NCBI GenBank assembly: GCA_946807835.1
Contig: OX327706.1
Coordinates: 24,417,001 to 24,481,000 of the forward strand
Length of the DNA stretch: 64,000 nucleotides
Origin: Ailanthus altissimus
Lineage: Eukaryota; Streptophyta; Magnoliopsida; Sapindales; Simaroubaceae
Reading direction: 5' to 3'
How positions within the stretch are numbered: the stretch's first letter is position 1; the number at the start of each line of letters is the position of its first letter. Shown here in pieces: positions 1-64,000 of the stretch. Under the pieces are notes generated by a model. That model was not told the origin of the DNA, did not search any database, and worked only from the letters and a program-made list of their open reading frames with translations. Position numbers and translations under genes: made by a program.

Positions 1-62
1 AGAGAAGGATAAATTTAAGAGAAATGCTATATTTCTTTGTTCCGTTTTTTTTTTATAAAAAA

Positions 63-258
63 ATAATGTTATACTTTTTAAATGATATTTTAAATTTTAT
101 ATCTCAAATTGAGGTGTCAAATAATTATTAGGTAATGAAATAATATAAATTTTAAAATTACTCATTATATTATTTTATTACTCAATGATTGATTAATACA
201 TTATTTAAAATAAAATAAAATAAAATTTGAGATACTATTTAAGAAGTATAGCATTATT
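63..258. repeat. AT-rich MITE-like element with terminal inverted repeats
   Basis: The two ends are imperfect inverted repeats: the left end reads AATGTTATACTTTTTAAAT and the right end, reverse complemented, reads AATGCTATACTTCTTAAAT. Both continue inward to a shared TCTCAAAT block. There is no coding capacity. The interior is similar to a stretch at about 62660-62790, which suggests a small family. The target duplication is not clear because the flanks are simple AT sequence. Size and structure fit a non-autonomous DNA transposon; the superfamily cannot be assigned. Confidence 0.5.
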
Positions 259-1130
259 AACTTAAATGTAAAGAGGTTAATCTTAAATTCTATTCAATTT
301 AAATAAAAATTTATAATGGTTGACCATATGGAATCATTTATTTTTTGTTTTTTTTTCATATATGCACCATACGTAACAATTTGACCATTCTTCATTATGT
401 GGTGGTGGCTATTTAAAATTTTAAATGGTAAATAAATATATTTTCTAAAATGAAAGGAAATGATCAAATTTCATCTCCAATTAGTTTACCCATTATTATA
501 ATAATAATTTTACATGCAACTTGATGGAAAGAGTTAAAATAAATTTCCCTTTCACAAAAGTTATAGTGATAGCATTATTGTATTTGTGTGACTGAAATTT
601 GGGTCGACACTTTTTGCCTTTAATTGGTAATTTCGTTATGAGTTTCGTGACTATGGCCCTGATGTGATGACGCCTGCGCCCAGTGAGTGTTGGTTCAATA
701 AAGACTGCACCGTTATGGCATGGAAAATGTCGAGCCATATCCTTTTTTTTGGGTCATCGCCATAACGTCACATGTGTTCTCTCCCTCACAGTCATCGGTA
801 ACCCACTTATTATCCGTGGGATTCGATTAAAAAGCCAAAGTAGGACCCATGCATCCTACAATCCACGGCTAATAATGATCACGACCATCACGGGCTGTAA
901 CGAAGTTGAGATGACTGTTAAAATGTTTTTTCAACCAAGTTGATACCTTCACTCCCCACTTCCGCAAGTTGAAAAGACGACCGGCCAATAAAAACCTGAA
1001 AGTGTCGTTTTATTTCACTAGAAAAAATGACAAAAGCTACTTGACGAAATAAATTAATTGTAGCGGCTAGAAGTTCACTTTAATTTTTTTTTTTTTTGTT
1101 TTTCTTCATCTTCCATGTAAAGACTTCATT
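259..1130. other. Intergenic region and presumed upstream region of the U-box gene
   Basis: No reading frame here resembles a known protein. Short ORFs at 496-738 and 683-943 overlap on opposite strands and look like chance. The 600-960 part is more GC-balanced than its surroundings and may hold promoter sequence for the gene that follows, but I see no TATA box I would stand behind. Confidence 0.4.
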
Positions 1131-1339
1131 TTTGTGCTGACAGAATCAAACTTACAAAGATCCCGTTAGTATTTCTTCTTTGCTCCGTTTCTTTTGTGTA
1201 TAATAAGCTTGTATATCTGAGTTAAGAAGATTAGAACTTCATCTTGTCTTTGCTCAGCTAAATTCTGCTCGGAATTGAATTTATTTTTGAAGATATTTGT
1301 GCTGGTTTAAAAGCTGGCTGTGGCTTGTTGCCATTTTGT

Positions 1340-1871
1340 ATGGTCACAGGCTATTGTTGGTTCAAAATAAATCGTGGGGATTCATCTTTTTCGAAATTGA
1401 TAAATATATGAGCGGAATTCTCAGGTTTGAGAACTGGGTTTTAGAGAAACTAGCTTCTTACCATTGGTGTCGTTTCCACTATACTGGGTAAGTGAATTTC
1501 TTTTTTCTAATTTTATTATAGTAGTGATTAAGTTTATTGTAATTCCTTTGATCATAATTTTAACTCCTGTTGAACCAAAATTGAGACTTTACGATGAGTA
1601 ACGGCTGGTTGGTTGTACTATTTTTTAACTTGTGAATTTATGTTTAGTACTTGATCAATTTCGATAAATTCGGAGTGTTTGGTTGACTGCTATTGTGTTT
1701 CTTAATGATTAGTTGGTTTGTTTGCTTCAAATACTTAGTTTAATAGTAAACCATAATTCATTATTTGGTGGATGATATGGACATTCCTTGTGCAATAATT
1801 GTGTGTTTGTGACCCTTTTATTGGGAATTGAATGCAGGGGTCCAAGAGACTCACTTCTGAATGGGGACTGA
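1340..1871 (+). promoter_or_regulatory. 5' leader of the U-box gene: leader intron and two upstream ORFs
   Basis: A consensus donor (GTAAGT at 1488) and an acceptor (TGCAG ending at 1837) define a leader intron 1488-1837, so the start codon lies in the second transcribed exon. If transcription begins before 1340, the mRNA holds uORF1 (1340-1411, 23 codons plus stop). It is followed by uORF2 from the ATG at 1408, which overlaps the uORF1 stop as ATGA. Read across the splice junction, uORF2 has 37 codons and stops at 1869-1871, just past the main ATG at 1861 in a different frame. An out-of-frame overlapping uORF normally lowers translation of the main frame. The transcription start is not known. 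Confidence 0.45.
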
Positions 1872-4800
1872 TGTTTCTGAGGCAGTTGAGACTCTGCCAT
1901 CTCCTTTCTTCAAGGTATAAATTTAACCTGGAGCAATTTTTTTTAATAGTGTCTGCACCGTCAAAATTTTACAGACAAGTTTCCATGAACAAGAGATTTA
2001 ATTTTATGCTATTCATAATTTAATATTCTTAGCCATAACATATATATGTGTAATGAATTATATACATCACATATATTTATTGATTAGGTGAAGCTATGCA
2101 CCTTTGAGTTTGATTCTTTTGAAGAGAAGTGATGCTTTGTTTTTTCTGTGAAATCATTATTATTTTTTTTTGGAAAATATGAAGTTAGGACTGAGAACAG
2201 AATGGTAAGGCTTCTAATTGTTTTCAGTTAACAAAATAGAATGACGTCCTATTGCTCTCTTTCAAAATTGCTATTAAGTCATTGAAATGAGAAGGGAGGC
2301 AAAGTGATCTAGTTTATCGAAGGAACAATGGATAGCTAAATAGCATGATAAGTTCATGGGATAGGGTAACCTTGTTTTTGCTTGTTTCAATCTTTGAATT
2401 TCTCAATGCTTTTATTTCACATAATGTATCCTGCTAGACCAGAATTTCTCATGAATTATAGTTCATAACTGCAGGTGCATCATGGTATGTGCACAGAACT
2501 TATGAAATTTGTGGAAAGAACTACAAAAATATTTCCAGAAATAGAAGCAGCTCAACCTCGATGCACGTCAGGGGTTCAGGCACTATGTTTGTTGAACAAT
2601 GCGATTGAAAAAGCCAAATCACTTCTTCAGTATTGCAGCGAGTCTAGTAAACTTTATCTGGTGTGTGTTTGCTTTGATTTAGTGAATGTCTGTTAAATAA
2701 GAGCAGTTTCTGCTAAATGTCATCAAAGTGATAAATTTTACTCAAGCAGATGTGAAAAAGAAAAATGATAAGTGAACATGTCTCTCAATTTGTTCTAAGG
2801 AACAGCAAGGAAAATATTTACAGAAACCATTGTAAGGTTTCTACATGGTAGGAGTTCTGCATGTACTTGTTTCAGGAGTTTGATTCTAGTTTTCCAGGTT
2901 TAATTCCTCATAGACTGCAGCATTACAGAGATTTTTTTATGAAACTCGTCTATAGAGATTGCTCCTTGTGTGACATTCTATTGTGTAGGAACTGTTCAAT
3001 ACTCAATGTGGTTGTTCTATCTTATTTTGACTACTTATCTGATAATTTATGATTTTCATATTTCAGGCAATCACTGGGGATGTGATAGCCTTGAGGTGCA
3101 AGAGATCAAGAAACTTGCTGGAGCAAAGTTTAAGCCAAATCCAAAACATGGTTCCAGTAATGTTGGCTGTCAAGGTTGGTTAACCCTGTATGCTTTAAAG
3201 ATTTGCTTTTCTGTTTACCATATGTAGATGTCGTGGTGGATGGGGGACATATGCTGGTTGATGGGAGTAGGGTCCTTGATTAGTTTACTGGGATATGGTC
3301 CTAACTCTATTATTGCTGCTTAAGTGTCTGCTCTCAAGACAAAACTGTGACTTGTGCTTAGCGGCCCAAATCTACTATCTGGTGCTCAAGTCAAAGGTCC
3401 TTATGGATGTACATTTATAATAGAACAACATAATTTGTTGTTACTATAGATAAGTTTGGAACAATTGCTTATCTATACTTCAAAATGTCCTGAGATACTA
3501 CTTACAGAACAAACTTGGTACCACCTCTTTTTAGTCCTTCACCTTTTCCCATTTGAGCTGTTTACTTGTTTTGTTTCATTTTGAACGGTTGTTCATAACT
3601 TGAGCAAGTGGCAATCTAGTTGTGTTAATGAGTTAGTTATTTCCCTGAAATACTTAACCCTGTCATTGACAATACAAAGAGGTCTGCTATGATTGGTCAC
3701 TAGCATAAAAAAATGGAAACCATCCAATCCTGCTTTACTCCTACTACTGATTGTAGATGTCCGGGTCAGGCAAAAATATCAGAGAGTCCTGCTTATTTCT
3801 TGCATTTTTCTGCATTCTTGTTCTGGTTTGTAGTTTTTGTTGCTCAAAAACAATTTTTTTCATCAATTTGTCTTAGGTCACCTCATTTTTCTTATGTATA
3901 TTTTCTTTTTAAGTATTTTTCTAATCCCTGGACTACAGAACTGTGGTAGAATTGATATTATAACTTCTCTTGCAGATCTCTCAAATTGTTGATGATCTCA
4001 AGGATGCAAATTTTATCCTGGACCCATCTGAACAAGAGGCTGGGAAGGTTGTGCGAGAATTGCTCCAGCAGAGTGCTTCTGCAACAGATTCACTGGAGTG
4101 CTCAGAAATCAAAGCTTTACAACTTGCAGCTTCAAGGCTTTGTATTACTTCGCCGAAGGCCATCTTAATAGAGAAAAGATCTATTAAGAAGCTGCTGGAT
4201 AAAGTTGGTGAGAGTGATCTATCCAGAAAGAAGATCTTAGAATACCTTTTGTATCTGTTGAAGAGGCACGGAAATTCAATTATGAGAGAGCAGAAAGATG
4301 ATGCCCATGTTCAGGATGAGGGATCATTTACTGTTTGTAGTCAGCCTTCTGAAGTGGAATCTCATATAGAATATAGGAAGTATGAAGTGGAAACTAACAT
4401 CTTAAGTAGAGTCGCGACCCCTGCGTTGTTTAAGTGTCCCATATCTTTGAGGTTGATGCATGATCCTGTTATCATTGAGTCTGGACAAACATTTGAAAAG
4501 ATGTGGATACAAAAATGGTTTGACGAGGGTAATGATACATGTCCAAAAACTAAAATGAAACTGGTCCATCAGTCACTAACTCCAAACATGGTCTTGAAGG
4601 ATCTAATATCAAAGTGGTGTAGGAAGTATGGAATCACCATTCCTGACCCAAGCATGCAAACAGAAGCTTATCAGTCATGGGATACTTCCTCTACTTCTAT
4701 TTCTAGTTTTGCCAGTTCTATGAATGATCTACACCTTCCAGTGGATGTCAGCAACATATCACTTGGATCTTTAGATTCTATTTATAGTTCAGATACCTCA

Positions 4801-6153
4801 TCCAATAAGATTGCAGTTGGCTTAATTTTGATGTCAAAGCAAACTAATGATGATTTTCGCAAATGCCAATCTTTCACAAATATAAATGAGATAGATTTAT
4901 CTAGACTTGCTGAACTTAACTGGGAATGTCAATGCAAGGTAGTTGAAGATACTGAAAGCTGTTTGAAACAATATAATCAAGCTTGTCATTCTCTGTCAAC
5001 CATAAATTTTGTTGAACCTCTCATTAGATTTCTGAAGGATGCACAAGATTCACATGACATAAGAGCCCAGAGAAGTGGATCTCAACTGTTACTGGTATTT
5101 GTGAGCAAAAAGAGGTAATTAGGTCTCTGCTGGCAGTGCTAGTTATATTGGTATTTCTTCTTATACAATTAAAATCTTACTATTTTTATGAAGTCCCTTG
5201 TTAATGCCCATCTATTAGATACTTAGATTGTCATTTCAGCTGCTAAGTTACGAAACTTTTAACAGTTTGGAGCATATGATGGTGATGTGAGTTATGATCC
5301 TTGTTTTGTGTTGTGTTTTGGTAATATTTTCACATGATGTTTACTCATGTTTTATGCTGCTTCTTGCAGAAAGGAAATGCTGTACTTGCAAGAGGATGTG
5401 TTTTGTCTCCTGGCGTCTTTTCTTGATTCAGAAGTGATTGAAGAGGCCCTTGCAATCTTGGAGGTGTTGTCTAGCTATAATTATTGTAGAGCTGAAATTG
5501 TAGCATGTGGTGCTCTCGCTTCCATTTCAAAGATCCTCAGTTCTCAGAACAAAAAATTCCGAGAACATGCCATTAAAATTCTGCAGAATTTTTCATCAGA
5601 CAATGAAATTCGTCCCTTTATTTCGGCTGCAGAGTGCATCCCAGAACTAGTTCCAATGTTGAAAGATACGATTCATGCAGGAGATTGTTTAGGAATACTG
5701 AAAAACATGTGTGATACTGAAGATGCTAGGATTTGTGTTGCTGAAACCACAGGGTGCCTACCTTCTGTAGCTCAGCTGCTTGAAATTGGCAGCCTTGAGG
5801 ACCAAGAACATGCAGCAGCCATTCTCCTTTCTTTATGCTCGCAGCGAGTTCAATATTGCCACTTGGTCATGAATGAAGGTGTTATCCCTTCTCTTGTCAA
5901 TATATCAATCAATGGGAATGACAAAGGAAAGGTATTTGCATTGGAATTGCTCCGGCTCTTAAGAGATATCCACTATAGTGATGAGCAAGAATGTTTTGGA
6001 TCTCAGATGGACACCTCTAGAGATGCTAGCAACCACCCTAAAGAAAAAAAATCTTCTTCAAAGACTTCAGGGATTTTTGGAAGGAAATTTCCTATGTTCT
6101 CAAAATCCCAGTTCTCTCGTTCCAGGAAAGAAGAAACGAAACTTGGATATTAG
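1861..6153 (+). CDS. PUB5: U-box and ARM-repeat E3 ubiquitin ligase, PUB5-like
   Basis: Predicted coding exons are 1861-1914, 2475-2660, 3067-3174, 3976-5114 and 5370-6153. All junctions are GT/AG and frames join cleanly, giving about 756 residues, the usual size for this plant U-box subfamily. Exons 1 to 3 encode the conserved N-terminal helical region (UND-type). Exon 4 holds the U-box at about residues 270-345, with the CPISLRLMHDP core, a WF(D)EGNDTCP stretch and the proline-bounded end at TIPDP. Exon 5 encodes ARM-like helical repeats and ends in a Ser/Lys-rich tail. U-box proteins accept ubiquitin from an E2 and pass it to substrates; the ARM repeats bind the substrate. ATG 1861 was chosen because it starts the conserved MGTD block. 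No lesions are seen, so the gene looks functional. PUB5 is the nearest member by recall; a PUB45/PUB6 assignment is less likely. Confidence 0.88.
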
Positions 6154-6699
6154 CTCTTTTCTTTTTGCTTTATATGATCATCGTTGTAGATTTAGGATGT
6201 ATATACAAGGCAGATAACAAAGAATCTAAACGTTTCCTGTTGATGAACGGTGGAAGATTCAGTTTTCACCCAGGGTGGAGGCTTAATTTTCTTCTGGGTG
6301 GATTAGTGCACCTCATACTGTACTCAAATGTAGTTTGTTTTTGAATGGTATTGTTCTAATGCTAATTCTCGACATGTAGTTTTTAGTAGCTTTGATCGTC
6401 TTCTGTGATACATCTGCCACTAATTTTCAGCTGTTTACTTAATCAGAATGCGCATACTGTTTGATGAGCTTATTAACATGCTGCCAAGTCCATTTTGTTA
6501 TCCTGCGAGATCAAAACTGCACGCGGCTGCTTCAAACTTAATTGGAAGGGGAACCTTGGTGTAAATTTTTGCATCTGGAAGGAAATTTTCTGTTACTAAA
6601 GTTATAGATATGGAAATTTAATCGCACCAGATAGAACACTTACATGCACAATGTCTGTCTAGTGACACACTCTGAGTGCTCTTAAGCATTTCTTCAAAT
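6154..6699 (+). other. 3' untranslated and intergenic sequence
   Basis: This follows the U-box stop codon. The first 200-300 bases are probably 3'UTR. No clear single poly(A) signal can be chosen among several AT-rich hexamer-like sites. Nothing else is seen before the retrotransposon relic that begins near 6700. Confidence 0.4.
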
Positions 6700-7128
6700 A
6701 TTTGGTGTGCCACTAGATCTATCAGAGGCTATTTAAGGTATGGAGCGCTACGTAGATCGGAGTTTCTAGAAGGTCCGTTGATTGGGATGAAGATACAGGC
6801 TTAGTCTACAACTTATTAAGATCGTAAACTCTTATTTGCAAGGGGAAATATTCCGTAACATATTTTTTCATTTTGTATGTACATTGTTAGATCGTTGTAT
6901 AGTATATTAGATCCTAGTCGTTGATTGTGTAGAGCTAATAGTATAAAAGGGGGACACCTTCAATTGTACAAATCATCTTATAGCTTGTAATTTCTTTAGC
7001 AATATAGAGAGCATTTTTTAAACACTTTGGAAGTGTGTTTCTTCCATCTTTTCTTTATATGATATTTTCTAGACTGTTTAGCTCACAATGCGTCTAAAAC
7101 TGCATGGTTCCAAATGATTCATGACATT

Positions 7129-7140
7129 TGGTATCAGAGC
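7129..7140 (+). other. Primer binding site (tRNA-Met type) of the old gypsy element
   Basis: TGGTATCAGAGC is the standard complement of the 3' end of initiator tRNA-Met used by many plant LTR elements. It lies two bases after the CA end of the putative 5' LTR (7125-7126). Confidence 0.75.
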
Positions 7141-7153
7141 GAGTTCAAAGAAG

Positions 7154-8366
7154 ATGGAGAAATATGTTACAACATAATCGAAGATGACTGAAGAGAGGGG
7201 TAGGGACCCCCCAAAGTTAAGAGGCACAACAATGTAACTCTTGACAAGTCCGTTAATCCAGGCTATGATTTGGGGAGCATGGTGAAAACACTTAGTGGCG
7301 TTGTGGAAAAGGCGACGGATCGCCTTGGGGAGTTGGAGTAGCAAGTAGAAAAGCTTGAGGTAGGACTCGACATTTAAGGAGATGAGTTGTGCTCCCTCAT
7401 TGACACATCCATCGAGACTTACGCTAATAAGCAGCGAGACTGGATCAAAGATTTTCTGGAGAAGGTCTATACCACGATGGACAAGATTCAAACCCAAGCA
7501 GAAGAGTTGTGTCGAGGGTTAGAAACTGTTAAAGAGGACGTGGTGCTTTGCAAGCAAACGGTAGCAAACGGTAGCAAACGGGTCTGTTGTTGCTTAATTT
7601 ATATTGGCAGCACCGAGGGTTGATGCTCCGAAGCCCAAGGAGTTCAGCGAAAAAAGGAATGCCAAAGAGCTTGATAACTACTTTTGGCAAATAGAGAGAT
7701 ACTTTGACGCTCTAGGTGTACGAGATAAAGACAAGGTAAATACCGAAACTCTATATCTATTCGATCATGTAATTCTGCGGTGGTATAAGAAAAGTAAGGA
7801 GATTCACAAGGGAACTTGCACCATCACTACCTGAACGGAGTTGCAACAAGAGTTGAAGTGTTAATTCTATTTGGAGAATGTGGCGCTCAACATTAGAAAA
7901 CTGCTAAAGGAATTGGAACAGACCAAGTCTATTAATGAGTATGTCGTGGAGTACTCTCTATTGATGATGCAGATCCCTAATATGAGTGAAGAAGACTTAT
8001 TGTTCAATTTCTTTGACGGATTGTAAATATGGGCGTCTAATGAGCTAAAGTAGCATGGAGTGCAGAGTATATTCGACGCCCTCACATTGGCGGAAACGCT
8101 CACAGATTACTGCAAATGTAATATGGGAAAGTTCAAGAATTTAAATCCTAATCACAACAAATGTGAGGGAGTCAAGGAGTCTCACCTTCACAAGATAAGG
8201 AAGGAAAATGTAAACCACCCACTGGGAGAAAGCAGAAGCGCAATGATAGGAGAAAGCCACGATCTAGCTCATTCCTTTGCGATGGAGATCATTAGGTGAA
8301 TGACTGTTCAAAGAAGAAGGCTATTAACGCGATGTCAAAGACTCAACAAGCAGGTGAATAAAGATA
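7154..8366 (+). pseudogene. Gag pseudogene of the old gypsy element
   Basis: Short frames from 7154 carry gag-like sequence. The clearest part (about 7604-7834, then 7835-8110 with stops) has the plant gypsy gag pattern KPKEFSEKRNAKELDNY, an aromatic-rich WQIERYF stretch and a downstream basic region. At least three stops (for example near 7832, 7861 and 8024) break it. No intact zinc knuckle is seen. It cannot encode a working capsid. Confidence 0.6.
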
Positions 8367-10185
8367 ATTAAGATGTCTGTGCTGATGTATGTTGAAGCCT
8401 ACATTAACGATAAGAAGATGCAAGCGTTGGTAGATATTGGAGTTATACACAACTTCATCAAGCGTACAAAAACAGAGCGCTTGGGTCTTAAAGTGGAGAA
8501 AGGGATTGGTTACCTCAAGATCGTGAATGTTGCAATCAAACCACAAGACGGGGTCATACACGAAGTCAAAATGCGCCTTAGAAAATAAAGTGGTCAAGTA
8601 AACTTTTTGGTAACACCTCTTGATGATTTTGATGTTGTTCTTGGTAAGAATTTCTTGTGATAGTTTAATATGGTACCGCTTCCTCAACAGAACTACGTGT
8701 GTATACTGGAGGGAGGACCATGCATGGTGCTAACAGTAGACAAGCCCAAAGGTGGGCAATTTAAGCCAAATGCCCATATCGATCTCCTTTTTGCCATGCA
8801 ACTAAAGAAATGGGTTAAGCGGAGAGAAGAGATATACCTCACCACAATATGGTAGGCATATAATGAGGTAAATTGGGGTGAGGAAGAGCTGCCAGTAGAG
8901 ATTACGAAAGTGCTCGAGCAATATAAAAATGTAATGCCAACAGCGCTACTGCTAAAATTACCACCGAGATGGGCAATCGATCAAGAGATCGAGTTGGCGT
9001 TAAGAACTAAGCCTTCAGCCAAAGCTTTCTACCAAAGGTCTCCATCGGAGTTAGTGAACGAAAACAACTTAAGGAGTTTTTGGTTGTGAGATTCATCCAA
9101 CCATCCAAGGCGCCCTATGGTACGCTCATTTTTTTTTTCAGTGCAAGCATGACAAATCACTGCCGCTAAGACTACCGGGCGCTGAACAAAGTCACCGTTA
9201 AGAATAGGTATCCTAATTGCTGAGTTTTTTGATCAATTGAAGAAGGCAAAGTAATTTTCCAAGCTGGATTTGAGATCAAGTTACCATCAAGTGCGAAGAG
9301 CCGAAGGTGATGAGCCAAACATTACATGTGTGATGCGCTACAGTGCATTCAAGTTTCTTGTCATGCCATTTGGTCTCACCAATGCACCAACTATATTCTG
9401 TATATTGATGAATAATATATTCTAGCCATTCCTCGACAAATTCATTGTCGTATACTTAGACAACATCGTTATCTATAGCAATACTCTCGAGGATCATGTG
9501 GAGCACTTGCGAATTATCTTGAAGATGCTCCTCAAGAATGAACTATATGTGAAGAGGGAGAAGTGCTCATTTGCCAAGACGAATGTGTACTTTTTGGATC
9601 AAGAGATCAAAGACAGCCAGTTTATGATAGATAAAGTGAAGATTCGCACTATAATAGATTGAGAGGCACCCACAAGAGTTACCGAGCTACGGTCTTTTTT
9701 TGGGTTAGTAAACTATTATAAGAGATTCATCAAAAGCTCCTCCACCATTGTCACACCCCTTTACCGACCTGTTAAAGAAGATTAAAGCATGAGAGTGTAC
9801 AAAGGAGTGCCAAAGGGCTTTTAATCGATTAAAGAAAGTGGTGATTGAGGAGCCAGTGCTAGCATTACCAATATTTTACCGTATGAGGTACATACTGATG
9901 CATTTAATTTTTTTCATTGGTAGTGTTTTGATGCAATAAGGCTATCTAATTACGTATGAGAGCCAGAAACTCAATGAAACAAATAGGCATTATAGGTGTA
10001 AGAGAAGGAGATGACGGTGGTCATCTACTGTTTGCGCACTTAGCAACATTATTTGTTTGGGTTAAAGTTTGTAGTAATGATGGATAACATAATGACGAGT
10101 TATTTTCAAAGCTAAAAGAAACTCAGCCCAAAGCAAGCTAGATGGCAAGATTTTCTGGCGGAGTTCAATGACTTGGTTAATTCTC
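8367..10185 (+). pseudogene. Protease, reverse transcriptase and RNase H pseudogene of the old gypsy element
   Basis: From 8373 a retropepsin-like segment reads ALVDIGVIHNF, where family members usually have a D-S/T-G active site; here the triad is D-I-G. Reverse transcriptase blocks follow in shifting frames: FSKLDLRSSYHQV near 9260, [11 protein letters not shown] near 9360 and YLDNIVIYS near 9450. The last is the catalytic motif with the second Asp replaced by Asn, so the enzyme would be dead even without the stops. RNase H-like sequence runs to about 10185, ending in QARWQDFLAEF, where homology stops abruptly at an inserted block. Confidence 0.7.
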
Positions 10186-11560
10186 CTTAACCTATTAATA
10201 GATATTAATCCTTTCATAAGCATCACCATTCACATAAAACACTTTAAATAGCTCATAAAAATATACATATTGTATTTACCACATCAAATTGGTCCAATAA
10301 CTTGGTTTCTCAAAACCTATTATTCTGATTACTTATACTTAACAAAATTTTCTTATAAATCAAATGATGTCCAATTACTCCAAAATCAGAATATGTCATT
10401 CTTGACTCATATATAGATATTATATCATAATTACAACGCAATCCATTTCATAAACACTATCAAATCTAAACCATTATCACGACAAGATCAAGATATTTAC
10501 TGAACAATATTCAGTCTCCTAATTTTATAAAATCACATACAAATTCAAAAATTATAAAAATATAAAATAATTACTCTTGACACATATCTCAATCAATGAT
10601 AAATATTTTACTCTAAAATCCGTGACAAAAGTATTTAAAACTATTTTATTTCATAGCCTTAAAAATCTATTGATCAAACAATGTAATGAGCTGATACCTT
10701 TTAAAAAATCATAACAATTTGACTACATTAATCTAAATGCTCAATTTTGAATTTCATATTAGACATGTAAAATTATCATATTCCTAAAATTCGTAAGTTT
10801 TTAAGATCATTTGATAGATCAAAATTTGTTCATCACTTGAGTATATTGTTAACACATGAAATTTTTAGAATTTCAAGATCATTTTAGTAAATTTACTAAA
10901 AATTTAATTTGTAAATTTTTTAACCGATTCAAAGTCTCAGATTATACTAACCACGTCTAGTTTCATATTCTAAAAAATTAAAATTAGAATCAAAGTACAA
11001 AAATTTATAAAATTCTCGGATCAAAATACTATCAAGTAGAAATTCTACAAATATATCATGATTCATCAAGTTATCCATATAATCATTATCAATTCTCAAC
11101 ATATTTCATAAAATCCACATCAAATCCCCAACTTTGCATATTTTAAGAAACCAAAACTTAAAAAAATTAACTTAATTAACACCAAGAAATTGAGAAAGAA
11201 TTATGATATACCTCTTAAAGTTTAAAATTCTAATTTCTTCTTCTTCTTCTCTTTCTCTTCCCTCTATTTCTCTCTCTAAAAAGGGTGGCCTTACCAAAAT
11301 GAGTGAATTAGGGTTACATAATGTGTATTTTTATACTAAGAGGCTAATTTTTAATATTTATGAATTAACCCTTAAAACTTTCAAAGTATTATAATTTGGT
11401 TACTAAAATAAATCTAAAGTCTTACAAATAAACCCAATACTAATAATAGGTCCTTAAACCAATACAAACAATACTAATAACAATACATAAATCAAGTATC
11501 ACCCACATATAAATAAAATATAAATATTATATATATAAATATTTATTCATACCGGTTATC
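10186..11560 (-). mobile_element. Non-coding AT-rich block replacing the integrase core, possibly a solo LTR
   Basis: About 1.4 kb with no coding sequence lies between RNase H and the integrase tail of the old element, where the integrase zinc and catalytic core should be. Read on the minus strand, it has features common in plant LTRs: a purine-rich GAAGAAGAAG tract (plus-strand 11234-11275 is pyrimidine-rich) and flanking AT-rich non-coding DNA. GGTTA occurs near both edges (about 10175 and 11554) but TG/CA termini do not fit it. It could be an insertion plus a deletion, or a recombination product. Confidence 0.4.
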
Positions 11561-11562
11561 GA

Positions 11563-12083
11563 TAAACGGCTACTACAAGCAGGATTGGGTGAAGCTACTC
11601 GACGTGGTACAATTTTCATACAACTTACAATAGAGTGAGTCGACGAACCAAAGCCTATTCCAGCTAGCTACTTGCCAACAACCTCTTACACCATATGCAC
11701 TCGTATCTAGTGATACGGGAAGGAGTCCCACGACATACAAAACTACAAAGTCCTGGTAAAAGCAGTTGGACAAAGCATGAGTGTATCTCGACAAGGCGAC
11801 AAAGCGGATGAAGAAATGGGCTGATGAAAAGTGGAGGCATGTCAAATACAATGTGGGTGACTTGGTGATGGTAAAAATCTTTCCGATGCAGTACAAGTCT
11901 ACCCCCCTAACATCACAAGGGTTTTGTTCGGAAGTATGAGGGGTCATTTCCTATTGCCAAGAAGCCGACAATGTCTCTTATAAGGTAAAGTTACCTTTGA
12001 GACTTCAGCTACATCCGGTGTTTCACGTGAGCTGCCTAAAGTCATATCATGATGATGTGGAGGACACAGAGCATGGGCCATAA
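11563..12083 (+). pseudogene. Integrase C-terminal pseudogene of the old gypsy element
   Basis: Broken frames encode the end of a gypsy integrase: QDWVKLLDVVQF near 11583, LATCQQPLTPYAL near 11675, a KWADEKWRH basic stretch near 11810 and HPVFHVSCLKSYHDD near 12015. The last is the typical block after the GPY/F region. Several stops and shifts are present. The upstream integrase core is missing. Element A starts 13 bases after the last recognisable codon. Confidence 0.65.
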
Positions 12084-12201
12084 ACCCGAGCACCATGTTG
12101 GGTGTTGATTAATTATGAGTGCGTATATGTGTTATGTGTTCATCATCAAATATACGCATTACATACATATATATTTACACAACGGAAGTCTAAAAAATGT
12201 T

Positions 12202-12633
12202 AATAAACACAGTTATTACATATTAATCAAATTAATATACAAGATTAATAATTTAAACCACGAAACCTTTAGATTAAAATTGCTTGAAGTTCACTTGAAA
12301 TGTAAACTTTGCCAATTCTAACAATCAACAATAGGAGGATTGATTGTCTAGAATAACAATATATTAATCTAGCAACCAATTTAGCACTTAAACATAATTC
12401 AAGCAATTAATCAAATTGCTTGAATTATGTAATAAACACAATTATTATATATTAATCAAATTAATATACAAGATTAATAATTTAAACCACAAAACCTTTA
12501 GATTAAAATTGCTTGAAGTTCACTTGAAATGTAAACTTTGTCAATTCTAGCAATCAACAATAGGAGAATTGATTGTCTAGAATAGCAATATATTAATCTA
12601 GCAACCAGTTTAGCACTTAAACATAATTCAAAG
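12202..12633. repeat. Tandem duplication, 229-bp period, inside element A
   Basis: The block 12202-12430 is repeated from 12431 to about 12633 with few differences (for example AATAAACACAGTTATTACAT versus AATAAACACAATTATTATAT). The first unit ends in a local inverted repeat around CAAGCAATTAATCAAATTGCTTG, which may have helped slippage or unequal exchange. The other family copies in the window do not show this duplication. Confidence 0.85.
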
Positions 12634-13406
12634 TTAAATTCTTTAACTTAATTAAATTTGTTATTTATTTATTCAACTCTTGAACAAAAATAAATTTAAT
12701 TGTGTTTTTAAGGCTAACTTTAATTAGAGAAGATGATGAATAGAATATGTTTTTAATTCTTGGAAACATTACAAATTTTCTTTCTCAATTTCTCTTTAAA
12801 TTGGCTGGCCATCCTAAAACACCTTAACAAAACAGTTTTGTTTCAATTTACTATTATTAACCAAATGTATTTAATTAACTCTTAATTTAATATGCATTTT
12901 ATTTTAATTTCACTTGAATTTATATATTTAACTTAACTAAAGTTAACTTTTAACTTAGTTGAGTTAGAATTAACTTAACTTTAGTTAACAAATATCTAAC
13001 TAACCTAATCCTAATTAATTAACTTAATTGTAATTAAGTTAACCATTAAATAAGGTTAATATCTAATTAACTTAACCATGTAATTAACTTTTATCATGGC
13101 ATGTGATATTATTTATATAATTTGCATTACAATACATAACCAATGTCTTACCATTATATATTACCACCAATATGTTTTGTTAAAGGCAAACACAATTTAA
13201 ACACATTATGTACACTTGACCTATGTCATGAATATATATATCCCATCTAATATTTAATTAATTATTCAAAACAATTTGAATAATTATTTTTACCTCACTT
13301 ATTTTTACTAGTAATGTTAAATGATAAATTTATGGTAAAAATAATTCATGAACCAAATTGTGCCACTTGTTAACATCATATTGGTTAACAACTCTTGTCA
13401 ACTAAT

Positions 13407-15569
13407 TGTAGTCGGAGATCTAAGACATATGAGTGTATGCATGTGTAAGTGTGTCTATTGCCTAAACACGTATCACATACGAATTTTAACGTGGCGGAAG
13501 CGTAAAACATGCAATAAACACAATAAATAAATATATTAATCACAATAATATATAAATAAGGTAGAGAACTCACCTCAACGTGTAATGTTATACATGTATT
13601 TTTTCTAGAGTCCACATGGAGAATAACTCGTGGGCAGTTCTAGTCATCAACATGGTGGGCTTGGTGAGTTAGAACAGTAGCCCTATACGCAGCACTAGGT
13701 TTAACTCTTAAACCCCAAAATGACCGAGTGTGTTTTCATCATTTTCTCCAAAAGGATAAGAAATAGAGAGTTTGAAGCAATCCACCATTACTTCAATTGG
13801 AACCATAGAAAAAATGAAACAATATCATTTTTCCCTCCTTTTTTTTTTCTTTTCTTCTTCTTCTCTTCTTTCCTTCTTTCCTTCTCCATTTCTTCTCTCT
13901 CTCGGCAAAAATTGTGCCACTTTCCCGTAACACCCCAAAATGCACACACTTCTCACTATTATATATATATATATCTAATATATAATATAATAATAATATA
14001 ATATATTATAAAATTATAAATAATAATATAAAAATATACTAATGGTTGCCAAATAGTTGGCACCTAAAATATAATATTATTATATATATAATATCTTATA
14101 ATAAAATATAATATATTATATAATATAATAATGAGATATTTTGATTATTTAACAATTAAATAATTAAAGTGTGAAATGACTATTTTGTCCCTCATAAATA
14201 ATTATCAAGTATACCCCTTAGTGGGTCCCACCAAATCTCACACTTGGATAAACTCAACCGAGGGTCCACAATGTGCCACATGTCCTTATACAATTAATAA
14301 ATAATAATTATTGACTAATTGTTGTATTTAACACTTAAATATAGACACACACGTATTCCCGTGGTATTGCTGAATATTGCTAGATTAAACACTTTAATCT
14401 AGCACGCTGTCTCAGTGTACAACGAGTACACTTCATATCGCTAGACTCCCTAGGTCCTACGCCCAATTCGTCAAATGAAACTATTTTATGAGTCTGTGAG
14501 CAATGCTCCACGCACATGTCACGGATATACAAATCAGCGCGTTGAACCATGCAAGTTGAGGTTACAACGCATACGTATAGTCCTTCCGTCATGATATCCT
14601 GGATGTGCGGGGATATAGATTATCATCGTCAAATCCCCTAGTGCTCATCCATGTCCTATCTCCAGACTTGTATCTTACTAAATAATATGTGCAAACTCTT
14701 TTGCCATATTGTTCTACCCTGACGGAACTCTTTCCCGGGATTAATACTTGTGGCCACAAGACTTTCTGAGATACAGTCTCGAAGCATCTGGATATCTAAC
14801 ACCCTATGCAAGCTGACGAATCCCATATATGTACATACTGGACTCCATAAGCATCGAACCATACCCAGCGGTCACACCATGAAAGGTCTGTGACATGCGT
14901 GGAATCAAAGTATGGTGGATCACTTATAAGCCCACCATGGCACTCAGGTCAAAAGACCACGTATACTACTCAACTCGAGAGGACCCTCCGTTGATGGCTT
15001 ACATAGGGTGTCTATCAGAAGCTCTCGTGAGTCTGTCTCATATCCAGTCCTAACTGGATACCCATATGGCAATACGAGCTCCAAGCTCACAGTCGGCTAA
15101 GAACGACCATTTATACCCTATAGGTACGACATATGCTGATCTATATATAAAAGGTATCCATCGACAGACCCACATCGGCAGAAATAGATCAGAGACAATT
15201 ATTCGAGAACATACTTGCGTAATTAGCATTTTCTAACACCCGATTGCAACTATGCAGTTACTGGTATATTCCCAGGTCTATGTCCCATTACAGATAAGGC
15301 TCTAACTCTTAGATCTGCTGAGTATTATAATCAGCTCACACTTAACTATGCTAACATTTAACATTTATATTTCTCAGCATGGCTAACTATGAGCCCTTAT
15401 CTAAACTCCTTTATATCTGATCTGAAATCCTTCAGATCTACAATGTCTGTAACGTTACATTGCATAATACTATATAAATGGGTATTAGCAATTTAATAGG
15501 AATGTACACTTGTATAAATACACAAGTATATGTACATTCAGGGATGGTACGTAAGCACTGACCCTAACA
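13407..15569 (-). mobile_element. Element B: 2.16-kb solo-LTR-like insertion nested in element A
   Basis: It starts TGTAGTC and ends CCCTAACA, and is flanked by a perfect 5-bp duplication CTAAT (13402-13406 and 15570-15574). Removing it joins A sequence that is collinear with element F (52085 onward). It shows the same family blocks as A and C, lacks ORFs of note, and has no primer site or polypurine tract. TG/CA ends with a 5-bp target duplication are the signature of LTR-element integration, so a solo LTR left by recombination is the best reading. Confidence 0.75.
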
Positions 15570-16849
15570 CTAATTATATGATATACTTAACATTTAAGTC
15601 TCGCCAAGTATACACCTTAAGGAACTTGAAACAATTTTTTGGTTTACTGAAATTTCTTGGACCGAACTGTTCAATCCAATATGCTACCCTAATGAACAAC
15701 AATTACACTTCATATTGTGAGACTTTTTAGGTCCACGCCTATTTTGTCATATGGAACTTCTACATATGTTTGTGAACAATGTCCTTTACGGATATTACCA
15801 AGTGACTCGTTAGACCATACAAGTTAAGGTTATAACATATCTGTATAATCCCTCTATCATGTATATCCTAGTAGAGCAGAGACAGATCAACACTGTCAAG
15901 TCTCTATATGTTCGATCATAAACTTATCTCTAGATTCGTATTTCAATAAATAATATCCACAAATACTTTTGCGATATTATTTATCCTTATAATAAAACTC
16001 TTTTTCTAGGTATTATTGTTTATGGTTATAAGACTTTCTGAAACACAATCTTTGAGCATTATGATATATTACTCACCCAAATAAGTCGATGGATCCCATA
16101 TTTACATACACCAAACTCCATAAGTATTGGACCATACTCAATGAAACCCAGAGGTCAAACCATGAAAGGTTTCTGACATATGTGGAGTCAAAGTATGGTG
16201 GATTACTCACAAGCCTACCATGATGCTTAGGTCAAAAGATCACTGACGGCTTTATGGGATGTCTATTGAAGGTTCTTGTGAGTCTATTCAGTACCCAGTC
16301 CTTACTAAATACATGTATCTCTAAACGAGTTTTCACTAAACTCACGGTCTACTAAGACTAACCATCTGGACCATTCAAATATAAACATATATTGATCTGT
16401 ATATAATAAGGTCTTCACATACAAACTCGCATCAGTGAAGATTAATCAGGAACATAATATTTAAGAATATATTTACATAATGAAATTTTCTAGTACCATT
16501 TACAACTCTTTACAACTATGTCATTACTAATATATTCTTAGGTCTTTGTCCCATTTCAAATAAGGCTCTAACTCTTTAGATTTCGCTGACTCTTATAACC
16601 TGTTAATTCTTAGCATTTATAACTCTTAACGTTGTTAACTCTTAGCACTGATTTAAACTCATTTAGATCATATCTCAACTTATTCAAATCATACAATGTT
16701 TGAAACATTACATACATTTTACTATATATTAAATACAATAAGTGATTTTAGTGTAATGATGATAATGTAAATACAAAAAATAAATATTTATACATCAAAG
16801 GGAATAACACGTTAGCACAAATCTCAACACATTAAACACAAGTGGAGAC

Positions 16850-18310
16850 TAATCATGATAGTCACTGATAGTATTTATAGGATGCACAAAAGTTGGCATT
16901 GTTGGAGTTGTGCAATCTATTGCTGACATTATTGGAGTTATATATGGTGGTTGATTCTGAATGAGCATCTGTGGATTTTCTTCATATACATGAGCTTTGG
17001 GTTTTAATATTACACATATAAGACATAACGATCTTATATTCAAAAATAACAAATTTTAAGGGGGTCTTTAACTTTTTTAACCACCATTTCAAGTTTTTAA
17101 TTTATTTAACCAAATAAATTACTTTTGGACAAATATACCATTTTACTGTTTGTACAGTACCACTACAGTGTACAGTATTTTTACTACAGTTATTAATTAA
17201 ATCAAAATTAAATATTTTTTATTTATTTAATATTAGTTATTTATTTATTTTAATCATATTACTACAAAATTTACATAAATAATAAAATTATTTAATATAG
17301 TTAAATTAAACTAAATAAATATAATAAATAAAAATAATTTTCACAAATAAATACAAACTTAATGGTATTTTTTTGTTAAAATTATATTTATTAATAATTA
17401 AATTAAATAAATAAAATTAATTATGTATGAATAATAAAAAATTAAATAAATATAATGGTTACAAAGGTCATCTCCGCCAACAAAGGTCGAGATTAACAAA
17501 GGTCATCTCGACCATTGCATCTCGAGGTCATCTCAGATGGCCACCATCGCATCTCGATACCATCTCGGGCTCGAGATGCGATGGCGAGATGGCCACCATC
17601 GCATGTCGAGGGAATCTCCGGGCTATCTCAAGTCCGAGATGCGATGACTGAGATGACCTTTATTGATCTCGACCTTTGTGACCATTATATTTATTTAATT
17701 TTTTATTATTCATAAATAATTAACTATATTTATTTAATTTACTTATTAATAAATATAATTTCAATAAAAAATACAATTAAGTTTGTATTTATTTATAAAA
17801 ATTATTTTTATTTATTGTATTTATTTAGTTTAATTTAACTACATTAAATAATTTTATTATTTATGTAAATTTTGTAGTAATATGATTAAAATAAATAATT
17901 AATTAATATAAAATAATATAATTTAAATAAATAAAAAATATTTAATTTTGATTTAATTAATAATTGTAGCAAAAATAGTGTACACTGTAACGAGTACTTT
18001 ACAAACAGTGAAAGGATATACTTGTCCAAAAGTAATTTATTTGGCTAAACAAATTAAAAACTTAAAATAGTGGCTAAAAAAGTTAAAGACCCCTTAAATT
18101 TTGCTATTTTTGAAAAAAAATTTAGAAAATTTCATTGACACCCTATGCTTCGCATTATCAACTCCTAGTACAAAACATACCTTATTTAATAACTCTTTAT
18201 AATTGACATTTTTTAGAACTACAATACCCAAGTTATCAAATCCAGTATATCTCTCTTCCACATCACTAGAGCTTTCTCATCTTCCTCCGAAAAGTACATA
18301 GATTGACTTA
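16850..18310 (-). pseudogene. MULE (MuDR-type) transposase N-terminal relic, split by a foldback element
   Basis: On the minus strand 18310-18125 reads as a MuDR-like N-terminal domain. It has a GFDNLGIVVLKNVNYKELLN block and then VCFVLGVDNAKHRVSMKF, the order seen in plant MULE transposases. About 1.1 kb further on, 17052-16849 continues with a Cys-containing stretch (LCLICVILKP) and a Pro/Thr-rich region. There is a stop in the first block, and the frame is interrupted by the element at 17039-18113. No catalytic DDE domain or zinc knuckle is present. Assignment is from motif order only. Confidence 0.42.
17039..18113. mobile_element. Foldback element with 430-bp inverted arms and a GC-richer core
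   Basis: The left arm (17039-17472) and right arm (about 17677-18113) are long imperfect inverted repeats: the outer ends are CAAAAATAACAAATTTTAAG and the reverse complement CAAAAATAGCAAAATTTAAG. The arms are extremely AT-rich. The 200-bp core is GC-richer and made of repeated CATCTCG and GGCCACCATCGCAT blocks, which themselves fold back. No transposase is encoded. It could be a foldback-type element or a long-TIR MITE. A clear target duplication is not seen. Confidence 0.7.
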
Positions 18311-18985
18311 TACTCCATATCACTTGTAACCAAAAAAATTATTAAAATAATATTTAATTAATTAAAAAAAATTATGTAAATTCACAAGGCGCACGCGAGG
18401 CGGGAAATAACATTACCCGCCTAGCGCACGAGTATCAGTCGCGCGACCCTGTCTTGCGTGTTCTTATGCGAGGCGCAGAATAAAGTCGCACGCAATGCCC
18501 AATGCGATCAGCCATGGATGTAGTTGGGTCGCCCAGTGACCTTGCAGCACAGGACCACCCGTGAGGTTCTCCATTGCGCCTCCCAAGGATTTATGGTTTC
18601 CTCGTCATTCTTTTGTCGAATTTAACAATTTTTTTGCCTTTTTTTTAAAATTGTTTATGGCCGTTTTCAATCAAATCTACTTATTCTCAACTCATAGTAC
18701 CCAAATCTACTTTTATTTTCTTATTTCTTACGAAAATACCAATATAAAAAAAAAAGTTTAAAAAGTACTTTTCTCTAAATTTTAAATCTTAAATATTATT
18801 TTTGGGTGTCAAATTTTTTAAAATTACAACACAAACACTTGATTTATTATTTTTGAAGATAAAATTTGAATAATTTAAAAAAAAAATAGTGATTTAAAAG
18901 TGTCGAGAGAATTTGAAGGAAATATAGTCTAAAAATATTTTTTATGGTTAATAAAATTTAAGTTTTAATTTGTTAACTATAAAAA
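18311..18985. other. Intergenic sequence with a short GC-rich island
   Basis: At 18385-18560 a GC-rich stretch stands out from the AT-rich surroundings. It contains a GCGGG/CCCGC inverted repeat around 18400-18420 and several GCGCACG-type repeats. No coding sequence is recognised. The remainder is AT-rich and featureless up to the start of the copia element. Confidence 0.4.
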
Positions 18986-21622
18986 TGTTGGTAGTTGGCA
19001 CCGTGTGCCAGCAATGGTGGACAGCCATTTCTTGGCTGTCCACCATGCTAAACTCTCCCCATAAATGGGAGAGTTTAGTAATTTATTTTCCAATGCAAAT
19101 TAGAGAGAGTTTCAAAAGCTTTGAGAAAGTTTTTGAGTGATTTGAGAGAATTGAGTGTATTGGGATTTTGGGTTGTAAGGTTAAAATACTATAATACTTG
19201 TATTCTCCATTTCATATAGTAAGAGATTCTTCTGTCTTCGCCCGTGGACGTAGGCTAAAAATCTAACCACGTAAATGTTGGGATTTGTGCTTACATGCTA
19301 TCCCTTTTATGTATAAATATTTGCTTTATGTTTATACATTTATGATTTCAATATATCACTAATTATTTTATTTATAAATATGGTAAGATGCTTGTAACGT
19401 TTTAGACATTGTATGATCTGAACGAGTTCAGATCTGATCTAAAGGAGTTTAGATCAGAACTAAGAGTTAGTAAAATCTAAAGAGTTAGAGCCTTGTCTGA
19501 AATAGGACAAAGACCTAAGAATATATTAATAATGACATAGTTGCAATGGGTTGCAAATGGTGCTAAGAAATGTTGTTATGCAAATATGTTCTTAAATTTA
19601 ATATTCCTGATCTACCTTCATTAATGCGGGTCTGCTAATGAAGATCTTAATATATATATATAGATCAGTGTATGTCTATATCTGGATAGTCCAGATGGTT
19701 AGTCTTAGCAGACCATGAGTTTAGTGGAAACTCGTATAGAGATACAAGTATTCAGTAAGGACTGAATATTGAACAGACTCACAAAGATCTCCAATAGACA
19801 TCCCATAAAGCCGTCAATGGAGGATCTTTCGAGTTGAGTAGTATTCGTGGTCCTTAGACCTGAGTGTCACGGTGGACTTGTTAGTGATCCATCATACTTT
19901 GGTTCCACACATGTTAGATACCTTTCATGGTCTGACCGCTGGGTGTCGCTGGGTATGGTCCGATGCTAATGGAGTCCGGTGTGTACAGATATGGGATCCA
20001 TCAACTTAATTGGGTGAGTAAAATATCCTGCAACTCCAAGATTGTATTTCAGAAAGTCTTATGGCCATAAGCAGACATCCAAGAATTTCTTAGGAAAATA
20101 ATATCGTGAAAGTGTTTACGGATATTATTTATTGAAATACAAATCTAGAGATAAGTTTATGGTTGAGCACATGGAGACTTGACGGTGTTGATCTATATCT
20201 CCGCTCTTCTAGGATATTTATGATGGAAGGATTATACGAATATGTTATAACCTCAACTTGTATGGTTTAATGCGCCGTTTTGTAATATCTGTAACATGTG
20301 TGTGGGACATTGTTCACAGACGTGTGAAATAGTTTCATATGACAAATCGGGCATGGACCTAGAGAGTCTCACAATATGAAGTGTACTCGTTGTACACTGG
20401 GGCGGCGAATTGGATTGAATAATTAATCCAACAATTTCCAGCAAAATGAAAAATGTTTCTAGGTTCCTTTTATTATTCACTTGTCAATAATTGAAGGTAA
20501 AACACATTATTGGTTTACAAGAGTTGTTAACCAATAAGAAATTGACAAGTGACATAATCTTGCTCCATAAATAATTTACCATGTATTTACCTATTTACCT
20601 TACTTGGTAAATACATATATGGTAAATGTAAATATTCAAAATAGTTTTGAATTATTAATATTTTATATATTAATCAAATTATTATTATTAATTGAAATAA
20701 GTGGCAAACACCATTTACTAATGGAGAATGCACTTGTTATTAATAATAAGGAAAGTTTACCACTTTATAATTCTTAAATGATGCACTAAGGAAGTGGTAA
20801 AACCACTTAACATTGATTAAATGCCATTTACTCTCTAGAAATTGATTCAATTGGTTGAATCAAATTGGTGAGTGAAAAATATGATAGATTAATGTTTGTA
20901 ATGGCAAACATGGTTAAGTGGTGGTGGAGCACTAAGAGAAATCATTCTTTGCACTTAAGAAAGAATTGAAAGAGTTCAATGTGTGCAAGATAGAGTGAAA
21001 TTCGTTCTAGGAGAAAGGAGAGAGAATTGAGAGCTTTTCCTAAGTGTTTTTCTCAAAGTGTTAAGAGAAAATGCAAAGGCTTACCAAGCTACAACATATA
21101 GAGTTGTAAAGAACTATAGAAAACATCTAATTCTTCTCATCTCTTGGTAGTAATCATAAGGACAAATTGTTTTAAGTGTTAAAACAATCATTTGCTGGAA
21201 ATTCAAGGCTGCCATTCTAGCTTCACAATCCCACCGGATTTATTTGTGAACTAGAATTGTGCAAGGGAACACTTCAAGGTGAGCTCAACAAATTGAAGCT
21301 TGGAGTTCTTGAAGAATTGTAAAGCTACCTTCATATCCGGGTAGGTTATTTATTTGTTATTCATTTTATATCATGCATGAAATATATATATGAGATATAT
21401 ATGTACTTGAATGATCATACATGCTTGAATATGTTACATATTATTTAATATGTATGAATACTTCCGTTGCGTATTTAATTTTTGAAATTATATACATCTA
21501 TACACATTACACACCATATCACACAACAGTAAACTCTTGTGTTTGGTCTTATTTTTATTTTTATTATTTTTTTTCAATTTCGCTTTAGCTGTGACCCTGC
21601 ACCACCCCTCAATTTCCTAACA
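18986..21622 (+). repeat. 5' LTR of the copia element, interrupted by element C
   Basis: It starts TGTTGGTAG and ends CCTAACA. Without C it is about 380 bp and aligns with the 3' LTR at 43573-43952. Two hairpins near the start are conserved in both LTRs: 19014-19027 pairs with 19033-19046 (14 bp), and 19049-19059 pairs with 19067-19077 (11 bp). The second loop contains the CATAAAT that corresponds to the TATA-like CTATAAAT of the other LTR. Confidence 0.8.
19276..21528 (+). mobile_element. Element C: 2.25-kb solo-LTR-like insertion in the copia 5' LTR
   Basis: It starts TGTTGGGATTTG and ends CACACAACA, flanked by a perfect 5-bp duplication GTAAA (19271-19275 and 21529-21533). It shares long blocks with A, B, F, G and H but in the opposite orientation to A, B and H. 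There is no significant ORF, primer site or polypurine tract. It is the cleanest copy and best defines the family termini. Confidence 0.82.
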
Positions 21623-21624
21623 AG

Positions 21625-21636
21625 TGGTATCAAAAC
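21625..21636 (+). other. Primer binding site of the copia element
   Basis: TGGTATCAAAAC two bases after the 5' LTR end matches the tRNA-Met-type primer site (usual form TGGTATCAGAGC) with small differences. Confidence 0.65.
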
Positions 21637-21790
21637 TTCTGGTTGAAGGAGGTCACTATTCACATATACAATTACTATTTATGTATACAGTCACTATTTA
21701 TACGTACGGGTACTGTTTATACGTATAATTACTATTCACATAAAATAGTGAGAGCCGATCCTAGCAGAAAGTAATCCATGGTGAAAAGCA

Positions 21791-22675
21791 ATGGCGGCAA
21801 AATACGAAGTTGAGAAGTTCAATGGAGGTAATTTTACATTGTGGAAAATGAAAATAAAGGCGATTTTAAGGAAAAACAAGTGCTTAAAATCAATTGATGA
21901 AAGACCCGCTGGTATCACTGATGATATCAAGTGGAATGAGATTGACAGTAATGCAATTGCTGATTTGCATCTAGTACTTGCTGATAATGTGTTATCCAGT
22001 GTGGCGGAAAAGAAGACAGCAAATGAGATCTGGGATACTCTCATAAAATTGTATGAGGTCAAATCTTTGCATAACAAGATCTTCTTAAAAAGGAGATTGT
22101 ATACTCTTCGAATGGTAGAATCCACTTCAGTGATAGAGCACATCAACACGTTAAATACTCTATTTTTCCAACTCACTTCCTTGGGGTATAAAATAGAGGT
22201 AGGTGAATGTGCGGAGATTTTACTTCAAAGCCTACCAGATTCGTATGATCAACTCATCATCAATTTAACGAATAATATCCTAACGGACTTCTTAGTCTTC
22301 GATGATGTTACAGCTGCTGTGCTGGGAGAAGAACGAAGACGGAAAAATAAAGAAGACAAACAGGAATGTTCGCAGCAAATAGAAGCTTTGACAATGATGA
22401 GAGGTAGATCAACAGAACGTGGCCCCAGTGGGAGTCAAAATCATGGTAGACCAAAATCAAGAAATAAGAAGAACGTCAAGTGCTACCATTGTGGCAAGAA
22501 AGACCATTTGAAGAAGGATTGCTGGGGATTGAAGAAAAATGTAGAGGACAAACCGCAAGGGAATATTGCAAGCACCTCAGATGATGGTGAAATTTTATAC
22601 AGCGAGGCAGCAACAGTTGTTGAAAGCAGAAAACGGTTCTCTGATGTATGGCTCATAGATTCTGGAGCTACATAG
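21791..22675 (+). pseudogene. Copia gag with start of protease
   Basis: An open frame of 294 codons begins MAAKYEVEKFNGGNF, the standard start of copia gag (UBN2-type), with a W-x-x-K-M-K block. A CCHC zinc knuckle CYHCGKKDHLKKDC lies at about residues 231-244. It runs into the protease, whose DSGAT active-site motif is at the very end. A TAG at 22673 stops it right after the active site, where relatives have a Trp codon, and a frame change follows near 22720-22740. Gag itself is uninterrupted, so capsid protein could in principle be made, but protease cannot. Confidence 0.75.
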
Positions 22676-24160
22676 CACATGACCTCTAAGAGAGAATGAT
22701 TCCATCAATATGAACCTACCTCTGGATGATCTGTATATATGGGAATGATCATGCTTTGGAAATCGCTAGAATAAGATCCATCAAGATAAAGATGTACGAT
22801 GGTACTATTCGTATTATCCAGGAGGTGCGACATGTGAAAGGCCTCAAGAAGAATCTTTTGTCATTGGAGCAATTAGATAACACTTGGTGTAAGACCCAAA
22901 TTGAAAATGGGACAATGAAAATTCTCAAAGGCGCGCTTGTAGTAATGAAGGCAGAAAAGGTTGCTGCAAATTTGTACATGCTTAATAAAGAAACACTGCA
23001 GGAAGGAGATGCATCTGTTGTATCAACTAGTTTAGCAGAAGAGTCAACAATAATGTGGCATCGCAAACTGGGCCATATGTCAGAACGAGGTTTGAAAATT
23101 CTCTCTGATCAACCTGGGCTCAAATTGGTTTATTTACCTTTCTGTGAGCACTGTGTCACAAGTAAGCAGCACGGATTAAAGTTCAACACATCCAGTTCTA
23201 GAAGTAAAGAAATTCTAGAATTGGTCCACTCTGATGTTTGGCAAACACCGGTGATGTCCTTAGGGGGAGCGAGATATTTTGTATCATTCATAGATGATTA
23301 CTCCAGGAGATGTTGGGTGTATCCAATCAAGAAGAAGTCATATGTGTTTGAAGCTTTCAGAATATTTAGAGCGCGGGTAGAACTTGAATCAAAAAAGAAG
23401 ATCAAGTGTTTAAGGACATATAATGGTAAGGATTTTATTGCATTCTGTCAACAAGAAGGCATTAAGTAGCAATTCAGCACAGATTACACGCCTCAGTAGA
23501 ATGGAGTAGCAGAGCGGATGAACTGAACCTTGTTGGATAGAACAAGAGCTATGTTAAGAATTGCAGGTTTAGCCAAGACATTTTGGGCTGAAGCAGTCAA
23601 AATCGCTTGTTATGTGGTAAATCGGTCACCATCAACAGCAATCGAGTTGAAGATACCGATGGAGATGTGGATTGGGAAATCATTTGATTATTCTCGCCTT
23701 CATACATGTAGAAGTCCTGTATACGTGATGTATAATCCCCAATAAACAACGAAACTGGATCCAAAATCCAGAAAATGCCTTTTCTTGGGATATGCTGATG
23801 GAGTCAAGGGGTATTGTATGTGCGATCCCACTACCCATAAGGTCGTCATCAGCAGAGATGTGATATTTGCAGAAGATAAACTGTAAAGGAATGATAAAGA
23901 TGATAGCACAGTGAAGGAAAATTTAGAGACTACAACGGTACAAATGGAAAATAATCAAGTACAAGAAGATTCAGATTCTTCTGAAGTAGCACCAGAGCAT
24001 AAAGAACAAGAACTAGTAGAGTCTGAGGCTACAGATGATCGTCGATCAACTCGTGAGAGACGACCACCATCATGGAACTCGGAGTATGTTATGGAGGCTC
24101 ATTGCATACTGCCTTCTAACAGAGGATGGAGAGCCAACAAATTTCCAAGAGGCTTCTAAA
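22676..24160 (+). pseudogene. Copia protease remainder and integrase pseudogene
   Basis: Frames 22726-23469 and 23470-23910 carry the pre-integrase zinc finger (HRKLGH, then CEHC, near 23060-23150) and the integrase core with its Asp residues in HSDVW (near 23228) and FIDDYSRRC (near 23290). The third acidic residue is in GVAERM after two stops (23467 and about 23497). Further stops occur at about 23521, 23743 and 23884. Most look like CAG/CAA/CGA to TAG/TAA/TGA or TGG to TAG transitions, the kind produced by decay of methylated cytosine. Confidence 0.75.
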
Positions 24161-24983
24161 AGTCAAGATGTTTCTCTATGGATGACAGCAATGCAAGAAG
24201 AGATTGAAGCCTTGCATAAGAATAAAACATGGGAGCTGATTGCACTACCACATGGAATAAAAGTCATTGGAAACAAATGGGTCTATAAGATCAAACGAGA
24301 TGACAATGACCAAGTGGAGTGGTATCATGCGAGATTGGTGGTGAAAGGTTATGCTCAGAAAGAAAGTATTGACTTTAATGAGATATTTTCTCCTGTGGTT
24401 CGACTCACGAAAGTCAGAATAGTCTTGGCAATATGTGCTACATTTGACTTACATCTAGAGCAGCTAGATGTAAAGACAGCTTTTTTTCATGGAGAACTTG
24501 AAGAAAAAATTTATATGCTCCAACCAGAAGGTTTTAAAGAAGAAGGAAAAGAGAACTTGATTTGTAGGTTGAACAAATCTCTGTACGGTCTCAAACAGGC
24601 GCTGAGGTATTGGTACAAGAGATTTGATTCTTATATCATCAGCCTTGGATACAACAGACTTAGTTCAGACTATTGTACATACTACAAAAGGTTTGAAGAT
24701 GATAATAATTTCATTATTTTACTGTTGTACGTAGATGACATGTTGATGACAGGCCCCAACAAAGATCGAGTCCAAGAATTGAAGGCACAGTTGGCTAGGG
24801 AATTTAATATGAAGGACTTGGGACCAGCAAACAAGATTCTAGGGATACAAATTCACCGAGACAGATATAACATGAAGATTTGGCTTTATCAGAAGAATTA
24901 CTTAAAGAAAATCTTGTGGCGCTTCAACATGTAAGATTGTAAGCCAATTAGTACTCACTCCCTGTTAATTTCAAGTTATCCTC
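24035..24983 (+). pseudogene. Copia reverse transcriptase, interrupted by element D
   Basis: An open stretch of 299 codons (24035-24934) has the copia reverse transcriptase blocks in order: WMTAMQEEIEAL, TWELIALP, KWVYKIKRD, RLVVKGYAQ, VRLTKVRIVLA, QLDVKTAFFHGEL, SLYGLKQALR and the catalytic LLYVDDMLMTG (24722-24754). The two catalytic Asp residues are intact. A stop after LWRFNM (24932-24934) truncates it, and element D interrupts the gene at 24984. The rest continues at 42782. Confidence 0.8.
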
Positions 24984-26447
24984 TGTAATACACGTGTTGT
25001 ATATATATAAAGTTTAGTGGCAAAAAAAAAAAAAAAAAAAAAAGAAAAGAGGAGAAATTAAAGCGGTGGGTTTGTTGTATATATATATATATGTTCTGTT
25101 TTGCTTCGTTGAAAAGAAGCAACCGAAACCGAGAAAAGAAGAAGCAAAAGCCGGAAGGGAAAAGAGAAAAAAGAGAGAAAAGAAAGAAAAGAAAGAAAGG
25201 AAAAAGAAAAAGAAAGGGAAAGGAAGAAAAAAAAAATAAAAAAGAAGAGAGAAACTGAGAAGAAAAAAGAAGAAAAAGAGAAAGAAAAAGAAAAAGAAAA
25301 AGAAGGAAAAGAAAAGAAAAAGAAAGAAAATAGGAAATTTTAGGAAATTAGTTGGGTAGTCAGAATTATACCCAGTGGTTTAGCGAGTAATAGTTTTACG
25401 ATATTAGAATATTTAGATTTTAATATTTATAATACATATCGGTACTAATGATGTATTTTTACACCCTATGATATAGGTGGTGTGCCGATAGTGAGTAGAT
25501 CTCATAATCCAGACCCAGTTCAGGATTAGCGCACTTTTGTGAGTGGATAACTATATATATTTTATATATTTTTAATACAGCCAATTATGATTTAATTACG
25601 CGTTATCAGATTTAGTTATGATTTATTTTAGACAGAAAAATATTTATACTATTTAGTATATTTAGAAATGTTTTAGAATTTATTATAATACAGTTTATAA
25701 TTATGTTCAGTACAGAAATAATTATTTCAGAATAATTATGGTCACAATATTATATTATAGTAGTTTTTGAACCACCATATGCGTACCCTCCCCTTTAATG
25801 TAGTTGCTCTGCGCATGCGTTAAACCAGTTTAGTTTGCTCTGCCCAAACGATGCACCATTCCGCCGGGTTAGACCAGCTTAGATCCCCCGCTCTGCCTGT
25901 GCGTGAGTTACTCCGCCAGGTTAGACCAGATTTTCCCCGGGTACAAGTTTGGTGTGGTTTTCAGTATATATATATATATAGTACATGTTTCCAGAGCTAT
26001 GTTACGTATATTCAGCACAGATTTTATGACAGTTCATACTTTCAGTACAAGTTTATTGATTACTCAGTATACAGTTTTATGATTATTTTATCATACAGAT
26101 TTATACGTGTACAATACATATAAAGTTTATGATATTTTCAGATTATGTTCACTCACTGAGCCACAAGCTCACCATTTTTCCTATTTTTCCTATTTTTCCC
26201 AGGTTGTCACAGGAATTTGTGCGGTGTGATACAGTCATCACATTTTGAGGTTAGCCAACGTGCATAGCTACATAAGAGTTTTAGTCTGTGTATTTGTATA
26301 TGTTTTGTATAGTGGAGTATATGTGTACACTTTTTGTTGAGGCAGGTAGCCTCATTGTATTATATGTATGAGTAAAGAGTATGTTAGTCACATGTCATCT
26401 CAGGATCTGCCTCGATTCTCGAAGAGGGCTCGGGTTGGGTCCTGTCA
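24984..26447 (+). repeat. 5' LTR of element D
   Basis: 1464 bp, TGTAATACACG to GGGTCCTGTCA. It includes a long purine tract of GAAA/GAAAA units (about 25022-25336) and short TA repeats near 25078 and 25967. It matches the 3' LTR (31405-32018 plus 41954-42781) nearly base for base outside the purine tract, where length differs. ORFs in it are shared with the other LTR and are not genes. Confidence 0.88.
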
Positions 26448-26450
26448 GTT

Positions 26451-26462
26451 TGGTATCAGAGC
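26451..26462 (+). other. Primer binding site of element D
   Basis: TGGTATCAGAGC, an exact tRNA-Met-type primer site, starts three bases after the 5' LTR. Confidence 0.88.
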
Positions 26463-26549
26463 ATGGTTGTTAGATTCTGTAGACTAGTACATGATACATG
26501 CATATTAGAGATGTCATTAATGAATTGTTGCATTTTATAGATTTTCATT

Positions 26550-27950
26550 ATGCGTTCACGTGGCCGACCTCGCACGAAACTTGTGGCTGAACTGGGAGCT
26601 CCTTTAGTATCAGATAGAAGGGAGGAATCTATTAGAGAGGAAGTAGCTGAGTCAGTTCCCCCTGTACCCATACCTCAAACTTAGCCTGATCCTATTGTAG
26701 AGGAGATGCACCCTCAGCCAATACCACAACCTGTGACACAGCCTACACAGGGACAGCCTGATAGACCTGCTTTAGAGCAATCCATAGATAGACTGGCTCA
26801 ATTAGTTACAGTTGCAGTAGAGAGACAAACACAGGGACCACCCAAGAGAGAGAATACAATAGAGCGTGTTCGTAGTTTGGGGGCAGAGAATTTTTCAGGC
26901 ACTACAGAGCCAGCTGATGCAGAGTCATGGTTGACTAGAGTAGAACGGATATTTGATGTTATGAGATGTACTGATGACGAGAGGGTTTCCTTTGCTACAT
27001 TTTTACTTGAAGGTGGGGCATACCACTGGTGGAGATCAGTATCACGTAGATATGGAGGGGTGATTAGTTGGGCTGATTTTTGTAAAGAATTTAATGTCAA
27101 ATTCTTTCCTATGGTTTACCAAGACATCCAAGCTAGTAAGTTCTTTGAGCTAGAACAGGGATTGATGACAGTAGAGGAGTACGAGAACCGTTTTATAGAG
27201 TTATCAAGGTTCGCTTCTTATGCAATACAGAATGAGAGGGATAAATGTAAGAGGTTTGAACAGGGCCTTAGAGGCAATATCAGGACAACAATTACAGCTA
27301 TGGGGCACATTGATTTCAGTGAGTTGGTAGGGGCTGCAATGAGAGTTGAGAGAAGCCTAGTAGAGGCACATAGAGCCCAGTCATTCAAGCAGAGACCAGG
27401 CCATAGTTGGTCAGTTGGTGGATCAAGTAGCAGTAGAGCATCTGGAGGAGAGATATCCCATGCAAGGTATTCTGGTAGACAACAGTATGGTCAGAGCCCT
27501 ATGCTATCAGGAGGACAGAGACAGAGTTCTAGTCAGAGTATATTGCCTCTATCTGTTGGAAGCAACATAGGGAGTCAGAGGCCCCAAGGTGGTAGCCAGT
27601 TAAGTAGTAGTGCAAGCATAAGAAGGTACCCTCAGTGTTCCATGTGTGGGAGGAGTCATGAGGGACAGTGTCTGAGAGGTTTTAGAGGTTGCTACCATTG
27701 CGGACAAGCTGGACATTTGAGGAGAGATTGCCCTCATCTTCTTCAGAGTAGCAACTTAGTACAGAGTACAGCTTCTCAGGGTTTTCAAGGTGGCAGTGGC
27801 AATATTCAGAGACCTGGAGGATCTCAGACAGGAGAGCCTATCTCTAGTACTGATGTACAACCTGGAGCTTTAGGAGTTAGTAGAGATCCACAGAGGGGTC
27901 AACCAGGTCGACCTCGTAGCCAGGCACGTGTATTTGCTTTAACTCAGTAA
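26550..27950 (+). pseudogene. Gag of element D
   Basis: The frame starts at ATG 26550 (MRSRGRPR), has one stop at 26682-26684 (TAG, probably from CAG), and then runs open to 27947. The main part has the plant gypsy gag core (AESWLTRVERIFDVM, YHWWRSV, EFNVKFFP, MTVEEYENRF) at about residues 75-215 counted from 26706. A Ser/Gln-rich linker and a CCHC knuckle CYHCGQAGHLRRDC follow at about 329-342. The TAA at 27948, probably from CAA, cuts gag from pol; relatives of this lineage have one continuous polyprotein. The ATG at 26706 could give a 414-residue capsid protein. Confidence 0.8.
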
Positions 27951-30900
27951 GAGGCACAAGCTACCCCAGATGTTGTTACAGGTATGCTGACTATTTTTGG
28001 CTGAGAGGCCTATATTTTAATTGATCCGGGCTCTACGCATTCTTTTATTTCCCTTATCTTTGCTGTGCATGCGGATGAAATGTTAAAACCCCTAGATTGT
28101 AATTTGGTGGTAGCCACACCGGTTAGAGAATCATTATTGGTTGAGAATGTATTTCGGGGTTGTGTTATCAAAGTGGGTAGTAGTGAGATGGTAGCAGATT
28201 TAATTCCTCTTGCTATACATGATTTTGATGCAATACTTGGGATGGATTAGTTAGCTAATCACCATGCTACTATAGACTGTTTCCGAAAAAAGGTTATATT
28301 CAGAAGACATAGAGAGCCTGATATTATTTTTTGTGGAGAGCGACGAGTTCTTCCATCCTGTGTTATATCTGCTATAACGGTTAAACGGTTGCTCAGAAAA
28401 CAATGTCCAGCTTATTTGGCACATGTTATTGATACCAGAGTCAGTGGGGCTAAATTAGAAGATATTTCGGTGGTCAGAGATTTTTCAGATGTATTTCCTG
28501 AAGATCTTCCAGGCTTACCACCAGATAGAGAGATTGATTTTGGTATTGATTTGGTTCCAGACACAACTCCTATCTCCAAAGCACCATACAGAATGGCCCC
28601 CTCAGAGTTAAAAGAATGAAGACTCAGTTACAAGAATTGGTAGATAAGGGTTTCATCAGACCTAGTGTATCACCATGGGGAGCACCAATATTGTTTGTTA
28701 AAAAGAAGGATGGAACTTTGAGACTATGTATTGATTATCGGGAGTTTAATAAAGTCACTATACGCAACAAGTATCCACTCCCTCACATTGATGATTTATT
28801 TGATCAGTTACAGGGTGCAAAGATTTTCTCAAAGATCGATCTACGATCAAGGTATCATCAGTTAAAGATCAGAGATACTGATGTGGCTAAGACTGCTTTC
28901 AGAACTCGATATGGGCATTATGAGTTTTTAGTAATGCCATTTGGGTTAACTAATGCTCCAGCTGCATTCATGGACCTTATGAATAGGGTATTCGTCCCTA
29001 TCTTGATCGATTTGTTATAGTTTTTATTGATGATATTCTTGTGTATTCACGGAGTACAGAGAAGCATGTAGAGCATTTGAAGATAGTGCTACAGATTTTG
29101 AGAAATAAACAGTTATATGCCAAGTTCAGCAAATGTCAGTTTTGGCTAGATAAAGTTGCATTTCTCGGCCATGTGATCTCAGCAGATGGAATTTATATGG
29201 ATCCTCAGAAAATTGAAGCTGTAGTAAATTGGGAGCAACCAGCTAGTGTGACAGAAATTAAAAGTTTTCTCGGTCTAGCAGGTTATTATCGAAGATTTGT
29301 TAAAGACTTTTCTAAAATTGCTGCACCAATTACAAAGTTGACCAGAAAAAATGTAAAGTTTGTGTGGACTGATGAATGTGAAGATAGCTTCCAAGAGCTT
29401 AAAAAGAGATTGACTTCAACTCCTGTTCTCACTCTTCCATCTGGAACTGAAGGATTTATAATTTACAGTGATGCTTCTAGACAGGGGTTAGGTTGTGTGT
29501 TGATACAGCATGGTAAGGTGATAGCTTATGCTTCTAGGCAGCTTAAGAAGCATGAGTTGAATTATCCAACTCATGATTTAGAATTAGCAGCAGTAGTATT
29601 CGCCTTGAAGATTTGGAAACATTATCTATATGGTGTTACATGTCAAATCTTCACTGATCACAAAAGTTTGAAGTATTTGTTCACACAGAAAGATTTGAAT
29701 CTGAGACAATGGAGATGGTTAGAGTTAATAAAAAATTATGACTGTACGATTGACTATCATCCAGGTAAGGCGAATGTGGTAGCAGATGCACTCAGCAGGA
29801 AGTCTTCTAGCTCTATTGCTTATTTGAGAGTGACTTATCTTCCATTGTTAGTTGAATTAAGATCTATGGGGGTTGAATTATCTGTAGCCAAATCTGGAGT
29901 CCTTCTAGCACATTTTCAAGTTAGGCCTATGTTGATTGATCAGATTCGAGAGATACAAGATCAGGATCCTAATTTAGTTAAACTTAAGCAAGAAGTAAAG
30001 AATGGAATGCGAACTGATTTAACATTGAAAGCTGATGGGACATTAGTTATGGGTAACAGGCTTTGTGTTCCGAATAACTCAGAGTTAAAGAAGCAGATTT
30101 TAGAAGAGGCTCACAGCTCAGCTTATGCTATGCATCCTGGTAGCACTAAAATGTATCGTACTCTGAGAGAACATTACTGGTGGCAAGGTATGAAAAGAGA
30201 GATTGTAGAGTTTGTATCTCACTGCCTGATTTGTCAGCAGGTTAAGGCAGAACATCAGAGGCCAGCAGGATTATCTCAACCACTTCCAGTTCCTGAATGG
30301 AAGTGGGAACATATCACCATGGACTTTGTTGTTGGGCTTCCTCGAACTCAAAGGGGTCATGATAGTGTTTGGGTGATTGTTGATCGACTCACAAAGTCTG
30401 CTCATTTCCTGCCTTATAAGATTTCATACTCATTAGATAGGCTAGCTAATTTGTATGTGAGTGAGATTGTACGGTTACATGGGGCTCCAGTGTCCATCAT
30501 ATCAGATAGACACCCTCGATTCACTTCTAGATTCTGGCATAGCTTACAGAAGGCCTTAGGCACTAAGCTAAACTTTAGTACAGCTTTTCATCCTCAGACA
30601 GATGGGCAGTCGGAGAGAACTATACAGATTTTAGAGGATATGCTCAGAGCTTGTATGTTGCAGCTTAAGGGTAATTGGGATGATTATTTACCATTGATGG
30701 AGTTTGCATATAATAATAGTTATCAGTCTAGCATTCAGATGGCGCCGTATGAGGCTTTATACGGAAGAAAATGCAGAACTCTGATTTGTTGGGATGAAGT
30801 TGGAGAAAGAAAATTGTTGGGTCCAGAGATTATTCAAGCCACTAGTGAGAAGATCAGTATTATCAGAGACAGACTCAAGGCAGCTCAAGATAGACAGAAG

Positions 30901-31392
30901 AGTTATGCAGATAAACGCTGTAGACAGCTAGAGTTTGCAGTAGGAGACAGAGTCTTTTTACGGATCTCACCATGGAAGGGTGTGCTTCGTTTTGGGAAAC
31001 AGGGAAAACTAAGTCCTAGATATATTGGGCCATATGAGATTCTAGAAAGGGTTGGTGTGGTTGCGTACCGCTTAGCATTACCACCTGAGTTGTCACGCAT
31101 TCATGATGTATTTCATGTTTCTATGTTGCGGAAGTATATACCTGACCCTTCTCACATTCTAGATACTCGGCCAGTTCAGTTGAGGACAGACTTGACTTAT
31201 GATGAGGAACCTGTTCAGATAATGGATTATCGCCAACAAGTACTACGTAATAAGACTATACCACTAATTAAAGTCCTATGGAGGAATCATGCAGTGGAAG
31301 AGGCTACATGGGAGCGAGAGGATCATATGAGAGTTCAGTATCCTCATTTGTTTCAGAGAGATATACGAATTTCGAGGACGAAATTTTTATAA
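27951..31392 (+). pseudogene. Pol of element D: protease, reverse transcriptase, RNase H, integrase, chromodomain
   Basis: The protease region (LIDPGSTHSFIS near 28017) has in-frame stops at 28002 (TGA) and 28248 (TAG). One-base deletions near 28616 and about 28990 shift the frame within reverse transcriptase. The [22 protein letters not shown] and IDDILVYS blocks are otherwise intact, with both catalytic Asp. The final open frame 29041-31392 holds the end of reverse transcriptase, RNase H ([13 protein letters not shown]), the integrase zinc finger ([14 protein letters not shown], then CLICQQ), the catalytic residues in TMDF, SDRHPRF and QSERT, and a C-terminal chromodomain-like segment ([15 protein letters not shown]). 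The lesions make the polyprotein inactive. Confidence 0.85.
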
Positions 31393-31404
31393 GGGGGGAG
31401 GAAT
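31391..31404 (+). other. Polypurine tract of element D
   Basis: AAGGGGGGAGGAAT lies directly before the TG of the 3' LTR and overlaps the last base pair of the pol stop codon. Confidence 0.85.
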
Positions 31405-32023
31405 TGTAATACACGTGTTGTATATATATAAAGTTTAGTGGCAAAAAAAAAAAAAAAAAAAAGAGGAGAAATTGAAGCGGTGGGTTTGTTGTATATATAT
31501 ATATATGTTCTGTTTTGCTTCGTTGAAAAGAAGCAACCGAAACCGAGAGAAGAAGAAGCAAAAGCCGGAAGGGAAAAGAGAAAAAAGAGAGAAAAGAAAG
31601 AAAGGGAAAAGAAAAAGAAAGGGAAAGGAAGAAAAAAAAATAGAAAATAAGAGAGAAACCAAGAAGAAAGAAGAAGAAAAAGAGAAAGAGAAAGAAAAAG
31701 AAAAAGAAGGAAAAGAAAAGAAAAAGAAAGAAAATAGGAAATTTTAGGAAATTAGTTGGGTAGTCAGAATTATACCCAGTAGTTTAGCGAGTAATAGTTT
31801 TACGATATTAGAATATTTAGATTTTAATATTTATAATACATATCGGTACTAATGATGTATTTTTACACCCTATGATATAGGAGGTGTGCCGATAGCGAGT
31901 AGATCTCAGAATCCAGACCCAGCTTAGGATTAGCGCACTTTTGTGAGTGGATAACTATATATATTTTATATGTTTTTAATACAGCCAATTATGATTTAAT
32001 TACGCGTTATCAGATTTAGTTAT

Positions 32024-33579
32024 TGTTTACGCTCAAAATATAACGCGGCTATCGCAGTATAGATTGAGGTGTCGATCCCACGAGGAAGCTCTTGGCAAAA
32101 TAGGTTAGTGAAGTAAAATATTAAAGCAGTAGCAAAGGGTTAATTGATTTAAACGGATGAGATAGAATTGTCTATGAATTGAGGAAAATGTCTTATGATG
32201 ATTTAAGCAAGGCTTTGAGAATCACAATTATGCTTTATAAATCTACTCTATACTTTGATTCGATATTTATAACTCAACTGAAAGTTTCACATCCCAAACA
32301 ATCAATCGGAAGGTATGTAATATATAGCACATTTGATAACACATGTATTTGATTTAGTTAAACTCTTTGCAAGCATTAACACACATCATGTTATTTATAC
32401 AAGTTATCTAAGATCGACAATATATCATTTTGACAATATTGCAGTAAAAGATTAACTTGAATATCAAACATTTATTGCCCTTACATGTTATCTAAGATCG
32501 ACAATATATCAAATTGACAATACTGCAGTAAAAGATTAACATATAAAACAATGTAACCAGTAACAATTATAAATCAACATGAATCACATAAGAAAAGCAT
32601 GACTGAACATATATGAGACATGAGAATTATAACCTCTGGATTATAGAAAATAAAATAGATAAGAGTTTAATCAAAACCAAACTTACAACATTTATAGCTT
32701 TTGACACCGAATCAAAGCATGGAAGTAGATTTACTACACATAAAAGTTCATCTCTTAGCCTTGCTAGGAACTCTAGCCTAAATTACAATACATATTAATG
32801 AGAATAAAAGAAGAGAGAAATTTTTCTATTAAAAACGTCCTAAGGGTCTCCTTATATAGGCAATGAATGGACATATGTCATGGATGACATCAATCTTCAA
32901 TAATTTTAAGCCAATAACTCGTGTATCCACTTGCAGCACATTTTTGATAATGTAAATGATCAATTCAGCTTCTGCAGCCGACATGAAAGTTGTAGAATTT
33001 TGACTCTTCTTTCCATAGGCACTGATTTCATGCAAATTGGATGAGTATCCAATGAGATATGAGCAAAATTCCAAAGATACATCAGAATTCGGCCAACAAC
33101 CATTTTACCCACTTGCAATGCGATTTGGTCCATGATAACGGCTGATTTGGACTTTACCATAAACATACGAGTTGTTGATAGTAAAGTCAGTAATTCACAG
33201 CTTCAAGAATTATACCAATTGAGTACGTATTTTGTGAGATACGATCCAAATACGTGAATTGGGTCAAGCTGGGCAAGAGTTGTAGTCCGATTCTGTTGTA
33301 TCTCAATTTTTGGCCCATAACATGTTGGATTTGAATTTTCCACTATTCTTCAAATTTGTGTAAGATTGAGTCATGTTGCACCAGGTTCAAGAATTTCTTC
33401 ATTTCGATTTCTACATTGAGAGTTATGTCCAGTTTACCTAAACCTGTCCAAATAACATTCATTAATCACAATTTAAGGAGAACACTTTATTTCAAGCTAA
33501 AAATACAGAAAACACTAAAATTAGTGACATTAAATGGTGATTGAATCTCTTAACAACATGCATTTTCATGTGTTCATCA
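32024..33579 (-). repeat. 3' LTR of element E
   Basis: 1556 bp, identical in length to the LTR at 40393-41948. The visible differences are G versus A near 32046/40415 and A versus G near 33243/41612. The small ORFs in it (for example 32829-33074 and 33356-33544) recur in the other LTR and show no known domain. A minus-strand TATATAA box is at 32852-32858. Confidence 0.92.
32403..32540. repeat. Direct repeat, 84-bp period, within the LTR of element E
   Basis: A roughly 54-bp block beginning GTTATCTAAGATCGACAATA occurs at 32403 and again at 32487, with a 30-bp spacer. Both copies end in GCAGTAAAAGATTAAC. The same pair is present in the other LTR at 40772 and 40856. Such doublets in the U3 part of an LTR can act as enhancer repeats, but this is inference. 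Confidence 0.8.
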
Positions 33580-33592
33580 CAGCCCCCAACCA
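33580..33592 (-). other. Polypurine tract of element E
   Basis: On the minus strand GGTTGGGGGCTG directly precedes the TG start of the 3' LTR. It is the position and composition expected of the plus-strand primer. Confidence 0.7.
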
Positions 33593-34762
33593 GCTTATTG
33601 CTAGTCTCTAGCAATTCAAGCGTAAATAGAATATGCAAAACTACCTAAGCATTTCAATCAAAACGTTAGTTCGAGATCACTGTTGCTATCATGGTTTTTT
33701 CAATTACAACTTCCGTAATTTGTATGTGTGTGAACTAAGCCATAACCATCTAACCACAAACCACAATAGATATAGCCTTGAGAATTTCTCCAAGTAAAAG
33801 CCTCAACTCCATATCCTCACAGGTGTATGACTGTTTAAAAGGTTAGGACTTCTCTTATGGAGTTGGAAAACAGTTAAGCACTCAAGAAAAAGTCAATTTT
33901 AAGGACAGACATATAAACTAACATTGATCCGAAGATAGGAAAATTATTTGTTTAAAAATCAATTATTCATATCATACGCCAACTTTAGAACTTTAATTGG
34001 CTTGTAAGAATAATACAATTATAACTTGGTGAGAAAACTGTTTTACAAGGTATTTGTCTTCTAAAATTGAATGAAGACTTTATTAAACTGAATTGCTTCT
34101 TTTTTTTTTTTTCTTGTTTTTGGTACTTTTATGTGTATTTTTTTTTTTTTTTTGAAGAATACAAGGAAGCATTATAAAGGTTTCTCACCAAATTATATTA
34201 TGCATAAATGTAACCAACTTATCCCTTAATTCAAATAATATCATTCTAAACAAAAATTAACCAATTCAAAGGATCAATGAAGGTTCATAAGCTGTTTTCT
34301 CAACCTTTCCACTTACTCACAAAAGATATGCGAGATTAGAAAAATATATACTTAAACATGAGAATTCTCTTGGCTATATAAATTGAATCATCCATCTTAC
34401 CACAAGGCTTAGCATTGTGCTCAAAAATATTTTGGAAGTCATTCTTTAGTAACCTAGATAGAAACAGTGACTCAACCTAAACAATTCTGAAATCATACTT
34501 AGGCAGAAAAGCAAATTCCTTTATACAAGAATTACCAAAACTACAAGCAGTAAACGACAATGTATGAAATATAAAACAAAATAACAAAAAGTTAGTTAAA
34601 ATGCATTTCAAAAGTTAGTACTAAAACTCCTTACTCTGCCATTCTAATTTGACCTAGAATGCGTCTCAAGAGTTCAAGAATGAACTCTTTACTCTGCCAT
34701 TTTAATCAAATGTCGGACCACAATTTTTTTTTTTTTTTGCAAAATGCAACGTATGTCTACTA

Positions 34763-34800
34763 TCCTCCCCCCAAACCAGATGAAACATTGTCCTCAATGT
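34763..34800 (-). other. Internal polypurine-like motif after the LOG gene
   Basis: The minus strand reads ACATTGAGGACAATGTTTCA followed by a short spacer and TTTGGGGGGAGGATA. This pairing of an ACATTGAGGACAATGT palindrome with a G-rich tract is familiar downstream of pol in Athila/Tat-like elements. Here it comes after the LOG gene and about 1.2 kb before the 3' LTR. The ACATTG and CAATGT parts can base pair. It may be a second plus-strand primer or an RNA processing site. Confidence 0.5.
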
Positions 34801-34935
34801 TTAAATAGAAAGAGATAAAGTATAGGAGACATTACCTGAAACGCCAGTTATTTGAAAGAAACAAACCTGAGAGACACTTAAGCAAATATAAACTAAAATG
34901 ATGGTACTGATAAATAAATAAATAAAAAGAAAAAT

Positions 34936-35583
34936 TTACAAACGGAGTGTCAGATCCAATTTTCGCTTGTTAAGGCCCACTGACCAATCGATCCGAGTTA
35001 TTGCTGGGTCAGGTTCATAGGTAACTGTCTGTAATTTGTTAATCAATTCATCCGCCTCAGTAGCAGAAACCAGGATCTGTCGCGCCGAATGTGAAATAAA
35101 ATTCTGTTCCACAGCTTGATCAAGAAAACAAAGTAAGCAATCAAAATAGTTATTAACATTCAACAAACCTATGGGTTTTCGGTGGATATTCAGTTGGGCC
35201 CAAGAGACAATTTGAAAAATTTCTTCCAAGGTACCAAAACCACCTGGTAAAGCAATAAAAGCGTCTGCATTGCAAAGCATTCTGGCTATACGTTCATGGA
35301 TGGATGAGACTTGTAATTCTTCCCCTATTGTTTTCCCGGTCAGGTTTCCCACGGCCAAAGCTGTAGGAATAATACCTAAAACTTGACTTCCTCCTAAATG
35401 TGCAGCTGTTGACACACACCCCATTAGCCCAAGGCTATCTCCTCCATAAATCAAATGAATTTTTCTTGCAGCTAATGTTTTTCCTAGATTGTTTGCTGCT
35501 TCTACGAACACTTTACTCTCCCCAGGACTAGATCCACAAAATACACATATATTTCGAAATTGTCGAACTTGGGTTTCCTCCAT
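34936..35583 (-). CDS. LOG-like: LOG-family cytokinin riboside 5'-monophosphate phosphoribohydrolase, carried in element E
   Basis: An intact intronless frame of 215 residues from the ATG at 35583; an in-frame ATG at 35652 would add 23 residues with no family similarity. The family begins as here with ICVFCGSSPG. The nucleotide-binding loop reads YGGDSLGLMG, where most members have three Gly in a row, so one Gly is Asp. The catalytic signature PGGFGTLEE and the Arg in HERIARM upstream of it are intact, then SWAQLNIHRKPIGLLNV. The C-terminus is basic (KRKLDLTLRL). LOG enzymes release active cytokinin bases from nucleotides in the cytosol. Host LOG genes usually have several introns; their absence, the sense orientation and the position between the element's LTRs point to capture through an RNA intermediate. 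Whether it is translated as a downstream frame is unknown. Confidence 0.88.
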   Translation of the reverse strand: MEETQVRQFRNICVFCGSSPGESKVFVEAANNLGKTLAARKIHLIYGGDSLGLMGCVSTAAHLGGSQVLGIIPTALAVGNLTGKTIGEELQVSSIHERIARMLCNADAFIALPGGFGTLEEIFQIVSWAQLNIHRKPIGLLNVNNYFDCLLCFLDQAVEQNFISHSARQILVSATEADELINKLQTVTYEPDPAITRIDWSVGLNKRKLDLTLRL

Positions 35584-35898
35584 ATCTACTCTCACCTTTA
35601 TCTCAATATATGAAAATGAAGAAACTGAGGTGCTGTATTTATAGAGTGCCAAATGATAACAATGATTATGGTAACCCGACAGTTTGTCAAAAGAGAGTTA
35701 AAAATAAAACACAAAAATTTAAACATAATGACCCACATGCATTATTGAACAAAAAGATTTGAATTTAAGACATCTACATGAGTAGCCCTACTATTCATAA
35801 AATAAAGGTTGAAATTAAAACACATGTATTTACAAGTAGTTGTGATTGTGGCTCACATCTTCCTCTGGTTTTACGTCCAGTAACGGCTTAAACGCCCT

Positions 35899-36447
35899 CT
35901 ATGGGTCGGGGATAGGCTTCCCATCTAATTTTTTTATAAATTGGCAAACAGGGTCTTTTAGAGTCAGATTCCCGAGACTATACCGTTGATGTTCATTTTT
36001 GAATTTGTTCCATAAATCGAGAAGTTCACGTTGCACGAGCCCACAGGGATGCGTCTCAAGAGTCAATAGGATATCATCCAAAGACTCCTTACTCAGTCCA
36101 TCCTTAATGAACTGAATTTTGTCTTCTCGATTTCTAGATACGAATCCTAAAGAATGACAACTCCGATTACAATTCTATCGAGCACATTTATGACAGACTT
36201 GTAACCTTTTTGCTCGTCGCCTTTTGGCATAAGAGCTTCTTCCAAGACCAGGCATATGAGAAACAAAATCATTTTCAAACTCACCAAATAACCGAACCTT
36301 GGCTTCAATTAACCAACGAAGGTCCACAGGGATATTACCCAACATCAATAGCCTTAGTCTTTCACACCGTGCTTTGTAAATCTTAAGTAGAGCATTTTGA
36401 GGAAATGAAGGAAAACGTTTTTTAAGGTTGGCAAGAATGCGATCCAT
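35899..36447 (-). pseudogene. Unknown element-borne ORF with zinc-ribbon-like cysteines, one in-frame TAG
   Basis: A single frame starts at ATG 36447 (MDRILANLKKRF) and runs about 180 codons to a stop at 35899-35901, broken only by a TAG at 36175-36177. The first half is rich in Leu, Arg and Lys and likely helical. The TAG falls inside a cysteine cluster C-x2-C-x4-C-x3-C (36190-36150), where the stop itself takes one of the spacer positions. The second half (DDILLTLETHPCG, LLDLWNKF, CQFIKKLDGKPIPDP) keeps sensible amino-acid content, so the stop is recent or is read through. I do not recognise the family. It lies between the gag frame and the LOG gene, in sense orientation, and may be an accessory protein of the element or a second captured gene. 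Confidence 0.55.
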
Positions 36448-36696
36448 TTTGAAAGAAAGAAAAGAGATGAATGCACAGTTTGAGGGACAGTTTTTAGGGA
36501 ACTGAGAAACCGACTTTAATAGTCACGGAGTACCGTATCCGCCACTTGACCGGGAAATAAAATCACACTGAAGAAAAAAATAAAAAGAAGAAAATAAAGT
36601 AAAATAAAATTTGCAGGAAAATAAAAGCAAAAATAGAAAGTCAAAAGATAAAATATAGACAAAATATAAAATATGGTACAGATAGATTGAACTTGA

Positions 36697-39639
36697 TCAA
36701 TCACAATAGACAGGATCCACAAGAGGGATCTCGCCTAGGTACATAGAGTCGTTTACCTTTTCCACGTAGCTTTTTAGCCGCTGTCCATTCACTTTGAAAG
36801 TCCGTCCATCAGTGGGGTCTTCTATTTCAACAGCACCATTAGGAAAAACATGTCTTACCATAAATGGACCAGTCCATCGAGATCTCAACTTTCCAGGGTG
36901 TAAATGCAATCGAGAATCATAAAGATAGACCCGTTGATTTGGCTCAAAGTGTTTCCTTGAGATCTGTTTATCATGAGCTACTTTCATTTTAGCTTTGTAA
37001 ATTTTGGAGTTGTCATATGCGTCATTTCGTAGCTCTTCTATTTCTGACAATTGTAACTTTCTCTGGAGACTTGCAGCACTCAAAGTTGTAAAAGAACAGT
37101 TAGAGAAATGTGTTCCTTGGTCACTAATGATGACACGTGGTGTCTCGAGTTTTGATGACTTTGGTTTCTCCTTCTCTCGTGGCAACTTTTCAATGCCTGG
37201 TTTCCAAAATCGAATCCCTTTATCCTGTGAGTCAAAAATACTAAACATATCAGTTGTTTCATTAGGATAATACAATTCTTCAATATCAAAATCAAAGAGA
37301 TTTTCTAAAGAATTAAAGCCATGATTTTTATAAGCTTCCTCCGTTCCAAGTGTGTCTATCATATATGAATGATAGCATTCGTCTTCTTCTCGTGATTGCT
37401 TATCAATTTGAAAAATGTTCACCTCAAGAGTCATATTCCCAAAAGATAATTTCATTAGACCATTTCTGCAATCAATAAGAGCATTAGCAGTGGCAAGAAA
37501 AGGTCTCCCCAAAATAAGAGGGATTTTTGACTCCATGTTAACAACAGAATGAGTATCTAAAACAAGAAAATCAACAGGGTAGTAAAATTTATCAATTTGT
37601 AACAAAACATCTTCTACTATTCCCCGTGGTTTCTTGATTGATCGGTCAGCTAATTGTAGGACTACAGATGTTGGTTTAATCTCACCAAGTCCCAACTGCA
37701 AGTAAATAGAATAAGGCATTAAATTTACACTTGCTCCTAAGTCCAATAAAGCTTGACCAAACTCATGTGTCCCAATTTGGCAGGATATTGTGGGACATCC
37801 TGGGTCTTTATACTTGGGCGGTGTCTTTTGTTCAATCACTGCACTTACCTGTTCTGCCAAAAATGCAGTTTTCTTCACATGGTGTTTTCTTTTGATAGTG
37901 CATAAATCCTTGATGACTTTGGCATAAGTTGGAACCTGCTTAATCAAATGTAACAAGGGAAGATTAATTTTAACTTGTTTCAAATGTTCCAAAATCTCAC
38001 CTTGAATTTCTGAATTTTTCCCAACCGGTCGAAGAGCTTGAGGAAAAGGCACTGGGATTGAAAACTTACTTTCGGGCTCTTTTTCCATTGTGGCCTCTTT
38101 TTCAAGGGGGGCATCTTTACTACTTGTAGATGTGTTAATTTCAGGAGTAGGCTCACTTACAATCTTACCACTTCGAGTAGTAATGGCATTGACTTCTTTG
38201 AGATTTTGAACATCAGAAGTAGAAGCTTGTGCCATGAATTGTCCTTTTGGATTGGATTGAGGTTGAGATGGAAACTTACCTCGCTCTTGTACAGTTAAGG
38301 CACTGGTCAATTTTGTGATTTGACTCTTGATTTCTTTGTTTTCGTCCACCACCTGTGCAAGAATTGTTTCAAATTTTTTATTAGTCTTACTTTGTGCCTC
38401 CATAAATGCTTGTAATGTATCCTCTAAAGAACTCCTAGTTGGTCGTGCATTATATTGAGGTGCAACATAAGACTTGGGTGCTTGTTGTTCTTGTTTCCAT
38501 TGGTTGTTGGCTTGTTGGTCAGATTTCCAACTGAAATTTGGGTGGTTTCTCCAGCTAGGATTATATGTTTCAAAGTAGGGTGAATAAGGCTTCTTGTACA
38601 TCCCTAGGGCATTACATTGTTCCTCATATATCCCTCTCATCTCACTATACGTGGGACAATCCTGAGCTAAGTGTTCCGCTCCTCCACAAACAAAACAGAC
38701 ATCGTGTGACTCAACTCTAGCAACCGTGTGGGTGACCCTTCTATCTTTGGATTTCAAGGCCTCTAACTCCCTAGTTAAGACCTCTAATTGGGCTTTGAGG
38801 TTATCCTCTTCCCTAAGATGGAAAACTCCATTGGGTCGTGACCTATTTGTGCTTTCAGCAATGCTAGGTCCAGTCCATGTATGGGCTTTTTCGGCTAAGT
38901 CATTAAGGAATTCTATGGCTTCCTTAGGATCTTTGTGAAGAAACTCCCCATTACACATCATCTCAACAAATTGGCGCTCTCTAATTGTGAGTCCCTCATA
39001 GAAATAACTAACCAAGCGCCAATTTTCATATCCATGGTGAGGGCACAGATTTAGCAATTCTTTAAACCTTTCCCATGCTTGATATAAGGTTTCACTGTCT
39101 TTTTGGGAGAATGAAGAAATTTGTCTTTTCAGGCCATTAGTTTTGTGTTGTGGGAAGTATTTATTGAAAAATGCTTGGGTCATTTCTGCCCAAGTTCCTA
39201 TAGACCTCGGCCTCAAAGAGTATAGCCAACTCTTTGCTTTGTCTTTCAAAGAAAAAGGGAAAAATTTAAGCCTAACAGTGTCTATAGCTTCAGGTTGGCT
39301 ATGGAAGGTGGCAATTACCTCTTCAAATTCCCTAACATGTACATAAGGATTTTCACTATCTAGACCATGAAAAGTGGGAAGAAGTTGTATCATTCCAGGT
39401 TTAAAATCCGAATGTGGTATGTTAGGTGAAAATATAATGCATGATGGTGTGGCTGTGCGAGTAGGATGCAAGTAATCTTTTAGAGTTCTAACGGGATTTT
39501 CTTCGTGTTGACTCATTGTGTTAGAATTACAAGATGAACTAGAAGGTGAATTCTCTTCACTTACAAATTGTGGGAGTGGTTCTAGTTCTAGTTCTAGTTC
39601 TCTCACAAATCTTCCTCGTTTGTCTCTAGGTCGATGCAT
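36697..39639 (-). CDS. Element E gag-protease frame fused to an integrase tail
   Basis: An uninterrupted frame of 980 codons. Residues 70-260 hold the Athila/Tat-type capsid domain ([43 protein letters not shown]). A single CCHC knuckle [14 protein letters not shown] is at about 315-328. A long linker precedes an aspartic-protease-like domain at about 620-760 with [15 protein letters not shown], where this lineage has DLGAS instead of D-S/T-G. About 100 residues later comes a fragment of the integrase core ([12 protein letters not shown]) and then the complete integrase C-terminal region ([35 protein letters not shown]). Reverse transcriptase, RNase H and most of the integrase core are missing, and the junction stays in frame. 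The intact frame and near-identical LTRs suggest it was expressed recently. The integrase tail without its core cannot join DNA alone. Confidence 0.85.
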
Positions 39640-39734
39640 ACATCCTAATTTTTTTTTCTTTTTTTTTTTTTAAGGAAAGAAATGCTTAAGGAAAATTAAG
39701 AAGTGGAATAAACACAACAAGAAATAGAAATAAG

Positions 39735-40253
39735 TTAGGTGGTAAGACCAACCATGAAATATAAATACAATAACTAAACAAAAGACTATAAAATACGAAA
39801 AAAGTACAATAAATAAATAATAAAAAGAAAATACAATAAGTAAATAAATAAAAAGTTAGGCGATAGAACCGGCCATAAAAAGAAAATACAACATATTAAC
39901 TAAAGAAAATAAATTACAATAAATACGTAAAAGAAAATGAAAATAAAGTACAATAAAAAAAAGTGCAATAAATAAATAGAGTACAATACGAAATAAAGAA
40001 ACTAAGTTAGGCGGTAGAACCAGCCACAAAATAAAAAGAAAATACAATAAATTAACTAAAGAAATAAAGTACAATAAATAAATAAAAGAAAGTGAACAAA
40101 GTTAGGCGGTAAAACCAGCCATTAAAAAAAAAGTGCAATAAATAGATAAAAAAAAATAAACTAATTAGGCGGCAAAACCAACCATTAAGATAATATAAAA
40201 TATAACAAATTAACTAAAGAAAACAAAATAAATTAGGTGGTAGAACCAACCAT
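39735..40253 (-). repeat. Six-copy 21-nt hairpin/micro-ORF array in the leader of element E
   Basis: Copies are at 39735, 39856, 40007, 40102, 40165 and 40233, each 21 nt, in otherwise A/T-rich leader DNA between primer site and gag. On the sense strand the consensus is ATGGYTGGTTYTACCRCC followed by TAA. Each copy folds as GG(Y)-GGT-loop-ACC-(R)CC with one unpaired base. The fifth base and its partner at position 16 change together: C-G in three copies, T-A in two and a T.G wobble in one. Five copies also start with ATG and all end in TAA in the same frame, giving M-A/V-G-x-x-A/T. The covariation favours a selected RNA structure, for example a packaging signal; the micro-ORFs could be incidental or regulate gag translation. 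Confidence 0.75.
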
Positions 40254-40366
40254 GAATAATAAATAAATTACAACAAAGGAAATAAACTAAAAGTTTACAA
40301 AGAAAAGAAAATATACAAAGTTACCACTTTAGTATTTATAATCGCAACCGACTTTCGCTTAGTGTG

Positions 40367-40386
40367 CTTCCCCGGCAACGGCGCCA
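40367..40386 (-). other. Primer binding site (tRNA-Asp type) of element E
   Basis: The minus strand reads TGGCGCCGTTGCCGGGGAAG just downstream of the 5' LTR. It is the complement of the 3' end of plant tRNA-Asp, the primer used by Athila-type and related gypsy elements. Confidence 0.85.
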
Positions 40387-40392
40387 AATTTT

Positions 40393-41948
40393 TGTTTACG
40401 CTCAAAATATAACGCGACTATCGCAGTATAGATTGAGGTGTCGATCCCACGAGGAAGCTCTTGGCAAAATAGGTTAGTGAAGTAAAATATTAAAGCAGTA
40501 GCAAAGGGTTAATTGATTTAAACGGATGAGATAGAATTGTCTATGAATTGAGGAAAATGTCTTATGATGATTTAAGCAAGGCTTTGAGAATCACAATTAT
40601 GCTTTATAAATCTACTCTATACTTTGATTCGATATTTATAACTCAACTGAAAGTTTCACATCCCAAACAATCAATCGGAAGGTATGTAATATATAGCACA
40701 TTTGATAACACATGTATTTGATTTAGTTAAACTCTTTGCAAGCATTAACACACATCATGTTATTTATACAAGTTATCTAAGATCGACAATATATCATTTT
40801 GACAATATTGCAGTAAAAGATTAACTTGAATATCAAACATTTATTGCCCTTACATGTTATCTAAGATCGACAATATATCAAATTGACAATACTGCAGTAA
40901 AAGATTAACATATAAAACAATGTAACCAGTAACAATTATAAATCAACATGAATCACATAAGAAAAGCATGACTGAACATATATGAGACATGAGAATTATA
41001 ACCTCTGGATTATAGAAAATAAAATAGATAAGAGTTTAATCAAAACCAAACTTACAACATTTATAGCTTTTGACACCGAATCAAAGCATGGAAGTAGATT
41101 TACTACACATAAAAGTTCATCTCTTAGCCTTGCTAGGAACTCTAGCCTAAATTACAATACATATTAATGAGAATAAAAGAAGAGAGAAATTTTTCTATTA
41201 AAAACGTCCTAAGGGTCTCCTTATATAGGCAATGAATGGACATATGTCATGGATGACATCAATCTTCAATAATTTTAAGCCAATAACTCGTGTATCCACT
41301 TGCAGCACATTTTTGATAATGTAAATGATCAATTCAGCTTCTGCAGCCGACATGAAAGTTGTAGAATTTTGACTCTTCTTTCCATAGGCACTGATTTCAT
41401 GCAAATTGGATGAGTATCCAATGAGATATGAGCAAAATTCCAAAGATACATCAGAATTCGGCCAACAACCATTTTACCCACTTGCAATGCGATTTGGTCC
41501 ATGATAACGGCTGATTTGGACTTTACCATAAACATACGAGTTGTTGATAGTAAAGTCAGTAATTCACAGCTTCAAGAATTATACCAATTGAGTACGTATT
41601 TTGTGAGATACGGTCCAAATACGTGAATTGGGTCAAGCTGGGCAAGAGTTGTAGTCCGATTCTGTTGTATCTCAATTTTTGGCCCATAACATGTTGGATT
41701 TGAATTTTCCACTATTCTTCAAATTTGTGTAAGATTGAGTCATGTTGCACCAGGTTCAAGAATTTCTTCATTTCGATTTCTACATTGAGAGTTATGTCCA
41801 GTTTACCTAAACCTGTCCAAATAACATTCATTAATCACAATTTAAGGAGAACACTTTATTTCAAGCTAAAAATACAGAAAACACTAAAATTAGTGACATT
41901 AAATGGTGATTGAATCTCTTAACAACATGCATTTTCATGTGTTCATCA
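40393..41948 (-). repeat. 5' LTR of element E, with promoter
   Basis: 1556 bp, TGATGAACACATG to GAGCGTAAACA on the minus strand. A minus-strand TATATAA at 41221-41227 in GCCTATATAAGGAGACC is a good TATA box and would start the element's RNA near 41190, reading through leader, gag frame, the unknown ORF and the LOG gene. Confidence 0.9.
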
Positions 41949-42786
41949 GTTATGATTTATTTTAGACAGAAAAATATTTATACTATTTAGTATATTTAGA
42001 AATGTTTTAGAATTTATTATAGTACAGTTTATAATTATGTTCAGTACAGAAATAATTATTTCAGAATAATTATGGTCACAATATTATATTGTAGTAGTTT
42101 TTGAACCACCATATGCGTACCCTCCCCTTTAATGTAGTTACTCTGCGCATGCGTTAGACCAGTTTAGTTTGCTCTGCCCGAGCGATGCACCATTCTGCCG
42201 GGTTAGACCAGCTTAGATCCCCCGCTCTGCCTGTGCGTGAGTTACTCCGTCAGGTTAGACCAGATTTTCCCCGGGTACAAGTTTGGTGTGGTTTTCAGTA
42301 TATATATATATATAGTACATGTTTCCAGAGCTATGTTACGTATATTCAGCACAGATTTTATGACAGTTCATACTTTCAGTACAAGTTTATTGATTACTCA
42401 GTATACAGTTTTATGATTATTTTATTATACAGATTTATACGTGTACAATACATATAAAGTATATGATATTTTCAAATTATGTCCACTCACTGAGCCACAA
42501 GCTCACCCTTTTTCCTATTTTTTCTATTTTTCCCAGGTTGTCACAGAAATTTGTGCGGTGTGATACAGTCATCACATTTTGAGGTTGACCAACGTGCATA
42601 GCTACATAAGTGTTTTAGTCTGTGTATTTGTATATGTTTTGTATAGTGGAGCATATGTGTACACTTTTTGTTGAGGCAGGTAGCCTCATTGTATTATATG
42701 TATGAGTAAAGAGTATGTTAGTCACATGTCATCTCAGGATCTGCCTCGATTCTCGAGGAGGGCTCGGGTTGGGTCCTGTCATCCTC

Positions 42787-43490
42787 TAAGATGTGTCTTA
42801 GCAAAGAAGCAGAGAGGAAGGAGATGTCTCGAGTACCGTATGCATTAGCAGTGGAAAGTTTAATGTTCGCTATGATTTGTACCAGACCAAACATTGCACA
42901 AGCAATCGGAGCAGTTAGTAGATACATGGCGAATCCTAGTAGAGAGCATTGGGGTTGTGTCAGGAGGATCCTTAGATATATTAAGGGTACCTCAGATGTT
43001 ACTTTATGTTACAGAGGATCAGATTTTATTGTTAAAGGCTATGTAGATTCAGATTTTGCAGGAGACCTTGATAAAAGAAAATTCACTACTGGCTATGTGT
43101 TTAAACTTGCAGAAGGAGCTATAAGCTGGGTTTCGAAACTATAAACTGTTGTTGCATTATCTACTATAGAAGCAGAATATATGGCAGCTATACAAGCTTG
43201 CAAGGAAGTAATTTGGATACAAAGATTACTGGAAGAGCTCGGGCGCAAGCAAGAGAAAGTTGAATTGTTTTGTACACTCAGAGTGCCTTGCACACTGTAA
43301 GGAATCCAGCTTTTCATTCAAGAACGAAGCACATAAGTGTTCAATATCACTTTGTTCGTGAAGTTGTAGAAGATGAAAGTGTGGATATGAAAAAAATTTA
43401 TACAGATGATAACCTAGCAGATGTGTTGACCAAGCCCACCAATACCAACAAGTTGGTATGGTGCAAATCTTTGCATGGCCTAACAGACAC
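42787..43490 (+). pseudogene. Copia RNase H, continued after element D
   Basis: The frame 42791-43141 has PYALAVESLMFAMICTRPNIAQAIG and HWGCVRRILRYIKGTSDVTL, the segment that links reverse transcriptase to RNase H. It continues with GYVDSDFAGDLDKRKFTTGYVF, which carries the first RNase H Asp. A stop at 43142-43144 (TAA, probably from CAA) precedes STIEAEYMAA. Later frames hold HISVQYHFVREVVEDE and VDMKKIYTDDNLADVLTKP, the usual end of copia pol. A frame change lies near 43270-43300. Inactive. Confidence 0.75.
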
Positions 43491-43560
43491 GTAGGCAACA
43501 TGACTTTAGCGAAGAAGAAAGAATGGTGTAGAGACTTGATTGATTCTCAATCAAATCTCC

Positions 43561-43572
43561 AAGTGGGAGAAA
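43561..43572 (+). other. Polypurine tract of the copia element
   Basis: AAGTGGGAGAAA directly before the TG of the 3' LTR is the common copia polypurine tract. Confidence 0.85.
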
Positions 43573-43952
43573 TGCTAGTAGCTAGCACCGTGTGCCAGCT
43601 ACATAATTGTTGGCACACGGTGCTAGCAATGGTGGACAGCCATTTCTTGGCTGTCCACCATGCTAAACTCTCTCTATAAATGGGAGAGTTTAACAATTTA
43701 TTTTCCAATGCAAATTAGAGAGAGTTTTAAAAGTTTTAAGAAAATTTTTAAGTAATTTGAGAGAATTGAATGTATTAGAGTTTTAGGTTGTAAGACTAAA
43801 ATATACAATATTTGTATTCTCCATTTCTAATAATAAGAGATTCTTCTGTTTTCGTCCACATAAATTCTTGTATTTGATTTTATTTTTATTTTTATTATTT
43901 TTTTTAATTTTATTTTAATTGTGATCCTGAATCACTACTAAAATTTTTAATA
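43573..43952 (+). repeat. 3' LTR of the copia element with three stacked hairpins
   Basis: 380 bp aligned with the 5' LTR. The first 120 bases hold three hairpins in a row. The first is 43581-43597 with 43611-43627 (17 bp, perfect); the second is 43629-43642 with 43648-43661 (14 bp, 5-nt loop). The third is 43664-43672 with 43684-43692, and its loop carries the TATA-like CTATAAAT. The first hairpin is partly deleted in the 5' LTR. The end is TA, not CA, and the AAAAA duplication follows. Confidence 0.82.
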
Positions 43953-44529
43953 AAAAATATACTATTATGAGACAGTTCTCAACTCAGTCCGCTCTCTCTT
44001 TACGTAAGATATTGTCCCCAAAGAGCGGCTATTGTGCATTTGCCGCTGTCCCTAAACTTGGCCTCCTCGCAAATTGTGCATTTGCTATTGATTGCAAATA
44101 GCATTAGCCTGTCATGCAGCTGGCTTTTACTAATAGCTTTTACCAATAGGTTGAATTTTGAAAGCTTAAAGTATTTTTCCCTTTGCATATATTCCGAGTC
44201 TTCTCCTTCAACCATGCTTTGACTAGTCTTCATCTTTGCAATTTCAAAGCGTTTTCTATTAAGCTTAAATAAATTTGACATTCAGGTAACGCAATTGTTC
44301 CAGTAGTTGCATGCGTACTAGTGTAAAACTGGAAGTGAAATTGCATTTTTATGAAGTCCGTCCTAGTTGATGCTGTTTGTAACACCTTTACAGTTATTTT
44401 TTTTTCAGAATAATTAAATCTATCAAAAATAAAGTAATAAAAATTATAATTTGTAAAGCTTTTGATCAACTCGATTGGAGAATTACAGGATCAAAATATA
44501 ATATTGGACAATTACAGGATCAAAATCAA

Positions 44530-44698
44530 AAAAATAATTATAATAATAAAGAATAAAAAAAAAGCTCGCATAGGAGGATAATTATATACACTATTCTAAT
44601 TAACAAACAAAATTAAAAAAAATTATAATAATAAAGAGTTAAAAAAAAGCTCGCATAGGAGGATAATTATATACACTATTCTAATTAACAAACAAAAT
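44530..44698. repeat. Tandem duplication, 85-bp period
   Basis: A unit with AGCTCGCATAGGAGGATAAT and then TATACACTATTCTAATTAAC occurs at 44563 and again at 44648, separated by 85 bp. The copies are nearly identical apart from a few bases in the A-rich part. The near identity implies a recent duplication. No coding role is seen. Confidence 0.85.
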
Positions 44699-45529
44699 AG
44701 AGTGCACAAAATAACCTTTACAGCTGTTGGCATTTGTTCAATTATTTTCAAGAAATAATTAATCATAGTGTACACATATCCACGCAATTGAGCCCATGAA
44801 CTGATCTTTCATTTCAATCTTAATAGTGGGGAGAGAAGAGACAGCCGAACAGCTAGTCAGAAATTCACTGCTCATTGGTATTTCTTCAGAATAGAAGAAT
44901 TGCTTTAGCGTAACCATAACAGAAACAAGAGAAACCAAGCTAACTTGACGAGATGAACTGAAGTTGCAAAAGTTTGTTATGTTGAAGTCCAAACTTGGAT
45001 TAGAAAACATATGTAAATGATGCATGAAAGGGAGATCAAAACAATTTGGTTGCCAATGTTAAAACAAGGATCTGTAGACAGTAGATTGTACTGGGCTTCA
45101 AGATCTTTGATGCTAATAAATCTTCTGTATCGATAATAACGTATCTTGTCTCCTTTTACAATATTTTAATGTTGTAAAGAAGTTCTTGTTTAATTGATAG
45201 TTCAATTCCCAACTTCATTGACAGGGAAAAGCCTGTGTACCAAAAAGTCTTATCAAATCAATCCAATTTTACAAGCAAAGTATACCTAAACTGTACTGAC
45301 TACAGTAACAAGCATGGAATGGCATGGAGTGGCAGTGGTCTAAACTCTGATATATGATTAAATCTCTATAACTCACTGCCTTGGATGGCTAACTCTTGTA
45401 CTTGGCAAAATTATATGACTTTACATGAGCTTGCTCCAAGATTGGGTTTTTGGCTTTGAGGTTAGGAGTTTGGCATGCTGAGGCTCGAGGATCGTTGGAA
45501 GTGGGATTTTTGTGTGTGTATTTTTATTT

Positions 45530-45790
45530 TAGAAAAAGGTAGCAATTTTATATAGAATCTTGGACTGGAAATAAGTCCAGCCAGAGAGACCATTGCAAAC
45601 ACATTTAATAGCAAAATTTGCTAAGTTGTGGGCTGTGGTATTACAGACTTAGAGATATACTGAATGCCATTTAATGGATTCAACTTTAGTTATCCTTCGA
45701 TATCAGCAATCACCCATCTAATCTCTTTTAGGGAAATCAATGAGCCCTTACCAACTCTATCCCATTTGTGCATATGAGGCAGTGAACACA
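45530..45790 (-). pseudogene. RNase H-like tail of a non-LTR retrotransposon (LINE) relic
   Basis: On the minus strand the last part reads NTTAHNLANFAIKCVCNG then LSGWTYFQSKILYKIATFF and a stop. This resembles the end of the RNase H domain in plant LINE-type proteins, where the A-H-x-L-A-x-F-A motif carries the last catalytic residues. Upstream (45790-45690) SLISLKEIRWVIADIEG fits the preceding helix in another frame. Only a few hundred bases remain. Confidence 0.4.
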
Positions 45791-47180
45791 GGAGCCAATT
45801 GGAGATCCGAAGCCACTTGCAAGTGTGTTTTTTTTTAAAAAAAAAATAGCAGAGGAGTGTGTCGAAATACAAACATTTTTTTATCTCTTTACATTTTTAA
45901 GATCTAACTTGAATGACAACATAACAGCAGAACTTAATAACCACTGGACTATACCCCTAAGAATATGAGTTTATGTTTATTTTAATGTTCTATTTTTTTT
46001 TCTTTCTTTCTTCTTTTGTTGACCAAATTGGCACACACGTGGAAATTGGAATGTGAGTCCAAGGTAAAATCCCTCAATATTATCTGGGCATATGTGTCTT
46101 CTAGTAAAAATCTGGGTTTAGCAAACTTTTCAGGGTTTTTGAAATTCGGGTGCACTCGAGTGTTTTTTTTAGTGCGGATCAGTTCGGATTTAACTTGAGC
46201 CAGGTCCAGGTTGTTTGGAATCCAAATTTTAACCCATAAATAAAAAACTTCAATTATAGCCGTAATTACAAATGAAATCCCAATTACAACCGAAACTATA
46301 AATACGTGGCTTGTCAAAATCAAGAATAGTTATGTAGAAGAATCTACTCAGAAGTTATTTTTTTAACTTGTGTGACTTGTCAAACTCCTTGAACTTACTG
46401 AATCATCGAGTTAAGAAAATAATGAATTCTTATGCCCTAGGCTTAGTTGGTAACCGCAGACGTAAAGATTTTGATGAAGAGTCCAATGAACAGAAGGCTT
46501 ATTTTGTTTAAAAAGTACCTGTATTTCTTTCTTTGGATGAGAAAGACTACAAGTTTGAACAAGATTAGAGAAAGAAATTGAACAAGTGATTCAAAAAATC
46601 GAGATTTCAGATTGAATTAATCTTAGTTCAAAAAAACTCAAACTCAAGAAACAATAAAATAAAACCCGTACTAAAGAGAGAAACTGAATTTTTAAAAAAA
46701 TTTCCGAGTTTGAGTTTTCTTCAGATTTCTAAATTTTTTTCAATCCGGTTCGGACGGTTTTTTCTGCAATCCCTACTCATGGCACCGGCAGCTGACCTTT
46801 TTACATTGCAGAAGAGCACCCAAGACGACATGATTTGGGTCAGTAAAAATCTCATCGCCATTTTCGACTATAGGACACCCATTGCCACGTTATAGCTCTG
46901 CCTTTCACAGTGAAGTGGGGGAATAGGCCATATGTCTTTAAAAAAAAAGTAGGGTTATTATTGGCATTTCGATAAATTTTCTGTCAATCAATTCTTATAT
47001 GATCACACTTCCATTCATACTAGTATTTTCCACTAAATCTAATTAAATTGTAACTAAAATTCAATTTGATTTACTTTTTAACTGAGTCGTTAAATTTATT
47101 CATCAGTTTGCGTAAGTGTAAATTCCTAACTAAATAAATTAGATAAATCTTACTTTGTTCATTCTTAGAATAATTTAATC

Positions 47181-47239
47181 GGCTAGAATGTACGGCTGTT
47201 AACCACAAAATTGAAGGTTCATGCCCTTCTTCTAGGCCC
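47181..47239 (+). pseudogene. tRNA-Asn(GUU) pseudogene lacking the D arm
   Basis: The stretch contains an anticodon stem-loop CGGCTGTTAACCACAA with GTT at the anticodon, a T-arm with the GGTTC box (GGTTCATGCCC) and a 3' acceptor strand TTCTAGGCC that pairs with GGCTAGAA at the start. This matches nuclear tRNA-Asn in order, but the D arm is missing and the T stem is mismatched, so it should not fold as a working tRNA. It could also be the head of a short tRNA-derived repeat. Confidence 0.6.
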
Positions 47240-47769
47240 TAAATTTTTTTAGCCATCTGCTCTTGGTCCTTTTGCGAACATATTCTTAGTGCTCAGGAAT
47301 TAAAAGTTACCAACCTACGCCTAGGAACCAATACTCGTACAAACGTAAATACATTTCCTGTAGAAGCTAAAGCTACATTTTCACATGACCGTCATGTCAC
47401 TTCTTGCTGTGAAGTGGGCCTTTTGCTCACAGCACCTCATTAATGGCTTCCGGTTCCTTTATGACCCTGTTCCATCTTTTCATCCAAATTCCTCTTTCTA
47501 TATATATACTTTTACAGTTAAGTATCTGAGGCAATAGCTCACTCTCTTTTTCAAAACCCCTTTGTCTTACTATTTTCTCTTCAATTTTAGATCAATCAAT
47601 CTATTCCATCATCAACATAACCAAGGCCAAAAGAACCAAACACCCTACTTTTCCAGTAATTTGATGCATTGTAACTGTCTTAAGAAAAGGCTTTTGATCC
47701 CGTTGATGGGTACATAGCCTATTGATTCAAATTTCATTTTTATTTTCCCCATCTTGTCTAAATTTAAAA

Positions 47770-49842
47770 ATGAGAAACAACAACAGACTTTTAGGAAGCG
47801 TCGTGCGCGGAGCTCACGCTCCAGCGAGCTTCAATGCTAACATTCACGAAGCTGCGGACATGTACGTGCTGGCGGGACAGCTTGAGCACACAAGGCTGAA
47901 CTGGCTTCGTCAGCAACAAAACGCTAACGTGGTCCAAAACGACTACACTCAGTCATTAGGCCGTCTGCCGGAGCTTGTGGGTCTGTTTGACATCAGCTCG
48001 TCAGCTGATGCTGATGTGTTTGGTTGGCAGGGTAAGCCTGACAGTTATCTGGATGATGATGGCATCAACTTTAGCGAAATTTTTCGACCTGAAACTGAGT
48101 TTGGTGCTGAGAAGTTGGCGGGTATTAATAATGGTGGTTCTGAGATGGATCAGGGTTTCCGCGATACTTGTAGAGGCCAAGCCACGGAGAAAGAGTCTGA
48201 TGCGGATGAGGAAGGGGTGGTGCTGATTATAGATTCCGATTCTGAGAGTAATAATGACGACGACGATGATATGGTGATGCTGGATGGTATATCATCCATC
48301 ATAACTGAGAGAAACAACTTCAGCTTGTTGGATAAACGAAAAGCAGAGGTGTGTTTCTTTGTTTTTAGTCTGATCATTCTTTGTACCTTCAGCTTCAGTC
48401 TATATAAATAGTCTTAAGTTTCATTATAAATTGAATGTGTGGTCTTGCTACAAATTTTTTAACTATATATGTAGGTGCTGTAGAATCTTATTTTTTATTC
48501 TGAAAACTTCTTGTTTATATATGTAAGCAATATGCATGTGACTTATTTTTTTGCAGGTTAGAAGAAATTACATTTTAATAATAGAAAAGGATTTTATTCT
48601 GTAAAAGGGCTTGGTTACTGAAAATTTTGGTTTGACGAAGTGTATATGAAGCGTTTTAAGTTGATGGTTTTCAGTTTGCGGTGGAAGAGAGTAATTATCA
48701 TCATGAGAAAAGGACAAAAGTCGATGCTGCCTTAATATCTGATGGAGCTATGGGAACCAAAGCAAAGGCTTCAAGAGCCGATGCTTCGAAAGCGTCAGTG
48801 GGGAGACAGAAGCCAGGCTATAAAAGTGGGAGGGCGACCTACCCCAGCCGAAACCCTGAGATTAACAGCTTAGCCGAAAAAGTTAGTTTCAAAATTTTTC
48901 TTTCTAGTAGGAATATTCTTTTTCTTTTCATCAAAACTATAGCTGGCCTTAACAACAAATGTAAATAGCGTTGCACTGATCATATCTGTCAACTGTTTAC
49001 AGATGACGAGTCAGAAAATTAATGACGAGGTTCAATGCTTGCTAGAAACAATCCCTGGGAGTAACAAGGAGAACAATAGCAGGCTTGAGAAGCTCGATGA
49101 TATTATCATTTATACCAAATTTCTTCAAAATCAATGCATGGTAACAATAATTTATATTATAACAGTATATTTGTCATATCAGACCTTTGATATATATTAT
49201 CATTCTTTATTTATATTAACTTGTTTTACAGCAGTATTTTCAGCTCTTGTCTGAGAAATATAAGCATCAAAATCCGACTCCAGAAAAAAATATTAATAAA
49301 TTTGCTGTAATAACGGTAAGAATGCAGCTTATTCGGATTTATAAATCACTTTATGTACATTTTTAGTACCAGTAGCCAGAAGAAACAAATAGATTGTATT
49401 TGCTAATAATTTTTTTTTAATAACTAACTTGTGCCTTAACTCTTTATATGCAATAGAAGTCTCCTGGTTACATGGGCAACTTCGCAGCTAATGTGTCACT
49501 GTCAGCTGTAAATACTAATTTTGCATATCTAACGCAACAAACGACGGCTAATTATGTGCCAAATTATTGGCAGCAGCAGGCATTTGCCCCGCAAATTGCA
49601 CCTCGGATACCTTCAACCTCTGCAATTCCCATCCAGCGACAACACTTCTATTATGGCCCACCCTTAGTTGCTGTAACTGCTTGAACATAAATCATTTTAC
49701 CAGTTTATGCCATGTCCTGTTTTATATCACGCCGATATTATTGATGTTAATCATTAACATTGTTATATTGCAGCAAGGACAGCCCATTGTTTGGGATCCC
49801 GAGTCACTGAGCCTTCTCTACGAGAAGCTTTATTGTTCCTGA
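47770..49842 (+). CDS. Unrecognised helix-loop-helix-like protein, six exons
   Basis: Predicted exons are 47770-48348, 48675-48881, 49003-49140, 49232-49315, 49457-49672 and 49774-49842. All borders are GT/AG and every exon is a whole number of codons (193, 69, 46, 28, 72, 22), total 430 residues. Exon 1 starts MRNNNRLLGSVVRG and carries VVLIIDSDSES followed by an Asp run, which looks like a SUMO-interacting motif. Exon 2 is Lys/Arg-rich (a possible nuclear signal). Exon 3 reads like a helix-loop-helix: INDEVQCLLETIPGSNK, then LEKLDDIIIYTKFLQNQ. No normal bHLH basic DNA-contact residues precede it, so this may be an atypical HLH that dimerises without direct DNA binding. Exon 5 is Gln/Tyr/Pro-rich, as in activation domains. 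A transcription-related nuclear role is inference; I cannot name the family. Confidence 0.68.
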
Positions 49843-51136
49843 TGAAGATCAGCTCTCCGTTTATGGGATGAAGCTATCCTGGTCCGAAGTGTTCCGTGAA
49901 GTTGGCGAAGAGCTCTCTTATATGTTCCTCGTTTGTTTACTTTATGTGAGCTAAGTTTGCCTTGGCCAATATGCAATTCTGGCTCGTTATTTGTTAAGAC
50001 TCTTTTAAAAGTCGTTCTCCATTTACTTGGGTGTTTTATGATCTGGACAAGTTCCAGATTCCAGCTTTAACCCAATCACTCCATCCACCGAGACTTATAT
50101 TCGCATGTGTAATAATCCTATTACCTTTTCGAAGATGCGTTTTCTGTACTCATAATTTGCATTACTGTCATGGGCATGTATTGGTTTGATTATCAAACGG
50201 GAAAAAATGGCTGTGTATTGACTGCAGATTTGTTTATTGTCTATATGTTCGCAATATGCGTGATCACAAAAGATAAAATCAATATCTGCGAACTAAGGCA
50301 ATGTGAGGTGGGGATAGTTGGAGATGTGAGTTAAAAGGACCAGGTACTGTAGATCACATGTGCCAATTCGTAGATCTTTGGGATGAAATTACAGGAAAAA
50401 ACTTTTGGACAGTGCTATGTGGCTGAGATTCTTAACGGGTTTCAAAGGATTCTTGTTTCCGTGGATTCTCAGTTAACGGGCAATTCTGCATGTAAAATTA
50501 TGAGGTTGGGCCCGGCAATGCTTTTCGTTTTTTCCACTTAATTCGTAAACGTTTACAATGTCAAAAATTTTGTGGTACTTTTTCAAACAAACAAAAAAAA
50601 TATACAAAAAAGAGTTTTGCGAGTGCTATTTCGGTAATGATGCACCAGGGAATATCGTTGAATTTATGAAGGCATGCGTGATTCATATACCAAGGGAACA
50701 GGCAAGTGGAGCTTAGAAAAAATTGTGTTCCCGTGAAAATTGTGACAGTTTCAACACCACCTTTTCAGATATATATGCTGGTTGACTGTAATTCCAATGG
50801 TCAGATGCAAAAAAAATGTTTTGCTCCGAACCAAGGTAGCTGAAGCAATTCTAAGTTGGTTGAATTTGTAAAAACGGATATTTTAGATACCTCCATTTAA
50901 GGGATCTGTAAACGAAGATTTGGAACATAAATTCAAAGGATATATATATAAAAGTTAGTAGGCTACGGAGTTCTTCATATAAAAGCTCCTAGACCCGTAT
51001 TAAAATTTAATAGTGCATTATAAATTGTACAAAAAATTTAAAATAATTAGATAATATTACATAATAATATTGCTCATGATACTTGTTATATAATTTCTCT
51101 TTCTCTATATATATATATGATTGGTTCTCTCTCTCT

Positions 51137-51173
<37 letters not shown>

Positions 51174-51179
51174 TGGTGG
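49843..51179. other. 3' flank of the HLH gene and intergenic DNA with AT microsatellites
   Basis: The first 250-300 bases are likely 3'UTR. No further coding sequence is seen. Long TA repeats lie at about 51104-51118 and 51138-51170, with a CT run between them. Sequence related to the decayed element at 60300 begins near 51180. Confidence 0.5.
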
Positions 51180-52084
51180 AACATTTTTGTGTCCAAAATT
51201 CTTCATCAACTCTAAACATCAAAATCTTGAATGCAATGGTGATTCGTTCTTTCACCAATTTTTTCAATCATTTCTGTTGTTATATTTCAAATAATACTAT
51301 CCATACATTGATTGTGAAATTTGAGCTTTCAAACAAATTTGAAGTTCTTGAGAGATAAATTTATATCTCTATAAAAATAATTGAAGTGTAGAGATGAGTT
51401 GTTATTTGTCCTAAACTTTCCTAATGGTTTGTACTCGATTGCTGCAACCATAAAGTCAGTTAAGCCTGCGCCGATAATTGTTTTCAATAATGATTCTCTA
51501 ATGCTTGAGTTAATATTCAAGTAAAATATAAAGAGAAAGTAATTCATAAACAATATAACTATCTAGAATTTACTTATCATCGCACACGAGTCATGGTTCC
51601 TCATTATATAGGTGCCTCGGGTGGTTATCCCACATTGTGGGTACCTCATTATTCAAAGGTCAAGTGCATGATTTGACATAATGAGAGTTATTGGTTAATC
51701 GTCTCATACTCTACATTTTTCAAAGGAATATGGATGGCATGCTTGCCTAGTCTGAATTCTTCAGTATTGTGGGATATGTGGCATAACTTTTCCACCCACA
51801 GTACTCTATAAATGAGGATAGTTCTCGATCATTAGGAAGCACAAGTACTCTTTAAGTAAAAGAGCCTCAATATTCGTAGTATTGTTAGTTCTTGAATGAT
51901 ATTAAAAGAGCTTTGATAACAGTTTTTAGCTCATTATGGATAGAGTTCCTCAGTCACGACATCCTCAGTTGTGTAGTAAGCAAGGACTAGTTTGATATAG
52001 GTTTGGTGACTAGCATGAGTCGGCCTTAGATTGGGTCGATCGCTTTAGGCTAGTTGATTAGACCTAAGATATGAACTGTTAGCA

Positions 52085-53790
52085 TGTTTTAAGGTGTATG
52101 CTTGTGATTATGTACATATTGAAAAAATTAAATACATATATCATATACACGATTCGCATTGGAATTAAGCATATAATCAACATATATATATATATAAATT
52201 AAATCATTAACAACTTAAGATTACATAAATATATATTTGAAGAATTTCGGTAAAGATTTTAATTCTAGAGCTTACCTTGAAGTGAATCCTTGTACAATAC
52301 TAGTTCACAACAATTCGGTGGGATTGTGAATCTAGTATAGCAGCTATCAAATTTCCAACAATAAGTATTTAACCTTTAAACACTTTTGTTACTTAAGAAA
52401 AGAATAGATGAATTACTTTGTTTTTTCTTTTATTTTTCTTACAACCCTTAGTTTAGAAAACAAAACTCTCATTCAAATCTTTCTTTCTTTCTTAATCTGT
52501 ATTTCACACCCTTTGAATGAATTGATAAAATGTTTTTAGTGGTTGTTACAACACCTCACATGTTCACCATCCATCATCTCACTAAGTGGCCAACATCTAA
52601 AAACATGTTACGGTGACTACCTAAAATGATCAAATTAATGCACCATTATTTAATAAATGGTGCTCCATAAAATTAGGTATATATTTTCAAAAAATAGTGA
52701 AAACATGACATGACCTCCTTCATTATATATGTCTCTCACTAATAAATTAATATTTCATTTATTTATCAAATTAATATTAATTCAATTATTCAAAAACTAT
52801 TTGAATAATTAATATTATATGATTTAATTTTACTAACATGATTAATAGGTGAATTTATGGTAAAACAATTCATGGACCAAAATTGTGCGACTTGTCACCA
52901 TCTAATTAGTTAACAACTCTTATAAACTAATTAAGTGATGCACTTAATATTAAAGTCTAGACAAGTGTACAACCTGAGAAACCTTGAAATATATTTTTAA
53001 TTTGTTGAAATTTTTAAGATAGAACTATTCGATCTAAAATGCTGCCTTGGTGCACAATAAATACACTTTATATTGTGAGACTCTCTAGGTCCACGCCCGA
53101 TTTGTCATGTGGAACTCCTCCATATGTCCGTAAATCATACCCCCCACACACATTACATATATTACAAAATGACACGTTAGACCATATAAGTTGAGATTAT
53201 AACATATCTGTATAATCCCTCCATCATTTATATCCGGGTAGAGTGGAGATATAGATCAATGCTGTCAAATCTCCATATGCCTGACCGAAAGCTGATCTCT
53301 AGAATTGTATTTTAATAAATAATATTCGCAAATACTTTTGTGATATTATTTATCCCTAAGGTTAAACTCTTTTTTCGAGAATTACTACTTATGGCCATAA
53401 GACTTTTTGAAATACAATCTTAGAGCATTAAGATATATTACTCACCCAAATAAGCTGATAGATCTCATATCTATACACACCAAACTCCATGAGTATCAGA
53501 CCATACCCAGCAACACCCAACGGTTAGACCATAAAAGATTTATGACTTGTGTGGAACTAAAGTATAATTGATCACTCACAAGTCCATCGTGGCACTTAAG
53601 TTAAAAGACCACGAATACTTTTCAACTCGAAAGGCCCTCCATTGATGGCTTTTATGGGATGTTTATTGGAGATTTTAGTGAGTTTATCAGTACTCAGCCC
53701 TTATGGAATACTTGTATTTTTATACGAGCTTCCACTACACTCATGGTTTATTAAGATTAATCATTTAGACCATTTAGGTATAGACATACA

Positions 53791-53836
<46 letters not shown>

Positions 53837-54240
53837 ATTCTTCACTAAAAAACTCGCATTAGTGAAAATAGATCAGGAACATATTATTTGAGAACATATT
53901 TACATAATAACATTTTTCTAACTCCATTTGTAATTCTTTGCAACTATGTCATTACTAATATATTCTCAGGTCTTTGTCCCATTTCAGACAATGCTCTAAC
54001 TTTTTAGATTTTACTGACTCTTATAACCTGATGACTCTTATCAGAGCCAACTCTTAGTGTTACTAATTCTTAGCACTAATCTAAACTTCTTTAGACTAGA
54101 TCTAAATTCTTTCAGATCATAAAATGTCTGAAATGTTGCAAGCATCTTACCATATATAAAATATAATTAACGATTTAATAAAATAATAATACTAGTATAA
54201 ATATTAAACAAATATTCATACATAAAAGGATGGCTTTTAA
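52085..54240 (-). mobile_element. Element F: 2.2-kb solo-LTR-like repeat, left half of an inverted pair
   Basis: It begins near TGTTTTAAGGTGTATGC and is collinear with A and H. Shared blocks include GAGACTCTCTAGGTCCACGC near 53080, CCATACCCAGC near 53501 and TCGAAAGGCCCTCCATTGATG near 53628. It contains a pure TA tract at 53793-53831. The terminus that should read CCCAACA is missing, because the copy meets element G head-on at about 54235-54270. No coding sequence. Confidence 0.65.
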
Positions 54241-56365
54241 GCGATTTAATTCGCTAATTATATTTTATATGTGGTAAGATGATTGTAATATTTCAGATAT
54301 TGTATAATCTGAAAGAGTTCAGATCTAGTCTAAAGGAGTTTAGATCAGTGTTAAAAATTAGCAACGCTAAGAGTTATAAATACTAAGAGTTAGCACTAAT
54401 AAGAGTTACCAGGTTATAAGAGTTAGCAAAATTTAAAGAGTTAGAGACTTGTCTGAAATGGAACAAAGGTCTGAGAATATATTAGTAATGACATAATTGT
54501 AAAGAGTTGCAAATGGTGTTAGAAAATATTGTTATACAAGTATTCTCTCAAACACTGTATTTTTTATTTATCTTCGCTGATGCAGGTCTGTTAGTAAAGA
54601 TCTTATTATATATAAATAAGTGTATATCTATATTTGGATGGTTCAGATGGGTAATCTTAGCAGACCATAAGTTTAGTGAAAGCTCATATAGAGATACATG
54701 TATTCAGTTAGGACTGAGAGACTCACGAGGACCTCCAATAAACATCTCATATAGCCGTCAATTGAGAGTCTTCTCAAGTTGAGTAGTATTCGTGGTCCTT
54801 TGACCTGAGCGCCACGGTGGGCTTGTGAGTGATCCATCATACTTTGGTTCTACACATGTTAGAAACCTTTCATGGTCTGACCGCTGGATGTCGCTAGGTT
54901 TGGTCCGATGCTCATAGAGTCCGGTGTGCGTAGATATAAGATCTATCAGCTCATTTGAGTGAGTAATATATATCATGATGCTCCAAGATTATGTTTCAGA
55001 AAGTCTTATGGCTATAAACAATTATATCCAAGAAAAGAGTTTTATCCTATGGATAAATAATATCGCAAAAGTGTTTACGGATATTATTTATTGAAATACA
55101 AATCTAGAGATAAGTTTATGGTTGAGCACATGGAGACTTGACAGTGTTGATCTATATCTCCGCTCTTTTAGAATATCTATGATAGAAGGATTATACAAAT
55201 ATATTATAACCTCAACTTGTATGGTCTAACATGCCACTTTGTAAGGTCCATAACATGTGTGTGGGATATTATTTATGAACGTATGGACAAGTTTCATATG
55301 ATAAACCAGGTGTGGACCTAGAGAGTCTCACAATATAAAGTGTACTCATTGTGCACATGGGAAGCGTATTGGATTAAACAGTTTGGTCCGATAAATTTTA
55401 ATAAACCAAAAATATATTTCAGGATTCCTTAGATTGTTCATTTGTCTAGAGTCAAATGTTAAGTACATCACTTAATTTGTTGATAAAAGTTATTAAATAA
55501 TAAGATGTTGACAAGTGACACAATTTTAGTCTATTAATTGATTTACCATGAATTCACCCATCAACTTTGCAAGTAAATACTAATAAGGTAAATATAATTA
55601 TACAAAAATAGTTTTGAATAATTAATAAGTTAATTGATAAATAAATATTTATTATTAATTAAAATAAGTGGTCAATCATTATCTGTAATGGACTAAGCAC
55701 TTCAAATAGGTAATTAATATTGTTTGCCACTTTGAGATGTTGACTAGTACACTTGAAAAGTGGTGAAACCACTTAATATTATTTAATTCATTTCCATTGA
55801 TTCATACGGGTGAAACAAATTTTAAGTGGCCAATACTCAAATGCTTGGATATTTTATTTGAATAAAATTGTCAACAATTGTGAGTGGTGGTAGAGCACTT
55901 TAAATAAAGGGTTGAGAGAATTTTGCTAACTCCTTTCTAAGTTCTAAACAAGGGGTTGTGAGGTAACAAAGACTATAAACATTAAATTCCTCTCATCTCT
56001 CATAAAAAATAAGATATAAGAACCAAAAATTATTTTAAGAGTCAAAACATCAATTGCTAGAAACTTGAAGTTGCTATTCTAGCTTTATAATCCCACCATT
56101 TTTAGTTGTGAACTAGAATTGTGCAACAACACACTTCAAGATAAGCTCAAGACTTGAAGTTTGGAGTTCTTGAAGAATTGGAAAGCTACCTTCAATTCGG
56201 GTAGGTTTACTTGCTTGTTATTAAGTTTAATTAATATATGATCATTTATGAGATATATATGCATGATTGTGTAATATTGAGTGTATATTATATGTGATAC
56301 TTCCGTTACGTGTATAAATTTTTTAAAATCATACATACACTTTACATATTATACACCCACTTAAA
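54241..56365 (+). mobile_element. Element G: 2.1-kb solo-LTR-like repeat, right half of an inverted pair
   Basis: It is collinear with element C and opposite to F: GTGGTAAGATGATTGTAAT near 54280, TGGGATATTATTTATGAACG near 55261 and ATACTTCCGTTACGTGTA near 56290 all have partners in C. The start TGTTGGG is missing at the junction with F. The right end, near ATACACCCACTTAAAAAG, is degenerate, and target duplications cannot be shown. The small ORFs are not gene-like. Confidence 0.62.
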
Positions 56366-56379
56366 AAGTTTAGGCTCTT

Positions 56380-57567
56380 GGTTTGTTAAGCCTTCTTTTG
56401 TTCTTAATCTGCCCTGAACTCGTCCAATTATCTGTTCCTGACTAGCTGATCCACCTTTTATATAAAGATATAGCAGGTTTTGGTCGTGTAGTCGTGGTCC
56501 TTATAGAACGCGCGCTTTTTATTCTTGTTTTCCTTAGTCCTTAGCTTTTGGATATCGTCTAGCTTACTGAACAGCCCATCCTTGATTACCTAAAAAGATT
56601 ATATCCAAAAGAAATTTAAGGGGGAGATAGGAATTTTCATTATGGATCTTAGCCATTATGGGCGAAGACCTCCTCGATATAAACATTGCACCCATCCTCC
56701 ATAGGCTTTTATTCTCAAGAATACCTACTCGATTTGGGTCGAGACCACTCTATTCTCACCTCTAAACCGCCTCCTTTTTGGAGACCTTTATGAGAATCTT
56801 CTAAAATCTCTTTCCTAAGCTCTCATTTAGGAATCTAGTGCTACCAATATCTTCGTCTCCCATTTTTCTTCTATCCTAATATAGCTTAAGGCTTTCTCAA
56901 ATATAGCCGAGTAAGTTTGAATATAGTTCTCAGTGATGTGGTATCAAAACTTGTTTAACTATAACTCGTCTTTAAGTGTTTCTAGGATGATAAGTAAGTT
57001 GAACACCCTAAGTTGTATCACTTCTCTGTGGAATTTTCTATAAAAAATTTTGAAACTCTCATATTACCCTTGTTTGATATTTCTTAGTTGTTGTGGGTCA
57101 TTAACTTGTTCATAGGCTCCTCAAAAATGCTTCATGAACCTGACAGTCAATTAGCTATATAAAGAAATGCTCTTGTGCTTGAGCCCTCAGTACCATAAGA
57201 GAGTTTGTCCCTATAATTTTATGCAAAATAGCCTACACATTTAATTTACCTAAGTTCAGCAATAGATGGGAGATTAATTACCTAGTCTACATAGTGGTTA
57301 AGGTCCAAAGTCTCATTATAAGGCGATATAATAGGCATTCTGAATGTGGTGGATAACTTCATATCTCTAAAGTTATCTATGAGTGATGACCCTCTCTCCT
57401 TCTTGATCTCAAATTGCAAAGTTGATTCTCGCTGCTCTGTCACTTCTACGAGCTTTGCAATTCTTTGTTCTATCCTTTTAACCTTATTTTCTAAGGTTTT
57501 TTTTTTCACAATTTACCTTTGACTGTGCTTTTTTCCCTACTTTTCTACTTCGCCTTTAGGATTTGTT
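56380..57567 (-). pseudogene. Gag relic of the Tat-like element
   Basis: On the minus strand 57509-57285 reads as a coiled-coil stretch (KVKRIEQRIAKLVEVTEQRE) followed by FRMPIISPYNETLDLNHYVD. This is the entry to the capsid domain of Tat-type gypsy elements, where FxMPxIxPYDGTxDPxxH is typical. Beyond it, towards 56380, the frame is shattered by many stops. Capsid, knuckle and protease cannot be followed further. Confidence 0.55.
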
Positions 57568-57575
57568 AGGTGTCA

Positions 57576-59835
57576 TGTTTTATAGTGTGTGTGTACATCA
57601 TGCAACGGGTGAATGTGTACAAGATTGAACAATTTAATAATAACATATCATGTATACAATGCAGTAGAAATACACAATTTAATTTTATAACACTTATGAA
57701 ATTAGGAGACTCACCCTTGAAGCGTGTCTATGAACAAATTTAGTTGGGGATATAATGGGCTTCCTCAAGCTAGATTAATAGCTTTCTTTTTTTTTTCTTC
57801 GAAACTATTTGAAATAACTCTTACTTCTGTTTTTTATTTTTTTCTCTCGGATTCTTTTAGTGTATATGTTAACTTTTAACCTCTTTAAAATAAAGCGATT
57901 CACTTCAATGCAAAATGTAACTCTTGGCCATCACACACACACACCCATATATATATAGGCAATTCTTGCTTGTTATTTGACCAATAGAAGAATACCACTT
58001 TGACAAGTGGTTTATAATGACTCGGCAGCAAAATAATCAGAAGCTGCTCCAAATTTTGCTGAATGTTAAGCTATTTTGGTGGCCAAATTATTAAGCAATT
58101 GGTAGTAAAATCGTTGCCACTTATTACTAAATAAATTGAATCAAATTCAATTTGATATCTATCATTTACTTTTGGCCAATAATTATGCAACAACTTACAT
58201 TTAATTTTAATTCATCTAATCAAAATAGAACATATGGCAACGTATTGAATATTCAAATAAAACAAATTCATTTGATTAAATTTGATGGCTAATTGACATA
58301 TGTAATGAAATAATAATTGCTTAATTGGTATATTTATTAATGCCTAATTTAGTATCCTAATAAATTATAGGTACAATTTGAAGCATACACTAGGTAGATA
58401 AAAGTTTTTAAGCTCCACTTGACATAATGTTAGGTTTAACATTCAAACCTTAGTTATTTTCCGAGAGACTCTGAAATAAATAAATGGTTGAATAGTTTAA
58501 TTTAAATCAAACAATAATTATTTTATTTAAAGTTAGTTATGTCCACCAATGCCAAATTTAGTACCCATACAAATTATTAACACAATTTAAAACATACATT
58601 AGGTAGATAAAAGTGTTAAATCTCTCTTGGCACAATTTTAGGTTAAACATTTAAAATTTAACTACTCCCCAAGAGGCGTTGAAATAAATTCATATTTTTT
58701 AAAAAACTTTGATGATTGAACAATTTGATTCGATGAGCTACTTACGTGCTCAACGAGTACACTTCATATAGTGAGACTCCCTAGGTTCACACTCATTTTG
58801 TCTCACGGAACATTTCGTAAGCCTATAACTGATGTCCTACACACACGTTATGGATAACACAAAATGTTGAGTTGAACAATACAAGTTGAGGTTAATCCAT
58901 ATATGTACAATCATTCTGTCATTAATATCCTAGAAGAACGGAGACATAGATCAACATCGTCAAGTCCCCTATTGTTCAACCATAAACTTATCTCCTCAAT
59001 TTGTATTTCGATAAACAATATCCACAAATTTCTTTGCGATATTGTTTATACCACGGGAAACTCTTTTCCAGGTTTAATGCTATGGACATAAGACTTCATG
59101 GAATACAACTTTAGAGCATTTGGGTATTTGACTCACCCATATGAGCTGATAAATCCCATGTTTACACACACCGAACTCTATAAACATCGGACTACACCCA
59201 ACGACACCCAGCAGTCAGACCATGAAAGGTCTCTAACATGTGTGGAACCTAAGTATGGTGGATCACTCACAAGCCCATCGTGGTGTTCAGGTTAAAGGAC
59301 CACGAACACTACTCAATTCAAGAAGATCCTCATTTGATGGTTTTATAAGAGATCTATTAGAGGTCTTCATTTATTCTTGTTCAGTATTCAGTCCTCACTT
59401 AATACCTATATATCTATACCAGCTTCCACTAAGCTCATAGTCTGCTAAGATTAACCATCTAGACAATCCAGATATAGATATACACTGATCTATATTAATC
59501 GGTTCCACTCGATAGACCTTGCTTTGGTAAAAATAGATTAGGAACTTATAATTCAAAAACATACTTACACAATGACATTTTCTAGCAACGGTTGTAACTC
59601 TTTGCAACTATGTCATTGTTAGTATATTCCTAGGTCTTTATCCCATTTTAGATAAAGTTCTAACTTTTTAGACCTGATTTGAACTCATTTAGATCAATAT
59701 AATGTCCAAAATGTTATAAGCATATTACCTTATTAGAAATAATTAGCGATTTAATGAAATATTTATTTATTACATAAGTATGAAAGTATAATATTCATAT
59801 AAATTTGGGATTGTACATAAGCACAAAACCCAACA
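57576..59835 (-). mobile_element. Element H: 2.26-kb solo-LTR-like repeat
   Basis: It begins TGTTTTATAGTGTG and ends AAAACCCAACA, the reverse complement of the TGTTGGG terminus of element C. TCATG occurs at both borders (57573-57577 and 59836-59840), though on the left it overlaps the TG, so the duplication is suggestive and not clean. It shares the same family blocks as A and F and has no coding sequence. Confidence 0.68.
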
Positions 59836-60427
59836 TCATGATCATTCAAATCATTGTCCTTTTCCTTTTTTAAGATGCATCTCTTTGCCCTATTTAATCA
59901 CCCAAGTATGACCAGGTTAATGGTGGGTACTCTTGTCTCTCACTTCGAGGCCTAAGCTTTTGTACTTCATGGGATTCCCCATTTGCACCCATTTTTGCTT
60001 CTTTTGTGAGTGAACCACTAGTTGGTTCCATCTATGTCAGTTAGTAAAGTGACCATGTGGTTGCTAATTAACCTTGCCGATCGGTCATTCATTTCTCAAG
60101 GTTCTTAACTCTCATTCGACATTCGCTGAGAATTCAAAACATGTATTTTTTTATGGTCTCTCTTTCTTCTAGAACTATTTCTAGCTCATTTAACAAACAT
60201 TACCTCCAGGCAATGCCGCCTTGGGATCTCCATTGATGGCTAGACTTCTCTTCTTGTTAACCTCACTCTTCCATGTCATGACTCTCAAAGTTAGAGTTTC
60301 ATCGTACTCTAATCTAGATCTCGATCCCTCACCACCTTCTCCCAAATGACTTTCTTACTCAACTTAGGTGTTGATTTCCATGATTTTTTTGTATTATTTC
60401 CCATAAATGGCATCAATCTATTGTGGA

Positions 60428-60690
60428 TTTTGGACTTTCGGTCAAACTCAGAGTCCTCAATCAATAGATAAATTTTTATCTTTGTGAAAATGATTGAAAC
60501 ATATAACAGAGCTGTTGTTTTTTGTCCTAAGCTCACCTAATGGTTTGGACCTAATTTTGGATTCTCGGTCAAACTTGGAGTCTTCGATCAAGAGATAAAT
60601 TTTTTATCTCTGTGAAAATAATTGAAGTATATAATAGAATTGTTGTTGTTGTTGTTCACCCTAAGCTCACCTAATGGTCTAGACCTGATT
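60428..60690. repeat. Imperfect tandem duplication, about 126-bp period
   Basis: TTTTGGACTTTCGGTCAAAC at 60428 recurs as TTTTGGATTCTCGGTCAAAC at about 60554. The units share AGATAAATTTTTTATCT and CTAAGCTCACCTAATGGT blocks. The copies differ at many positions, so the duplication is old. It lies inside the right LTR of the Tat-like relic and is not duplicated in the left LTR. Confidence 0.7.
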
Positions 60691-61335
60691 ATTGCAACCA
60701 CAAAGTCGATTATGTCTGCGCATGTGGTTGTTTTTTACAATGATATTCTAATGCTTTAAGTCAATATTTTGGTGAAAGATATAGAAAAAGTAGTTTGAAA
60801 ACAATGTAGCTATCTAAATTCACTTAATTGTCTCCGTGCATGAGTCATGGTTCTTCATTAAATAGGTACCTTGACGGTTATCCCACGTTGTGGGTTCCTC
60901 ATTATTCGACGATAATGTGCATAGTTTAGAATTATTATAGTTATTGGTTAGTCACCTCATACTCTGCATTTCTGACGGGAACATAGGCAGTGTGCTAAAC
61001 TTAGCCCAAATTTTTTAGTGTCGTGGGATAGGTGGTATAACTTCTCCATCTATAATGCTCTTTGGATGAGAATAGTCCTCCATCATTTGGAGGCATGAGT
61101 CTCTCCTTAGTTTAAGTTGAGAAGCCTCAATATTCGTGATGTTAGTTCTCGATCAATATTAAAAGAGTCCTAGGAGTAGTACTTAGCCCATTAGAGATAA
61201 AGCTCCTTAGTTACGGGTTGAGGACTCCTTAGTTGTAGAATAAACATGGACTGATTTGATGTATGCTCACTAACGAGCCTGGGTCGCCCTTAAATTGGGT
61301 ACGACCACTTTAGGCTAGTTGACTGGACCTAAAAT

Positions 61336-63278
61336 TGACATTATACTAAGCTCGACCATTTTGAACTCTAGTGAACCAGGTCCAAAATCTTGGGGCGACA
61401 CATATGAAGCATGGGATATGTACACTTTTCAAGTAATATGGCTCTATAATGTCGGTTACTTGTGTGTGTATAAATCCAATAAACGTAACATATCAATAAA
61501 ATCGATAATTACCTTGGGCGCTTTTTTACTGATGGTTATAATTTATTTTTGCGCGAGAAATATCTAGTTCGGGCTTGATATACTTAGGTGGAATAAATAA
61601 AACTCGAGACGGAAATATATATGCCTAGTAATGATCAACTTAGTGCAGGGGGATTTTTTTTTATTTGGCCACACTTTTGTCATCTACATAATTGTAATTC
61701 TTTTTGGTGGGAGAGGTCCGGGTCTTGCATATCCATTCTCTTCTGCACTTTTAACAAACATTGAGACTCGGTTATCATAAATTCCTTTCTTACTGTTTTT
61801 ACATTTACTTATTCGATTCTTGTGATAACTTTTGCGACATGTGGAAACTCATATATATGGTGTCTCATTGATTATGCAACTCTTCACAAATTTTATTTTT
61901 ATGAACTGAAGTTATCCAATATGAACTCTATAAAAAATATATTACAAAAAGACTGTTTATCTTCTTAAAAGAAAAGGCATTTTAATATTTAAATCAGTAA
62001 TGATAAAATTTTAAAAAAATGTGTGTGTGAGGGAATAAATTGTAATATAAGAATAAGTAAAATTGATAGTTTTTTTTTTATGAAATATCAAGTATTTTTT
62101 AAAATCCAAAAATTTTCCGTCAAATAAGATAATTTTTTATTTTTTATATTAGTTGAGATCCATTGACTTGTCGTTAAATAACTTATGATAAAAATTTAAT
62201 AGATCTCAATTATGAATGTTATTAAATTGGATCTTAACTGTAAATGGAACAAGTAAAGTAGATTTTAATGAATAATCCGATGAATTTATATTGTTGAAAT
62301 TTAATTTTTTATTAATTATATATTCTATCAATTTTGAATAAATTTAATGCATAATAATAAAATTAAAATTAAAATTCATTTTTTGTTTATGCATTTTTAT
62401 AGTGTTTATAACTTGTTTGTGATAATCATAGTTAGGTGGGTTTGGATTAACTATCCAATCCAAATTTTAAATGGTTAAATTAAATATATTTTTAAAATTT
62501 TTAAATAAAATACTAAAATATTTTTAATTAGAATATTTTTAAAATTAATAGGTTTTAGATTCGATAAAATATTTTCTATATCCATATTTTATAATATGAT
62601 GTTGGATTATTTTAAAAAAATTATATAAAAAGGCCCTAAAATAACATTTACTTAAAAATATATATATGAGTAATTTTATATTTTTAATAATATTTTAAAT
62701 TGAGATATCAAATAATTATTGATTGATAAAAATAATATAAAATATAAAATTATTTATTTTATTATTTAATAATTACTTAAAAAATTATTAAAATTAAAAA
62801 AAATTGGGATGATCGGCGAATTTTTCACTATGTTTTTATTTAATTAAAAATATTTTGTATTTTTCCCATCGACATATTGGTTTTGTTTCGATTTCCTCGA
62901 ACACTTTTTGGATTATAAAAATGTGTAAAATAAAATCAAAATGTTTAAAATATTTAGTAATGGATGACATTTGTGAAAAATACAAAATATTTTTGGTGGG
63001 TTAGGTTAGAAAAATCTCAAAATCAATTCGTCTTTACCTTGGAAGAGACGTACATACAAATTGAAGTGGCTCCTCAATTTCTCTTCAATTACCGCTTCCC
63101 TCAATTTGCTTCAGCCGATGCCTGATAGTCCATTAATTCACTTCAATTAAAGTCAATTGAACTAGTAAAGTTAGGTTTTTTTTTTTTTGTAGTACTTGTT
63201 TACACTGGTGAGAGCTTCCTGACATTGCATTTGCTACCATAGTGAGAGAATAAAAACAGAAAGGAAAAAGCAAAGATC
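61336..63278. other. AT-rich intergenic region and presumed APC10 upstream region
   Basis: No coding sequence is recognised. A stretch at about 62660-62790 (TTTTAAATTGAGATATCAAA and TAATTATTGATTGATAAAAA) resembles the inside of the MITE-like element at 63-258. The last 250 bases, from about 63030, are less AT-rich and include the probable leader of APC10. No definite TATA box is chosen. Confidence 0.45.
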
Positions 63279-64000
63279 ATGGCAACAGAGTCGTCAGAAT
63301 CGGAAGAAGAAGGGAAGATCAGAGAACAACAGTTAACAATAGATGATGATCTCAGAGAAATGGGCAAGAAAGCTGCTTGGAGTGTCAGCTCGTGCAAGCC
63401 TGGCAATGGCGTCTCTGCTCTTCGCGACGATAATATCGACACCTATTGGCAGTAACTTCTCATTTACTTATCTCCCTCTTTAATCTCTTTATATATATAT
63501 ATATATGCTCTGAATTATTTTTCTGTATTTTTAAAAAAAAAAATTATATTTGTGGATCTTAGATCGGATGGTGCGCAGCCACATTTGGTTAATGTTCAGT
63601 TCCAGAAGAAAGTTAAGTTGCAAGTATGTACTGGGTATTTTTCATTTTTATGATTTAATTTTTGGACTTTTTAGTATTGTTGGTTGATAATGAATTCTGT
63701 GATGTGTTTTGTTTTGAAGTTAGTTGTGCTGTATGTGGATTTTAAGCTTGACGAGAGCTATACACCTAGTAAAATCGCTGTTCGAGCTGGTGATGGTTTC
63801 CACAACTTGAAGGTATTTTCTTAAATCTTAGATAAGAACACTCGTTGACGAATGAATCAACTTGTTTAGCAATGCAAGATTTGTTTTCTTTTCTTTTCTT
63901 CTAAATCTATTTTTTTAAGAGTCAGTTTGTTTGATATGAGTCTGCTATTGAAAATGGTTTTAGGAGATAAAAACTGTGGAAATTGTCAAGCCAACTGGGT
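63279..64000 (+). CDS. APC10: Anaphase-promoting complex subunit 10 (DOC domain), 5' part
   Basis: Predicted exons are 63279-63451, 63563-63623, 63720-63812 and 63964 onward, cut by the window end. All junctions are GT/AG and in frame. The N-terminus is acidic ([13 protein letters not shown]). The DOC domain starts at about residue 25 with [21 protein letters not shown] and continues through [43 protein letters not shown] and [13 protein letters not shown], all hallmark DOC strands. APC10 sits in the anaphase-promoting complex in the nucleus and, with a CDC20/CDH1 co-activator, binds the destruction box of cyclins and securin. About 119 residues of an expected 190 or so are present. The C-terminal Ile-Arg tail lies outside. 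No lesion is seen. Confidence 0.92.

Follow-up and report, generated by a model that had tools for sequence, protein, structure and literature searches.

Element E in context

The window analysed here (64,000 nucleotides of an Ailanthus altissimus contig) contains an intronless reading frame of the LOG family, the enzymes that activate cytokinin, within an LTR retrotransposon that we call element E. The locus raises two questions: whether this frame belongs to the element or to the host and, if it belongs to the element, what its product does there. E is a young element on the minus strand, nested in an LTR of another element. Its features, in window coordinates and with the basis of each assignment, are as follows.

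40393..41948, minus strand: 5' LTR of E, 1556 bp (differs at 2 positions from the 3' LTR)
40369..40386, minus strand: primer-binding site (PBS) TGGCGCCGTTGCCGGGGA (position beside the 5' LTR)
36697..39639, minus strand: 980-residue frame in which gag, a weakly matching protease and the integrase C-terminus are joined in phase (Pfam)
35899..36447, minus strand: ORF2, remnant of a gene of 182 residues, broken by one stop (Pfam on the N-terminal part)
34936..35583, minus strand: LOG-derived gene, 215 codons, intronless (Pfam and PDB matches)
33583..33591, minus strand: G-rich tract adjoining the 3' LTR, a polypurine tract by position (direct reading of the sequence)
32024..33579, minus strand: 3' LTR of E, 1556 bp (LTR pair comparison)
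32019..32023, no strand: left target-site duplication (TSD) GTTAT (joined flanks give the empty site)
41949..41953, no strand: right TSD GTTAT (same 5-bp repeat as in the left flank)

The 5' to 3' order in E is LTR, PBS, gag–protease–integrase-end frame, ORF2 remnant, LOG, G-rich tract and LTR. The initial annotation had described a LOG-family frame in sense orientation between gag and the 3' LTR of an element with nearly identical LTRs, and both descriptions hold: the frame at 34936–35583 lies on the minus strand between the 36697–39639 frame and the LTR at 32024–33579, and the two LTRs differ at two positions in 1556 bp. In the 980-residue frame of the window copy Pfam matched gag, with protease below the threshold; reverse transcriptase, RNase H and most of integrase are absent. 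The PBS TGGCGCCGTTGCCGGGGA is presumably of the tRNA-Asp type, and tRNA-Asp is one of the primers used by non-chromoviruses.

The flanks of E, joined with one copy of the TSD, form an uninterrupted LTR of the neighbouring element (1464 nt, 96.4%). Since the LTR of another element is restored in this way, the insertion of E was clean and includes LOG. The interrupted element is Ty3/gypsy-like (24984–32023 and 41949–42781); E splits its 3' LTR into two pieces, which match its other LTR at 95.0% and 97.6%.

Other parts of the window include a Ty1/copia-like element at 21791–24934 with several open pieces (parts of gag, integrase and reverse transcriptase by eye) and two adjacent frames at 3970–6153 that by eye resemble a host gene for a U-box/ARM-repeat ubiquitin ligase. 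Two collinear sets of stretches (15786–21380 and 53153–56241), 78–88% alike and about 35–37 kb apart, are perhaps an older segmental or element duplication.

LOG as cargo of a multi-copy family

The genome (939,062,666 bases in 37 contigs) was searched for LOG copies of this kind (family 1). Out of 6310 candidates 150 loci were scored, the window included, and all 150 reach at least 96% identity; by count from the search table, 133 are without stops and 17 contain them. In each of the six loci for which parts of both LTRs were fetched, LTRs flank LOG, as they do in the window. Together with the clean empty site, these observations confirm that LOG is element cargo common to the family. They bear equally on the reading that a single intronless host LOG gene stands here with E inserted around it: nothing was found in its favour, and it is refuted by the copy number, the placement between LTRs in the six loci and the window, and the empty site.

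Twenty of the 26 top-ranked family-1 loci were fetched at 9.9 kb each. Among these 20 top-ranked rows, to which the 14:6 split applies, 14 copies carry about 2.5 kb of pol between gag and the integrase end and six have the short, window-like form from which pol is deleted. The gag-pol frame is open to the limit of the fetched stretch in 13 of the 14 long copies (at least 1596 residues). One long member, analysed with Pfam, matches gag, RVT_1, RT_RNaseH, H2C2 and rve, with Asp_protease_2 just below the cut-off, and its gag, protease, reverse transcriptase, RNase H and integrase stand in Ty3 order. No second (archaeal-type) RNase H was found in one long copy, where about 100 residues separate RNase H from the next integrase match. 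In the available text of PMC6317226 a second RNase H is a mark of Tat and absent from Athila. A Tat/Ogre placement was ruled out on this absence in one long copy; the single RNase H points to Athila rather than Tat, and by domain content the family would be a large Athila-type Ty3/gypsy family.

The pol-deleted members are L014, L018, L020, L021, L026 and L027, in addition to the window copy. The 5' edge of the deletion, taken as the end of the BLAST match, is identical in all seven, and because of this common edge the pol-less form seems to have spread. Over the stretches compared, the LTRs of the six loci differ at 0/1451, 0/1465, 3/1471, 3/1113, 0/367 and 1/844 positions, and these insertions are very young. 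LOG is open in six of the six, which was a condition of their ranking, and the 207-residue ORF2 frame is open in five. The pol-deleted copies are non-autonomous, have moved recently and have kept gag and LOG.

A second subfamily and selection on LOG

A further genome search with a fragment of AtLOG3 scored 150 of 5696 candidates. The match starts at query residue 5 in 121 of these rows, mostly with an open frame of 250 residues, and at residue 3, as in family 1, in the other 29. Six loci were fetched: all five of the residue-5 kind belong to a second retro-LOG subfamily (family 2), and L114, of the residue-3 kind, is a 97% relative of family 1. Four of the five family-2 loci end in IDLTLRL, and L113 ends early, without the tail. 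The order integrase end, ORF2 (182 residues), TATA block and LOG recurs in family 2 (1.57 kb of upstream sequence from one locus). No host LOG exons of the same genome appeared among the 150 rows scored in this search.

The LOG products of L109 (family 2) and L009 (family 1) share 66% amino-acid identity, with dN 0.235 and dS 1.86 over 215 codons (NG86). All five family-2 LOGs gave dN 0.226–0.235 and dS 1.61–1.88 against L009, and dN 0.231–0.241 and dS 1.55–1.74 against the window LOG. The resulting dN/dS between families is about 0.12–0.15, as estimated by NG86 alone with dS values (1.6–1.9) near saturation. LOG is under long-term purifying selection between the subfamilies.

Variation within family 1 was analysed in 101 LOG copies (the window, the 20 of 26 top-ranked loci and 80 lower-ranked rows picked from the 150). 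The variant ratios, from a ranking by protein score that disfavours replacement changes, are 0.62 for singletons, 0.63 for variants in two copies and 1.00 for those in 3–9 copies; variants of higher frequency comprise no replacement and three silent changes. Internal stops are present in 13 of the 101 copies, and Arg98 is His in four. Variation within family 1 is close to the neutral decay of recent copies. To the question, raised by the initial annotation, whether the LOG frame is shared and under purifying selection, the answer is that it is mostly open (133 loci without stops) and that the divergence between families shows such selection.

ORF2 and the TATA block

The second gene retained beside LOG, ORF2, matches two viral Pfam models. 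An open family-1 copy matches Viral_NABP (2.8e-8, 34.4 bits; cut-off 23) and Carla_C4 (1.2e-5, 25.7 bits; cut-off 20.9), and the N-terminal part of the window ORF2 matches Carla_C4 (4e-6, 27.1 bits) and Viral_NABP (8.2e-5, 23.1 bits). The family-2 product matches Viral_NABP (2e-7, 31.7 bits) and reaches 18.5 bits with Carla_C4, below the 20.9 cut-off. With kinship judged from these two models, ORF2 appears to resemble the cysteine-rich nucleic-acid-binding proteins of plant viruses. Viral cysteine-rich proteins are described as silencing suppressors and pathogenicity factors in the accessible portion of PMC12172455.

The 207-residue ORF2 frame is open in 18 of the 20 fetched copies; one of the remaining two has 205 residues (21 residues from the usual start) and the other has no frame. 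Between families 1 and 2, ORF2 gives dN 0.170 and dS 0.820, a ratio of about 0.21. Variants were counted in 19 of 20 sequences that end in frame (one was dropped; a twenty-first, L016, was missed by the start pattern): singletons are N14:S5 (expected 13.8:5.2) and shared variants N1:S5 (expected 4.2:1.8). This pattern, in small numbers, is as expected if old changes have been filtered and new ones have not.

A TATA block precedes LOG.

35636..35643, minus strand: TATAAATA, 60 nt upstream of the LOG start codon (97 of 97 loci with the start pattern)

The block was present before LOG in every one of the 97 family-1 loci, of 100 fetched, in which the start pattern was located, and in one family-2 locus the distance from it to the LOG start is 73 nt. 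A 13-nt block, CTCTATAAATACA, is identical in families 1 and 2 amid poorly conserved surroundings. Since TATAAATA occurs 32 times on the two strands of the 64-kb window, its presence carries little weight by itself, and its conservation is the stronger point. The block may act as an internal promoter.

Could LOG and ORF2 nevertheless be neutral passengers of amplification? Such passengers would show the near-neutral LOG variation of family 1, the ORF2 singletons close to expectation and the damage seen in the window copy. They would not be expected to show between-family dN/dS values of about 0.13 (LOG) and 0.21 (ORF2), on which LOG as neutral cargo was rejected, nor the retention of LOG, ORF2 and the TATA block in both subfamilies. 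The pol-deleted loci also speak against this reading, with LOG kept in six of six (under the ranking condition) and ORF2 in five of six, the window ORF2 being broken. We disfavour neutral carriage and consider it highly improbable.

The LOG fold and its altered pocket

The window LOG frame matches Pfam Lysine_decarbox (3.7e-38) and, in the PDB, AtLOG3 (1.4e-64) and AtLOG8 (2.4e-57); PGGFGTLEE is present, and the match to the LOG family is far beyond chance. The LOG of a close family member scores 171 against TIGR00730 (cut-off 96) and 117 against NCBIfam CtkRMPhLog, a model built for bacterial and archaeal annotation (cut-off 300). The window copy has the following features, given where it applies with the residue numbers of the Corynebacterium enzyme (CgLOG).

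35437..35439, minus strand: codon 49, GGG motif changed to GGD in the window copy (1 of 101 copies)
35290..35292, minus strand: codon 98, catalytic Arg (CgLOG Arg99), retained (alignment)
35287..35289, minus strand: codon 99, Ile replacing the pocket Lys (CgLOG Lys100) (alignment)
35221..35223, minus strand: codon 121, catalytic Glu (CgLOG Glu122), retained (alignment)
35212..35214, minus strand: codon 124, Gln replacing the prenyl-pocket Glu (CgLOG Glu125) (alignment)
34960..34968, minus strand: C-terminal basic patch KRK, a possible nuclear localisation signal (sequence)
34939..34959, minus strand: EAR-like tail LDLTLRL, directly before the stop codon (LxLxL comparison)

The frame had been called intact. 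It is open over its 215 codons; in function it is perhaps not intact, because of the GGD at residue 49 found in this one copy of 101. With its ORF2 damaged as well, the window copy is not a good candidate for activity.

As far as the available text of PMC4979012 goes, catalysis by CgLOG is proposed to depend on Arg99 and Glu122, adenine is held by Met96, Lys100 and Glu121, and the prenyl site is seemingly formed by Met96, His97, Lys100, Glu125 and Trp129. Replacement of AMP-binding residues by Ala nearly abolishes activity there, Ser19 excepted, in a text without a list of each mutant (PMC4979012).

A tree was calculated from 35 retro-LOGs and 18 host LOGs, the 'retro' label being assigned by which search returned the protein. 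It was rooted on a single bacterial row, and for this reason the order of capture relative to the host LOG groups is unsure. A branch supported at 97/95 sets the retro-LOGs apart as one group, and the host LOGs are supported at 97/93. Arg99 and Glu122 are kept in all tree rows, including 35 of 35 retro-LOGs. Lys100 survives in six of the 35 retro-LOGs and Glu125 in five of them, and the 18 host LOGs have kept both; both pocket residues are changed in 29 of the 35 retro-LOGs, and neither survives in the window family or in family 2. On the tree Glu125 changed once, Lys100 twice and the EAR tail three times.

The earliest retro branches consist of Xanthoceras/Acer-type proteins with an intact pocket (Lys100 and Glu125, intact also in P0102) and a basic tail, without LxLxL. 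A Xanthoceras protein related to these branches, P0002, is probably element-borne because part of it (PFPQAL...FKQVKVNIPL) is similar to the gag-pol frame of the window (PFPQAL...). In most other species, the assignment to elements draws on multiple similar copies and on print. Many 'hypothetical' proteins among P0018–P0120 (from Reevesia, Diplodiscus, Populus, Paulownia, Melia and others) have the retro-LOG tail and pocket residues, and some proteins of this type are annotated as cytokinin phosphoribohydrolases (LOGL10 in Populus).

Relatives of LOG were also sought outside plant genomes. In viral contigs 12 stretches matched a pattern and none encodes a relative; a plasmid search returned 170 records, all below 60% identity, and those listed are bacterial.

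The initial annotation took E to have captured a host LOG mRNA. A recent, private capture is not supported, given the separation of the retro-LOGs, as one group, from the 18 sampled host LOGs (97/95), and it was rejected also on the multi-copy family and the second subfamily. As part of the whole explanation set out below, and with the same even chances that we allow it, the LOG protein would have been taken from a LOG ancestor long ago; its nucleotide fold and catalytic Arg and Glu remain, and its prenyl pocket is altered.

The pocket also bears on whether E encodes a functional LOG enzyme that would increase active cytokinin at its sites of transcription, the benefit first suggested for it. 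Such an enzyme would have the LOG fold with PGGxGTLEE, the catalytic Arg and Glu and a TIGR00730 score well above the cut-off (that of the close family member), all of which are found, and Lys100 and Glu125 are intact in the Xanthoceras/Acer-type proteins and P0102. Most retro-LOGs, the window family and family 2 included, have nevertheless lost residues of the inferred prenyl pocket (Lys100 is replaced in 29 and Glu125 in 30 of 35), Ala at AMP-binding residues is nearly abolishing in CgLOG, and the CtkRMPhLog score of the close family member falls below the cut-off of that bacterial/archaeal model. Because these pocket residues are replaced and the GGG motif of the window LOG is GGD, a role in raising cytokinin is doubtful, and we regard it as unlikely.

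The C-terminal tail

EAR motifs take the form LxLxL or DLNxxP, and the LDLTLRL end of LOG conforms to the first of these. Within the last 12 residues LxLxL occurs in 98 of the 120 best matches to the window LOG and in none of 120 canonical LOGs, a basic patch within the last 20 residues occurs in 104 and one, respectively, and both occur together in 94 and none; the retro-type matches were ranked with the tail in the query and the canonical ones found with the tail-less AtLOG3 fragment. The canonical set is LOG1/3-like; LOG7-like proteins entered the tail-free search, and the C-terminus of AtLOG8 lay outside the comparison. In the tail-free search, LxLxL ends 47 of 55 matches with a changed pocket versus one of 59 with the pocket Glu (six of 120 were unclassed). 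Among 43 dissimilar members, conservation at ten of the final 11 positions exceeds that at every one of the preceding 25, in a comparison where the linker was aligned from the right only, which lowers its score. Between families 1 and 2, five of the seven codons of DLTLRL and the stop differ synonymously, the other two are identical and none is replaced, whereas four of the six codons before them are replaced. A strict LxLxL tail is absent from some members of the retro group (P0015, P0031, P0049, P0096 and the Xanthoceras/Acer group). Peroxisomal targeting by the last three residues was considered and dropped, since these are not known as a usual signal.

According to the text of PMC9956375 available to us, EAR motifs lie most often in the C-terminal quarter of a protein, LxLxLxL forms are described, and a C-terminal EAR mediates the binding of TPL by effectors, HaRxL21 among them. 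By analogy, the LOG tail may bind TOPLESS. The motif is short, and LxLxL could be something else. LOG might be adaptive by another route, as an altered nucleotide hydrolase in which LxLxL is an export signal or a dimer or Gag-binding tag. The conserved catalytic pair, the single change of Glu125 on the tree, which then stayed changed, and the strong purifying selection over the whole protein would all suit an altered hydrolase. The tail, which follows a basic patch, fits the mostly C-terminal LxLxLxL EAR forms in what PMC9956375 describes, and this counts against the alternative tag functions; we consider this reading possible, though rather improbable.

A possible role for the LOG–ORF2 module

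The explanation that we prefer, and to which we give even chances as a whole, is that the family carries an accessory module in which a repurposed LOG and ORF2 serve the element. The family, probably of Athila type, has two accessory genes between pol and the 3' LTR, ORF2 and the LOG-derived gene, the latter with a putative TATA block of its own. Since what was probably an old capture, LOG has changed its prenyl pocket and gained the C-terminal basic patch and the EAR-like motif. The derivative would most likely enter the nucleus and may there bind a TOPLESS-type corepressor through its EAR tail, which could shift host repression or defence in favour of the element, while ORF2 may dampen RNA silencing. 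The altered and long-conserved LOG beside a plant-virus-like protein points to a kit for manipulating the host rather than to a hormone gene that has simply become mobile. The specific combination of a virus-type cysteine-rich suppressor with a nuclear, TOPLESS-recruiting LOG derivative, kept together across subfamilies and even in pol-deleted copies, we put forward more tentatively, as a possibility that is rather less probable than its opposite.

If this reading of the module is true, it would mean that RNA viruses and LTR elements share genes and that a transposon mimics effectors. Like viruses and microbial pathogens, plant LTR retrotransposons would then have effector-like genes that target corepressors of the host and its RNA silencing, and a concrete test of whether transposons actively counter silencing would become possible. 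Many tree-genome proteins labelled 'cytokinin phosphoribohydrolases' may belong to transposons and have a changed function.

Comparison with known systems

The initial annotation knew of no described element of this kind. Two Athila-like elements similar to LOGL4 were reportedly noted by Steinbauerova et al. in 2011. A YgdH/LOG domain has been published in LTR-element consensuses of Citrus sinensis and C. clementina and, without a filter, of Populus trichocarpa (Alvarado-Marchena et al., 2022; PMC9289625), a result described in the available text as in line with Steinbauerova et al. (2011), cited there; LOG capture is therefore not new. Added here are the copy number, the second subfamily, the pol-deleted form, the separate retro-LOG clade with its pocket change, the EAR-like tail, the viral-like ORF2 and the conserved TATAAATA block. 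Our literature search, in which subscription papers were mostly out of reach, returned no EAR tail or pocket change on LOG, and no viral cysteine-rich protein or internal TATA in LTR elements.

The Citrus and Populus elements are, like E, Ty3/gypsy elements with a LOG-type extra domain; the part of PMC9289625 that was accessible makes no mention of an EAR tail, a pocket change, an ORF2 like the viral cysteine-rich proteins, a TATA block or a pol-deleted subfamily. The Populus protein P0048 falls in the retro-LOG group, and P0061, named LOGL10, is a near-copy of it. With the plant LOG enzymes (AtLOG3, AtLOG8 and the LOG7 group) the retro-LOG shares the fold, PGGxGTxxE and the catalytic Arg and Glu; it differs from them in the replaced pocket Lys and Glu, in the gained basic patch and LxLxL and in being intronless and borne by a retrotransposon.

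ORF2 resembles the carlavirus-type cysteine-rich nucleic-acid-binding proteins in its basic stretch followed by a cysteine motif, with Pfam scores above the cut-off in family 1. Unlike them, it has a C-terminal part outside the Pfam matches and is encoded by a retrotransposon. The orchid Gypsy elements with an ORF for an AlkB-type RNA demethylase, as far as PMC9289625 describes them in the text available, have likewise acquired an enzyme and kept it conserved, although the enzyme and the lineage (Tat/Ogre) are different. Finally, no homology is claimed between the retro-LOG and effectors of the HaRxL21 type, and the putative binding of TOPLESS is by analogy; what the two have in common, on the available account in PMC9956375, is a C-terminal EAR-like motif on a protein foreign to the host.
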